A stretch of DNA of 53,408 nt from a virus. The stretch spans positions 1 through 53,408 of IMG/VR virus record IMGVR_UViG_3300027631_000028; one strand, written 5' to 3'. Position numbers and translations under genes: made by a program. The notes beneath the pieces were generated by a model. That model was not told the DNA's origin. It made no database searches and saw only the letters and a program-made list of their open reading frames with translations. This document shows, piece by piece, positions 1 to 53,408 of this stretch. Position 1 is the first letter of the stretch. Each line of letters starts with the position of its first letter.

Positions 1-19
1 ATAAGAAAAAGACACAAGA

Positions 20-49
20 GCCTGCTAATTAAAATTAGCGGGCTTTTTT
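20..49 (+). terminator. Rho-independent terminator upstream of the tape measure gene
   Basis: An 11-bp stem (gcctgctaatt / aattagcgggc, one G-T pair) with a 2-base AA gap, so the real loop opens a few pairs, is followed by six T. It closes the transcription unit entering from the left, whose genes lie outside the window, just before a new promoter. Confidence 0.85.
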
Positions 50-68
50 GCGTTAAAAATTTTTTGGT

Positions 69-97
69 TTGACAACTGCGTGGTCACATGGTATAAT
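69..97 (+). promoter_or_regulatory. Sigma70-type promoter of the tail operon (P1)
   Basis: TTGACA at 69-74, a 17-nt spacer and TATAAT at 92-97, with an extended -10 TG at 89-90. Both hexamers match consensus perfectly. Transcription should start near 104 and give a roughly 47-nt leader before the tape measure gene, whose ribosome site is CAGGAG. The same architecture recurs at 16130 and 51214. Confidence 0.88.
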
Positions 98-150
98 GAT
101 CTCTAGTTAAGTTATCAAAAAATTTTGGTAATATCCGAACAGGAGTAAGC

Positions 151-3100
151 ATGAGTATTGATACAACAGTTTTACAAGTTAAGCTAGACGACCTAGGAAC
201 CATTGAGAAGATTGACAATAAGCTCAAAAAGGCTAGAGGAACCTTTGACTCATTTGATAAAGCGATGAGTAAGGGTGTTGGTGTTGGTGGTGGTGGTGGT
301 TATAAAAAAGCCGCAATGGGTAACACTGAATATGATATTGCCAGAGGTAGTGCCGGTGCCACAGGTGCCTCAGGACGAGACTTTGCAAACCAGGCTCGTG
401 GGCTTGATGGATTAGTACGTCTATATGCTACTTATGCTGCTAACGTGTTTGCAGCTGGAGCTGCTTTCCGCGCATTAAGTGATGCTGCGGATACTTCAAA
501 CATGATTCAAGGTATGAATCAATTAGGTGCTTCTAGTGGAATGGCACTAGGTACTATTGCTAAGAATTTAATGCTAGCTACCGATGGCGCAATTAGTATG
601 CGCGAAGCAATGGAAGCTACTACAAAAGGTACAGCCGCAGGTTTAACCGCTAAACAAATGAATGACCTTGGTTTAGTTGCAAACAAAGCGTCTAAAGCTT
701 TAGGTATTGGTATGCCTGACGCTATTAGTCGCCTAACTCGCGGTATTTCAAAACTAGAACCTGAGTTATTAGACGAACTTGGTTTATTTACAAAAATAGG
801 CCCTGCTACCGAAAACTATGCGCGTAGCATAGGCAAAGCTACAGGTAGCTTAACAGATTTTGAAAGACGCCAAGCATTTGCTAACGCTGTGCTAAAAGAA
901 GGCCTAGACAAATTTAATTCTATTGAAGTAGCAGCTAATCCCTACGACAAACTTTTAGCCAGTTTAAAAGACTTAAGTTTCGTAGCATTAGAAATTACTA
1001 ACAAAGCTTTTGTACCATTAGTTAATGTCTTGTCTCAAAATCCTACAATATTGCTTGGAGTTTTAGCAGCAATAGGTGCATCAATAATTAAAAGTGCTAT
1101 TCCTGCTTTAGGACAATACCGAGATAATTTAAAGAAAACCGCTGACGCAAGTCGTATGACTTTTAGTGCTATGTACGCCGATCAGCAAGAACAAATAGGC
1201 CTGGGAGCGGCAGCCGCAGGTGCAGCTGCTGAAAAAGCTTATAGAAAGTCAGCAACTACACAAAGCAAAATTCAAGAACTTTCAAAAAATAGCAGTACTT
1301 TTAGTAAAACTAACAAAACGGACTATGCTGCATTAGCTGGTAAAGATCCGTTTGCTCTTACAGCTGCAGAAATAAAATCTTTAGATCGTCGTGCTAACGA
1401 TTTAGCTAAACGAAATTCCGAAGAAGCTGCCAGACTTAAAGCACACATTGCTGAATTAAAAGCAATACGTGCGGGTGCTGAAAATGCTGAATTAACAAGT
1501 CGGGCTGTTGCTTTAAATAAAGGTACAGGCGTGCTTAGTACACCCTATTCTAATGATATTATACAAAAACGTACATTAAATAAATTAGCAAGTGATAGCA
1601 TTAGATCTACAGCTGCAGAAACTCAAGCAGTTTATGGAGCTAGAACAGCTTATACTAAATTAACAGAAGAAACTAAGAAAGCCATGGCTGGCAAATTAAT
1701 GGTACAAATTGGTACTGAAAAGAATGGTGATGCAGTTATGAAACCCGCTCCTAAAATGGGTGCGTTTCAAGCAGGTCTTACACTTATGTCTGGAACAATT
1801 GGTATAGTAGCCCAAAAAATTGGCTCCCTTATTTCGGCATTTGGCAATATAGGCATGGCTATAGGAGCAGCAGTTGGAGCTTTTCTCTTATTTGATTCGT
1901 TTCTTACAAAAACAGAAAAAGAATCAGATGCTTTTAGTAAGGCTATACAGGCTACCTCAGATGCGGTTGATAATACAACCAGAACTTTAGATAAACTTGC
2001 AAAAGAGCCAGGCATAGCTACAGCTTCAATCCAAGGATTTTTAGCATTATCTAATGCAAGTAGTACTGCAACAAGCTCAATTGAAGCACAACTAGATGCT
2101 ACAAAAGTTTTGTTAAAAGCATTAAATAGTAGTGGGTGGGATCGCGCAAAAGATCGTATCGCTAGTGTATGGGGTGGAGACGTTGCAACAAAATCTGCTA
2201 AGCAACTCGCGGAAATAGTACAATCACAATTAGAGTTATTTCGTACAGCTGGTATGGGCGAAGACGCAGAAGCAAAATTTAAGAAAGCAATAGGTGTAGA
2301 TAGCTTAGATTTTGATACTGTAGCTGAAAAATTTAAAAAGAGTAATATTGCTCAAAAAGAATATGCAAAAACAGCTAAAGCACTAGACGTCACTTTAAAA
2401 GAAACCAGTGCTACACTTCAAGAGTTTAAAACTTCTACAGATGCTGTAACAAAAGCCTACGAAGAGTTTATTCAGTCTACAGCTTCCTCAAACCCTTTAT
2501 TTAAAATAGGGGCCGCTTTACAAGACGTATCAGTATCAATGGATAAGCTATCAAATAAAAGTATGAGACAAATAAATGCTGCTTTTAATGATTTAGCAAG
2601 TACTCCTAAGAAAATAGCGCAGTTTGGTCCTGAATTTATAGCACAATTTGTTACAATACGTCAAGAATTTCAAACTACTTTAGAAAAATATTCTGCATAC
2701 GAACAACAAATTAATAAGATACAAGCCCAAATAGATAAGAAAACACAGCAAAGAAAAAATGCTAAAGATACTCGCGAAGTGGTACCAGGCATGCTGGGTC
2801 CTCGGGGTTCATCAGTATATCAAACAATTAGTGCAGAAAGCAAAAGAGCTGCTTTTACTAGTGAAATAGATTTACTTGAACAAGATAAAAAAGCAAAAAA
2901 AGATATTTTAGTAGGCTTAGACACAAAAAGTTTTATACAAGCTAAAGATTTATTTATTAAAGGTGTTACTTACGCTTTTGAAAAAGGTTCAGACTATATA
3001 AAAATAGCCTTAGGCCAAGCTTCCGCAAAAGCTGCATTAACTATTGCACAAGCAGGTATAGGTGCTTTAACAGGCGAACGAGCTGCACAAGAAACTACTA

Positions 3101-5244
3101 GACTAAAGCAAGAAGAAATAAAGATTCAAATGAATCAAATCCAATCTACTATTGGGTTAATAACTAGTCAAACATTATTAACAGCAACTTTGGCTGAAAA
3201 CACTGCCATGCTTGATTTAATTCAAGCTAAAAACGATAATAAATCAGAAGCAGTACAAAAAGGTAAAGCTGACCAACTATTAGCAGCAGGTATATTTAAA
3301 AATGCAATGAAAGACGTAGAGTCTGGTAAGTTAAAAACATCTAACTTACAAAGCAGACTAACTGGTGATAAAAACGTAGATGCATTTTTATTACGAGACA
3401 TTGGAAAAGTTCAAATAGAGACTGCTGCTCAAGAAGCTAATAGAACAGAACTTGGCGGAAAAAGTAAAGCTAACGAGATCGAAGGTGCCAGAGCAGCAGC
3501 ACTTGGAAGATTAGACGATTTAAACAAAGAACGTAATCTTCGAAACGAAATTAATCAACAAAAAATAGCCGGACTTGATATTTTAACTAGTATTGACACA
3601 CTTAACGCCACGCAACGAGTACAAGAAAAAATAGATTTAGAAAATACATCTATAAAATCTAAGCAGTTACAAGAAATAGAAGGATATACTACAGCTATTA
3701 CTAATGCACAAGCTCTCGGAACAGATAAAGGCAGAGACGAAGCCGACACACTAAATAAACTTTTAGTGTTAGTTAGAGAGCGTCAAAAAGAAGAAAATGA
3801 TAACAAACCTATAGCAGACAGACTTAAATTAAAAACAACTGAGCTTGATGTTGCAACTAAACTTAGCGCACTAAACGAAGCATTACTAGATCAAGACTTA
3901 GCTAGAGTAGGTATAATTAACAGTTTAGTTGGTTTTTCAACAGAACAAAATGTTTTAGCAACTACAACTCTTGAAAATAAAAAGCTTGAAAATAAGTTTG
4001 CACTTGAACTGAAAAAGATTACAGATGAGCTTGTACTACTTGAAGAAGATAAAAAGAGAGATAATACTAAAAGCATTGCTTTAAAACAAACAGAGTTAGC
4101 ACTAGTTACTCAGAGACAAGAAAAAGAAAAAGAAAACAAAGGTTTACAAGACGCTTTAAAATTATTAGAAGCACGTCTTGACATAGAACAAAAATTAGCA
4201 GGATTTGCAAAAACCACAGCTGATGCCAGAGGTCAACAAGCAGAAGACGAATTAAACTACAGAAAAGAACTTGGTTTAGTTACTAGTTTTGAGTTTGTTA
4301 AAGAAAAAGCTGATTTAGACAGAAGTCGTGTAGGTAGAGAAACTGCAGAAGGACAAACTCTTATAAACCAACAAATAGCTAAAAAATCTTTGCTTGAGAA
4401 AGAAATACAAGATATTGAGTCTGACGGTATTTTAACAGCAACTGAAAAGCGCGAATCAGTAGATGAGATGACTAGGTCTATAGCTGCACAAAGCACAGCA
4501 TTAGATGCTACTAATAAGCAAAAGCTAAATGCAATTGACCTAAATGAAAAGTTAGGTAGTAAGATGACTGGTTTCTCCAAAATTGTAGAAGGCAGTTTCC
4601 AAAGTATGGCAGATGCTTTAGCTGATTTTGCTAGAACCGGTAAGCTTGACTTTAAAGGTTTAGTGGATTCAATGATAGTAGAGTTAATCCGATTTGAACT
4701 ACGTGCGCAAATGTCTTCACTTTTCAAAGGTGTAGGAGGATTGCAAGGTATGATGAATATGTTTACCGGCGGAGTAGGCTCAATTACAGCAGATCCTTCT
4801 AGATTAGTAGATTTAGTTGGCGGCAGCGTAATGGGTAATTCTTTAGCTAAAGGTGGAGCATACGACACTGGACTTAGAACTTTTGCTCAAGGCGGAATGT
4901 TTACAAACTCAGTTGTAAATCAACCTACACTATTTAAATTTGCACAAGGTACTGGACTAATGGGTGAAGCAGGACCAGAAGCCATTATGCCCCTAAAGCG
5001 CGATAGCAATGGCAATCTTGGAGTTCGAGGGCCTGGCAATAGTGGTGGCAATGTAGACGTAGTTGTTAACAATTACGGAAACGAAAAAGCTACAACTAAG
5101 GAAACTACTGATTCACGTGGAAATCGCCGAATTGAAGTAATCGTAGGCGATATGGTTGCTAGTGAACTTTCACGCCCTGGAAGTTCCGTTCAACAATCAC
5201 TATCAAGCAACTATGGTAATAAACCTGCTGTTGCAAGGAGATAA
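151..5244 (+). CDS. Tail tape measure protein, lambda gpH type
   Basis: This 1697-residue protein is the ruler that sets tail length and is carried inside the tail tube. The C-terminal region (about residues 1473-1530) looks like the lambda-type tape-measure C-terminal domain: it has FARTGKLDFKGL followed by an amphipathic helix rich in Leu and Ile. It is followed by the signature GLMGEAGPEAIMPLKR (about 1602-1617), common in phage tape measure proteins. Two hydrophobic stretches (about 285-318 and 548-588) could insert in the host membrane. The middle (about 820-1470) is long, charged, Gln/Lys/Glu-rich and helical, as expected. A CAGGAG ribosome site lies 7 nt before the ATG, and promoter P1 is directly upstream. 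It is twice the length of lambda gpH (853 residues), so the tail should be long. The tail-tip genes follow without a break. Confidence 0.92.
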   Translation: MSIDTTVLQVKLDDLGTIEKIDNKLKKARGTFDSFDKAMSKGVGVGGGGGYKKAAMGNTEYDIARGSAGATGASGRDFANQARGLDGLVRLYATYAANVFAAGAAFRALSDAADTSNMIQGMNQLGASSGMALGTIAKNLMLATDGAISMREAMEATTKGTAAGLTAKQMNDLGLVANKASKALGIGMPDAISRLTRGISKLEPELLDELGLFTKIGPATENYARSIGKATGSLTDFERRQAFANAVLKEGLDKFNSIEVAANPYDKLLASLKDLSFVALEITNKAFVPLVNVLSQNPTILLGVLAAIGASIIKSAIPALGQYRDNLKKTADASRMTFSAMYADQQEQIGLGAAAAGAAAEKAYRKSATTQSKIQELSKNSSTFSKTNKTDYAALAGKDPFALTAAEIKSLDRRANDLAKRNSEEAARLKAHIAELKAIRAGAENAELTSRAVALNKGTGVLSTPYSNDIIQKRTLNKLASDSIRSTAAETQAVYGARTAYTKLTEETKKAMAGKLMVQIGTEKNGDAVMKPAPKMGAFQAGLTLMSGTIGIVAQKIGSLISAFGNIGMAIGAAVGAFLLFDSFLTKTEKESDAFSKAIQATSDAVDNTTRTLDKLAKEPGIATASIQGFLALSNASSTATSSIEAQLDATKVLLKALNSSGWDRAKDRIASVWGGDVATKSAKQLAEIVQSQLELFRTAGMGEDAEAKFKKAIGVDSLDFDTVAEKFKKSNIAQKEYAKTAKALDVTLKETSATLQEFKTSTDAVTKAYEEFIQSTASSNPLFKIGAALQDVSVSMDKLSNKSMRQINAAFNDLASTPKKIAQFGPEFIAQFVTIRQEFQTTLEKYSAYEQQINKIQAQIDKKTQQRKNAKDTREVVPGMLGPRGSSVYQTISAESKRAAFTSEIDLLEQDKKAKKDILVGLDTKSFIQAKDLFIKGVTYAFEKGSDYIKIALGQASAKAALTIAQAGIGALTGERAAQETTRLKQEEIKIQMNQIQSTIGLITSQTLLTATLAENTAMLDLIQAKNDNKSEAVQKGKADQLLAAGIFKNAMKDVESGKLKTSNLQSRLTGDKNVDAFLLRDIGKVQIETAAQEANRTELGGKSKANEIEGARAAALGRLDDLNKERNLRNEINQQKIAGLDILTSIDTLNATQRVQEKIDLENTSIKSKQLQEIEGYTTAITNAQALGTDKGRDEADTLNKLLVLVRERQKEENDNKPIADRLKLKTTELDVATKLSALNEALLDQDLARVGIINSLVGFSTEQNVLATTTLENKKLENKFALELKKITDELVLLEEDKKRDNTKSIALKQTELALVTQRQEKEKENKGLQDALKLLEARLDIEQKLAGFAKTTADARGQQAEDELNYRKELGLVTSFEFVKEKADLDRSRVGRETAEGQTLINQQIAKKSLLEKEIQDIESDGILTATEKRESVDEMTRSIAAQSTALDATNKQKLNAIDLNEKLGSKMTGFSKIVEGSFQSMADALADFARTGKLDFKGLVDSMIVELIRFELRAQMSSLFKGVGGLQGMMNMFTGGVGSITADPSRLVDLVGGSVMGNSLAKGGAYDTGLRTFAQGGMFTNSVVNQPTLFKFAQGTGLMGEAGPEAIMPLKRDSNGNLGVRGPGNSGGNVDVVVNNYGNEKATTKETTDSRGNRRIEVIVGDMVASELSRPGSSVQQSLSSNYGNKPAVARR

Positions 5245-5246
5245 AT

Positions 5247-5609
5247 ATGGCAATACCAATTTGGCCTGCAACCTTACCACAATCACCTCAAAAAGGTTTT
5301 AAGGAATCCGTTGGACAGAACATCATACGTTCTCCAATGGATGCCGGACCTGCAAAAATGAGAAACAGAGGAAAGCGTCCTAATACAATGGACCTTTCCT
5401 TTATCCTAACAACAGCACAAACTAACACACTAGAAACTTTTATTAAAGATACGCTAGTAGGTGTTAAACGATTTAGTTTTCCACACCCTAGAACCTATAC
5501 TACAGTCGAAGCCAGAATAGTTCCTCAAGGTGAGGGAGAATTTTACGGTTTAGAATATTTAGCTCCCGGTTACTGGAAAACATCTTTAAAGTTTGAAATA
5601 TTGCCATGA
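5247..5609 (+). CDS. Minor tail protein, lambda gpM-like
   Basis: This 120-residue protein fits the phage minor tail protein family of lambda gpM, which helps complete the tail tip below the tube. Supporting features are the opening with IWPATLPQSP, a central segment on fixed-length density of hydrophobic and polar residues ending FPHP, and the ending YWKTSLKFEILP, typical of this family. Position also fits: directly after the tape measure gene (2-nt gap) and before the gpL-position gene, whose ATG overlaps its TGA. A GGAGATAA ribosome site lies inside the end of the tape measure gene. Family assignment rests on recall of conserved residues plus gene order. Confidence 0.75.
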   Translation: MAIPIWPATLPQSPQKGFKESVGQNIIRSPMDAGPAKMRNRGKRPNTMDLSFILTTAQTNTLETFIKDTLVGVKRFSFPHPRTYTTVEARIVPQGEGEFYGLEYLAPGYWKTSLKFEILP

Positions 5610-6148
5610 GTCGCATTAATACATTATCTTCAGCTGCTATTAAAGCTATGTTTTCGTCCGAGACGGATCAACAGCTTATTATGCTATTTACTATTTTTGA
5701 TCCTAATGGTTCTACAGATCCAGCCGCAACGACTACACCTGTTAGATTAGCAGATGGCTATATAGGTAGATTGTCAGCAACAACAGACGCAGAAGTAATA
5801 TACGGCGTAACAAGTCGTAGTAATGAATTTATATTTTTACCAATGCAACTTAATTTGCCTGCTGAGCAAGAAACAGGAGTTGGTGAGTGTTCTATTACGT
5901 TAAATTATGTAACTCCAGAAGCTATTGAACTTGTTAGAGCACACTTGTTTTCTCAAACAAAGGTACTAATAGAATTAGTATTATCTAGTACACCTAATTA
6001 TGTAGAGGCTAGTTTTTCTGAGTTTTACATAAACAATGTAACTTATAATGCTGAAGCTATTACTTTAAATCTAAGTATGGTTAGTTATAACAAAGAACCG
6101 TTCCCAAGTTTTAATTTTACACCTAGTTATTTTCCAGGATTATTCTAA
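5606..6148 (+). CDS. DUF1833-type minor tail protein (gpL position)
   Basis: This 180-residue protein lies where lambda encodes gpL. It ends in FNFTPSYFPGLF, and an FTPSYFPGLF-like tail is characteristic of the DUF1833 phage proteins. It also has the conserved core with 'FIFLPMQLNLP' and 'NYVTPEAIELVRAHL'. The likely role is tail-tip assembly joining the tube to the central fibre protein; this is inferred from gene order, not from known biochemistry. The start overlaps the previous gene by 4 nt (ATGA) and the stop overlaps the next start by one base (TAATG), so translation is probably coupled. lambda gpL carries an iron-sulfur cluster, but I see no matching cysteine motif here. Confidence 0.8.
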   Translation: MSRINTLSSAAIKAMFSSETDQQLIMLFTIFDPNGSTDPAATTTPVRLADGYIGRLSATTDAEVIYGVTSRSNEFIFLPMQLNLPAEQETGVGECSITLNYVTPEAIELVRAHLFSQTKVLIELVLSSTPNYVEASFSEFYINNVTYNAEAITLNLSMVSYNKEPFPSFNFTPSYFPGLF

Positions 6149-9100
6149 TGAATTATGACAAATATATCGGGTTACCTTACCTTGAAAACGGCAGAACTGA
6201 AGCTGGTGTAGACTGCTGGGGATTAGCTCGACTATATTACAAAGATCAGCTTAATATTGAACTACCAAGTTATAGTCAAGAATACAGTGGTGGGCAAGAT
6301 CCTGCCATTGTTTCCATAGTTAACGCACATATAGATAACTGGGAACAATTAAACGCACCTAATGTTGGGGACTTGTGTCTGTTCAATATTATGGGCGAGC
6401 CTACTCACGTGGGTATATACATAGGTGATAGTAAATTTTTACACTGTCGCGAAGGCATGGATTCAGTAATTGAATCCCTAGATAATATTAAGTGGAAAAA
6501 CCGCTTTGTAGGATTTTATAAATATACAACACAAGCTCAAATAGCAGTTGTAGGGGCACCTCATCCCTTAAGAATGAGTACTAATTTAGATTGGACTGTA
6601 GAAGGTACTACAGTCCAAAATTTGGTTGACTTTGTGCACGACAAGTATCAAGTAAGTAAAACGCTTGTTGATAAAATTGTAATTGTAGTTGATGGTATTG
6701 TAGTTCCACAAAAAGATTGGACAACAACTGTACTACGCAAAGATCAACAAGTATCGTATAAAAGCATTGCCGAAGGCGGTTCCACACGTCGACTACTTTT
6801 AATGGTAGCTGTATTGGTTGTTGCACTTAACTTTGGTCCAGATGTTGGAGCAATGCTTTTACCGAACGCTACTGTAGCTACACAAACTGCAGTGGGTCAA
6901 ATGGCTATTAACATGGCAGGCATGGCACTAGTTAATGCTATTGCTCCAGTTCGTCAGCCAACCAGCAATGATCCTGGAAGTGCTGCAGCACTTAATTTAT
7001 TTACAGGTTCTAGCAATCAAGCAAATAAATTTGGAGCTATCCCAGTTGTATTAGGTAAGGTACGCTTTACAGGTATGTTAGGAGCTACACCTTATGTAAA
7101 ATCATTACAAGATACAAGCATTTTAAACACTGCTATTGTATGGGGTTTTGGGCCGCTTGACGTTAGTGATATCTGTATTGGTGGTAATGCAATAGAAACG
7201 TACTATGACGGGCTACCCTCTACAGTATTACGTCCAGTTACATTAAAAGGAATTGCTGGAGAATCAACTGCTGACTTTGATAATCTATATGGTCGTGATG
7301 TTGAACAACAATTTAAAAATGTTGAATTAGTAAATAATGCAATTGATGGCAATGCATGGACTGAAGTAACCCTTACTCAAGATGCTGACGCTATAGATAT
7401 TGCTTTTACCTTTCCAGAAGGCATGCGTAAAATTAATGTTAAAGATGGAAAAGCAAGCGCAACTCCTTGTCAAATAGAATTACAAACACGACCTTATAGT
7501 ACGTTATCATGGGATGCAACAACAAGCACTACTAGTTTAGGTATATATAAAAACGGTAACGCAGACGCTGCCACTTTAGATGCCGAAGCATATACTTCTA
7601 TACTAACACCACCAGCAGACCCAGATTCTGAAACTAATTTATATAGATATAGTATCTTTTGCCTGAGTCCTAGCGGTGGTATTGCCAGATTTGACGGGAC
7701 TGTTACAGATACACTTGGTAGTAATGCTAGCACATGGTTACAAGATAAATACAACAGCACTAGTTATAGCTATTTATTAGGTATAAACAAAGATTGGAAC
7801 TATTTACCTACTATTCCAACAGGATATATAAAACTATATACTGTGTATCAAACCAGTAATGGCACAGCAACTGTTGATAATACTGCTATAAATAGTTATG
7901 CAGGCGTAATAGGATTAACCCAAACAGTAACACCACTAGAACTTGTTGATTTTAACGGAGAATGGGTTGACTCAGCAACAAAGAAAATAAGTATTAAAGC
8001 TGGTAAACTATACTCCGAAACTGCTACAAGTGTGGCAGCTGGTGCCAATGAAACAATCTGGACAACAAGACAGATAGCTGCTATTGGGTCTACTGTAGTT
8101 ATACCTGGAAGTTATGGAAATTGGTGTAATCTATTAAAGAATACTTCTGTATGGTCTAGTACTAGTGGCCTTGCTGAATGGACACATACTGAGTCAAATG
8201 TAAATTTTCCGTACACAGGATATTATACTGTTCAAGCATCAGCAGATGACGAAGGTGAAGTATACATTGATGGAACTAAAGTTGCAAGTTTGCCTAAAGG
8301 TGGGTATGGTAGTTATGTAGAAACTTCTGTTAAACTTACTAAAGGTTCACATACAATAGTTATAGTAGGTAGAAATAGCCAAGGTGGATTAGCCGCTATA
8401 GGTGTTGTTATTGGATTTACTGCAAATACTGGTTTAAATATACGTGCAGCTGCTAATACTATTATTACTTTCGGTACATCTGGTTTCTATGAAAATAGAA
8501 AAGATGCTTTTAATTATGTACACCCTTTAGAAAATTTAACACGTGGAAGGTATCAAATACGTGTTAGACGTTTAACTAGTGACGAAACAGAAGACGAAAC
8601 AGATTATCGTAAATATCATAAAGCAGTATTAAGTAACGTAACTAGCTATGACAGTAAAGCTAGCCCAATGGTTAATCCTCCGGGATGTCACTTAGCCAAA
8701 ACTGCTGTAAGGATACAAAGTACTAATAAAGTAAATGGTACTGTCGACGGAGTTAATGCATTAGTGCAAACAATTACTTGGGACTATAATAGAGCAACTA
8801 GTTCTTGGACAGGGCCAAAACACCCTACTAATAATCCCGCAAGTTTATTTTTATATGTACTAATGCATCCAGCCAATGCATTTAGAGTTACCAAACTCTC
8901 GCAGCTTGATTTAACCAGTTTAACTGCTTGGCACAACTTCTGCAACCCTGTTCCATTAACAATTACCGCAGGAAGTTTTGTAGTAGGTAGATACTATACT
9001 ATTAATTCTGTAGGAACTACTAGCTGGACTGCTATTGGCGCAGGATCTAACAATATTGGTGAAAGTTTTTACGCTACCGGAGTTGGTAGCGGAACAGGTA

Positions 9101-10731
9101 CTGCTGTATATTGTCCAAAATATACTTATAATAGTGTATTAACAAGTACACAAAGCGTAATGGATACATTGCGAGATATATGTGCAGCAGGGTTAGCAAG
9201 CCCTACATATGTAGATGGTAAATGGGGCGTTGTAATAGATCAGCCAAGAGCTTACACAACTCAACACTTTACACCACATAACAGCTGGGGTTTTGAGTCT
9301 ACAAAAAACCTTCCTATATTACCGCATGCATTTAGAGTTACTATTCCTGATGAATCGCTAGCTTATCAAGCCAATGAACTAATTATATATAATTATGGAT
9401 ATGCTGCAACAGCTGTTAGTGGTAAAAAAGCAGCAGAATTATTTGAACAACTTTCTTTGCCAGGAGTAACAAATGCAGATCAAGCTACGCGATTAGCTAG
9501 ATGGCATTTTGCTCAAATTAAATTACGTCCAGAAACTTATAGTTTAAATGTTGATTTTGAACAGTTGGTTTGTACTCGTGGAGATTTGGTAAAAATTACT
9601 CACGATGTTCCTCGTTGGGGCACTGGTACTGGCAGAGTTAAATCTGTAAACGGAACAACAATTACTCTCACAGAAGCAGCATACCTAGAAGTTGGAAAAA
9701 CTTATACTATACTATTTAGAACAAATAATTTAAATAGTTCTGGTGCTGGCAGCGTGACAAAAACTCTAGCTGTTATTACTACTACTGGATATACAGACAG
9801 TATTACGTTAACATCTGCAATTACTGGCAGCGACATTGTTGAAGTAGATAATTTATTTATGTTAGGCGAACTAAATAAAACAACACAAGAATGTATTGTT
9901 ATAGTCGTAGAACCTAGTAATAACTATAGTGCAAAATTAACGTTAGCAGATTATTCTTCACAGATATATACAGACGATTTAAGCGGGTTACTAGTGTTTA
10001 ATGCTAATATTACTAGTGTTAATACAGATTTGGTAAAAAATTCTATTACATTACCTCCAATTATAACTAGTGTTAATAGTACTAGCCCATTAGCAGAACA
10101 AATTTCTATAGGCAACTATCAGAATATTGCTATTGCTTCTTTTTCAAATCCACCAAATTTACCTGGTGTAGCAACAAAGGTACAATTTGATATAGTTAGA
10201 AGCGAAATATTATTTAATGATACTAGCCCTAATACTGTGTATATTACAAATAAAGAAACTAGCGGATTTACATTTACTGGACTAACTTCTGACGTAGTAT
10301 ATAAAATAAGAGCCAGATATTTAGATTCAACAGACAGTATTGCAGGCCCTTGGTCTGATACTCTTACTTTCTTAAATGATGGTAAAAATATCAGTGCATC
10401 AGTAGCACCAGCACTGACTATGGATTTAGATCATACATTTATTGTGGCAAAGCCTTCTGTAGTTACGCAAGAGAAAGACTTTTTAACTTACGAGTATAGA
10501 CTATACAAAGACACAGGTTCTTCAGATTTTTGGGAACTAGATACTACCGTAAATAATATTAAAATTATTCGTAGTACTGGCGACGCTCGATTTGATCTAC
10601 GAGATCAATCTGCGCCAAGAATTTCAGCAGCAGGTGTTACATATAGAGTAGCCTGTAGAACTGTAGACAGAACAAATAATTACAGTACTGCAAGTACTCT
10701 TGGAACAATAGTTGTTAAAACTATTACATAA
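6148..10731 (+). CDS. Fused tail-tip protein: NlpC/P60 peptidase + gpI-like + central fibre gpJ-like
   Basis: In 1527 residues this protein joins jobs split over gpK, gpI and gpJ in lambda. Residues 1-125 form an NlpC/P60 cysteine peptidase: VDCWGLA gives catalytic Cys23 and THVGIYIGD gives His87; it could cleave wall peptides during DNA entry. Residues about 130-205 and a hydrophobic stretch (about 215-245) resemble the gpI region. From about 285, FTGSSNQANKFGAIPVVLGK matches the start of the gpJ-like tail-tip core, which forms the distal hub and central fibre. A PA14-like beta insertion (ADDEGEVYIDG, about 680-735) and a Gly/Thr-rich insertion (about 938-988) interrupt the core. A fibronectin-III-like domain lies at about 1335-1410. 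No JAB-type domain, which lambda gpK has, is visible. The start overlaps the previous stop, and the next gene follows after 9 nt. Confidence 0.85.
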   Translation: MNYDKYIGLPYLENGRTEAGVDCWGLARLYYKDQLNIELPSYSQEYSGGQDPAIVSIVNAHIDNWEQLNAPNVGDLCLFNIMGEPTHVGIYIGDSKFLHCREGMDSVIESLDNIKWKNRFVGFYKYTTQAQIAVVGAPHPLRMSTNLDWTVEGTTVQNLVDFVHDKYQVSKTLVDKIVIVVDGIVVPQKDWTTTVLRKDQQVSYKSIAEGGSTRRLLLMVAVLVVALNFGPDVGAMLLPNATVATQTAVGQMAINMAGMALVNAIAPVRQPTSNDPGSAAALNLFTGSSNQANKFGAIPVVLGKVRFTGMLGATPYVKSLQDTSILNTAIVWGFGPLDVSDICIGGNAIETYYDGLPSTVLRPVTLKGIAGESTADFDNLYGRDVEQQFKNVELVNNAIDGNAWTEVTLTQDADAIDIAFTFPEGMRKINVKDGKASATPCQIELQTRPYSTLSWDATTSTTSLGIYKNGNADAATLDAEAYTSILTPPADPDSETNLYRYSIFCLSPSGGIARFDGTVTDTLGSNASTWLQDKYNSTSYSYLLGINKDWNYLPTIPTGYIKLYTVYQTSNGTATVDNTAINSYAGVIGLTQTVTPLELVDFNGEWVDSATKKISIKAGKLYSETATSVAAGANETIWTTRQIAAIGSTVVIPGSYGNWCNLLKNTSVWSSTSGLAEWTHTESNVNFPYTGYYTVQASADDEGEVYIDGTKVASLPKGGYGSYVETSVKLTKGSHTIVIVGRNSQGGLAAIGVVIGFTANTGLNIRAAANTIITFGTSGFYENRKDAFNYVHPLENLTRGRYQIRVRRLTSDETEDETDYRKYHKAVLSNVTSYDSKASPMVNPPGCHLAKTAVRIQSTNKVNGTVDGVNALVQTITWDYNRATSSWTGPKHPTNNPASLFLYVLMHPANAFRVTKLSQLDLTSLTAWHNFCNPVPLTITAGSFVVGRYYTINSVGTTSWTAIGAGSNNIGESFYATGVGSGTGTAVYCPKYTYNSVLTSTQSVMDTLRDICAAGLASPTYVDGKWGVVIDQPRAYTTQHFTPHNSWGFESTKNLPILPHAFRVTIPDESLAYQANELIIYNYGYAATAVSGKKAAELFEQLSLPGVTNADQATRLARWHFAQIKLRPETYSLNVDFEQLVCTRGDLVKITHDVPRWGTGTGRVKSVNGTTITLTEAAYLEVGKTYTILFRTNNLNSSGAGSVTKTLAVITTTGYTDSITLTSAITGSDIVEVDNLFMLGELNKTTQECIVIVVEPSNNYSAKLTLADYSSQIYTDDLSGLLVFNANITSVNTDLVKNSITLPPIITSVNSTSPLAEQISIGNYQNIAIASFSNPPNLPGVATKVQFDIVRSEILFNDTSPNTVYITNKETSGFTFTGLTSDVVYKIRARYLDSTDSIAGPWSDTLTFLNDGKNISASVAPALTMDLDHTFIVAKPSVVTQEKDFLTYEYRLYKDTGSSDFWELDTTVNNIKIIRSTGDARFDLRDQSAPRISAAGVTYRVACRTVDRTNNYSTASTLGTIVVKTIT

Positions 10732-10740
10732 AGGATAAGC

Positions 10741-13700
10741 ATGGCGGCAAATTTATACGCAGGCGTAAAATCTCTAAATTTAGTATTAACTACTCCATAC
10801 GATACAGTTAGAACAACAGATATTAGAGACGACCTATCGTCTGTTAAAGTATGGTACTCTACTACAACTGGATTTAACCCAGCAAATAATCAAGGTACTT
10901 TAATTTTTGATGGAGTAGGATTATCAGTACCTATTACGGGACTAACTCCAGCAACTAGGTATTATGTAAGGTATGCTTTTATTAGTGCTATCGATCCAGC
11001 GGTATACACAATATCTTCTGAGTTAAGTGCAGTAGTTCTTGCTGATAGCACAACTGTTTATGGGTACCTAACAAATGATCCAGTACCTATTGCAACAGCT
11101 ACAGACGGTACTGGAGGAGACTTTACACAAGCTACTGGGACTTTTAAAGTATATAGTGGCATAGAAGACGTAACTACTACAGGCCCTGTTTATGCTATTA
11201 AAGCAAGTAGTACTACTAATCTTACTGGAGTAGTTATTAACGCCAGTACAGGAGTTTACTCTTGTACTGGTCTTTCCGCAACATCAGGTAATGTTACTTT
11301 TACTGCTACTTACGGCGGAATAACGTTAGAAGCAGTATGGAATGTCTACAAAGCACAGGCAGGCCAAACTGCGCCTATACTTAACTTAACAGCTACTGCT
11401 AATCAATTTGCTTACAAAGATCAATATTCTACAGCCTCAGTAAGCTCATCTATAATTGTAACTGCTAATTTAACAAACCTTACCGGCACCCCTACATTTA
11501 CAGTAACTGGGTTTACTCGAGCAGGAGTGTCGTTAGGTGTTGTTGCTTTCACTCAAAATAATAACATTATTACTATTACACCTGCAAATTTTGATGCAAA
11601 AGGTGTAACCATAGGAAATGCTAGAATTACTGCTACACTTGGAACTACCTCAGATACAATGAGTATTTTTAGAACCAATGACGGTACTGAGCAAGTTACA
11701 GCAGTTTCTAGCAATGAATCCCATACTATACCAGCAACTACTGCCGGAACAACAGTAAATGCTAGTTATACTGGTAGCGGAACTATTCTTAAAGTTTTAG
11801 AAGGTTCAGCATATTTACCAGTTGACAATGTTAGTCCATACTCAAACGGAACTTGGCGTGTAGTATCAGTAAATTCTTTAGGTATTACTGCAGATACTAC
11901 ACCACAAATTGGGTCAAACTATATTTATTATGATACACATGCTGCAATGACTGCAGATGTAGCAACTATTGACTATACTATAAGAATAATTACTACTACA
12001 GGTGTAACTGTAGATGTAGTCACTACGCAAAGTTTTGCCAAAGCAAAACAAGGGGTAGACGGAGCTACCGCTAGATCAGTAGATTTAACTGCAACTGCAC
12101 AAGCGTTTATTACTGCTAAAAATAGTAGTACAGTAAGTCCCTCAACAATAGTACTTACTGCTACACAAAGTAATTTTATTAGTCCAACCTATACTTGGTT
12201 AGTTGACGGAATAGCACCAAGTGCGGCTATTGGTACAGCCAGTGGTAACACTTTTGTACTTAACAGTTTTGCAGCAGGTTCTAGAAAAACTATTACCGCT
12301 ACTGCCACAGAAGATGTTTACAGTTCATTTGATACTTTTTCAGTTTATAGTATAAAAGAAGGAGATGATGCTTTTACAGTTGGTTTGTCTAATGAAAATC
12401 AGACAATTAGTTGTGATAGTAGCGGTACACCAATAGCAGGACAATTCCCCTTTACTTCTAAATTATATGCTGCATTAGGCGAAAGATTATTAGATAACAC
12501 AACTAATCCCCAAGCAACATTTGCAAAAATAAGTTATACTGGCGGCGACGCAGGATCCTTTAGCATTGATGCTACAGGATTAGTTACTATTAATAGTTTG
12601 AGCAATGCTTTTGCAGAAGCAGTATTTAATGCAACTGTTAACGGGGTAACTCAAACAAAAACTTTAAGTTTAAATAAATCAGTAGATGGTAATCCTGGAT
12701 CTAATATAGTTCTTACCGCAACAGGTCAAGTATTTGCGGCAGCTAAAAATACGGGTGTAATATCTCCTAGTATAATAACTTTTACAGGTTCTCCGTTTAA
12801 TTTAGGTGCTAGTCCTGCATATGTATGGAAAGTATCTACTGATAACGGTACCACTTTTACTACACAAACTGGTCAAACTAATGCTACATTTACTTTGCCT
12901 AGTTTTTCTAGCGGTACTAAATTAGTAAGACTGGAAGCTACAGGTAATAGCAGAACTGTAGCAGATCAAATTACTGTTTATGCATTAAAAGAAGGTGACG
13001 ACAGTTTAAACGCTGGTTTGGTTAATGAAAATCAAACTATTACTTGTGATACTGCTGGCACACCTATAGCAGGACAATTTCCTCTTAGCAGCCAATTAGT
13101 AGTTGTTAGAGGCACTACTCCGTTAACAAATGCTGATGGTGTTACGTGGTCAAAAGTGTCAGAAACAGGTATGACTAGTACTATTGTTAGTACTACAGGT
13201 ATTATATCAATTACAGGAATTAGTGCGGATGCTGGAACCGCAACATATAGGGCTACAATCGGAACTACTACTTTAGATAAAGTATTTACACTAAATAAAT
13301 CTAAAAATGGTACAAATGGTACAGATGGTACAAATGGTACAAATGGTACAAATGGTACTAATGGTACTAATGCAGTTAGTGGTTTCTTAACTAATGAAGC
13401 TAGTGTAGTTACTGCAGATAATGCAGGTACTGTTAGTAGCTTTACTGGTACTGGAGGTACTTTTAAAGTATTTGACGGTATTGTTGAAAAAACAGGTTCT
13501 GGAATAACTTATAGTGTAACTAATCAGTCAGGAGTATCAGTTTCAATACTTCAAACAGGTGTTTATAGCATATCTGCTATGAGCGCAGATACTGGCACAG
13601 CTACCCTAACTGCAACATACGGTACAGTAACAATAACTAAAGAGTATAGTATTGCTAAGTCTAAAGCTGGGCCTACAGGAATTGCAGCTCGCTCAGTTGA

Positions 13701-16086
13701 TTTATCAATGACGGCACAAGCTTTTGCATATAATAGTGCAGGAATAACTCCTTCACCCAGCAGTTCAGTAGTAACTGCTACTGCACAAAATACTACTGGA
13801 AGTGTATACTATGAATTTCTTGTAGGTACTACATCTGTACAAAATACTACGGCTAATACTTATACATATACTCCTGCTGCTGCATATACCTCTATGCCTC
13901 AGCAGATCTCTGTAAAAATCCGAGAAGGTGCTAACACAGGCACAATACTAGCTTCAGATGTAATGTCTATGATTGGTATTAAGCCTGGTGTTGATGGAAC
14001 TAATGGCAATAATGGAGCAGCAGGACCTTTTGTAGATATTAGTGGAACAGGTAGTTTTTATAAAAATAGTGGTGGGGCATTTACTCCCACTAATGTTACT
14101 TTAACGGCTATAACACAAAATATTACTGCTCCAACGTATGCTTGGTCTGTTACTGGCGCAACTCCGGCCACAGGTAATGGCAGTTCAATAGTTATTACGC
14201 CAACTAGTAGTAGTGCCGGTATTACTGTCGTACTAACAGTAGGTGGATCTAATCAAGCCAGTACTGTAAGTTTTACTAGATATATTAGTGTTACAGAGCA
14301 AGGTACCGCAGGACAAGCAGGTGCTAATGGAATAATGAGTGCCTACCCTACTATTTATCAGTGGGCTATAAATACTCCTGCAAGACCTACCACTACTTCT
14401 ACGTATGCATGGTCTAACGGGTATTACGCAGCCCCTAGTGGGTGGGATACTATAGCTCCTAATAATACCACCCCAGGGTATAAGCTTTATGAAATCACAG
14501 TACCCTTAACTGTAGCAGCTACAACAACCTCAAGTACTTTAGATTGGACTAATACTACTTACACTATACGTGCTACTAGTATTAATGGTACAAATGGTAC
14601 TAATGGTACTAATGGTACTAACGGAAATCCTGGTACTAATGGTATAGACGGAGACGACGGAGTAAACGGTGAAAACGGTGCTTCTAGCTTTATAATTACA
14701 CGCGTTACTAACGATTCTGGCGTTCCAACCGGACCCGAAGTTTACGCAGCTTTAGGAAACAAACGCTACGCAGTTACAGGAGATATTGCTACTATTAGTT
14801 ATAATGCTGGCAATAATTCAACAGCATATCGCGCAACTTCTAACGGTTTTAATGCAACTTGGGCATTACAATCATCATATATTACTGGCTCACTAGTTGT
14901 ACAAAACTCAATTAGCGGTGATCGTATTATTGCTAATACACTAAGTGCTAATAGGATTACTAATGGTACAACTGCGGCAACTGCGGCAACTGCGGGAACT
15001 TTTAGTCTAGGAGATCAAACTTTCTTGGTTTTTCCAACAACCGCAGTATTTACAGCAAATGGAGCAGACAAGTGGGCTTTGGTAGGTTATAACTATGGGA
15101 CTACTGGATATGCTCATGGCATAGGAGGAGGCTCTAGTTCTCCTGATGGGTTTGGTGTTCTTGGTTATAGTGCCTTTAATATTAACGTTGTTAATATTAA
15201 AACACTCGGTGCTTTAGGGCAGTCTGCTTCAGGTATTTACGCTAAATCTTTAAAGCCAGCCAGTTATAATAATACTACTAATAATTTAGGAGCTCTAAAT
15301 ACTGATTTTACAGGGGCTAATACACAGTACGGAATGATAGCTACTTCTTGGTATGCTAACAGCAATACGCAAGTAAAATATCAAACACTATTAAGCCCTT
15401 CAGAGGAAGTGAGACCGGATCAAAACTATGCTGCAGTATTTGCTAAATTTACAACTACTGGGGCTAACGATAAGTCAGCTTATTTGTGTACTCCAAATTA
15501 TGCCTTAGAGTGTCCTCAAGGTTTAGGCGGGGTATATTCCTACGATGGTTTTGCACCTTTTACAGGACAACATACCGGAGTTATGGAAAATCCTGCTGCA
15601 ATACAAGTAGGAGATATAGTAGTAGATACAGTACTATTAACAAGAGACACTGTTAGTGCTACTTTGTTAAAACAAAGTTTGTCTACTATGCCAAGACAAA
15701 AAACTGTTATTGGAGTATACGTAGGACTAGACCCAAAAGAAACTCTTTCTCCTGCACATACTATAACACCTCCTTCAACTATGGAACAAGATATTGCTGT
15801 AGGAATGACAACAAATACCGTAGGCCCATCAGAATCTTATGTGTTGCAAAACACAGAAGAATTTGTTTTAATTAATTCACTAGGCGAAGGTCAAGTAAAT
15901 GTATGTGGAGAAAATGGAAACATTGAAGCAGGAGACTTAGTTACTACTAGTTCTATTCCTGGTAAAGGTATGAAACAAGACGATGATCTTATTAGATCTT
16001 ATACCGTTGCTAAAGCTCGTGAAAGCGTTACATTCAGTTCTCCTACAGAAGTTAAAATGATTGCTTGTACTTATCTTTGTGGTTAA
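10741..16086 (+). CDS. Giant tail-tip fibre with Ig-like and collagen-like repeats
   Basis: This 1781-residue protein probably extends the tail-tip fibre begun by the preceding gpJ-like protein. It starts with a fibronectin-III-like domain (about 1-100). Several Ig-like beta domains follow, two of them a clear duplication of about 210 residues marked by ALKEGDDS/SIKEGDDA and NENQTI[ST]CD. Gly-Thr-Asn/Asp collagen-like stretches lie at about 857-878 and 1281-1312. A segment near 1395 (ISGDRIIANTLSANRI) recalls the C-terminal part of gpJ-type proteins. The last 300 residues form a different, Cys-containing domain (about 1480-1781) with GDLVTTSSIPGKGMKQ, which I recall from the ends of other phage fibre proteins; its function is unknown and could be receptor binding or a folding chaperone. 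It follows the previous gene by 9 nt with an AAGGAT ribosome site and is closed by a terminator. Confidence 0.78.
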   Translation: MAANLYAGVKSLNLVLTTPYDTVRTTDIRDDLSSVKVWYSTTTGFNPANNQGTLIFDGVGLSVPITGLTPATRYYVRYAFISAIDPAVYTISSELSAVVLADSTTVYGYLTNDPVPIATATDGTGGDFTQATGTFKVYSGIEDVTTTGPVYAIKASSTTNLTGVVINASTGVYSCTGLSATSGNVTFTATYGGITLEAVWNVYKAQAGQTAPILNLTATANQFAYKDQYSTASVSSSIIVTANLTNLTGTPTFTVTGFTRAGVSLGVVAFTQNNNIITITPANFDAKGVTIGNARITATLGTTSDTMSIFRTNDGTEQVTAVSSNESHTIPATTAGTTVNASYTGSGTILKVLEGSAYLPVDNVSPYSNGTWRVVSVNSLGITADTTPQIGSNYIYYDTHAAMTADVATIDYTIRIITTTGVTVDVVTTQSFAKAKQGVDGATARSVDLTATAQAFITAKNSSTVSPSTIVLTATQSNFISPTYTWLVDGIAPSAAIGTASGNTFVLNSFAAGSRKTITATATEDVYSSFDTFSVYSIKEGDDAFTVGLSNENQTISCDSSGTPIAGQFPFTSKLYAALGERLLDNTTNPQATFAKISYTGGDAGSFSIDATGLVTINSLSNAFAEAVFNATVNGVTQTKTLSLNKSVDGNPGSNIVLTATGQVFAAAKNTGVISPSIITFTGSPFNLGASPAYVWKVSTDNGTTFTTQTGQTNATFTLPSFSSGTKLVRLEATGNSRTVADQITVYALKEGDDSLNAGLVNENQTITCDTAGTPIAGQFPLSSQLVVVRGTTPLTNADGVTWSKVSETGMTSTIVSTTGIISITGISADAGTATYRATIGTTTLDKVFTLNKSKNGTNGTDGTNGTNGTNGTNGTNAVSGFLTNEASVVTADNAGTVSSFTGTGGTFKVFDGIVEKTGSGITYSVTNQSGVSVSILQTGVYSISAMSADTGTATLTATYGTVTITKEYSIAKSKAGPTGIAARSVDLSMTAQAFAYNSAGITPSPSSSVVTATAQNTTGSVYYEFLVGTTSVQNTTANTYTYTPAAAYTSMPQQISVKIREGANTGTILASDVMSMIGIKPGVDGTNGNNGAAGPFVDISGTGSFYKNSGGAFTPTNVTLTAITQNITAPTYAWSVTGATPATGNGSSIVITPTSSSAGITVVLTVGGSNQASTVSFTRYISVTEQGTAGQAGANGIMSAYPTIYQWAINTPARPTTTSTYAWSNGYYAAPSGWDTIAPNNTTPGYKLYEITVPLTVAATTTSSTLDWTNTTYTIRATSINGTNGTNGTNGTNGNPGTNGIDGDDGVNGENGASSFIITRVTNDSGVPTGPEVYAALGNKRYAVTGDIATISYNAGNNSTAYRATSNGFNATWALQSSYITGSLVVQNSISGDRIIANTLSANRITNGTTAATAATAGTFSLGDQTFLVFPTTAVFTANGADKWALVGYNYGTTGYAHGIGGGSSSPDGFGVLGYSAFNINVVNIKTLGALGQSASGIYAKSLKPASYNNTTNNLGALNTDFTGANTQYGMIATSWYANSNTQVKYQTLLSPSEEVRPDQNYAAVFAKFTTTGANDKSAYLCTPNYALECPQGLGGVYSYDGFAPFTGQHTGVMENPAAIQVGDIVVDTVLLTRDTVSATLLKQSLSTMPRQKTVIGVYVGLDPKETLSPAHTITPPSTMEQDIAVGMTTNTVGPSESYVLQNTEEFVLINSLGEGQVNVCGENGNIEAGDLVTTSSIPGKGMKQDDDLIRSYTVAKARESVTFSSPTEVKMIACTYLCG

Positions 16087-16091
16087 AAACT

Positions 16092-16126
16092 ATACCCTGT
16101 CCAATCTTTGGGCAGGGTATTTTTTT
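16092..16126 (+). terminator. Rho-independent terminator after the tail-tip operon
   Basis: An 11-bp stem (ataccctgtcc / gggcagggtat, one G-T pair) with a 7-nt loop is followed by a run of seven T beginning inside the last base pair. It sits 6 nt after the stop of the tail-tip fibre gene and just before promoter P2. Confidence 0.9.
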
Positions 16127-16129
16127 GCA

Positions 16130-16158
16130 TTGACAAGTCCGCGCCCTTGTGGTATAAT
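16130..16158 (+). promoter_or_regulatory. Sigma70-type promoter of the fibre operon (P2)
   Basis: TTGACA at 16130-16135, a 17-nt spacer and TATAAT at 16153-16158 with an extended -10 TG at 16150-16151. The start is expected near 16165, giving a leader of about 117 nt before the first gene at 16282. It probably drives the long fibre run, since no further full-consensus promoter was noticed before 51214. Confidence 0.88.
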
Positions 16159-16210
16159 ATACCAAAATGTCAGAACATTCCAATATTTTTTCTTGACAAG
16201 CTTTTATCCC

Positions 16211-16240
16211 AATCTAAAAGGCAGACTTCCCGTTTAGATT
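16211..16240 (+). other. Hairpin in the 5' leader of the fibre operon
   Basis: AATCTAAA (16211-16218) pairs perfectly with TTTAGATT (16233-16240) around a 14-nt loop (aggcagacttcccg). There is no T-run after it, so it is not a terminator. It could stabilise the mRNA 5' end or bind a regulator. A TTGACA at 16193-16198 just upstream has no -10 box at the right distance. Confidence 0.5.
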
Positions 16241-16281
16241 ATAATTAAATATTAAACACCTGCTAATAAGGAGATCTGATT

Positions 16282-16632
16282 ATGGTGGAGATTAATGACC
16301 ACAGTTTTATTCAGACAATTTCACTAGTTGCGTTAGCAGTTGTTGCTTTCTCAGTTGGAATACAGAAATTGTTAAAAGACTGGAAAAGTACTAATGCTGA
16401 AACTAGCGTAATTACTTTAATGCATACAGAGCTAGAACGCATGAGTGAACAAAACGGCTTACTAGCAACCGAATTAAATCGCTTACAGCAAGAGATGATT
16501 TTACTAAATGCACAACTAGCACAGTTATGCATTGAAAATCAGCAACTACAAACCGAAGTTGTTGCACTAACACAAGAAGTTAATAAATTCCGAGTATCGG
16601 CTACGATATCGGCTGCAAAGAAATTAGGGTAA
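16282..16632 (+). CDS. Small membrane-anchored coiled-coil protein
   Basis: I do not recognise this 116-residue protein. It has one hydrophobic segment near the N-terminus (about residues 10-28, ISLVALAVVAFSVGI) followed by a long Leu/Gln/Glu heptad region (about 45-105) predicted to form a coiled coil, ending in a short basic tail. It is the first gene behind promoter P2 with a good AAGGAG site 8 nt before the ATG, and the next gene follows after 4 nt. Possible roles are a membrane anchor or a helper for fibre assembly; neither is shown by the sequence. Confidence 0.75.
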   Translation: MVEINDHSFIQTISLVALAVVAFSVGIQKLLKDWKSTNAETSVITLMHTELERMSEQNGLLATELNRLQQEMILLNAQLAQLCIENQQLQTEVVALTQEVNKFRVSATISAAKKLG

Positions 16633-16636
16633 GATA

Positions 16637-17233
16637 ATGGAACCAGCACGAATTAATTATAGAATTTATCAAGGTAGTACTTTTACCGAAACTCTTCGTT
16701 GGGAGTCAGAAACTAAGCAATACGCACCGATTTCAGCAATTACTCAAGCAGCACCTTGTGTGATTACAACTACTAGCGCACATACTGTGCCTATTAATTG
16801 GAGAATTAGAATAGCTGGTGCTTTAGGTATGAGAGATATTAATACTGTTGCAGATGACGCTTATTATTTAGTAACTAGCAAAACTAGTAACACATTAACT
16901 TTAAACCAAGTAAATTCAGCTGCCTACGCAGCGTATACTGGTGGGGGTATTCTTTCATGGAATATGCCTGTACCACTAACAGGATATACTGCGCAAATGC
17001 AAATACGCGAAACCCTAGAGTCAACAACAGTTATTGCTGAATTAACGACTGCTAATAGTCGTATTATTATTGAACCAGTAAATTCTGTTATATCAATTAA
17101 TTTAACTGCAGCTCTAACCGCTACATTTAATTTTGACTCAGCGGTGTACTCAATGGAATTAACAGATGCTCAAAGCAATGTTTTTCAGTTCCTGAACGGT
17201 AGTATTAGCTTGATTAAGGAGGTCACAAGATGA
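16637..17233 (+). CDS. Small virion structural protein with beta-repeat insertion
   Basis: This 198-residue protein has a beta-rich composition and no signal or membrane segment. The ends (about 1-30 and 120-198) resemble small tail or baseplate proteins of many phages, with a typical close 'YSMELTDAQSNVFQFLNGS'. Between them, about 33-107, sits a module built as T-x-AHTVPINWRIRIAGA, GMRDIN, then YAAYTGGG. This pattern is often annotated in phages as an E1 FCCH-like repeat, despite no tie to ubiquitin. The stop overlaps the next start by 4 nt (ATGA). Function is unknown beyond probable tail structure. Confidence 0.7.
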   Translation: MEPARINYRIYQGSTFTETLRWESETKQYAPISAITQAAPCVITTTSAHTVPINWRIRIAGALGMRDINTVADDAYYLVTSKTSNTLTLNQVNSAAYAAYTGGGILSWNMPVPLTGYTAQMQIRETLESTTVIAELTTANSRIIIEPVNSVISINLTAALTATFNFDSAVYSMELTDAQSNVFQFLNGSISLIKEVTR

Positions 17234-17493
17234 CAACCGAAATAATTATAACCGAAATTAATAATGCGGTTATTATTGAAAAGACGGAGCCAACAGTTGT
17301 TTCGTCACAAAGTGAAACACGAGTGGTAGTTGGGGGCATGATAGGCCCAACACAAACTACTATCAAAGGGCTATCAGATGTTGATACTACTACTTTAGCT
17401 ACAGGCAGCTTACTGGTATATAACTCTGGAACAAGTAAATGGACTTCATCGAAGCTGCTTGAACAGCAGACGATGGAAGGCGGATTCTTTTAA
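17230..17493 (+). CDS. Short fibre-associated structural protein
   Basis: This 87-residue protein starts inside the end of the preceding gene behind a GGAGG ribosome site. Residues about 45-75 (GLSDVDTTTLATGSLLVYN followed by SGTSKW) are the same beta unit repeated many times near the N-terminus of the collagen-like fibre at 19406. It may be a capping or connector piece carrying a single copy of that unit, or a split-off N-terminal domain of the fibre downstream. No catalytic motif is visible. Confidence 0.65.
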   Translation: MTTEIIITEINNAVIIEKTEPTVVSSQSETRVVVGGMIGPTQTTIKGLSDVDTTTLATGSLLVYNSGTSKWTSSKLLEQQTMEGGFF

Positions 17494-17504
17494 AGGAAGA
17501 GAAA

Positions 17505-19358
17505 ATGGCTGATAAATCAACGATAAAGATTAAAAGAAGTAGTACTTCCATTGCACCAGCACTATTAAATACTGGCGAACTGGCGTATACATTTGGTACT
17601 GGTACTGATGCAAATCAAGGTGGTAGGTTATTTGTTGGCGGCATGGGCGCTAATAGTGATTTACTGTCGGCAGCTGCGGCCCCGATTGCAATTGGTGGTA
17701 AATATTTTACAGATATTATTGATGCTGCTACTAGTGTAGGTACATTTGGTACTCTTGTAAAGCGAGATGGAACTAATACTGCATTTCTTAATATTACTGG
17801 CAATGTTACAGGTAACTTAATAGGTAATAGTGCAGGTATTCATACAGGTAATGTAACTGGTAATGTAACTGGTAATGTAACTGGTAATGTAACTGGTAAT
17901 GTAACTGGTAATTTAACAGGTAATGTTACTGGCGATGTATACGCAGCTAACGGCACTTATAAAGTTCTAGAAGCTGGCACAGACGGTACTGATTCAATAT
18001 TTTATGGTAGTGTTAGTGGTGGTATTACTGGTAACGTAACTGGTAATGTAACAGGTAACGTAACAGGTAATTTAACTGGCAATAGTGCTGGAACTCATAC
18101 AGGGGCTGTTATTGGTAATGTAACTGGTAATGTAACTGGTAATGTAACTGGTAATGTAACTGGTGATTTAACTGGTAATAGTGCAGGTATTCACACTGGT
18201 AATGTGACTGGTAACGTAACAGGTAATCTAACCGGCAACAGTGCTGGTACTCATACAGGAGCTGTTGTTGGAAACGCAGACACAGCTACAAAATGGGCCT
18301 CAACAATTAACGCAACATTTAGCGGCGATGCTAGTACTCCAACATTTACTATTGACGGTTCCACAAATCTAACCCCAGTACTTACTTTAGCAACAGTACT
18401 AGATGGTACTACTGGTAAAGTTCCTGGTGCATTTGGATCAGCCACAGCAATCCCAGTAGTTACTGTAAATGCAAAAGGTTTAGTAACAGGTATTACTACT
18501 GCAAATGTTGCGACTACACTAAGCTTTCGTGGTGATGCTGCTGGTACAGTAGGAACATTAAACTTATTAAGTGACAGTTTACGTATTATTGGTAGCGGTG
18601 GTGTTACTACAAGTATTGATGATACAACTAATACAATTACTGTTGCTATGGCGGGTAGTGGGTCACTAGGTGCTCTAGCAGTTACAGGTAATGTTGCAGC
18701 AGGAACAATTAGTATTGTAGGAGCACTTACTTCTGGAAATGCTAGTGTTGCGGATATTATTGTAAATGGTAATGCTGTTATTACAGGTAACTTAACAGTT
18801 GAAGGTGTTACTACTACTGTAAATTCTACTATTGTTTCAATTGGCGATAAAAATATTACATTAGCCAACAGCGCACAAGATGCCGCTCAAGCAAATGGTG
18901 GTGGTATTACAGTTATCGGCCCAACTCTTCCAGCTGAAATTACATATGGTTCAGCCGACGATAGCTGGAACGTAAATAAGAAATTTAATGCAGCACTTGG
19001 AGTTTACGGTAGTCTTTACGGCAATGCTGATACTGCTACTAAGTGGGCTGCCCCAATTAACATAAGTTTTGTTGGCGACGTTACTGCCCCAATATTTACT
19101 GTTGACGGCTCTACAGCTAGACAACCTACACTTACATTGGCAACTGTAAATACTAATACAGGTAGTTTTGGTACTACACTAACTATTCCACAAATTACAG
19201 TTAATGGTAAAGGTTTGATTACTGCAGTAAGTAATCAAACTATTCCTAATGCTTCAACAACTACAAAAGGTTTGGCATTTTTTGATGTTGAAACTTTTGG
19301 AGTAAATGCGGCTACAGGTTTTGTTACTCTAGCTACTGTAGACGGCGGAACGTATTAA
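17505..19358 (+). CDS. Tail fibre with GNVTGN repeats
   Basis: This 617-residue fibre opens with a short anchor (TIKIKRSSTS...NTGELAYTFG), also seen at the start of the next gene. Residues about 100-255 are built from hexapeptides of the GNVTGN type, mixed with NSAG[IT]HTGA units, which should fold as a beta-helix or solenoid shaft. From about 260 there are two copies of a beta domain starting ADTATKWA[SA][TP]I, followed by 'GDAST/GDVTAP..FT[IV]DGST'. The C-terminal portion (about 570-617) is a typical fibre end. A GGAAGAG ribosome site precedes the ATG. Role: host contact or side-fibre shaft, inferred from the repeats. Confidence 0.8.
   Translation: MADKSTIKIKRSSTSIAPALLNTGELAYTFGTGTDANQGGRLFVGGMGANSDLLSAAAAPIAIGGKYFTDIIDAATSVGTFGTLVKRDGTNTAFLNITGNVTGNLIGNSAGIHTGNVTGNVTGNVTGNVTGNVTGNLTGNVTGDVYAANGTYKVLEAGTDGTDSIFYGSVSGGITGNVTGNVTGNVTGNLTGNSAGTHTGAVIGNVTGNVTGNVTGNVTGDLTGNSAGIHTGNVTGNVTGNLTGNSAGTHTGAVVGNADTATKWASTINATFSGDASTPTFTIDGSTNLTPVLTLATVLDGTTGKVPGAFGSATAIPVVTVNAKGLVTGITTANVATTLSFRGDAAGTVGTLNLLSDSLRIIGSGGVTTSIDDTTNTITVAMAGSGSLGALAVTGNVAAGTISIVGALTSGNASVADIIVNGNAVITGNLTVEGVTTTVNSTIVSIGDKNITLANSAQDAAQANGGGITVIGPTLPAEITYGSADDSWNVNKKFNAALGVYGSLYGNADTATKWAAPINISFVGDVTAPIFTVDGSTARQPTLTLATVNTNTGSFGTTLTIPQITVNGKGLITAVSNQTIPNASTTTKGLAFFDVETFGVNAATGFVTLATVDGGTY
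17847..17918 (+). repeat. Tandem 12-bp repeat coding GNVT units
   Basis: Five perfect copies of GGTAATGTAACT (17847-17906) are followed by one variant (ggtaatttaaca). They encode GNVTGNVT in frame, so gain or loss of copies keeps the reading frame. Four further perfect copies lie at 18114-18161. Confidence 0.9.
18114..18173 (+). repeat. Second tandem array of the 12-bp GNVT repeat
   Basis: Four perfect copies of GGTAATGTAACT (18114-18161) and one variant (ggtgatttaact). Identity with the array at 17847 allows slippage or recombination between the two. Confidence 0.88.
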
Positions 19359-19361
19359 TAA

Positions 19362-19395
19362 TAGGGAAACTTTTATAAGTTTCCCTAATTCTTTT
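19362..19395 (+). terminator. Terminator-like hairpin between two fibre genes
   Basis: An 11-bp perfect stem (tagggaaactt / aagtttcccta) with a TTAT loop is followed by a weak T-rich tract (attctttt). No promoter follows, so it may be a partial terminator that lowers expression of the downstream fibres or an mRNA-stabilising element. It lies 3 nt after the stop of the GNVTGN fibre gene. Confidence 0.6.
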
Positions 19396-19405
19396 AGGGC
19401 TGAAT

Positions 19406-22400
19406 ATGGCAACAATTAAGATTAAAAATTCATCTACAGCTGGGGGAGTTCCACTGGCTGGTAATCTCCAGCCCGGAGAATTAGCCATTAATACAGCTGA
19501 TGGAAGAATATACTTTAAAGCATCTAATAGTCAAGTAAAATATTTTAAAAACTTAGCAGATACCAAGGTCGAAGACTTAGGTAATGTAACAATTACCAGT
19601 GTTGCTAACAATCAAGTACTAGCTTGGGACTCTGCAACAGAAAAATGGATTAATAAGACTCCAACTACTTCTACCACTGCACTTAGTGCTTTAACCGATG
19701 TAACAATTACTAGTGTTGCTGATAAGCAAGGATTAGTATATGATAACGTTTCCGGTAAATGGGTTAATAAAACTACTAGCGTTAATGATTTAGGTAATGT
19801 AACGATTACCAGTGTTGCAAATAACCAAACATTATCCTGGGATTCTTCTACTAGTAAATGGATTAATAAGACTCCTGTTACAGCCGTTACAGGGTTAAGT
19901 GATGTAACAATTACTAGTGTTGCTGATAAACAAGCATTAGTATATGATACTTCTTCTGCTAAGTGGATTAACAAAACTACTAGTGTTAATGATTTAGGTA
20001 ATGTAACAATTACGAGTGTTCTAAACAATCAAACATTGTCTTGGGATTCTTCTACTAGTAAATGGATTAATAAAACTCCTGTAACAGCTATTACAGCTTT
20101 AACTGATGTATCTGTTACTACTCCAACCAATAAACAATTATTAGTATATGACACTGCTACTTCAAAGTGGGTGAATAAAACTACAAATGTTAACGACTTA
20201 GGTAACGTTCAAGTAACTTCTCCTATTGGTGGACAAGGATTGTTCTGGGACGAAGGCACTCAAAAATGGACTAACCAAGCCCCTGGCGGAACAGCGTTTC
20301 AAGCAAATACTAAAACTTTTTTGGCTGATGGCACTACGGTTGCATTTACAATTAGCTCAGGTTTAACGACAGAAAGTATTTTAGTACACGTAGGCGGTAT
20401 TTTACAAGAAGCAAAAGTTGGTACTACTAATAATGATTATTATGTAAGTGGTAATAGCGTAGTATTTACAACTGCTCCTCCTGCAAGTCTAAAAATTATT
20501 ATCCGAGAAATGACCGGACACTTGGTTACTGCAGGTTTAGAAGGACCAGCAGGACCCGCAGTAAGTTTTGACGGAATAGGTTCAGCATTAGTACCAACAT
20601 TAGATCAAGTTTATGATTTAGGCTCTCCTACAAAACGTTGGAAAACTGGATACTTTTCTGGAAATACTATTGACTTAGGCGGAACACCTATTAGTGCTAT
20701 TGGCGGTCAACTAGTAGTTGCTGGTACAAGCATTGGTTATGGCGAAACAGGACCAACAGGACCAACAGGAGCAATAGGACCAGCAGGTCCAGGTTCAACT
20801 GTTCCAGGCGGTCAAGGCGTTCAAGGCGTTCAAGGCGAGACAGGCGGTCAAGGCGTTCAAGGCGAGACAGGACCCACAGGTCCTACAGGTGCCACAGGCG
20901 ACGTAGGTCAACCTGGTGCTCCTGGTATTGAAGGACAAATGGGTCCCACAGGCGATCAAGGTATTCAAGGACCTACAGGACCTACGGGACCACAAGGTAA
21001 CAAAGCAGGTTTAAAATATACTTTCAGCACAACAACAGCAATGGCTGATCCTGGATCAGGAATTGTACGATTTAACAATGCTGCTGTAGCCAGCGTTACT
21101 GCCATTGCAATCAGTGACATCACATATGATGCTGCTGATCTCAGTTCATACATGTTGACTTGGGATGACGGCACTCCTGTAGTCAAGGGATATTTAATTT
21201 TTAGAAGCAACAGCAACGCCAGTGCTACTCATGCAATCTTTGAACTGACAGCAGTCACAGACAACAGCAGTTGGTTACAGTTCACAGTGGCATATGTTTC
21301 AGGAATACTGCCCAGTAATCTAGATGAACTCACTGTTGATCTAACTCGCACAGGCAATATTGGACCTACGGGACCTACGGGACCTACGGGACCTACTGGA
21401 CCAACAGGTTCCACAGGAGCTGACTCTATAGTAGCAGGACCTACAGGCTCACAAGGTATACAAGGTATACAAGGTATACAAGGTATTCAAGGCGTTATGG
21501 GCCCAACAGGCTCTACAGGGCTTCAAGGACCAACAGGTTCCACAGGAGCTGACTCTGTAGTAGCAGGACCTACAGGTGCTCAAGGTCCAACAGGAGCTGA
21601 CTCCACAATAGTCGGCCCAACAGGTCCACAAGGTGCAGGTTCTGTAGGCCCAACAGGCCCAACAGGTGCTACAGGTCTTGGCTTTGCAATAGCTAAAACT
21701 TATTTAAGCGTTGCTGCATTAACAGCCGATACAGCTCCCACAGGAATTATAGCAGGACAATTTGCTTTAATCGACACTGGAAATGTAGAAAATGCTGAGA
21801 ACTCTAGATTATATCTCTGGAACGGCAGTACTTATACTTATACTAGCGATTTAAGCGGTGCTCAAGGTATTCAAGGTGCTACAGGACCAACAGGATCTCA
21901 AGGTGCTGCATCAACAGTAGCTGGTCCTACAGGTTCAACTGGTTTAACAGGTGATACAGGTCCAACAGGATCTCAAGGTATTCAAGGTGTTGCAGGCCCA
22001 ACAGGTATTCAAGGTGTTGCAGGCCCAACAGGTAGTCAAGGTAATGTAGGCGATACTGGTGCTCAAGGTCCAACAGGTTCTCAAGGTATTCAAGGTATTC
22101 AGGGTGTTCAAGGTGTTCAAGGCACTCAAGGTATTCAAGGCGTTACAGGTGCTCAAGGTATTACTAGTGGCACAGATTTTGTTTTTGATAATGTAGGATT
22201 TAACTATTCCGTTACTGGATTAGCAGATTCTACATATCCAACACTAACTGTAGTCAGAGGACAGTTATATTATTTTAATTTAACTAATATAACTAGTAGT
22301 CATCCTTTAGCACTAAGATTAGCTAGCGGAGATACTTCAGCAGTACCAGGAACTACTGGAAATAATCCCAGTAGTGGTGTTTATGGTAATGGAACAACTT

Positions 22401-24400
22401 CAACTATTGTAACATACAAAGTCCCATTAGACGCTCCTTCAGTAATATATTATCAATGTGTGATCCACTCTGGAATGATTGGTACAATTAATATTGTTGA
22501 TTTAGCAGGTGCTACAGGTGCTACAGGTCCAACAGGTGCTACAGGTCCAACAGGTGCTGTATCAACAGTAGCTGGACCTACAGGCCCACAAGGTACTAAC
22601 GGAACAATAGGTGTAAATGGAGAAACAGGTCCAACAGGTCCAACCGGTCAAAGTGGTATTGGATTACCTTTTACTGTTACTACACAAAGTTTTACTGGTA
22701 ATGGTACAACAACTAATTTTACAATTAATAGTGGATATACTACAGACAGTATATTAGTAACTATTAGCGGTGTAATGTTAAAACCAGTTAGTGATTATAC
22801 ACTAACTGGTACAACTTTAGCTTTTATAACAGCACCTGGCGCAAATCAAGATATCGTTGTCAGAGAATTATTAGGGGATGGTGCTACAGGACCCACAGGC
22901 TCTACAGGTCCCACAGGTCCCACAGGTCCCACAGGTGCTGCATCAACAGTAGCGGGACCAACAGGTGTACCAGGTATTGCTGGTCCCACAGGTTCAGCAG
23001 GAACTATTGGATTAGACGGTGCTACAGGTCCAACAGGTGCTCAAGGACCAGCAGGAGGTCCAACAGGTCCCACAGGTTCAGCAGGAACTAACGGAGTAAT
23101 AGGCTTAGATGGTGCTACAGGTCCAACAGGTCCACAAGGTGCTTTTGGAGGTCCAACAGGTCCAACAGGTGCAGCAGGTAACACAGGAATTGGTTTAGCA
23201 TTTGAAGTAGTAACAAAAACTTTTACTGGTAACAATACTACAACAGCGTTTACTATAGACGCTGGATATAACACAGACAGTGTATTAGTTATAGTTAACG
23301 GCGTAACTTTAACTCCTACTTCTGATTATACAGTTTCAGGAACTACACTGACCTTTGCGGTAGCACCAAAAACTGCTCAACAAATTTCTGTTAGGCAAAT
23401 GCGCGGGGATGGTCCAACAGGACCAACAGGAGTTCAAGGACCAACAGGTGCATTTGGTGGTCCAACAGGACCTGTTTCAACAGTAGCTGGTCCAACAGGT
23501 CCTACAGGTCCTATAGGTAACACTGGGATTGGTTTAGCATTTACTGTACAGACGCAAACTTTTACTGGAAATGGTACAACTACTACAGTTACAATTCCTG
23601 CTGACTACACGACTGCAAGTTTGTTAATTATTGCTAACGGTGCAGTATTAACCCCTACTGAAGATTATTCTGTAAGTGGAACTACATTAACATTTACTAC
23701 TGCTCCAGACGCTGGACAAGAAGTAATTATCAGAATGATGCGCGGTGACGGACCCACAGGACCTACTGGAGCATTTGGTGGACCAACAGGACCACAAGGT
23801 ATTACAGGACCTTCAGGCCCATCAGGTGCAGTAGGTTACCCATTTGTTATAACTACACTAAACTTTACGGGTAATGGTAGCACCACTAACTTTACAATAG
23901 ACAGTGGTTATACTACTGACAGCGTATTAGTTATTGCTAACGGTATTGTATTAAAACCTGTAGCAGATTACTCTGTAAGCGGTACAACTTTAGCTTTTGC
24001 AATTGCCCCAGGTTCTAATCAAGAAATTGTTGTAAGGGAAATGAAAGGTGACGGACCAACAGGACCTACAGGTACTAGCGGATCAGCAGGAAGTACAGGA
24101 CCAACAGGACCAACAGGACCTATGTCGGCCGTACAAGAATATATAGCAACCCAGGGTCAAACTGCATTTGGTGTATCCAATGGATATGTCCCAGGATCAG
24201 TCTTGGTGTATCTTAATGGTAGTCTACTACGTACTAGTGCTTACACTGCTACAGATGGCTACATTGTTACATTAACTAATGCTTGTATAGTAAGTGATGT
24301 TGTTAGAATAGTGTCTAGTGTTGGCTCTGCTGCACTAACAAATATACAAAACTATTCTAAATCAATAAGTATTGCAATGAGCGTAGCATTGAGCACATAA
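19406..24400 (+). CDS. Collagen-like tail fibre with cupredoxin-like domain
   Basis: This 1664-residue fibre begins with the anchor TIKIKNSSTAGG...QPGELAIN (1-40). About six copies of a 40-residue beta unit follow (50-295, with LGNVTITSV and KWINKT). A 75-residue beta module recurs five or six times (about 295-370, then between 1080 and 1640; VSGTTLTF, APxxxQ, VRxMxGDG), linked by collagen-like Gly-Pro-Thr and Gly-Ile/Val-Gln triplets. Residues about 920-1034 form a cupredoxin-like domain with His966, Cys1018, His1021 and Met1024, the full set of ligands for a type 1 copper site with CX2HX2M spacing. The segment about 533-650 is another globular insertion with different codon use. An AGGG ribosome site precedes the ATG. 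It should trimerise as an extended bead-and-string fibre. Confidence 0.85.
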   Translation: MATIKIKNSSTAGGVPLAGNLQPGELAINTADGRIYFKASNSQVKYFKNLADTKVEDLGNVTITSVANNQVLAWDSATEKWINKTPTTSTTALSALTDVTITSVADKQGLVYDNVSGKWVNKTTSVNDLGNVTITSVANNQTLSWDSSTSKWINKTPVTAVTGLSDVTITSVADKQALVYDTSSAKWINKTTSVNDLGNVTITSVLNNQTLSWDSSTSKWINKTPVTAITALTDVSVTTPTNKQLLVYDTATSKWVNKTTNVNDLGNVQVTSPIGGQGLFWDEGTQKWTNQAPGGTAFQANTKTFLADGTTVAFTISSGLTTESILVHVGGILQEAKVGTTNNDYYVSGNSVVFTTAPPASLKIIIREMTGHLVTAGLEGPAGPAVSFDGIGSALVPTLDQVYDLGSPTKRWKTGYFSGNTIDLGGTPISAIGGQLVVAGTSIGYGETGPTGPTGAIGPAGPGSTVPGGQGVQGVQGETGGQGVQGETGPTGPTGATGDVGQPGAPGIEGQMGPTGDQGIQGPTGPTGPQGNKAGLKYTFSTTTAMADPGSGIVRFNNAAVASVTAIAISDITYDAADLSSYMLTWDDGTPVVKGYLIFRSNSNASATHAIFELTAVTDNSSWLQFTVAYVSGILPSNLDELTVDLTRTGNIGPTGPTGPTGPTGPTGSTGADSIVAGPTGSQGIQGIQGIQGIQGVMGPTGSTGLQGPTGSTGADSVVAGPTGAQGPTGADSTIVGPTGPQGAGSVGPTGPTGATGLGFAIAKTYLSVAALTADTAPTGIIAGQFALIDTGNVENAENSRLYLWNGSTYTYTSDLSGAQGIQGATGPTGSQGAASTVAGPTGSTGLTGDTGPTGSQGIQGVAGPTGIQGVAGPTGSQGNVGDTGAQGPTGSQGIQGIQGVQGVQGTQGIQGVTGAQGITSGTDFVFDNVGFNYSVTGLADSTYPTLTVVRGQLYYFNLTNITSSHPLALRLASGDTSAVPGTTGNNPSSGVYGNGTTSTIVTYKVPLDAPSVIYYQCVIHSGMIGTINIVDLAGATGATGPTGATGPTGAVSTVAGPTGPQGTNGTIGVNGETGPTGPTGQSGIGLPFTVTTQSFTGNGTTTNFTINSGYTTDSILVTISGVMLKPVSDYTLTGTTLAFITAPGANQDIVVRELLGDGATGPTGSTGPTGPTGPTGAASTVAGPTGVPGIAGPTGSAGTIGLDGATGPTGAQGPAGGPTGPTGSAGTNGVIGLDGATGPTGPQGAFGGPTGPTGAAGNTGIGLAFEVVTKTFTGNNTTTAFTIDAGYNTDSVLVIVNGVTLTPTSDYTVSGTTLTFAVAPKTAQQISVRQMRGDGPTGPTGVQGPTGAFGGPTGPVSTVAGPTGPTGPIGNTGIGLAFTVQTQTFTGNGTTTTVTIPADYTTASLLIIANGAVLTPTEDYSVSGTTLTFTTAPDAGQEVIIRMMRGDGPTGPTGAFGGPTGPQGITGPSGPSGAVGYPFVITTLNFTGNGSTTNFTIDSGYTTDSVLVIANGIVLKPVADYSVSGTTLAFAIAPGSNQEIVVREMKGDGPTGPTGTSGSAGSTGPTGPTGPMSAVQEYIATQGQTAFGVSNGYVPGSVLVYLNGSLLRTSAYTATDGYIVTLTNACIVSDVVRIVSSVGSAALTNIQNYSKSISIAMSVALST
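22165..22508 (+). other. Cupredoxin-like domain within the collagen-like fibre
   Basis: Encodes about residues 920-1034. The first ligand is in SSHPLALRL (His966) and the C-terminal loop is YYQCVIHSGMIGTINI (Cys1018, His1021, Met1024). The order H...C-X2-H-X2-M and the beta-strand-rich frame match type 1 copper proteins; the loop spacing is that of amicyanin. Similar domains occur in virion proteins of aquatic phages as I recall. Copper binding is inferred, not shown. Confidence 0.75.
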
Positions 24401-24417
24401 GATTAGAGAGAATAAAT

Positions 24418-27324
24418 ATGGCAAAAACCCTAGTAAGACAATATGTATTTACTCCTGGAGCTGCAGGTACTGGCACCATTGTAGTTCCAGGTAGAATACA
24501 ATTAGAACAATTACTACTAGTTACAAATATAACAAAAAACGTTATCTTGTATAACTTTGCGGACACAAGCTTTGCTGGAACTACTTGTAGTTTTAGTACA
24601 GGCAACATATCTGCAATAAGTACTACATTAACACAGCGAGCTGACGGCTACACTACTATTACCTTAGGTGCTAGTAGTGTAGGCATGACTGGTGACAAAC
24701 TACAGGTCTTTTTTGAAGAAACACAAAACGGCGTAACAATTCGCCCATTTGCTTTTGGCACAGACGCTATTGAGCGTATGCGTGTTTCAACTCCACAGTC
24801 AATGATTGACGCTGACTTTGAGTACGGATTACAACCTACAAAATGGGCGGGCTATGGATTGATGCGAGGATATCCATCAATCTATGAGTTTACTGGTATT
24901 GACCTAACAGTTGGAACCATTACAACTGATTATACAACTACTAGTGCTACAAACAGTTTAATTACATTAACTACCACTGCAGTTCATGGTATTACTACTG
25001 GACAAGCTGTAAACGTTACAGGATTAAGCGCAGCAATAGCAGGATTTAGTCGCGCAACAGGTAATTTTATTGTTTATGACGTTCCTACTACAACAAGTAT
25101 TCGATATTTTGCTAATGGTTTAGTAGGTACTACGGCTAGCCAAAACTTACTAACAGACACTACATTGGTTAAACGTGCTGCACTATATACAGGTGCTTCA
25201 TTAAATACTAATACTGCAACAAGTAATGGTGCTAATCCTAGTGTTATTACTATTAACTTTAATTCAAATCACGGTTTAGTACCTGGTGTACCAATTTACG
25301 TATCGTTAACAGGAGGCACTAATCCTCTTAATGCTACAGGTCAATTTTTAGTTGAATCTGTACCTAGTTTAACTTCAATTACATTTACAGCCCGAAGCGG
25401 TGCAATAGTTACTCCTGGTGTTCCTACAGTATATGCAATGTCAAATAGTGCAGTATTGCACAGACCTTATGACGGTGGAGTCTTAATTGAATGTAAAACC
25501 CCTAGTTTTGGTGCTAGTACAGTTCGCGTATCAAAGAAATATTTTCGATATCAATCTGGTAAAGGTTTGTTGTGGTCAACGGGTACATTGTTTAAGCCTA
25601 GCTATGATATTCAACGTATTAGTTCAACAGGCACAGGAACCTATCAAACAGTTACTGTAAAAACTGATGAAATAGATCACGGGCTTCAAGTTGGAGCAGT
25701 TGTAACAATTACTGGTGTAACTACTGCTGGTTATAACGGTGTTTTTACAGTTGTTTCGGTTATAGACGATTTTACTTTTACTTACAATTCTGGTTCAAGT
25801 TCTATTGCTGCTTTAACAGGCGTAATGGAAATTAATTCTAAAGTTATATTAACAAGTTGGCACGGTGCTATTGTTCGAGCAGGAACTTTTGATGATCAAA
25901 ACGGTATGTTTTGGGAATACTCAGGTTCAATCTTAGCAGTTGTTAGACGCAATGCCACACAACAGTTAACTGGCACTATTGCTATTAATTCAAATTCAAA
26001 TACAGTTATTGGAACTAATACTCGATTTTCTCAACAAACTAAAATAGGCGATAAAATTGTTATTCGTGGTATGACGCACTATGTTACACAAGTATCCAGT
26101 GATACTTCAATGAGTGTAAATCCTGATTTCCGCGGTGTAAGTAATATTAGCGGAGTTAAAGCTAGTTTAGTTCAAGAAACACGTATTCCACAAAGCCAAT
26201 TTAATATTGATAAATTAGACGGAACAGGGCCTAGTGGTTTTGTTATTGATTTAGGCAAAATGCATATGATGGGTATTCAATATACTTGGTACGGTGCCGG
26301 GTTTATTGATTATATGGTACGTGGTAGTGACGGTAATTGGGTATTTGCTCATCGTATTAAAAATAATAACGTTAATACTGAAGCACATATGCGTACAGGT
26401 AACTTACCTGTTAGGTATAGTGTTGATAACGATGGCAGCCCTGCTTTATGTTTTTTAACTGCTGATCCTAATACTAACGGTACTACACTTAATGTAAATG
26501 ACAACACATACTTTCCAACCGCAGGCACCTTATATGTTGACAACGAACTTATAAGTTATACTGGTAAAAGTGGTATAACACAATTTACTGGATGTACTAG
26601 AGCAGCTACCTTATCGCAGTATGCTCAAGGATCTACTCGTTCTTTTACCGCAGGTACAGCATCAACACATTTATCTAGTACAGGAATAATACTTGTATCA
26701 AATACTGCTAGTCCTACACTAAGTCACTGGGGTAGTGCATTAATCTGTGATGGATTATTTGACAACGACCGTGGGTATATCTTTAACTATCAACGCGCAG
26801 GTATGGCAATTGGAACTACTACGACAACAGCGTTTTTGATTCGACTAGCACCAAGTGTTAGTAGTTCTGCTGTAGGTGATTTAGGTGCAAAAGATTTGTT
26901 AAACCGTTCACAACTATTGTTAAATGCCGTTGCCATTCAGATTTATGGTGCCGCAGCTAGTGCTACTCAGGGATCTGTTATTATTGAAGGTGTTTTAAAT
27001 CCTAAAAACTTTTCAAGTGCAACATGGCAACCGCTAAACTTTGAATCAGTGGGTGGACAGCCTAGTTTAGCACAAGTAGCGACAGCAGTTACTTATACCT
27101 CGGGTACATTTGCTGTTCCAGGAGAACAAGTATTTGCGTTTTCCGCAACTCCAAACTCTGACGCAAGACTTGAACTTACTGAACTAAAAGAACTTACAAA
27201 TAGTCCTTTTGGCGGAGTTGGTGCATATCCAAACGGGCCGGATATCTTGGCTATTAATGTAAAAACTGTTGTTGGCACTGCCGCAGCAACTGTGTTGTTA
27301 CGTTGGGGCGAGGCACAAGCCTAA
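24418..27324 (+). CDS. Large virion structural protein (fibre or baseplate)
   Basis: I cannot give this 968-residue protein a firm family. It has no signal or membrane segment and is beta-rich. Three copies of a small barrel-like module are visible (about residues 180-245, 275-340 and 405-465), each with HG[IL]xxGxxVxVxG, then a hydrophobic turn and S[IF][RT][YF]; these resemble the module in the protein at 16637. A fourth possible copy (FPTAGTLYVDNELISYTGK, about 700-725) is typical of phage structural proteins that annotate genome-coordinate-like 'coating' fibres. The flanks are globular (1-175 and 480-690; 740-968). It sits between the collagen-like fibre and the LamG fibres, so a virion role is likely. 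An AGAGAGAA ribosome site precedes the ATG. Confidence 0.7.
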   Translation: MAKTLVRQYVFTPGAAGTGTIVVPGRIQLEQLLLVTNITKNVILYNFADTSFAGTTCSFSTGNISAISTTLTQRADGYTTITLGASSVGMTGDKLQVFFEETQNGVTIRPFAFGTDAIERMRVSTPQSMIDADFEYGLQPTKWAGYGLMRGYPSIYEFTGIDLTVGTITTDYTTTSATNSLITLTTTAVHGITTGQAVNVTGLSAAIAGFSRATGNFIVYDVPTTTSIRYFANGLVGTTASQNLLTDTTLVKRAALYTGASLNTNTATSNGANPSVITINFNSNHGLVPGVPIYVSLTGGTNPLNATGQFLVESVPSLTSITFTARSGAIVTPGVPTVYAMSNSAVLHRPYDGGVLIECKTPSFGASTVRVSKKYFRYQSGKGLLWSTGTLFKPSYDIQRISSTGTGTYQTVTVKTDEIDHGLQVGAVVTITGVTTAGYNGVFTVVSVIDDFTFTYNSGSSSIAALTGVMEINSKVILTSWHGAIVRAGTFDDQNGMFWEYSGSILAVVRRNATQQLTGTIAINSNSNTVIGTNTRFSQQTKIGDKIVIRGMTHYVTQVSSDTSMSVNPDFRGVSNISGVKASLVQETRIPQSQFNIDKLDGTGPSGFVIDLGKMHMMGIQYTWYGAGFIDYMVRGSDGNWVFAHRIKNNNVNTEAHMRTGNLPVRYSVDNDGSPALCFLTADPNTNGTTLNVNDNTYFPTAGTLYVDNELISYTGKSGITQFTGCTRAATLSQYAQGSTRSFTAGTASTHLSSTGIILVSNTASPTLSHWGSALICDGLFDNDRGYIFNYQRAGMAIGTTTTTAFLIRLAPSVSSSAVGDLGAKDLLNRSQLLLNAVAIQIYGAAASATQGSVIIEGVLNPKNFSSATWQPLNFESVGGQPSLAQVATAVTYTSGTFAVPGEQVFAFSATPNSDARLELTELKELTNSPFGGVGAYPNGPDILAINVKTVVGTAAATVLLRWGEAQA

Positions 27325-27345
27325 TATATTTACTTAAGGAATACT

Positions 27346-30300
27346 ATGAGTATTGCAGCTTATTTAGCAAAATTATCTGAGGGCGTTAATAGCTCAGGTA
27401 TATTAGCAACTTCTAAAGGTGGTACTGGTACTACCTCTGGAGGAGCTTTTCCTACTATTACTAGTATTAGTTATGGTGGAGATAATAATGATACTGCTAC
27501 AGATACTAGTGGTGGTAGAACCGTCACTATTACTGGTGCAAATTTTGCTGCAAATGCTACAATACTCATAAATGGTGTTGCTGCACCAGTTGTATCAGTT
27601 GTTAGCGCAAGTACAATAACATTTACTACCCCTGCTATGGCAGCGGGTACGTATGTGTTGTATATGGTTAATGCTGATGGAAGCACTGCAATTGCGGTGC
27701 CCGGTATTTCATATAGCGGAGTACCTGCTTGGTCAACGGCCGCAGGTACTGTTGCTACTATTACAGAAACAACAGCAATTAGCGCATCACTGAGTGCTAC
27801 AAGTAATAGCGCAGTTACCCTTAGCGTACTAAGTGGAACACTACCCCCTGGAGCTGTTTTTAACTCCAACGGCACAATTTCCGGAACTAGTGCAATTACA
27901 GCTAGTCCCACAACTTATACATTTACAGTACGTGCAACTGACACAGAACTACAAGATACAGATCGTCAGTTTAGTATTGTAATTAATCCTGAAATAGTAA
28001 CTTTTTCAAATCCCACAAACGGTGGTACTGTACTTGCTTACTCAAATCTTTATAATACAATTAATTTAAGCGCTATAGGTAGCGCAGGCAATGCTATATC
28101 AAGCTATAGCGCAAACACTTTACCCGCAGGACTTACACTAAGCGGTAGTACAATTACAGGAACTGCTGCCAGTGTAGGCACAAGTTCAACTACATTAACA
28201 GCAACTACTGCTAACACTAATAAAAGTACTCAAATTACTTTTAACTGGAGCGTTACTGTTAGTGGCGACTTATACTGGAAAAATACTGCTTTATTGTTGT
28301 CAGGAACTTCAACTGCGGATAGCTCTCTTAGTGATTATTTAATATTAAATAATCAGCTTGTACGTATTGGAGATACGCGTACTAGCAATTTTAATCCTTA
28401 TCAAGCAGGGTATTATTCAAATCAGTTTAATGGTTCTGGTGATTATTTAACTATACCACATAACACACAATTAAATTTATCATCTGGTGATTTTACAATT
28501 GAAGCCTGGGTATATTGGTCAGGTGCAAACGCATCGGCTGAAATCGTTAATAAAGATGGTGTTAGTGGTAGTTCTTATCCCTCATATGCAATAGCTATTG
28601 CTTCTAATAAAATAACATTTGTTGTAGGTAGTGGTAACGGTACATCTTCTATACAAACTATTACCCCAGCTTCAACAACTTTTCCTATTAATACATGGAC
28701 TCATGTAGCGGGTGTTAGATCCGGTACAACATTAACTGTATATCAGAATGGTGTTAATGTTGCATCTGCAACACAAACTAGTACTGTTACTGATGGTGGT
28801 AAAGTAGTATGTATAGGATTTCAAACTGGTCAAGCAGCCTCCTCATATTGGGGAGGTAGTATATCAAATGTTCGCATAGTAAAAGGCACAGCTGTATACA
28901 CCGCCAACTTTACGCCTTCAACAACTCCATTAACAGCAATTAGTGGTACTACTTTATTAACTTGTCAATCAAATCAGTTTAGGGATGCTGGTCCTAATAA
29001 CTTTGCAATTACAACTGCAGGTACACCTTCAATTCAACAATTTAACCCATTTGGTGTGCCTGCAACCGCTACTACAAATAATCTGTATAGCGCTTATCTT
29101 ACTAGTGCAACTGATTCAAGATTAACAGTTCCAGCAGGTACTGCTTTTGCGTACGGTACAGGAGATTTTACAGTAGAATGTTGGTTTTTTGTACCTGATA
29201 TGACGGGATCTTCTATAAGAATTATATTTTCACAAACAGTAAGTGGAACAAATTATTTCGTTATGGGTCCTCAATCATCTGGTTCGGTACTCACCGGAAA
29301 AATAACTTTTACTGGAGTAGGAAGTGGCGGTGGTACTGAGATAGTTAGTGGCTCAAATTTATTTACGGCTGGTACTTGGAATCATGCCGCAGTTTGCCGT
29401 GTAAGTGGTACAGTAACTGTATACTTAAACGGTGTTGGTGGCACACCTACCGCAAACGCTACTGATTTTTCAAACACAAGTTATGTGCCTACAATTGGTG
29501 GATACACGCATGTTTCTACTGGTTATAATATTAATGGTTATTTATCAAATTTTCGTGTTGTTAAAGGCACGGCTGTTTACACCAGTAACTTTACTCCTGC
29601 AACCGCCAACTTAACAGCAATTGCGGGTACAAGTTTATTAACTTTCCAAGACGCAACGATTAAAGACAACTCAGCTAGCGCACTTACTATTACTAATGTT
29701 GGTACTGCCCGTTTAGTTGCACAAAGTCCATTTACCCAAACAACTAGTACAATAAGTTTAAATAGCGTTGGTAGCACTTACTTTGACGGTACTGGAGACG
29801 CAGCATATATTGCTGGAGACGGTAATGTTGTAAATTTTGGCAATGGCAATTACACTGTTGAAGCTTGGATTTATACTACTACTGGTTTTTGTATTATGGA
29901 CACATGTCCTGGTGGACTTGCAACTCCTACAAACAGAATACAGTTTAATATAAATGCTGATGCTTCTGTTAGTTATATAACATATCAAGGTAATGTAACA
30001 CTTATTATGTCTGCAACAGGACTTGCTCCTTTGCGACAATGGAATCACGTAGCTTTAGTTAAGTCTAATAGCCAAACCAGAATATACGTAAATGGTGTTC
30101 AGGGCGGTAGTACTTACGCAGATACTTTAACTATGCCTTCACAAGGAAATAGACCATTTATAATGGGTAATGGTTATGATGGCGGTCAAGGCGGCACAGG
30201 TTACATTAGTAATTATCGTATTACTAAAGGTACTGCAATTTATACTACACCTTTTGCACCGCCTACTGCGCCACTAACCGCAGTTAATAGCACTCAAGCA

Positions 30301-33300
30301 TTACTTTTCCAAACTTCACAAGCACCAAATAATTCACAATTTGTTGATAATTCTTCAGCAAGCAACCCAATTACCCGTTTTGGTAATACAACTCAAGGCA
30401 CATTTGCACCGTATGGAGCTAATTGGTCAACTTACTTTGATGGTACTGGAGATTGGATAACTGTAACTGCGGGCACACAGTGGCAATTTACTGGTGATTA
30501 CACTCTTGAGGCTTGGATTTATGTTACTGTGTTAACAGATGGATTAATATTTGGCACTGGCGGTTCGGGTTCCGCTGACCAGTTTGGTTACGCATCTGAT
30601 GGTCGCTTCTATTTTGCTAATGTATTAACTGCAACTGGTCTTATTACAACAAATAATTGGATTCATGTTGCAGCTTCAAGAAGCGGTACAACGCAAAAAC
30701 TATTTATAAATGGTGTAGTTCAGTTAACATCAACTATATCAGGCACAATTGGTCAAAATTTAGCTGGGTATATTGGTAGAAGGAACGACACTTATAGTCC
30801 AGTTAACGGTTACATTTCAAATTTACGTATTGTAAACGGCACTGCTCTTTACACAGCTAATTTTATTCCACAAATCACTCCATTAACACCTGTTACAAAT
30901 ACAGTACTATTAACTTGCCAATCAGCTGGATTTGTTGATAATAGTGCAAAGAATAATGTTGTGTCAAACGTTGGTGATACAAAAACACAACGCTTTTCAC
31001 CATACGGTGCAACGATTCAAACGCCACAGACTTATAGTGGGTATTTTGATGGGTCATGGGCCAACGTCAATAGTGGTGATTATTTAGCACTTAATGGTCA
31101 AGCTAATTTTGCTTTTGGTAGTAACAATTTTACGGTTGAAATGTGGGTATATGCAACGTCATTTTCAGCAAATGTTGTGTTTTATGACAGTAGGCCCGGA
31201 AATACAAGTGGAGCTTACGGAATTTTTTATTACGATACAGCAGGAATTGTTAATTGGAATGTTAATGCTTTAACAATTACTGGAACAGCAATAACACTTA
31301 ATACTTGGAATCATTTAGCGGTTTCAAGATCAGGAACTACTACTAAATTATTTATAAATGGTGCTCAAGCTGGAACTGCAACAGATACTAATAGCTATTT
31401 AAATGGAGCACTTGCTCCAACAATTGGTACAAGTGGATATTCAAGAGGTTCAAATTCTATGCAGGGGTACATTTCAAATGTACGTGTAGTTAACGGAACA
31501 GCAGTTTACACAACAACATTTACTCCTTCAATAACCCCATTAACAGCAATAGCAAATACTCAATTATTAACTTGCCAATCAACTACATTTGTTGATAACT
31601 CAACAAACGCATTTGCTATTACCACAGTTAACGAGCCAAGACTTCGTGCGTTCAATCCATTTGGTTACACAAACACACAAGGTTCAGCATATACTCCTGC
31701 GTTATACGGTAGTTCAGCATATTTTGATGGTACTGGGGATTGGTTAACAATACCTACCAATACAAACATCTCATTTGCCAGTACAGTTGCATTTACTGTA
31801 GAATTTTGGATGTATCCTACTGCATATGCAGTCGGTGGTGGTTTTAATGATGGTCGAGCTCTAGTATCGACATCCGGTACATATCCTGAAGGTTGGCGAA
31901 TAGAAATGGGTACTGCAAATCTAATTTTGTACTCATACACTAGCGGCACTACAATCACAACTCCTATATCAATTAATACATGGACGCATGTTGCTGTTAC
32001 TCATGACGGCACGACTAGTAAACTGTACAAAAATGGTATATTAGCTGGCAGCGCAGCAACTACTTGGTCTGCCGGAGTTTCCTCACCTTTTTACATTGGT
32101 GCTTTAAATTCAGGATCATACATACTTCCTTATTTAGGTTATATAAGCGATGTTAGATTAGTTAAAGGCACAGCAATATACACCTCAAACTTCGTACCAC
32201 CACAAGCACCACTAACAGCTACAACAGCTACCACACTCCTGCTCAACATGGACAAAGGTGCTCTTGTAGATTATACCAAGTCAGTTAATCTAGAAACTGT
32301 TGCTGATACTAAGATTAATAACGAAAGTGCCTATAACGGCGGTTATTATTCAAATTATTTTGATGGTAGTGGTGATACGTTTTCTACCCCCGCAGGTCTA
32401 AGTACCGCAATGGGCACAGGTTTTGCAGGCAATATTCTTTCTTTTGAGTGCTGGGTATTTCCACAAAACCATAACTTTAATGCAAATGCACAAATGATTG
32501 CAGGAGCATATGCAGCAGTTGCAGCAAATGGACGTTGGTATATTGGTTTTGATAAAACGGCTAATGCAACTACTCAATTAATATTTGGATGGACTATCAG
32601 CAGTGGTTCACAAACAGGTGTAACAACTACCGTATTTCCTATTACTCACGGTCAGTGGAATCATATTGCTGTAACCGTTGATGCTACCACAGCAGCTAGT
32701 AGTACTGTTAAATTGTTTGCAAATGGACTATTACTAAATACATTTACAGCACAAGATTTTTCTTCACAAACAGCGTACTGGCAACCTACGCAAATAGGAG
32801 GTTGTGGTTCTACTACTTATACTTCTGAGTTTCACGGATATATTTCAAATTTCAGGATTTTAAAAGGGTCACTGGCATATACTACAAACTATACTGTGCC
32901 AACTGCTCCATTAACAGCAATTACAAACACAGTGTTATTAACTTGTCAATCAAATACTTTTAAAGATAATTCAATTGGTACTTTTGCATTAACACGTAAT
33001 GGTGATGTTTCAGTTCGTTCATTTAACCCATTTCAACGTAATACTAAAACAAGTATGTATTTTGATGGTACTGGTGATTCTTTAAAAATTCCAAGTAGTG
33101 CCCAACACGCGTTAGGTACTAGCAATTTTACTATTGAAATGTGGGCATATAATAGTTCTACAACAAATAGACTACTTTCTTATGCAACAACAAACGCACC
33201 TATTATATATTTTAATGCTTCCAATTTCTTACTTTATGAAAACTATGGTGTTGGTACTGTTCTAACAAGTTCAATTGCAGTTCCATTAAATACATGGGCG

Positions 33301-33525
33301 CATATTGCAGTATGTAGATCAAGCGGAGTTACTAAAATTTTTATAAATGGGGTAGAAGGTGCTTCCGGGGCAGATACTAATAATTGGGGCCAAAACGGCA
33401 TTTATATTGGTGTTGATGTATCCACTACTTACATGACTGGGTATATTGACGATTTAAGAATTACCAGATATGCCCGCTATACCGCCAACTTTACTCCGCC
33501 CTCAACAAAGTGGCCATCTAATTAA
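27346..33525 (+). CDS. Giant adhesin with IPT/Ig and eight LamG-like domains (paralogue 1)
   Basis: This 2059-residue protein starts with a 27-residue anchor (MSIAAYLAKLSEGVNSSG) shared with four later genes. An IPT/TIG domain follows (about 36-125, GGRTVTITGANF), then two Ig-like domains of the putative-Ig type (about 126-305; SGTLPPGAVFNSNGTISG). From about 355 to the end there are eight concanavalin A/LamG-like domains, each opening near YFDGTGDxLxIP, continuing F[TI][VI]E.WxY, and closing GYISNxRxVxGTAxYT then LLTCQSxxFxDNS. Such domains usually bind glycans, so host surface sugars are the probable target. An AAGGA ribosome site lies 7 nt before the ATG, and its paralogue follows after 9 nt. 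Confidence 0.85.
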   Translation: MSIAAYLAKLSEGVNSSGILATSKGGTGTTSGGAFPTITSISYGGDNNDTATDTSGGRTVTITGANFAANATILINGVAAPVVSVVSASTITFTTPAMAAGTYVLYMVNADGSTAIAVPGISYSGVPAWSTAAGTVATITETTAISASLSATSNSAVTLSVLSGTLPPGAVFNSNGTISGTSAITASPTTYTFTVRATDTELQDTDRQFSIVINPEIVTFSNPTNGGTVLAYSNLYNTINLSAIGSAGNAISSYSANTLPAGLTLSGSTITGTAASVGTSSTTLTATTANTNKSTQITFNWSVTVSGDLYWKNTALLLSGTSTADSSLSDYLILNNQLVRIGDTRTSNFNPYQAGYYSNQFNGSGDYLTIPHNTQLNLSSGDFTIEAWVYWSGANASAEIVNKDGVSGSSYPSYAIAIASNKITFVVGSGNGTSSIQTITPASTTFPINTWTHVAGVRSGTTLTVYQNGVNVASATQTSTVTDGGKVVCIGFQTGQAASSYWGGSISNVRIVKGTAVYTANFTPSTTPLTAISGTTLLTCQSNQFRDAGPNNFAITTAGTPSIQQFNPFGVPATATTNNLYSAYLTSATDSRLTVPAGTAFAYGTGDFTVECWFFVPDMTGSSIRIIFSQTVSGTNYFVMGPQSSGSVLTGKITFTGVGSGGGTEIVSGSNLFTAGTWNHAAVCRVSGTVTVYLNGVGGTPTANATDFSNTSYVPTIGGYTHVSTGYNINGYLSNFRVVKGTAVYTSNFTPATANLTAIAGTSLLTFQDATIKDNSASALTITNVGTARLVAQSPFTQTTSTISLNSVGSTYFDGTGDAAYIAGDGNVVNFGNGNYTVEAWIYTTTGFCIMDTCPGGLATPTNRIQFNINADASVSYITYQGNVTLIMSATGLAPLRQWNHVALVKSNSQTRIYVNGVQGGSTYADTLTMPSQGNRPFIMGNGYDGGQGGTGYISNYRITKGTAIYTTPFAPPTAPLTAVNSTQALLFQTSQAPNNSQFVDNSSASNPITRFGNTTQGTFAPYGANWSTYFDGTGDWITVTAGTQWQFTGDYTLEAWIYVTVLTDGLIFGTGGSGSADQFGYASDGRFYFANVLTATGLITTNNWIHVAASRSGTTQKLFINGVVQLTSTISGTIGQNLAGYIGRRNDTYSPVNGYISNLRIVNGTALYTANFIPQITPLTPVTNTVLLTCQSAGFVDNSAKNNVVSNVGDTKTQRFSPYGATIQTPQTYSGYFDGSWANVNSGDYLALNGQANFAFGSNNFTVEMWVYATSFSANVVFYDSRPGNTSGAYGIFYYDTAGIVNWNVNALTITGTAITLNTWNHLAVSRSGTTTKLFINGAQAGTATDTNSYLNGALAPTIGTSGYSRGSNSMQGYISNVRVVNGTAVYTTTFTPSITPLTAIANTQLLTCQSTTFVDNSTNAFAITTVNEPRLRAFNPFGYTNTQGSAYTPALYGSSAYFDGTGDWLTIPTNTNISFASTVAFTVEFWMYPTAYAVGGGFNDGRALVSTSGTYPEGWRIEMGTANLILYSYTSGTTITTPISINTWTHVAVTHDGTTSKLYKNGILAGSAATTWSAGVSSPFYIGALNSGSYILPYLGYISDVRLVKGTAIYTSNFVPPQAPLTATTATTLLLNMDKGALVDYTKSVNLETVADTKINNESAYNGGYYSNYFDGSGDTFSTPAGLSTAMGTGFAGNILSFECWVFPQNHNFNANAQMIAGAYAAVAANGRWYIGFDKTANATTQLIFGWTISSGSQTGVTTTVFPITHGQWNHIAVTVDATTAASSTVKLFANGLLLNTFTAQDFSSQTAYWQPTQIGGCGSTTYTSEFHGYISNFRILKGSLAYTTNYTVPTAPLTAITNTVLLTCQSNTFKDNSIGTFALTRNGDVSVRSFNPFQRNTKTSMYFDGTGDSLKIPSSAQHALGTSNFTIEMWAYNSSTTNRLLSYATTNAPIIYFNASNFLLYENYGVGTVLTSSIAVPLNTWAHIAVCRSSGVTKIFINGVEGASGADTNNWGQNGIYIGVDVSTTYMTGYIDDLRITRYARYTANFTPPSTKWPSN

Positions 33526-36500
33526 GGAATATCAATGAGTATCGCAAAATATTTAGCTAAATTAGCACAAGGCGTAGATGCTAGTGGTCAATTAAGTAAT
33601 ACCAAAATATCGGGGGGATATGATTCAACCCCTACTATTGCTAGTATTGCTTATCCAGGAGACGATACAGCAACTGATCCAGCTGGCGGGCAAACTATTA
33701 CCTTAACAGGTAATAACTTTGCCAATGGCGCTCAGGTTATCATTAACGGAGTAACTGCAAGTGTTGTAACAGTTGTGTCAACAACTCAGCTTACATTCAC
33801 AGCACCAGCTATTGCAGCTGGTAGCTATATATTGTATGTAGTAAACACTAATGGTGGTACTGCTATTGCGGCTCCTGGTATTCAGTATTCTGCATTACCT
33901 GTATTCTCCACAGCAGCCGGTACCTTGGGTACTTTGTATGAAACACAAGCAGTTAGTGCTATTACTACTGCTACTAGTGATTCTGCTATTACTTACTACT
34001 TACAAAGCGGAACTTTACCTCCTGGTATTACACTAAACAGTGCGTCTGGTATTATCAGCGGCAGTAGTTCTGCTACTGCCGCTTCAACTACTTATACATT
34101 TACAGTTCGTGCAACTGACGGTCAACAACAAGACGGAATTCGTCAATTTTCACTAACTATTAATCCTGACATTATTACATGGACTAATCCAACACAAGGT
34201 AGTACATTAAGTGCTTTTCAAGGCGTTGCAACAACGATTCCAGTTACAACCGCCACAGGCACAGGCACTAACGTAGCTTATTCAGCTACTAATACTCCTC
34301 CCGGCATGGCACTTGCCGGTGATATATTTACAGGCACGCCAACTACCATTGGTAATACCAGTGCTACACTAACTGGTACAACAATTGCTACCTCACGTAC
34401 TGCACAAATTAATTTTACTTGGTCTATTAGCGTACAAGGCGATTTATACTGGCCACAAACCACAGTTTTATTTCAAGGCACTGCTACAAGTGGTGTAGAT
34501 CATTTTGTGTCTGATGCTAGTAACAACAATAATTTAGTTACCATAGTAGGCGATACTCGCCCTAGCAAACAAAATCCTTATCAAGCTGGTTACTATTCCA
34601 ATCAATTTAGCTCAGGACAAACAAACTATATCCAAACAACAATCCAAGCAATGGCTGCTAATTTCACAGTAGAATGTTGGGTTTACTTAACAAGTTTACC
34701 AAACAGTGGTGTTATTATCGGACAAACTTGGGAATTATGGATTAATACTAGTAATCAAGTTGTTTACTATACACCAGCAGCAGTAAGAATAACAACATCT
34801 CTTACTGTTCCATTAAACGCATGGACACACGTAGCATTAGTGCGTAGTTCCGGTGTTGCTAAAATTTATATTAATGGTGTTGCTGATGCGGCAACTTATA
34901 CAGATTCTGGAACTGTAGGTGCTGCAGAAACTACTTATATTGGACGCGATCCCGGCGCATCAGGTGGATTTAATGGTAATATAAGTAACTTACGCATTGT
35001 AAACGGAACTGCCGTTTACACAGCTAACTTTACACCTTCAACAACGCCACTAGCCGCAATCAGTGGTACAACTCTATTAACGTGCCAAGCTAATCGTTTT
35101 GTTGATGCTGGTATAAACAATTACGCAGTTACTCGTACAGGTACACCAACCGTACAACCCTTCAACCCATTTGGCGTTCCTGCAACTGCTAACATAAACA
35201 CTAGATACAGCACGTACTTTGATGGTACAGGCGATTATATAAGTGCTACACCAGCCGCCATTGGCACCGCAGAATTTGGCATAGAAGGTTGGTTTTATAC
35301 ATCCGACGTATCTGTAGGTAAATATATTGTTTCATTGGGTTTTAATAGCAATAATAGTTTATTTTTTGCTGTACAGTCTGGTAAAGTAGAGTTTACTGTA
35401 CAAGACAATGCAGGAGCATTTCCACTTAATAATGTTAATATTGGCACACCCATTGCTAATACTTGGAACTATTTTTATGTTGGTCGCGGAGTAACTACGT
35501 CAGGAACTGCTACTTGGTACTATGGTTTAAACGGTACTGTTAGTAGTCAAGTAGCTGCTAGTCCAACATTTCCTAGCCGAAACTTTGAGGTAGGATATGC
35601 ACCCACACGTGCGTTAGGAGCTGCTTATTTTAATGGTTATATTTCAAATGTCCGCTTAACAGTTGGCAGTACACCTTATACTGCCAGTTTTACACCATCA
35701 ACCACACCATTAACAGCAGTTACAAACACTCAATTACTACTTTGCCAGAGTTCTACTCTGCGTGACAATTCCACAAACGCATCGGTGGTTACAAGTTTTG
35801 GCGACGCACGCCCTGTGGCACACAGTCCATTTACACAAACAACTAACTCAGTTGCATTAGCTACTGTAGGCAGTACCTACTTTGATGGTACTGGAGATTA
35901 TTTAACTACGGGTATTCCTGCTATTGGCACAAGTGATTTTACTGTTGAATATTACTCTTATTTGACCGCACATTCAGGACTTAACGGTGAGAATGCATAT
36001 TTTCAAACTTCAGATACAGTAGGCGGGCTTAAAACAACATATACTACTGGAATTCTGCTAACAAGATCATCCCCCGGTACCGGTCAAGTACTTTCATTAT
36101 ATATTATTGGTACTAGTATTTTTACAACATATACGCCTCCTTTAAATCAGTGGTTTCATACAGCCATTGTGCGACAAAGCGGCAGTGTACGTGTTTATGT
36201 AAATGGCGTTTTAGTTTCAACACCCACAGCTGTTGCAGGTAGTATTACAGGAACATATATTTCAATAGGTGGAGGTATAAGTACTAGTTATTTAATGACT
36301 GGTTATGTTAACGATTTTAGATTAATAAATGGTACATGTATTTATACAGCTAACTTTGACGTACCAACTCAACCACTAACAGCTGTCGCAAACACACAAT
36401 TATTAACATGCCAAACATGGCAACCCACAAACAACAGCATGGCCGTTGATAACGGACCAGGTGCATGGCTAGCTACTCGTTCAGGAAATGTCTCACAAAG

Positions 36501-39500
36501 TTCATTTAGCCCGTACGGTAGTGGACATAGCATGTATTTTAATGGCGGTGGCGGTAGTGGTTATTTATTACCTAATGGCTTATATTCAAAAACAGGTAAT
36601 GTTAACAGCGGAAGCATAAATCTTCCGGGCGCGTTTACTTTTGAGTGCTGGGTTTATTTAACTGCTGGTGGCAGACATTGTATGATGGGTAGTCCAAATG
36701 GTTGGGCTTATTCAACCGATTGGGGTATTGCCATTTTGGACACTACAAATGGAGCTAGTACTAGTTATAATCCTGGTTTTTGTTTTATACGAACAGGTAC
36801 TAGTGGATATGGTAGTAACTTTCTATATGCCACAAATTTTGGTTACCCAACACTAAATACTTGGCATCATCTTGCTATGTGTCGCGATTCAAGCAATCAA
36901 TGGCATATGTATATGGATGGTGTAAAAGGCATAAATGCTAATCTTAATTCTATTGTTCATAGTTATGTACAATATGACGCTAACAGTGGTCCAAGCGGAA
37001 CACTTGTTTTCTATCCTGCTGTAGCTAATTTAAATGGTATAATTGGTGGAGGTAACGGTACTGCAGCTCCTTCTGGTTTTAATGGTTATATCAGTGATAT
37101 GCGTTTAGTTAATGGTACTGCACTTTATACAGGTGCTTCATTAACAATGCCAACTCAGCCTCTAACACCTATTGCAGGTACAGTTATACTAACTGCTCAA
37201 GACGACAAGTTTACAAACTTTGCTGATGACAAAGGAGTTAGGTATACTCATGAATACGCTAGTGTTAATAATTTTCGTGCAGAAAAGTTTAGTAAATTTA
37301 ATACTGCAGACTCTCCAAAATTACCTATTAGTTATTCAAATTACTTTGACGGTACAGGCGATTACTTAAGTACTGCAGTATCAACAAGCACACCTGGTTG
37401 GAATCTTATGGCTCCAAGTGGTAGTGGTGGTGGTAGCATAGAAGCTTGGATTTATGTAAACAGTGCTACTAGTCGTATTATATGTGGTTGTTTAAATATT
37501 GGCGCATCTTATACTGGATGGCATCTTAGCATAAGTGCTACAGGACAACTAGCCATAAACGGATATATTGCAGGAAATAATGTACCACCTGCAATTAATT
37601 CTGGTGCTGGTTTAGTTGCCTTAAACACATGGACACATATTGCTGTTAGTTGTGTAAGTGGAGTAGTTACTTTTTATATTAATGGCGTTGCTTATAATAG
37701 CGCAAATCCAATAGGATCTACTTGGCAAATTAATAACACAGCTACTGCTACTATGGTTGGTGACGCTTATACTCCTTGGAACACACCGTTTTTAGGCTAT
37801 ATTAGTAATTTACGCATGGTTAATAATACTGCGGTATATACTGGCGCAGGACTAACAGTTCCGACGATACCACTAACAAGCACAGCAAACACAACACTGT
37901 TAACTTGTCAAGACGCTACCCTCAAAGACAATTCTCAAAATGCTTATGCCATAACGGCTTTTGGTAATGCAATGCCTGCACTAGCAAATCCATTTGGATT
38001 TACTGTAACTACTGGAACTCAATTTACTCCTCAAACCAAAGTTGGTTCAGCATTTTTTGACGGAACTGGTGATTGGTTAACTGTTCCACATAATCCCGCA
38101 CTAGATCTTAATTCAGATCGTTGGACTATTGAGTGTTGGGTTAATCCTACTGCAACTACTGAAGGCCATATTATTGGTAAACGTACAGGTGCCGGTATAT
38201 ACGGACCAGTGACTATTGCTTATAGAAATCAAAAATTACTAATACTTGGATCAAGCAATGGTTCTAGTTGGAGTTATAATGCTAGTGCAGTTGACGGCGT
38301 AACCCCAGTAACACCTGGTTGGTGGACACATATTGCTGTAGTTAAAAATGGTACAACAATTTCTTCTTATGTAAACGGTAAACTTGACCAAAACTTTACT
38401 TCTGTTCCTACATTAGTAACTAATAATCATGGACTAGCAATAGGTGCAGGTGCTACAGATGGATCATATCCTTTTGTGGGTTACATTTCAAACCTTCGTG
38501 TTATAAAAGGCGAAGCACTTTATCTTCAAGCGTTCTCTCCTCCAACTCAACCACCTGTTGCAAACAAAAACACAGTTTTACAAATGGACATGGACAAAGC
38601 ACCAATTGTTGATGCTACATCAAGTCGTCCTGCTGAAACCGTTGGTGATGCTAGATTAATTACTGAAAGTGCTTATAACACTACTTACTATTCAAATTAC
38701 TTTGATGGTACTGGTGATTACCTTGATACTCCAAGTTCTACTGCATTGGCTTTTGGTACCGGAGATTGGGAATATAGTTTTTGGTATAACGCAATATCTA
38801 CATCTGGATATTTGTTTGATACTCGCACAGGCAGTGCTACAGGTCTTACTGTTTACTATGCTTCTGGTGCATATTCGGTTTATGTAAATAGTTCCACTGT
38901 AATTACTGGTACCGATACAGCTAAAAATACTTGGCACTATCTAACTCTAAGCAAAGTATCTGGATTAACTCGTTTATTTGTTGATGGTACACAAATTGGT
39001 TCAACGTATACGGATGCAAATAACTATGTAAGTGGAACAATTCGACTTGGTTGCAGATTTACAACTATAACAGATATCCCTTTTAATGGTTGGATATCTA
39101 ATTTTAAAGTTGTTAAAGGCACTGGAGTTGCTACTCAAACGGTGCCCACTGTTCCAGCAACACCAACTACAAATACTCAACTATTAACCTGCCAATCAAA
39201 CCGTTTTATTGATAACTCGGTTAATAACCTCGCAATTACTCGTACTGGTGACGTAGTAGTCCGTTCAGTTAACCCGTTTAAACGCAATACTCAAACAAGT
39301 ATGTATTTTGATGGTACTGGTGATTACATGTACACTCCACTAAATGCTTCATATGGCATTGGTAGTGCTAAAGATTTTACTATAGAAGCGTGGGTATGTC
39401 CACTTTCAAGTGGAACAACTCGCGGAATATTTCAAGTATCTGCAACTGCTGGTGGACTGCAAGCTTCAGTATCTACTACTCTTGGTATAGGATTTGTTTC

Positions 39501-39820
39501 AACTACTGGAGTAGAGATATATGCAAATGGAACTTATTATAATACATCCACTAATAAGTTAACAGTTGGTGCATGGTCACACGTTGCACTTGTTCGGTTA
39601 AGTGGAGTAACTAAATTGTATATTAACGGTGTGCTAGAAACAAGTATAGGTACAGCAGGTTCTATCGCAGATACAACTGCTTATCCTAATACAAGTTTAG
39701 CAGTTGGTGGATACTACGGTACAAGTAATTTGTGGCATGGTTACATAGAAGACTTCCGTATAACCAAAGATGCTGCTCGTTATACGGGTACGTTTACACC
39801 TCCAGCATTTAAACTTGCTA
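28411..39820 (+). repeat. Sixteen diverged LamG-like domain repeats over two genes
   Basis: About 600-700 bp per unit, eight in each of the genes at 27346 and 33535. The most conserved stretch encodes YFDGTGD at the start and GTAVYT and LLTCQS at the end of each unit. The copies are diverged enough that no long perfect direct repeats were seen, but short shared tracts could support recombination. Confidence 0.8.
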
Positions 39821-39828
39821 ACAGATAA
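33535..39828 (+). CDS. Giant adhesin with IPT/Ig and eight LamG-like domains (paralogue 2)
   Basis: This 2097-residue protein has the same plan as its neighbour at 27346: anchor MSIAKYLAKLAQGVDASG (1-27), IPT/TIG domain (about 36-120, GGQTITLTGNNFANG), two Ig-like domains (about 120-305, SGTLPPGITLNSASGIISG), then eight LamG-like domains (about 350-2097). The LamG copies have diverged, for example domain 4 carries GGGGSGYLLPNG in place of the usual opening, and residues near 1160-1250 replace the standard linker. It looks like a tandem gene duplication with divergence of the binding faces. An AAGGA site precedes the ATG. Function as an adhesin or decoration protein is inferred from the domains. 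Confidence 0.85.
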   Translation: MSIAKYLAKLAQGVDASGQLSNTKISGGYDSTPTIASIAYPGDDTATDPAGGQTITLTGNNFANGAQVIINGVTASVVTVVSTTQLTFTAPAIAAGSYILYVVNTNGGTAIAAPGIQYSALPVFSTAAGTLGTLYETQAVSAITTATSDSAITYYLQSGTLPPGITLNSASGIISGSSSATAASTTYTFTVRATDGQQQDGIRQFSLTINPDIITWTNPTQGSTLSAFQGVATTIPVTTATGTGTNVAYSATNTPPGMALAGDIFTGTPTTIGNTSATLTGTTIATSRTAQINFTWSISVQGDLYWPQTTVLFQGTATSGVDHFVSDASNNNNLVTIVGDTRPSKQNPYQAGYYSNQFSSGQTNYIQTTIQAMAANFTVECWVYLTSLPNSGVIIGQTWELWINTSNQVVYYTPAAVRITTSLTVPLNAWTHVALVRSSGVAKIYINGVADAATYTDSGTVGAAETTYIGRDPGASGGFNGNISNLRIVNGTAVYTANFTPSTTPLAAISGTTLLTCQANRFVDAGINNYAVTRTGTPTVQPFNPFGVPATANINTRYSTYFDGTGDYISATPAAIGTAEFGIEGWFYTSDVSVGKYIVSLGFNSNNSLFFAVQSGKVEFTVQDNAGAFPLNNVNIGTPIANTWNYFYVGRGVTTSGTATWYYGLNGTVSSQVAASPTFPSRNFEVGYAPTRALGAAYFNGYISNVRLTVGSTPYTASFTPSTTPLTAVTNTQLLLCQSSTLRDNSTNASVVTSFGDARPVAHSPFTQTTNSVALATVGSTYFDGTGDYLTTGIPAIGTSDFTVEYYSYLTAHSGLNGENAYFQTSDTVGGLKTTYTTGILLTRSSPGTGQVLSLYIIGTSIFTTYTPPLNQWFHTAIVRQSGSVRVYVNGVLVSTPTAVAGSITGTYISIGGGISTSYLMTGYVNDFRLINGTCIYTANFDVPTQPLTAVANTQLLTCQTWQPTNNSMAVDNGPGAWLATRSGNVSQSSFSPYGSGHSMYFNGGGGSGYLLPNGLYSKTGNVNSGSINLPGAFTFECWVYLTAGGRHCMMGSPNGWAYSTDWGIAILDTTNGASTSYNPGFCFIRTGTSGYGSNFLYATNFGYPTLNTWHHLAMCRDSSNQWHMYMDGVKGINANLNSIVHSYVQYDANSGPSGTLVFYPAVANLNGIIGGGNGTAAPSGFNGYISDMRLVNGTALYTGASLTMPTQPLTPIAGTVILTAQDDKFTNFADDKGVRYTHEYASVNNFRAEKFSKFNTADSPKLPISYSNYFDGTGDYLSTAVSTSTPGWNLMAPSGSGGGSIEAWIYVNSATSRIICGCLNIGASYTGWHLSISATGQLAINGYIAGNNVPPAINSGAGLVALNTWTHIAVSCVSGVVTFYINGVAYNSANPIGSTWQINNTATATMVGDAYTPWNTPFLGYISNLRMVNNTAVYTGAGLTVPTIPLTSTANTTLLTCQDATLKDNSQNAYAITAFGNAMPALANPFGFTVTTGTQFTPQTKVGSAFFDGTGDWLTVPHNPALDLNSDRWTIECWVNPTATTEGHIIGKRTGAGIYGPVTIAYRNQKLLILGSSNGSSWSYNASAVDGVTPVTPGWWTHIAVVKNGTTISSYVNGKLDQNFTSVPTLVTNNHGLAIGAGATDGSYPFVGYISNLRVIKGEALYLQAFSPPTQPPVANKNTVLQMDMDKAPIVDATSSRPAETVGDARLITESAYNTTYYSNYFDGTGDYLDTPSSTALAFGTGDWEYSFWYNAISTSGYLFDTRTGSATGLTVYYASGAYSVYVNSSTVITGTDTAKNTWHYLTLSKVSGLTRLFVDGTQIGSTYTDANNYVSGTIRLGCRFTTITDIPFNGWISNFKVVKGTGVATQTVPTVPATPTTNTQLLTCQSNRFIDNSVNNLAITRTGDVVVRSVNPFKRNTQTSMYFDGTGDYMYTPLNASYGIGSAKDFTIEAWVCPLSSGTTRGIFQVSATAGGLQASVSTTLGIGFVSTTGVEIYANGTYYNTSTNKLTVGAWSHVALVRLSGVTKLYINGVLETSIGTAGSIADTTAYPNTSLAVGGYYGTSNLWHGYIEDFRITKDAARYTGTFTPPAFKLANR

Positions 39829-39837
39829 AGGGAAATT

Positions 39838-41304
39838 ATGACTCTAGCAGTAAATTTAGCAAATTTAGTCGATGCACTTGGCACAGATGGTACTATCACC
39901 GACGCAAAGTCAATAAGTGATAAGCCTAATTCTAGTACTGGGTACTTTGATTTACCTTCGGGGACTACTGGGCAACGCCCAGGGTCTCCTAACACAGGTA
40001 TGGTTCGTCATAACTCTAGCCTAGGACTTATAGAAACTTGGAATGGTACTACTTGGACAGGTCTAGGGGGTAGTGCTACAATCAGTAGTACTGCTCCTGC
40101 AAGTCCTACTGATGGTGCATTTTGGTTAAATTCAGAAACAGGCGATTTATATACCTACGGACCTGGTGGTTGGATATTAGCGGGTGGTTTTGGCGGAAGT
40201 TACAATGATTTAACTAATAAACCAGCACTTTCAACAGTAGCTACTACTGGTAGTTACGCTGATTTAATAAATAAACCAGCAATTACACCTGCAGCAGTTA
40301 GTGATCAAGCAAATACAAGCACAGGGTATTTTGGAATGCCCACAGGTACAACAGCACAACGTCCAGTATCTCCAGCTAATGGTTTTACTAGAATAAATAC
40401 TACTACAAACTATTTAGAAGTATACTATAACGGTTCATGGGTAAATATGCAGTATATAGGATTAATTTCAGCTACTTACAGCGGAGCAACTTTAAGTTAT
40501 AGTGGAAACTATATTTTATTAACTTATACTGGCACTACAGGCTCATTTACTCCAACAGTTGTTCCTACAGGAGCAACTGTTGATTATGTAATTGTAGGGG
40601 GCGGCGGTGCTGGTGGTATTGACCAAGGCGGTGGAGGTGGTGCTGGTGGATATTTAACTGGAAGCATAGCAGTTGCTCAACAAGCTTACCCTATAACTAT
40701 TGGTGGAGTAGCTACTTCTATTGCTTCGCAGGTTTTTGTAAATGGTAATCCTTCAACTGCATTTGGATTAACTGCAGTTGGTGGCGGAGGTGGTGCAGGT
40801 ATTAGTTACTCTAGTAGAACTGGTAACTCAGGCGGCTCTGGTGGAGGGGCTTCTTCTGCTTGGAGTTCAGGAGTAGTAGGATTAGGTGGTGCTGCAAGTC
40901 CAAGTGGTCAAGGAAATGCAGGCGGAAATGGCTCAACTGGAGGCAGTAACTCTTCCGGAGGCGGTGGCGGTGGTGCAGGTGCTGCTGGTGCTTCGGCTGT
41001 TGGAAATGCCGCTGGTCTAGGAGGAGTTGGAATAGCAAATCCTTTTGCAGGGTCAACTGCAGGTCAACTAGTTAATGGTACTTATTACCTTGCAGGAGGT
41101 GGTGGTGGTGGTACTTATCAAGGAACTAGAGCTGCTGGAGGCAATGGAGGAGGAGGCTCTGGCGGTGGACCTAGTACGGTATTTGATGGTGGTAGCGGTG
41201 CTCTTAACACTGGTGGTGGTGGAGGTGGTGGTGTTGGTACTAGTGCTGGTACTGTTGGTAGTGGCGGGTCAGGTGTAGTAATAATTAGATATAGGTACCA
41301 ATAA
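39838..41304 (+). CDS. Glycine-rich tail adhesin 1
   Basis: This 488-residue protein opens with the anchor MTLAVNLANLVDALGTDG. Two copies of a 50-residue unit with STGYF[DG][LM]P[ST]GTT[GA]QRP follow (about 25-75 and 155-205), with a fibre linker LTNKPALSTVA between. Residues about 250-480 are extremely Gly-rich (GGGGAGG, GGGGGAGAAG), ending GVVIIRYRYQ. Gly-rich domains of this type in phage adhesins can form sandwiches of polyglycine-II helices with variable loops that contact receptors (T2/S16 gp38 is the known example). That fold is an inference here. An AGGGA site precedes the ATG; the next gene starts 1 nt after its stop. Confidence 0.82.
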   Translation: MTLAVNLANLVDALGTDGTITDAKSISDKPNSSTGYFDLPSGTTGQRPGSPNTGMVRHNSSLGLIETWNGTTWTGLGGSATISSTAPASPTDGAFWLNSETGDLYTYGPGGWILAGGFGGSYNDLTNKPALSTVATTGSYADLINKPAITPAAVSDQANTSTGYFGMPTGTTAQRPVSPANGFTRINTTTNYLEVYYNGSWVNMQYIGLISATYSGATLSYSGNYILLTYTGTTGSFTPTVVPTGATVDYVIVGGGGAGGIDQGGGGGAGGYLTGSIAVAQQAYPITIGGVATSIASQVFVNGNPSTAFGLTAVGGGGGAGISYSSRTGNSGGSGGGASSAWSSGVVGLGGAASPSGQGNAGGNGSTGGSNSSGGGGGGAGAAGASAVGNAAGLGGVGIANPFAGSTAGQLVNGTYYLAGGGGGGTYQGTRAAGGNGGGGSGGGPSTVFDGGSGALNTGGGGGGGVGTSAGTVGSGGSGVVIIRYRYQ

Positions 41305-41305
41305 C

Positions 41306-42646
41306 ATGGCAATACAATTTCCTTCAAGCCCAACGTTAAACCAGTTATATACTTATAATAGTATTAACTGGACTTATAATGGTACAGGCTGGACAAAAGC
41401 AAGCACTGTTCTTGCCCCAGATAAAATAAGTGATCAAACTAATACTAGTACTGGTTATTTTGATCTGCCAACAGGTACAACTGCTCAACGACCTGTAACT
41501 GCAAACACAGGTATGGTTCGTTTTAATACTACTATAGGTGCTTTAGAACAATATAACGGTACTGCTTGGATAACAATAGGTGGTACAGTTAGTTTTGATA
41601 ATCTTCAGTTAACTGGAGATTACGTAGGATTACCATCAGGAACAACAGCAACGCGACCAGGTTCACCAGCCATAGGTTATACTCGCATAAATACTACTGA
41701 CAGTACATTGGAAGTATACTATAACGGGGCATGGAGTGTTGTTAATTATTTTGGGTATCTTACAGCAAACAGTAACGCTATAGTAACTACTAGCGGTAAT
41801 TTTAAAATACATACTTTTTTAACTAGTGGATCGTTTTTTGTTACTGGTGCTTCTGCTGTATCTGCTGTAGAATATTTAGTTGTTGCAGGCGGTGGTGGTG
41901 GTGGATCTGATATGGGTGGTGGTGGTGGTGCCGGTGGATACTTAGCTGCTGCAGGATTAGTACTTAATACTGGTGCATATGCTATTACAGTAGGCGGTGG
42001 TGGAGTAGGAGGTCCTGCAGGTACTTCTCAAGTACGAGGCGTTAATGGTACTCCTAGTTCTATTATTTACACTGGTGGTACAAATATTGCTACTGCCATT
42101 GGTGGTGGTGGTGGCGGATCCGGATATGGAACGGCTAACGTAGCAGGCACTGGCGGCAGTGGCGGTGGTTCAGCCTCAAGTGGTAGTGGAGCAACTCCTG
42201 GACTAGGAACAGTTGGTCAAGGCAATAATGGTTCTGTTGGTGCAGGAAATTACTACCCTGGTGGTGGCGGTGGTGCAGGTGCTGCTGGTGCGGTTAACCC
42301 AGCTAATGGTGGCGTTGGCGTACTAAACACAATTAATGGATCAAGCTTATACTGGGCTGGTGGTGGTGGTGGTGCTGGATACTCAAACATTGCTGGTAAC
42401 GGCGGATTAGGTGGTGGTGGTGGTGGTGGCCCTAAAGTTTCTGGTGGCGGTTTAGGTGGTGGTCAAGCCCTAAACACAGGTTTAGATGGTACTGTTGGTT
42501 CACTAGTTTCTCAAACAAACGTACCTGGTGGAGCAGGTGGTGCTAACACCGGTGGCGGTGGCGGAGGTGGTGCACACTATAACTCAAACAACTACGGTGG
42601 TACAGGTGGTAGCGGCATAGTAATAATTAAATATAGGTTTCAATAA
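41306..42646 (+). CDS. Glycine-rich tail adhesin 2
   Basis: This 446-residue protein starts differently from its paralogues (AIQFPSSPTLNQLYTYNSIN), an N-terminus known from other phage fibres. It then carries two of the STGYFDLPTGTTAQRP-type units (about 47-95 and 105-150, the second as LTGDYVGLPSGTTATRP). Residues about 195-440 are Gly-rich with runs such as GGGGGG and GAGAAGAV, ending IVIIKYRFQ. Its stop overlaps the next start (TAATG), so translation is probably coupled. It probably belongs to the same adhesin set as the genes at 39838 and 43018, with a different attachment end. Confidence 0.82.
   Translation: MAIQFPSSPTLNQLYTYNSINWTYNGTGWTKASTVLAPDKISDQTNTSTGYFDLPTGTTAQRPVTANTGMVRFNTTIGALEQYNGTAWITIGGTVSFDNLQLTGDYVGLPSGTTATRPGSPAIGYTRINTTDSTLEVYYNGAWSVVNYFGYLTANSNAIVTTSGNFKIHTFLTSGSFFVTGASAVSAVEYLVVAGGGGGGSDMGGGGGAGGYLAAAGLVLNTGAYAITVGGGGVGGPAGTSQVRGVNGTPSSIIYTGGTNIATAIGGGGGGSGYGTANVAGTGGSGGGSASSGSGATPGLGTVGQGNNGSVGAGNYYPGGGGGAGAAGAVNPANGGVGVLNTINGSSLYWAGGGGGAGYSNIAGNGGLGGGGGGGPKVSGGGLGGGQALNTGLDGTVGSLVSQTNVPGGAGGANTGGGGGGGAHYNSNNYGGTGGSGIVIIKYRFQ
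42410..42430 (+). repeat. In-frame GGT triplet run in adhesin 2
   Basis: Six GGT codons followed by GGC encode seven glycines. A similar run of six GGT lies at 46082-46099 in the Calx-beta adhesin. Slippage would change loop length without a frameshift. Confidence 0.85.
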
Positions 42647-43008
42647 TGAGTCATTTTGCACAAATAAATGAAAATAACGTAGTCACACAAGTTATAGTAG
42701 CAGAACAAGAATTTATAGATTCTAATGCTGTTGGTGATCCAGCTAAATGGATTCAAACAAGCTATAACACACATGGTGGAATACATCGCACAGGCGGAAC
42801 TCCTCTGCGTAAAAATTATGCAGGTATAGGTTATACTTATGACGTTAATCGCGATGCTTTTATATCGCCTCGACCGTTTGCATCATGGACACTAGAAGAA
42901 GCTACTTGCTTGTGGATTCCTCCAGTTCTTTACCCACAAACTGGTGGACCTTATAAGTGGAACGAAACTAGTCAAGCTTGGGAGCAATTTACTCCTATTA
43001 CGGAATAA
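42646..43008 (+). CDS. Conserved small protein of phage fibre regions
   Basis: This 120-residue protein belongs, by recall, to a group common beside tail-fibre genes in aquatic phages: it opens SHFAQINENNVVTQVIV, then has WIQTSYNTHGG, RKNYAGIGYTYD and RDAFISPRPFASW. No known function, signal peptide or catalytic motif. It is translated from an overlapping start (TAATG) after adhesin 2 and precedes adhesin 3. A role in fibre assembly or as a fibre chaperone fits the position but is speculative. Confidence 0.8.
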   Translation: MSHFAQINENNVVTQVIVAEQEFIDSNAVGDPAKWIQTSYNTHGGIHRTGGTPLRKNYAGIGYTYDVNRDAFISPRPFASWTLEEATCLWIPPVLYPQTGGPYKWNETSQAWEQFTPITE

Positions 43009-43017
43009 GGAAACACA

Positions 43018-44055
43018 ATGAGTACAGCAACAAGATTAACAAAATTAGCCGAAGGGTTAGATTCTAACGGAGTATTGTCTGCTGAAAAGGGTGGAACAGG
43101 AGCAACTACATTTAGTGGTGGAGCCTCAACTCCTAGTGCAGTTAGTGATCAAGCAAACACAAGTACAGGTTATTTTGATTTACCTGTAGGTACTACTGGA
43201 CAACGTCCTGCTTCACCAGGTGAAGGTAATTTTCGTATTAATAGTACTACATCAGCTTTAGAAGTATATTACCTAGGTTTCTGGAGTACTATTAAATCAT
43301 TAGGTCTTTCATTAGCAGCAGGCGGTACTTCTGTTGCAACTGACGGTAATTACAAAGTTCATACGTTTACTACTGGTGGTAATTTTGTAGTTTCTCAATC
43401 TGCATCTGCATTTGAAGTATTATTAGTTGCTGGGGGTGGTGGTGGAGCAAATGATGTTGGCGGCGGTGGAGGAGCAGGAGGTTTAATTTATCAAAGTGCT
43501 TTGGAATTACCTGTTGCTACTTATGTTATTGGTGTTGGCACAGGTGGTGCAGGTAGTGGTAGTACAAGCGGAAGAGCTGGTAACGGACTTAATACTACAG
43601 GATTTAGTTTAACTGCAATAGGCGGTGGCGGTGGTGCTAACTATACTGGATCGGGCAGCGTGGTTACCGGTGCTACTGGTGGATCCGGCGGGGGCGGTGT
43701 GGGATATACGTGGCCTTCAAATGGAGGTGCCGGCACCTCGGGACAAGGTTTTCCCGGAGGTAATGGTGCAGGCACAACTTCTGGAACAGGTGGTGGTGGT
43801 GGTGGTGCTACAGGGGCTGGTGTCAATGGTATTTCAAATGTTACTGGATTTGCTGCAGGTGGAACAGGATTTACCTCACTAATCTCAGGAACAAGTACTG
43901 TTTACGCAACAGGCGGTAAAGGTGGTGGAGATAATTGGACAGGAGCTATATCATCTACACCAAATACTGGTAACGGTGGAGATGGTCAGGGTATTAACGC
44001 ATCAGGCGGTGATGGTGCTGGTGGTATAGTAATAATTAGATATAGGTTTCAATAA
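43018..44055 (+). CDS. Glycine-rich tail adhesin 3
   Basis: This 345-residue protein has the anchor STATRLTKLAEGLDSNG (like the LamG genes), one STGYFDLPVGTTGQRP unit (about 48-90), and a Gly-rich body (about 135-340; GGGGGANDVGGGGGAGG) ending IVIIRYRFQ. The final 30 or so bases are nearly identical to those of the genes at 39838 and 41306. An AAGGAAA site precedes the ATG. It is the shortest of the three and probably has the same receptor-contact role. Confidence 0.82.
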   Translation: MSTATRLTKLAEGLDSNGVLSAEKGGTGATTFSGGASTPSAVSDQANTSTGYFDLPVGTTGQRPASPGEGNFRINSTTSALEVYYLGFWSTIKSLGLSLAAGGTSVATDGNYKVHTFTTGGNFVVSQSASAFEVLLVAGGGGGANDVGGGGGAGGLIYQSALELPVATYVIGVGTGGAGSGSTSGRAGNGLNTTGFSLTAIGGGGGANYTGSGSVVTGATGGSGGGGVGYTWPSNGGAGTSGQGFPGGNGAGTTSGTGGGGGGATGAGVNGISNVTGFAAGGTGFTSLISGTSTVYATGGKGGGDNWTGAISSTPNTGNGGDGQGINASGGDGAGGIVIIRYRFQ

Positions 44056-44057
44056 TC

Positions 44058-44249
44058 ATGGGTATAGCACGATATTTATCAAAACTAGGTTCTGTGTTAA
44101 GCGCAGAAGGTATAGTACCCGTTTCTAAGAGCGGTGCAACTTGGGATGCATATGCTACGGGTACTAACACTAATTTGGGTAATAATACTGGTTGGCGTTT
44201 TGTTTTAGCAACTTCTCCAGTTTCGGGTCAATTCATGGCTTTCTTTTAA
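44058..44249 (+). CDS. Short protein with adhesin anchor, possibly a truncated fibre
   Basis: This 63-residue product begins MGIARYLSKLGSVLSAEG, matching the anchor of the LamG and Gly-rich adhesins, but ends after a short segment (TGWRFVLATSPVSGQFMAFF) with no adhesin body. It follows adhesin 3 after 2 nt, with only a weak ribosome site. It may be a remnant left by recombination that removed a body, or a small stand-alone cap that competes for the same attachment site. The reading frame has no interruption. Confidence 0.55.
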   Translation: MGIARYLSKLGSVLSAEGIVPVSKSGATWDAYATGTNTNLGNNTGWRFVLATSPVSGQFMAFF

Positions 44250-44269
44250 AGTCAATAACAAGGAATAAT

Positions 44270-44764
44270 ATGACAACTTTAGTAAAAGCCGCAACAATTG
44301 AGTCTTCACTATATAATAGTTTGGCTACTTTAACAGGTACTCAAACTTTAGTAAATAAAACATTAAAAGTAACAAAAGAAGCCGTTACAGTAACTAATAC
44401 TGCTGCTGCGGGCTCGCTTAATTTTGATGTTGCCACACAAGCCATTATGGTGTATAATACAGCAACATCAAATTTTAATATAGCTGTACGAGGTGATGCT
44501 AATACTAATTTAAATTCAGTATTAGCTGTAGGTGAATCTATTGGAATATGCTTAATAGTTCCTAACGGTAATGTACCCTATTATCTAACTGCTATATCTA
44601 TTGATAATGTTGCACAAAATCCTATATTTCAGTCTGGAGTTGTGTTTTTTGCTGGTAATATGAATTCTACAGATATGTACAATTTATTTATTATTAAAAC
44701 TGGTACAGCTAATGCTACTACAGGTTTATATCAAATATATGCTTCTCAGACTAAGTTTGCATAA
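44270..44764 (+). CDS. Small fibre-region structural protein
   Basis: I place the start at ATG 44270, since AAGGA (44260-44264) lies directly before it; an upstream ATG at 44192 lies inside the preceding gene. The 164-residue product begins TTLVKAATIESSLYNSLATL and continues with LTGTQTLVNKTLKVTKEAVT, a repeat-like motif often found in phage tail fibres, then a compact beta domain (about 45-164). No membrane segment. A virion role is inferred from position and the fibre-like motif. Confidence 0.7.
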   Translation: MTTLVKAATIESSLYNSLATLTGTQTLVNKTLKVTKEAVTVTNTAAAGSLNFDVATQAIMVYNTATSNFNIAVRGDANTNLNSVLAVGESIGICLIVPNGNVPYYLTAISIDNVAQNPIFQSGVVFFAGNMNSTDMYNLFIIKTGTANATTGLYQIYASQTKFA

Positions 44765-44773
44765 GGATAATTA

Positions 44774-46459
44774 ATGCCCTTTCAATCCACTATATCAAAT
44801 CCAGGAACTAACGTAAGTATTGCTGGTAATCCTTCTGGTGGAGTAACTGCACCTAGAGTTTATACTTTTCCTTCACTACAAGGATGGTCACAATTAAATA
44901 ATGTTGATTATTATTTTCCAACAAACATAAATGAAAACGTAAGTACTCCAATATACGTGCAAAGTAAAAATTTACCTCAAGGAACTACTTTATTTTGGAC
45001 AATACTTCATCAAACAACAAGTGATGCAGATTTTATAGCTACTAGTGGTTCATTTGTTAGCAGTAGTCTTGCTTATATAAATGGGACCGGAACTGGTGGA
45101 TTTAATATAACAACTATTCGAGATGCAATTACAGAAGGTCCAGAGCTATTTCAAATACAAATACGAGAGTGGTCAACTACAAGTGTAGTAGTTGCAACTA
45201 GTTCGGTTATAACTGTAAACGATACCAGTACGGCACCATCATATATTTTTGATTCCACAAATCCTACTAGCCTAGACGAAGGTGTGTGGGGCAGTACTTT
45301 TCAACCAGCATCAAAACAATTTAAAATTTTAACAACTCAAGTTCCTGGTGGTACTTATTTATACTACACTTTAACCAGTAATTCTCCAGGTTTTAGTACT
45401 ACTAGCGGGGTTGATATTACTTATTACACAACTGACTATCCGAGCCAAGCATTGTTACAAGATGGAAGAGTTTACATATTTTCAACAGGTTACGGTATTA
45501 TACATATAAATGGTAGAAACGATAACTTAACTGAAGGCACTGAAACATTTCAAATTCAGCTTAGAACAGGCTCTACAACAGGCCCTATTGTAGCAACTAG
45601 TGCAGAAATAAGTATCGAAGATACATCACCGTATCTTGGACAACCAACTTTTAATTTTGAATATCAGGTTATTGGTGGCGGTGCAGGCGGTCCCTCAGTT
45701 TTTTCAGGCGGAGGCGGTGGTGGCGGAGGTTTTGCTAGCGGTAGTATGGCTTGGACTTCTGGTGCTCCTCAGCGAGTTACTTACTACATTAAAGCAGGTG
45801 CTGGTGGTGCACCTGCTACAAGTGGTGGAGACACTTATATAAGAAGCCAGTATGCAGGCAATCCATGGCTAGAATTTTTTGGTCGAGGTGGTGGCCGTGG
45901 TGCTTCTACTCTGGGGGCTGCTGCATGGGGCGGAGGAGGTGGAGGAGGTGGTGGTAATGGTAGTACTACTCAATACTCTTATGGTGCCAATCAATGGAAT
46001 AACACAACGGGCACTGTGATAGTTACTATTAATGCTGCTAATCGTCAAGCTGGTTCGGGCGGTAACGGTGCTCCTAAAGCTGGTGGTGGTGGTGGTGGTG
46101 GTTTAGGTGGCTCTGGATCAGCAGCTAATGGAGTGGCTGCAGGTTCAACATCACCTGGTAAAGGCGGCGCTGGTAAAGTTAACTGGTTAGGGGTATTGTG
46201 TGGCCAAGGCGGCGGCGGTGTAAATTATCTAGGTACTACGGCAACAAGATATAATGGTAGTACAAACACTAGCGGAGCTAATTCAGGCGAAGCAGGGCAA
46301 TATCAAGGATCTGGGGCTAACGGTGTAGCTATTATAAGGTATCCAGATACAAAAGCGCCAGCTGTTGCCGTATCAGGAACATATGAAACTTATGTTACAG
46401 GCGGCTATCGATACTATATATGGACAAGTGGATTCGGAACTATTCGATTTTCCAATTAA
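44774..46459 (+). CDS. Adhesin with two Calx-beta-like domains and glycine-rich end
   Basis: This 561-residue protein has two copies of a Calx-beta-like domain (about 40-155 and 160-290), recognised by ITEGPELFQIQIR / LTEGTETFQIQLR then the VATS[SA].I[TS][VI].DTS close. A Gly-rich region follows (about 300-530; GGGGGGGGFASGSM and a GGT-coded hexaglycine) ending with VAIIRYP, then a short C-terminal segment (GYRYYIWTSGFGTIRF). Calx-beta domains often bind Ca2+ in adhesins; the acidic ligands were not checked. An AAGGATAA site precedes the ATG. It is the last gene of the adhesin run. Confidence 0.8.
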   Translation: MPFQSTISNPGTNVSIAGNPSGGVTAPRVYTFPSLQGWSQLNNVDYYFPTNINENVSTPIYVQSKNLPQGTTLFWTILHQTTSDADFIATSGSFVSSSLAYINGTGTGGFNITTIRDAITEGPELFQIQIREWSTTSVVVATSSVITVNDTSTAPSYIFDSTNPTSLDEGVWGSTFQPASKQFKILTTQVPGGTYLYYTLTSNSPGFSTTSGVDITYYTTDYPSQALLQDGRVYIFSTGYGIIHINGRNDNLTEGTETFQIQLRTGSTTGPIVATSAEISIEDTSPYLGQPTFNFEYQVIGGGAGGPSVFSGGGGGGGGFASGSMAWTSGAPQRVTYYIKAGAGGAPATSGGDTYIRSQYAGNPWLEFFGRGGGRGASTLGAAAWGGGGGGGGGNGSTTQYSYGANQWNNTTGTVIVTINAANRQAGSGGNGAPKAGGGGGGGLGGSGSAANGVAAGSTSPGKGGAGKVNWLGVLCGQGGGGVNYLGTTATRYNGSTNTSGANSGEAGQYQGSGANGVAIIRYPDTKAPAVAVSGTYETYVTGGYRYYIWTSGFGTIRFSN

Positions 46460-46484
46460 TTTTTTAACTAACTAAATAATAAAA

Positions 46485-47531
46485 ATGAAAATAGCAGTTT
46501 ACGCTATAAGCAAAAATGAAGAACAATTTGTTGAACGTTTTTGCAAATCCGCAATAGACGCTGATCTTGTCTTAATTGCGGATACTGGTTCTACAGATGC
46601 AACAGTTGCTGAAGCCAAAAAATACGGTGCAACCGTATATGAAATTTCAGTTAAACCTTGGCGGTTTGATAAAGCTCGCGATACAGCACTAAATTTAATC
46701 CCTGGGGATTACGACGTGTGCATTTCGCTAGACTTAGACGAGGTCTTAGAGCCAGGCTGGCGAGAAGAAATTGAAAAAACTTGGTCTGCAGACACTACCC
46801 GTTTACGTTATAAATTTGATTGGGGCAGCGGTATTAGTTTTTTCTATGAAAAGATTCATCATAGAACAGGCTACCACTGGCATCACCCAGTACATGAATA
46901 TCCTCGCCCAGACAATCGTACCAAAGAAGTATATGCACAAACAGATATGCTGTTGGTAAGGCATCTTCCTGATAATACTAAATCACGCGGGCAGTACATG
47001 CCTCTTTTAGAATTAGCAATTTTGGAAGATCCGCACTGTCCTCGTAATGCTTTTTACCATGCTCGCGAACTTACCTTTTATAAACGCTGGGAAGAAGCCA
47101 TTATTTTTCTTAATAAGTACTTAGCAATGCCTGAAGCTACTTGGCAAAATGAGCGATGCTATGCTTATCGTTTATTAGGTAAATGCTACTCTGAATTACA
47201 GAACTGGGAACAGTCTGTTAAAATGTTTCGTTTAGCAATTGCTGAAGCTCCCAATACTCGTGAACCTTGGGTAGGGCTTGCTGAAACTTGTTATAAATTA
47301 AATATGTGGTTAGATTGTTACTCCGCCTGTAAATCAGCACTAGCAATCAAAGACAAAGCTTTAGTTTATACAATGGATCCTACAGTATGGCGTGAAGTAC
47401 CTTATGATTATGCTTCTATAGCTGCATGGCAATTAGGATTTAAATCGGAAGCCCTTGAATTAGTAAAAAAAGCCCTGGAGTTTGCTCCAGATAATGCAAG
47501 ATTAGTAAATAACCTAAAAAGTATGACATAA
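46485..47531 (+). CDS. Family 2-like glycosyltransferase with TPR domain
   Basis: This 348-residue protein has a GT-A fold glycosyltransferase domain (about 1-190): MKIAVYAISKNEE opening, ADTGSTDAT (32-40) for nucleotide-sugar binding, and the DLD motif (83-85, within SLDLDEVLEPGW) for a metal ion. The C-terminal part (about 190-345) shows several tetratricopeptide-like helical pairs (for example RWEEAIIFLNKYL and NWEQSVKMFRLAI) suited to holding a protein substrate. Position right after adhesins suggests it glycosylates virion proteins, or modifies the host envelope. No clear Shine-Dalgarno site precedes the ATG (actaaataataaaaatg), so expression may be low or depend on upstream translation. 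The next gene overlaps (TAATG). Confidence 0.85.
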   Translation: MKIAVYAISKNEEQFVERFCKSAIDADLVLIADTGSTDATVAEAKKYGATVYEISVKPWRFDKARDTALNLIPGDYDVCISLDLDEVLEPGWREEIEKTWSADTTRLRYKFDWGSGISFFYEKIHHRTGYHWHHPVHEYPRPDNRTKEVYAQTDMLLVRHLPDNTKSRGQYMPLLELAILEDPHCPRNAFYHARELTFYKRWEEAIIFLNKYLAMPEATWQNERCYAYRLLGKCYSELQNWEQSVKMFRLAIAEAPNTREPWVGLAETCYKLNMWLDCYSACKSALAIKDKALVYTMDPTVWREVPYDYASIAAWQLGFKSEALELVKKALEFAPDNARLVNNLKSMT

Positions 47532-47950
47532 TGTGGATACTACAATTTTTACCTAACTGGATCTTTCCAGTGTTATTCTTTGTTGGAATAATTTTATACT
47601 TAGTTACTAAAACTATTTCATTTTTGCCCCATACAAAAATATTTCAAGCCGTTGCTGTTGCGTTAATTTTCTTTAGTACTTATATGATAGGTGCAATTAG
47701 CAATAATAATGCTTGGCTAGCTCGTGTTAAAGACCTAGAAGTCAAAGTAGCACAAGCAGAAGCCAAATCCGCAAATACAAACACCGAAATTGTTGAAAAA
47801 ACAGTTATAAAAACTCAAATAGTCAAACAACGTGGTCAAGACATAATTAAGTATGTAGATCGTGAAATTATTAAGTTTGATACTAGTTGTGTAATCCCCA
47901 AAGAATTTGTACTAATACATAATCAAGCTGCAGAGGCACTAAAGAAATGA
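47531..47950 (+). CDS. Inner-membrane spanin (Rz-like), two membrane segments
   Basis: This 139-residue protein has two hydrophobic segments (about 9-29 and 37-55), then a charged helical, likely periplasmic part (about 60-110) and an end with CVIPKEFVLIHNQAAEALKK, typical of Rz-type i-spanins. A canonical Rz has one N-terminal membrane segment; two would place the N-terminus on the other side, and the C-terminus in the periplasm could still be preserved by an even number if the N-terminus is outside. It overlaps the next gene, a small lipoprotein, by 4 nt (ATGA), which fits an i-spanin/o-spanin pair that disrupts the outer membrane at the end of lysis. Confidence 0.72.
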   Translation: MWILQFLPNWIFPVLFFVGIILYLVTKTISFLPHTKIFQAVAVALIFFSTYMIGAISNNNAWLARVKDLEVKVAQAEAKSANTNTEIVEKTVIKTQIVKQRGQDIIKYVDREIIKFDTSCVIPKEFVLIHNQAAEALKK

Positions 47951-48213
47951 AATTATTATTAATACCACTAATTTTACTAATTGCAGCCTGTTCTACAACC
48001 GTTCCAGTTACAGCAAAATTTCCGCAAGCTCCAGGTGCCTTAGTGCAGGAGCCGTGTCCTAATCTGCAAAAACTTGCAGACGATTCAAAACTTTCAGATG
48101 TGGCAAAAACTATAACAGTTAATTATAGTGAATACTATATGTGTGCTGTTAAATTAGAAGCCTGGCAGCGTTGGTACAGCGAACAAAAAACTATATACGA
48201 AGGATTTAAGTAA
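47947..48213 (+). CDS. Outer-membrane spanin lipoprotein (Rz1-like)
   Basis: This 88-residue lipoprotein has a hydrophobic signal (2-14) and a lipobox IAAC with Cys15 as the lipidation site, followed by TTVPVTAKFPQAPGALVQEP, Pro-containing as in Rz1-type proteins. Two further cysteines (in EPCPNL and YMCAVK) and a helical end follow. It partners the gene that overlaps its start to form an envelope-spanning complex. The endolysin gene overlaps its stop (TAATG). Confidence 0.78.
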   Translation: MKLLLIPLILLIAACSTTVPVTAKFPQAPGALVQEPCPNLQKLADDSKLSDVAKTITVNYSEYYMCAVKLEAWQRWYSEQKTIYEGFK

Positions 48214-48827
48214 TGGAATTAACACTTGAGCAGCTAAAACAAATTGTTGAAAGAAATCCACATATAGAGTACTGGCATAAAGCTTTAGTACAACTATTAC
48301 CAGATTACGAGATCAATACTCCACAACGTATGGCTGCGTTTTTAGCACAATGTGCTCACGAGTCAGGTGGTTTTCGTGCAATCAAAGAAAATTTAAATTA
48401 TCGTGCAGTTACACTACGCAAGATTTTTGGCAAATACTTTCCAACAGACGAGATGGCAACACAGTATGCAAACAAGCCAGAAAAAATAGCCAATTTAGTT
48501 TATGCTAACAGGATGGGCAATGGTGGACCTGAAACAGGCGATGGTTATCGTTACTCTGGTCGCGGGTTAATTCAGCTAACAGGCAAAGACAACTACTTTT
48601 GGTTTGCAGCTTCATTAGAAATTTCACCTGAAGCTGCATCAGAATACATGGAAACTTTTGAAGGTGCTGCACAGTCGGCTTGTTGGTTCTGGGAAACAAA
48701 TAAGCTAAATCAGTGGGCAGATGCCGATGACATTTTAACATTAACTAAACGTATCAACGGTGGTACTATTGGCTTAGAAGATCGTATAAAACACTATGAG
48801 CATGCTAAATATGTACTAGGAGCTTAA
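48213..48827 (+). CDS. GH19-type endolysin
   Basis: This 204-residue protein is a lysozyme of the chitinase class I (GH19) group, which cuts the peptidoglycan glycan strand. The catalytic glutamate is in AQCAHESGGF (Glu50), with the second acid probably Glu59 in KENLNY. The conserved RYSGRGLIQLTGKDNY (about 114-129) follows, then the ACWFWETNKLN and KRINGG segments typical of the family. No signal peptide or cell-wall binding domain is present, so it would need a holin to reach the wall. It is the third gene of the spanin-endolysin cluster. Confidence 0.9.
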   Translation: MELTLEQLKQIVERNPHIEYWHKALVQLLPDYEINTPQRMAAFLAQCAHESGGFRAIKENLNYRAVTLRKIFGKYFPTDEMATQYANKPEKIANLVYANRMGNGGPETGDGYRYSGRGLIQLTGKDNYFWFAASLEISPEAASEYMETFEGAAQSACWFWETNKLNQWADADDILTLTKRINGGTIGLEDRIKHYEHAKYVLGA

Positions 48828-48971
48828 ATGGCTGCTTTTATCCTTTATGTTGTTTTAACTGCTGCTGCTCCTCCTCCTAAATACGTATGTGTTCGATGGG
48901 CGTGGACTGGTGATGTTTACAACAGAAAGGTATATTGTCTTGAATGGAAAAAACTAGATGATAGAAAGTAA
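48828..48971 (+). CDS. 47-residue conserved small protein
   Basis: It starts directly after the endolysin stop (taaatg). A hydrophobic N-terminus (AAFILYVVLTAAAPPP) is followed by YVCVRWAWTGDVYNRKVYCLEW. I recall the CxRW..TGDVYNRKVxCLEW pattern as a recurring small phage protein of unknown function. The two cysteines (21 and 37) could form a disulfide after export. Confidence 0.65.
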   Translation: MAAFILYVVLTAAAPPPKYVCVRWAWTGDVYNRKVYCLEWKKLDDRK

Positions 48972-48974
48972 CTT

Positions 48975-49592
48975 ATGGATCCTATTACAATTGGCCTTGC
49001 TTTTGCAGCTGCACAAAATGCTGTTGGTTACATTAAACAAGCAGTTGCCTTAGGTAAAGACATTAACAGCCTAGCAGGACAATTTAGTAAATTTTTTGAA
49101 TCATCAGATGCAATTCATCGTGAACGGTCAAAAATAAGTTCTAAAGCTAGTAGACTAGGTAAAACAGATGCAGAATTAGGTCACGAAGCTTTACAGATTG
49201 CTATGCATAGTGATGCATTACGACAAGCTGAACGTGAATTAAAAGACATGATTGTATGGACTTTAGGTAAACCTGAAGTATGGACACAAATGCTTGCAGC
49301 GCGTACTCGTTTATTTAAAGAACGTGCAGAAGCTGAATACGAAGAAGAAAAACGTGTATTAGCTCACAAAAAGAAAGTGGCAAATCAACTTTTATTTGGT
49401 ATGTATTTTTTAGGTTTTTGCGTTTTTATATTTTGTTTTATAATGGCAGGCATTGGTATCTATGGTGCAATAGAAGAACAAAAAATATATGAGAAAAAAG
49501 TTGCTGAAAGAGCAGCAGTAATAAGACGTCAAAATAAGGAACGTGAAATTAAAGAACGAGAAGCCCGAGACAAAGCAATTGGTGGAGGATAA
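48975..49592 (+). CDS. Membrane protein with helical cytoplasmic domain
   Basis: This 205-residue protein begins MDPITIGLAFAAAQNAVGYI, then is helical and charged (about 30-135), with one strong membrane segment (about 139-166) and a very basic and acidic helical end (RRQNKEREIKEREARDKA). I recall similar proteins in aquatic phages but know no function. It follows 3 nt after the 47-residue gene with only a weak AGAAAG site. Its location in the lysis region suggests a membrane or envelope role. Confidence 0.72.
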   Translation: MDPITIGLAFAAAQNAVGYIKQAVALGKDINSLAGQFSKFFESSDAIHRERSKISSKASRLGKTDAELGHEALQIAMHSDALRQAERELKDMIVWTLGKPEVWTQMLAARTRLFKERAEAEYEEEKRVLAHKKKVANQLLFGMYFLGFCVFIFCFIMAGIGIYGAIEEQKIYEKKVAERAAVIRRQNKEREIKEREARDKAIGGG

Positions 49593-49595
49593 CCT

Positions 49596-49718
49596 ATGTA
49601 TTTTAATATAGTAATTACAACAAGTGATTTAATATTCTTTTTATGTATAATTCCTTTACTAATGGTATTTGGTGTTATGTTTAAAGATTGGTATAATGAT
49701 AAAGACAGATATAGATAG
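49596..49718 (+). CDS. 40-residue single-pass membrane protein
   Basis: MYFNIVITTSDLIFFLCIIP is followed by LLMVFGVMF and then a charged tail (KDWYNDKDRYR). A GGAGG site lies 7 nt before the ATG. One membrane segment (about 9-29) with the charged tail fits a small holin-like or regulatory membrane peptide. No recognisable family. Confidence 0.65.
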   Translation: MYFNIVITTSDLIFFLCIIPLLMVFGVMFKDWYNDKDRYR

Positions 49719-49726
49719 GAAAATTT

Positions 49727-50053
49727 ATGATAGAAGAAAACGCAAAAGGTGCATTTATAGAGAAAATGTTATTTGCACTATTACCATTAATTATTGCAGG
49801 TGTAGGTTATTTACTATCGGCAGTAGGTACACTAGCACATCAAGTAACCATACTTGAGAGTAAAATGAGTTTAGTAGTTACTAGTGATAATAAACAAGCA
49901 TCAAATACAAGTAGTGAGCTTGCTCGTGAACGACTACGTCAAGATTTAACTGCTGAAATTCAAAAGAACCGTGACTCAATTCAAGATAATAGGCAAGCAA
50001 TATCTATTCACGAAGAAAAACTTCGTCAGTTGCAAAAACAAACAGGTAAGTAA
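49727..50053 (+). CDS. Membrane-anchored coiled-coil protein
   Basis: This 108-residue protein has one membrane segment (about 14-36, LFALLPLIIAGVGYLLSAVG) then a coiled-coil region (about 38-105). The pattern resembles haemolysin XhlA-type or holin-associated phage proteins, but the similarity is general. An AGGAAA site precedes the ATG. Its stop is directly followed by the next ATG. Confidence 0.7.
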   Translation: MIEENAKGAFIEKMLFALLPLIIAGVGYLLSAVGTLAHQVTILESKMSLVVTSDNKQASNTSSELARERLRQDLTAEIQKNRDSIQDNRQAISIHEEKLRQLQKQTGK

Positions 50054-50359
50054 ATGCACAATGATATAAAACTATTTAAGTGGGCAATAGCTTTGCTGTT
50101 AATCCCAGTAGCTTTAGCATTTTTTGGTAAAGATAGTTATCGTTATCCTTGTCAAGACCCTGCAAACTGGGAAAAAGATTTTTGTAAAGTACCAATCTGT
50201 GACGTTAATCGAACTTGTCCAGAACATATTTTTAAAGGCCAACGTGATCCAAGATTAGGACCTCCCAAAGATGGACAAAATCAAACAAATAATCAATCAT
50301 TTGCACCAACAGGTGCTTGTGTGGTACAACAAAAACAAGGAGCTAACTGTGGAAAGTAA
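50054..50359 (+). CDS. Cysteine-rich membrane-anchored small protein
   Basis: This 101-residue protein has one membrane anchor (about 8-25) and then DSYRYPCQDPANWEKDFCK, PICDVNRTCPEHIF and, near the end, two more cysteines (six in all), probably forming disulfides in the periplasm. I recall the YPCQDPxNWEK pattern in small proteins of aquatic phages, function unknown. The start directly abuts the previous stop (taaatg) and the end overlaps the next gene by 11 nt. Confidence 0.72.
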   Translation: MHNDIKLFKWAIALLLIPVALAFFGKDSYRYPCQDPANWEKDFCKVPICDVNRTCPEHIFKGQRDPRLGPPKDGQNQTNNQSFAPTGACVVQQKQGANCGK

Positions 50360-50804
50360 TCCAATTATCTATACTGAAGATCAGCTCATGGCGCGTCTAA
50401 AATTCTTTATTGGCATATGTCTTGCGCTTACACTAACTGGCATTGTGTTTGTAGTATTATACTCAATTATTTTTATTACTCAGCCACTAAACGCTATTAG
50501 TCCAATTGATCAAAAATTTTTTGAGATGATTATTCCAATCGCTACTTTCTTAACAGGTACATTATCAGGAATTATGTTAGCAGGTGGTAGCAAAGAAGAA
50601 ATGGACATGAAACGCGACATGATTAAGCAAGCACAAGAAAATTCAAATACTTATGCTAAAGCTAATCCAGTAAAAATAGAGCCTACATTTAATCCAGGAT
50701 TTTCTACTACTCAAGGTTTTAATGGAACTAGCGCTCCTAGTACTAACATTATTTACATTAATGGCAAGCCTGCTCCTCAACAAGCACCTCACCCGGAGAT
50801 TTAA
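50349..50804 (+). CDS. Two-segment membrane protein, GTG start
   Basis: I choose GTG at 50349 because AAGGAG (50337-50342) lies six bases before it; an in-frame ATG at 50271 would lie 89 bases inside the preceding gene. The 151-residue product has two membrane segments (about 18-42 and 60-80 with GTLSGIMLAGG), then a polar, Asn/Pro-rich tail (about 90-151). Similar small membrane proteins accompany phage lysis genes; this could be a holin, antiholin or unrelated envelope protein. Confidence 0.7.
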   Translation: MESNPIIYTEDQLMARLKFFIGICLALTLTGIVFVVLYSIIFITQPLNAISPIDQKFFEMIIPIATFLTGTLSGIMLAGGSKEEMDMKRDMIKQAQENSNTYAKANPVKIEPTFNPGFSTTQGFNGTSAPSTNIIYINGKPAPQQAPHPEI

Positions 50805-51023
50805 ATGAGTCTAATAAAAACTATGTTATCACAAGACCCCGCCGTTAGTAGTAAGCGAGTAGTTACTTTTTTAGCTTTCTTGTTATGTGCCGGTGCTTTT
50901 ATAGCTATGGTACTAGGTAAGCCCATAGACACAAAACTATTTGATTCTATGATCTATATTGTAATTGCAGGATTAGGATTTACAGCAAGCGAAAAGTTTG
51001 CACCAACTAAGGAAATTAAATGA
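50805..51023 (+). CDS. Small two-segment membrane protein, holin candidate
   Basis: This 72-residue protein has two hydrophobic segments (about 18-37 and 46-61) and charged ends (FAPTKEIK). Size and topology match class II-type holins, and it lies in the lysis region. Proteins of this type (SSKRVVTFLAFLL...AGLGFTASEKF) recur in large aquatic phages as I recall. The start directly follows the preceding stop, and its TGA overlaps the next start (ATGA). Confidence 0.68.
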   Translation: MSLIKTMLSQDPAVSSKRVVTFLAFLLCAGAFIAMVLGKPIDTKLFDSMIYIVIAGLGFTASEKFAPTKEIK

Positions 51024-51205
51024 AAAAAATTATTGTAGCTGTTATTGCTAGTTTTGCACTTGTTTCTGCGTTTGCTGAACCAGAAACTAAAAAAGTCTGC
51101 AAAGACAAAACAGATAAAGCAGGTAAAACTCAAAAAGAGTGCAAGACTGTTAAAGTGCACAAAAAGCTTGAAGGTACTAAAGTTGAAGACGCCAAGAAGA
51201 AATAA
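51020..51205 (+). CDS. Small secreted basic protein
   Basis: This 61-residue protein has a signal peptide (MKKIIVAVIASFALVSAFA, cleavage probably after Ala19) and a mature part of about 42 residues rich in Lys with two cysteines (VCKDK and ECKTV). It would go to the periplasm. The start overlaps the previous gene by 4 nt. No known family. Confidence 0.7.
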   Translation: MKKIIVAVIASFALVSAFAEPETKKVCKDKTDKAGKTQKECKTVKVHKKLEGTKVEDAKKK

Positions 51206-51213
51206 ATTTATAT

Positions 51214-51242
51214 TTGACAAGCAAACCTAGGTCTGCTATAAT
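51214..51242 (+). promoter_or_regulatory. Sigma70-type promoter of phoH (P3)
   Basis: TTGACA at 51214-51219, a 17-nt spacer and TATAAT at 51237-51242 with extended -10 TG at 51234-51235. Expected start near 51249. The phoH ribosome site AAGGAAG (51275-51281) follows. There is no terminator between the preceding gene and this promoter. Confidence 0.88.
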
Positions 51243-51257
51243 ATAAACAGGCAGACC
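51230..51257 (+). promoter_or_regulatory. Operator-like inverted repeat across the phoH promoter
   Basis: GGTCTGC (51230-51236) and GCAGACC (51251-51257) form a perfect 7-bp inverted repeat with 14 bases between. The arms are centred 21 bp apart, two helical turns, and flank the -10 box and start site. Only the right arm would be in the transcript, so an RNA hairpin is unlikely and a DNA-binding dimer is the better explanation. Confidence 0.6.
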
Positions 51258-51284
51258 AATTTTATCAACCTTACAAGGAAGTTT

Positions 51285-51971
51285 ATGGCAAGTGGTAAAA
51301 GAGCAAGACGCGACAATGTAATTCAATTGGAACGTAACCCAGTAGAGTATGGATTTACTGATGTAAAACCTTTAAACTTTATACAGGCAGAGTATCTAAG
51401 AGCAATTCAATCTAGCCAAATAGTATTTGGTGTAGGAAGTGCTGGAACAGGTAAGACGTATGTAGCAGCAACATATGCTGCGGGAGAACTCTTTCATAGA
51501 CGTATTCAGAAGATAATTCTGACTAGACCTAACGTAGAAACAGGACGTGGGCTAGGATTTTTACCAGGTACACTAGAGGAGAAGTATGCTCCTTATCTAG
51601 AACCTTTTGACAATGTATTTGCTCGTAGCCTTGGAAAAGGATTTTATGAGTATGCGTTAAAAGCAAAAACAATTGAGCCTAAACCACTAGGCTTTATGCG
51701 AGGTGCAACTTTTGACAATTGCATCGTTCTTTTAGATGAGGCACAAAATGCTACTAAAGAAGAAATGAAAATGCTGCTATCACGCATTGGTAAAAACTGT
51801 AAAATGATTATATCAGGAGATGTAGATCAAAGTGATATTCCTGACTCAGGACTATCAGATGCAATTCACAGGCTAGACGGTATTCCAGACATTGAAGTCG
51901 TTAGATTTATGGATGACGATATTGTTAGATCTAAAATGTGTAAACAAATTATTTTAGCTTATAGAGATTAA
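51285..51971 (+). CDS. phoH: PhoH-like P-loop ATPase
   Basis: This 228-residue protein has the PhoH-type core: Walker A GSAGTGKT (51-58), a LTRPNVETGRGLGFLPG loop (about 79-95), Walker B VLLDEAQN (148-155), and IISGDVDQSD. PhoH-like proteins are cytoplasmic NTP-binding proteins found in many aquatic phages; their role in infection is not settled, with RNA metabolism or phosphate response proposed. The gene has its own promoter with an operator-like repeat. It is shorter than full-length host PhoH, having only the ATPase domain. Confidence 0.92.
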   Translation: MASGKRARRDNVIQLERNPVEYGFTDVKPLNFIQAEYLRAIQSSQIVFGVGSAGTGKTYVAATYAAGELFHRRIQKIILTRPNVETGRGLGFLPGTLEEKYAPYLEPFDNVFARSLGKGFYEYALKAKTIEPKPLGFMRGATFDNCIVLLDEAQNATKEEMKMLLSRIGKNCKMIISGDVDQSDIPDSGLSDAIHRLDGIPDIEVVRFMDDDIVRSKMCKQIILAYRD

Positions 51972-51974
51972 TTT

Positions 51975-52610
51975 ATGGCAACAACTTATAAGCCTACATC
52001 AGGCATGGCAAGTGCAGCCAAACGTGCACTAAAATGGCGAGCGGATGGTAAACCTGGAGGTACACTAGTTGGTTTAGCACGAGCAAATCAACTAAAAGAT
52101 CGTGATCCACTAACAGCCTCAACAGTATTAAGAATGTTTTCATTCTTTAGCCGTCATGAAGTAGACAAGCAAGCTACTGGTTTTAGCAGCGGTGAAGAGG
52201 GCTTTCCAAGCAAAGGTCGTGTTGCTTGGGATCTTTGGGGCGGGGATGGCGGATACTCTTGGAGTACTGCTAAGCGCAATCAAATTATGCGTGAACGTGA
52301 AAGCAAAGCTTTACATTTAATAAAACTAACTGAAAAAAGTGTTGTGCCTAAACTTGCACGAATGGTAGCTGCACAAGTACTTGAAAACTATGCAAATCAA
52401 AACATTAGTGAAGAACTAGAAGCATTTGGTCAGTTTATGTATCACGCAGAATTGTTACGACTTGATCACCTAGATGTTTACTTAGTAGATCTACATATGG
52501 TGGAGCAACCTTATCTTGATATGTTAGTTAATGTATTCAGCAACTTACATAACATGCACGACGAAGATTCAGTAGATACTGAAGATAGTTACGAAGATAC
52601 CCCTCTTTAA
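51975..52610 (+). CDS. Conserved phage protein of unknown function
   Basis: This 211-residue protein opens with a conserved domain (about 10-95): AAKRALKWRADGKPGGTLVG, RHEVDKQATGF, EEGFPSKGRVAWDLWGGDGG. I recall this domain in many phages, sometimes fused to virion or DNA-packaging proteins, without a settled function. The rest is helical (about 100-190) and ends in an acidic tail (DEDSVDTEDSYEDTPL). It follows phoH after 3 nt, with a weak ribosome site, probably in the same transcript. Confidence 0.78.
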   Translation: MATTYKPTSGMASAAKRALKWRADGKPGGTLVGLARANQLKDRDPLTASTVLRMFSFFSRHEVDKQATGFSSGEEGFPSKGRVAWDLWGGDGGYSWSTAKRNQIMRERESKALHLIKLTEKSVVPKLARMVAAQVLENYANQNISEELEAFGQFMYHAELLRLDHLDVYLVDLHMVEQPYLDMLVNVFSNLHNMHDEDSVDTEDSYEDTPL

Positions 52611-52628
52611 TATTTATAGAAAGTAATT

Positions 52629-52700
52629 ATGGCAACTAAACCAAAACCTCCTGCAAAAATGCCAAAAGTTCCTGGTAAGAAACCAAAACCGGCATACTAA
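52629..52700 (+). CDS. 23-residue Pro/Lys-rich peptide
   Basis: The open frame from ATG 52629 codes a peptide of the form MATKPKPPAKMPKVPGKKPK with an AY end. It is highly basic and proline-rich. It sits between the preceding gene and the terminator, with a weak AGAAAG ribosome site. Its short length makes chance possible, but the composition is unusual. Confidence 0.45.
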   Translation: MATKPKPPAKMPKVPGKKPKPAY

Positions 52701-52703
52701 AGA

Positions 52704-52739
52704 AAAAGCCCCCACAGAGCAATCTGTGGGGGCTTTTTT
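52704..52739 (+). terminator. Bidirectional Rho-independent terminator
   Basis: A 12-bp stem (agcccccacaga / tctgtgggggct) with a GCAA loop, a T-run on the right (seven T counting the stem end) and an A-run on the left (aaagaaaaagc). It ends plus-strand transcription of the phoH unit and minus-strand transcription of the genes on the right, which stop 3 nt away. Confidence 0.93.
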
Positions 52740-52741
52740 GT

Positions 52742-52930
52742 TTACTTCTTTGCAGAAATACCTGGTTTAGGAGTTTCTGGTTTAGGCAACTGTTCGCTTG
52801 CCTGATTTTGAATCTTAACTGTTAGTGGGTTACAAATTTTAGCAGTTAACTCTTGAAGTCCTGCTAAAAGATTATTTGTTTCTTCAATAGTAAATTCAAA
52901 CTTTAGTATTGTGTCTTTTGTTACTTCCAT
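52742..52930 (-). CDS. Small protein next to the ribonucleotide reductase gene
   Basis: I place the start at 52930 since AAGG lies a few bases upstream, and the frame above it is within the neighbour gene. The 62-residue product (MEVTKDTILKFEFTIEETNN start) ends in a Pro/Lys-rich tail (PKPETPKPGISAKK). I recall similar short proteins with KFEFT[IV]EE in aquatic phages; function unknown. It follows the reductase gene by 2 nt and probably shares its transcript. Confidence 0.65.
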   Translation of the reverse strand: MEVTKDTILKFEFTIEETNNLLAGLQELTAKICNPLTVKIQNQASEQLPKPETPKPGISAKK

Positions 52931-52932
52931 AT

Positions 52933-53408
52933 TTACCTTATTGGGCAAGCACCAGTAGAACATTCTTCGCCCATAATTTCATCAAAACTATTGGCATTTT
53001 CTAGGCTTACGGGGCTTAATTGTTGTACATAATTACGGAAAGTTTGTTCATCTACAACTTCTTGTGGTAGATACAAATATCCGAGGTCTTTTGCAGTTTT
53101 AGTAGGGTCTGTTCTGTAGATGAATGAAACACCTACATAACAATCCCAATTATCTAATAACCAATCAATAATTGCTGGCACTTCTGTAGGATCATAACTA
53201 ATTGTTACTGAAGTATTTTGCTGAGTCCATGAAGTCTGAATTAGTTTGTATTTTTCGAGTTGTTCGACTGCTGTATCAAGATTGACTTCTTTGCCGTCAA
53301 CTTTAGTGAAAGGCACATCAATCCACTCAACAGGAAATGTAATAAGTACACCACTATCATCAGTGGGGTGGTTAACAACGTTATAATTAGCAGCGCGCAA
53401 TACTTCAA
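52933..53408 (-). CDS. nrdJ: Class II (B12-dependent) ribonucleotide reductase, C-terminal part
   Basis: The frame runs to the window edge without a start, so the 5' part lies beyond 53408. About 158 residues are visible. The segments LITFPVEW, EQLEKYKLIQTSWTQQN, SVTISYDPTEVPAIIDWLL and GVSFIYR resemble the C-terminal barrel of monomeric adenosylcobalamin-dependent ribonucleotide reductases, which convert ribonucleotides to deoxyribonucleotides. The end CSTGACPIR carries a CX4C pair, as in the redox-active C-terminal tail of this enzyme class. The protein would supply dNTPs for phage DNA synthesis. Assignment to class II rather than class I rests on this tail and recalled conserved residues; the catalytic region is outside the window. 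Confidence 0.78.
   Translation of the reverse strand, partial: EVLRAANYNVVNHPTDDSGVLITFPVEWIDVPFTKVDGKEVNLDTAVEQLEKYKLIQTSWTQQNTSVTISYDPTEVPAIIDWLLDNWDCYVGVSFIYRTDPTKTAKDLGYLYLPQEVVDEQTFRNYVQQLSPVSLENANSFDEIMGEECSTGACPIR

What the first reader, a model, noticed from the sequence alone, without database searches (positions are those of the whole stretch)
27346..44249. Shared N-terminal anchor on five genes with different bodies
Seen: the genes at 27346, 33535, 39838, 43018 and 44058 open with M-x-x-A-x-x-L-x-x-L-x(3)-[LV]-x(3)-G-x-[IL], about 25 residues, then have unrelated bodies. The genes at 17505 and 19406 share a second opening, TIKIKxSS...GELA. Inference: two attachment codes, each used by several exchangeable adhesins.
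Basis: partly seen in the sequence, partly recalled or inferred. Interest (0 to 1): 0.65.

Follow-up and report, generated by a model that had tools for sequence, protein, structure and literature searches.

The report
Shared docking peptide on swappable adhesins
A phage from an environmental sample opens five of its adhesin genes with the same 24-residue peptide, a small helix that looks like a common plug, and the adhesive bodies behind it have been swapped in related phages at a short glycine linker; this is a compact, multi-copy version of a docking trick already known from other phages.

Summary
The motif is real. A profile trained without this genome or its near relative finds four of the five genes at 34-47 bits (shuffled best 8.9). 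The fifth, 39838, is weak but above every non-module N-terminus (11.1 vs 0.9 bits). The bodies are not all unrelated: 27346/33535 are paralogues, 39838/43018 share a body with 41306, which has another opening. In 23 viral contigs, 44 module genes carry 15 body clusters; module identity between clusters is 45% against 9% for random body segments. At DNA level module and body are inherited separately, with crossovers in the GGTG-coding linker just behind residue 24. Gene 44058 is an in-frame fusion of the module to the last ~38 residues of what is the next gene in a relative. Best reading: an N-terminal docking peptide for secondary tail adhesins, working like the 7-29-residue conserved peptides of branched receptor-binding protein systems. 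Docking is inferred; no partner was identified. The second opening is Mtd_N-like and sits on fixed, not exchanged, genes. There are at least five opening types, not two.

The parts
27346..27417 (+). module copy 1 (MSIAAYLAKLSEGVNSSGILATSK) of the 2059-aa TIG/Ig/LamG adhesin gene 27346-33525
   Evidence: 35.2 bits with an independent profile; AF2 helix 3-11, low pLDDT
27418..27429 (+). GGTG linker, the exchange point in relatives
   Evidence: change-over at this linker in G009/G022/G021/G018 and G010/G012
27430..33525 (+). body: TIG-like and Ig-like domains, then about 8 LamG (ConA-like lectin) domains
   Evidence: Pfam Laminin_G_3 4.8e-128, 8 stretches; AF2 and Foldseek Ig/cadherin-like matches
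33535..33606 (+). module copy 2 (MSIAKYLAKLAQGVDASGQLSNTK); lacks GGTG
   Evidence: 33.7 bits
33607..39828 (+). body, paralogue of the 27346 body
   Evidence: Laminin_G_3 2.3e-101; alignment A4
39838..39909 (+). module copy 3, divergent (MTLAVNLANLVDALGTDGTITDAK)
   Evidence: 11.1 bits N-anchored vs best non-module 0.9; orthologue 17.3
39910..41304 (+). body: GYFDLP domain plus glycine-rich domain
   Evidence: Pfam Gly_rich_2, phrog_2295
41306..42646 (+). same GYFDLP and glycine-rich body with a different opening (MAIQFPSSPTLNQLYTYNSINWTYNGTGW); natural control
   Evidence: phrog_2295 1.4e-60; same body domain behind many openings in viral contigs
43018..43089 (+). module copy 4 (MSTATRLTKLAEGLDSNGVLSAEK)
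   Evidence: 38.0 bits
43090..43101 (+). GGTG linker
   Evidence: sequence; G010/G012 relatives diverge behind it
43102..44055 (+). body: GYFDLP and glycine-rich domain
   Evidence: Gly_rich_2 1.1e-15
44058..44129 (+). module copy 5 (MGIARYLSKLGSVLSAEGIVPVSK), 93% nt identical over 115 bp to the G014:21078 gene start
   Evidence: 47.5 bits; BLASTN
44130..44249 (+). body remnant: about 38 residues matching the C-terminus of the next gene in G014 (731 aa), fused in frame right behind the module
   Evidence: 171 bp at 84% nt starting at 44133; about 2.66 kb absent relative to G014
17505..17585 (+). second opening, copy 1 (TIKIKRSS...GELA), Mtd_N-like
   Evidence: 29.9 bits with a profile of orthologues; E 0.005 to 19406
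19406..19525 (+). second opening, copy 2 (TIKIKNSS...GELAINTADGRIYFK), Mtd_N-like; 1664-aa collagen-like gene with five repeated beta domains
   Evidence: 64.2 bits; relatives hit PF18454; repeats
6148..10731 (+). tail-tip J-like protein (NlpC/P60, GpJ FNIII): places the genes in the tail region of a siphophage
   Evidence: present in G010, G016, G018, G021, not detected in the podophage-like contigs

Best explanation
The first 24 residues are a virion-docking peptide: a short amphipathic helix (residues ~2-14, hydrophobic at 3, 7, 10, 14), a G18 turn and a flexible GGTG linker. It is carried by several secondary tail adhesins of one phage, so that bodies of different make-up (LamG lectin arrays, glycine-rich tips, collagen-like rods) can all plug into equivalent sites on the tail. 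Bodies are exchanged by recombination in the linker-coding DNA, which leaves the plug intact. Shown here: homology of the module, N-terminal-only location, association with tail/adhesin genes, separate inheritance of module and body, breakpoints at the linker. Inferred: helix formation, docking, the identity of the socket, and that all five genes are expressed and reach the virion.
For: Independent profile hits. 44 module genes in 23 contigs, 15 body clusters, module identity 45% between clusters vs 9%. BLASTP between a podophage-like contig (G013) and the siphophage group returns only the module, residues 1-21, 67% identity, E 5e-5. Exchange: G009:8884 and G022:536 share a body (mostly 93-100% nt) but have different modules, while G022 and G021/G018 share the module (77-97% nt) and not the body; G010/G012 share the module and diverge behind it; 44058 is a module-body fusion. 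The single-copy relatives lie close behind tail-fibre genes in podophage-like contigs. A look-alike opening (MSKARxLADLLDxxGDV) lies 1-3 genes behind the tail fibre in cultured marine phages of Pelagibacter and Roseobacter, the place of second receptor-binding proteins. AF2 puts a helix at 3-11 and no fold until residue 37. Short conserved N-terminal docking peptides are an established model in KP32, KP34, K1-5 and G7C-type systems (PMC6872550).
Against: No socket identified: no T4gp10-like domain was recognised by sequence; 6148 and 24418 are not universal; podophage-like G013 shares no other protein with the siphophage group at BLAST level, so a common socket would have to be diverged or the sockets differ. 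AF2 confidence for the helix is low (pLDDT 47-58, monomer only). No virion proteomics. The module has no Pfam, PHROG or PDB match.
Confidence: 0.62

Rival explanations
1. The module is not a plug but a homotypic N-terminal trimerisation or capping helix that sets the register of each fibre; attachment to the virion is done by something else.
For: Hydrophobic residues at 3, 7, 10, 14 follow a 4-3-4 coiled-coil spacing; the module occurs in phages of different build with no other shared protein, as expected of a self-acting element.
Against: About 12 residues is very short for a stable coiled coil; A4, K9 and G18, outside the hydrophobic core, are also strongly conserved, which suggests contacts with a partner; other openings replace it on the same body, so it is probably not needed for that body to fold.
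Confidence: 0.22
2. The conserved opening is mainly a DNA-level recombination handle (start codon region plus linker) that keeps genes exchangeable; the peptide itself has no specific role.
For: Change-overs cluster at the start codon and in the GGTG-coding DNA; within the window the same residue uses the same codon more often than codon usage predicts (55 of 87 vs 37.4), which is also expected from common descent.
Against: The pattern of near-invariant residues (A4, L7, L10, G18) persists between unrelated phages at 45% identity, past usable DNA homology, which needs selection on the protein.
Confidence: 0.07
3. The module is a recognition tag for a fibre-assembly chaperone rather than a structural plug; the small phrog_7759 protein (42646) could be such a chaperone.
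For: A 42646-type gene lies near module genes in several contigs (G000, G010, G012, G016, G021, G001, G008).
Against: That gene is not seen in several module-bearing contigs and also lies beside fibres with other openings; no sequence evidence of chaperone function.
Confidence: 0.06

Closest known systems
'Conserved peptide' of second receptor-binding proteins in branched systems (KP32: 29 aa; KP34: MALxxLV; K1-5/SP6: 7 and 11 residues; G7C gp63.1), PMC6872550
   Same: Short conserved N-terminal peptide on receptor-binding proteins with variable bodies; gene placed behind the main fibre in the podophage-like members; conserved hydrophobic residues.
   Different: No T4gp10-like socket recognised here; up to five genes of one genome share one peptide; bodies are LamG, glycine-rich and collagen-like rather than depolymerases; different sequence; a GGTG exchange point follows the peptide.
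CBA120 TSP1-4 and RaK2 head domains D1/D2 (PMC10253068)
   Same: Several receptor-binding proteins of one virion share homologous N-terminal assembly elements.
   Different: D1/D2 are folded domains; here it is a 24-residue, probably helical peptide with no sequence relation found.
Mtd_N, PF18454 (second opening)
   Same: Relatives aligned to the 19406 opening and a neighbouring gene in sister phages match PF18454.
   Different: The window's own two copies do not reach the Pfam threshold; no tropism-switching cassette was looked for.
Domain mosaicism in phage receptor-binding proteins (PMC10684548)
   Same: Fragment sharing between otherwise unrelated fibres by ongoing recombination.
   Different: Here the shared fragment is only 24 residues and is re-used within one genome.

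Membership tests
Conserved-peptide second receptor-binding proteins (branched systems) | Short conserved peptide at the extreme N-terminus | tested here: met
   24 residues, starting at residue 1 in nearly all 44 genes (one called gene starts two residues earlier)
Conserved-peptide second receptor-binding proteins (branched systems) | Variable body behind the peptide | tested here: met
   15 body clusters
Conserved-peptide second receptor-binding proteins (branched systems) | Gene lies with or behind the anchor fibre gene | tested here: met
   behind PHROG-annotated tail fibres in G007, G011, G013; in the tail adhesin region in the window group
Conserved-peptide second receptor-binding proteins (branched systems) | T4gp10-like socket domain in a partner | tested here: inconclusive
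   No Pfam hit to such a domain in 6148, 10741, 16637, 17230, 24418, 44270, 44774 or 17505, 19406. A phrog_677 match in 19406 (residues 924-1033) covers a segment that reads as cupredoxin-like. Profile-profile or fold tests of these proteins were not done.
Conserved-peptide second receptor-binding proteins (branched systems) | Physical docking of the peptide to the virion | not testable with these tools
   No complex prediction or proteomics available
T7 gp17-type anchor fibres | N-terminal anchor domain of about 150 residues | tested here: not met
   Module proteins have no such Pfam/PHROG match at the N-terminus
Mtd_N (PF18454), for the 17505/19406 opening | Match to the Pfam model | tested here: inconclusive
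   Window copies: no hit; aligned relative L092 26.4 bits (cut-off 26.3); sister gene in G018 5.1e-13

The most novel reading that the evidence does not exclude
One universal socket accepts any module-bearing adhesin, so virions from a single genome carry mixed sets of adhesins (up to five kinds) that compete for the same sites, giving within-clone diversity of host recognition.
Probability: 0.18. Interest if true: 0.7.

Novelty: new variant of a known kind. Interest (0 to 1): 0.42.

Why it matters
If the docking reading holds, a 24-residue helix plus GGTG linker is a very small natural adaptor for phage adhesins, is re-used several times in one genome, and comes with its own exchange point. 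It also gives a sequence handle for finding adhesin genes in uncultured phages whose bodies have no annotation: the module has no Pfam or PHROG entry.

Tried and rejected
tblastn of single 35-residue modules in 50,697 phage records: no related match; the query is too short for this to prove absence. 6148 and 24418 as universal sockets: rejected. phrog_677 hit in 19406 as a T4gp10-like socket: rejected because the segment reads as cupredoxin-like (a judgement from its sequence). Number of repeated beta domains in 19406-type genes against number of module genes (5/5, 5/4, 8/4, 3/2, 3/2, 3/1): suggestive, but only six related genomes, so not a test. A regular-expression search for a fibre signature upstream of the look-alike opening found almost nothing (1 of 51); the expression is unvalidated and was dropped. 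The Curvibacter phage with the nearest tail tip has no module in the 43 kb read. Fold prediction of the second opening: pLDDT 62, not used for a fold claim.
Full report
What was checked. The window is a 53.4-kb viral record encoding a tape measure, two small tail genes, a lambda J-like tail tip (6148: NlpC/P60, GpJ FNIII, Phage-tail_3), a long run of adhesin-like genes, then a glycosyltransferase and small genes that include an endolysin-like one (the tape-measure, small-tail and endolysin labels are read from sequence and gene order).

Is the motif more than chance? A profile was trained on 25 modules from other contigs, leaving out the window and its near relative. It scores 44058, 43018, 27346 and 33535 at 47.5, 38.0, 35.2 and 33.7 bits; the best score in 20 rounds of shuffled window ORFs is 8.9. 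39838 reaches 5.4 bits locally. With N-terminus-anchored scoring it reaches 11.1 bits; the best non-module gene reaches 0.9, in a set of 682 N-termini that also holds the module genes. The training set was itself gathered with DNA patterns modelled on the window modules, so the test is independent of the window's sequences but not of the motif. Without any training, BLASTP between an otherwise unrelated podophage-like contig (G013) and the window's group finds exactly residues 1-21 of the module (67% identity, E 5e-5) and nothing else; G013 was, however, also picked by that motif.

Bodies. The claim of unrelated bodies needs correction. 27346 and 33535 are paralogues: after the module come TIG-like and Ig-like domains, then about eight LamG domains (the TIG label is my reading, Foldseek gives generic Ig/cadherin-like matches). 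39838 and 43018 share a GYFDLP-type domain and a glycine-rich tip, and so does 41306, which lacks the module and opens with MAIQFPSSPTLNQLYTYNSINWTYNGTGW. The same GYFDLP domain is found behind many different openings in other viral contigs, including proteins that start like T7-type fibres. 44058 is a 63-residue gene.

Spread. Two DNA patterns found the module in about two dozen viral contigs. Gene calls on 23 records give 44 module genes, up to five per genome. They fall into 15 body clusters; module identity between clusters averages 45% against 9% for random body segments. Two strict patterns find none in 84,980 bacterial and archaeal genomes, which shows rarity at that strictness only. 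There are two groups: siphophages like the window, with 1-5 copies in a variable region between conserved flanks (87-aa gene and two Mtd_N-like genes on one side, glycosyltransferase and lysis-type genes on the other), and mostly podophage-like contigs with a single MSLARYLSKL copy close behind a tail-fibre gene. G011 is a single-copy, siphophage-like exception.

Exchange. Nucleotide comparisons show module and body inherited separately. G009:8884 and G022:536 share the body (mostly 93-100% identity) but have unlike modules and upstream DNA. G022 and G021 or G018 share the module (77-97%) and diverge behind the linker. G010 and G012 share the MSTASRL module (87-97%) and diverge behind it. The change-over lies in the GGTG-coding stretch. 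In the window itself, 44058 consists of a module 93% identical to the start of G014:21078 joined in frame to a segment 84% identical to the end of the following gene in G014; about 2.66 kb is missing between them and the joint falls at codon 24/25. Whether the window lost DNA or G014 gained it is not known. These are metagenome assemblies; chimeras are possible for any single case, less so for all of them together.

What the module looks like. Positions 1, 4, 7, 10 and 18 are nearly invariant (M, A, L, L, G); 3, 14 and 20 are hydrophobic. The helical hydrophobic moment exceeds shuffles clearly for two of the five (33535, 44058: p 0.001, 0.004) and marginally for three (0.03-0.07). AF2 on the first 310 residues of 27346 gives a helix at 3-11 with low confidence and no fold until residue 37. 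A look-alike opening, M[ST]KARxLADLLDxxGDV, occurs once per contig in 79 loci and in cultured Pelagibacter and Roseobacter phages, one to three genes behind the tail fibre. It scores near zero against the module profile, so it is an analogue or a very distant relative, not a demonstrated member.

How it most likely works. The known precedent is the short conserved peptide on second receptor-binding proteins, thought to dock on a T4gp10-like domain of the first (KP32 29 residues, KP34 MALxxLV, K1-5 seven and eleven; PMC6872550). Several receptor-binding proteins of one virion sharing an N-terminal assembly element also has a precedent in CBA120 and RaK2 (PMC10253068). By analogy the module is a plug and the GGTG linker a hinge and exchange point. 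No socket was found: 6148 is limited to the siphophage group, 24418 occurs in three records, and no T4gp10-like domain was recognised by sequence. The repeated beta domains of the collagen-like gene 19406 (five copies) are a candidate worth testing, no more.

The second opening. 17505 and 19406 share TIKIKxSS...GELA weakly with each other (E 0.005), but each is clearly conserved in orthologues. Relatives of the 19406 opening match Mtd_N, PF18454, and a gene directly behind it in G018 matches at 5e-13. The two genes keep their place in every relative that covers the site, so they look like fixed parts of the tail rather than exchanged adhesins.

Verdict. A real, re-used N-terminal module with natural body exchange; docking is the best but unproven function. 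New variant of a known kind.

Noticed in passing
window 19406-24400: Collagen-like 1664-aa gene with five copies of a ~60-residue beta domain (FTGNGTTTxFTIxxGYTTDSVLV...) and one segment that reads as cupredoxin-like (residues ~924-1033); relatives carry 3-8 copies of the beta domain.
   Followed up: partly
window 42646-43008: Small phrog_7759 protein that recurs beside adhesin genes in many of these contigs and in the Methylophilales phage Melnitz; possible fibre-assembly factor.
   Followed up: partly
window 41306, 44270, 44774: Further recurrent openings in the same region: MAIxFPxNPTLNQTYTYNSxTW, MTLIVQNTLDPxL (or MTTLVKAATIESSL), MPLSFSSGxSKxxGF.
   Followed up: partly
window 46485-47531: 348-aa glycosyltransferase (phrog_13126, 1.2e-98) bounding the variable adhesin region in nearly all relatives.
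   Followed up: no
window 17505-19358: Long run of GNVTGNVTGN-type repeats inside the first Mtd_N-like gene.
   Followed up: no
L071 8149: Unannotated phage zth2-2 carries MSKARNLARL... on the same GYFDLP-type body.
   Followed up: partly
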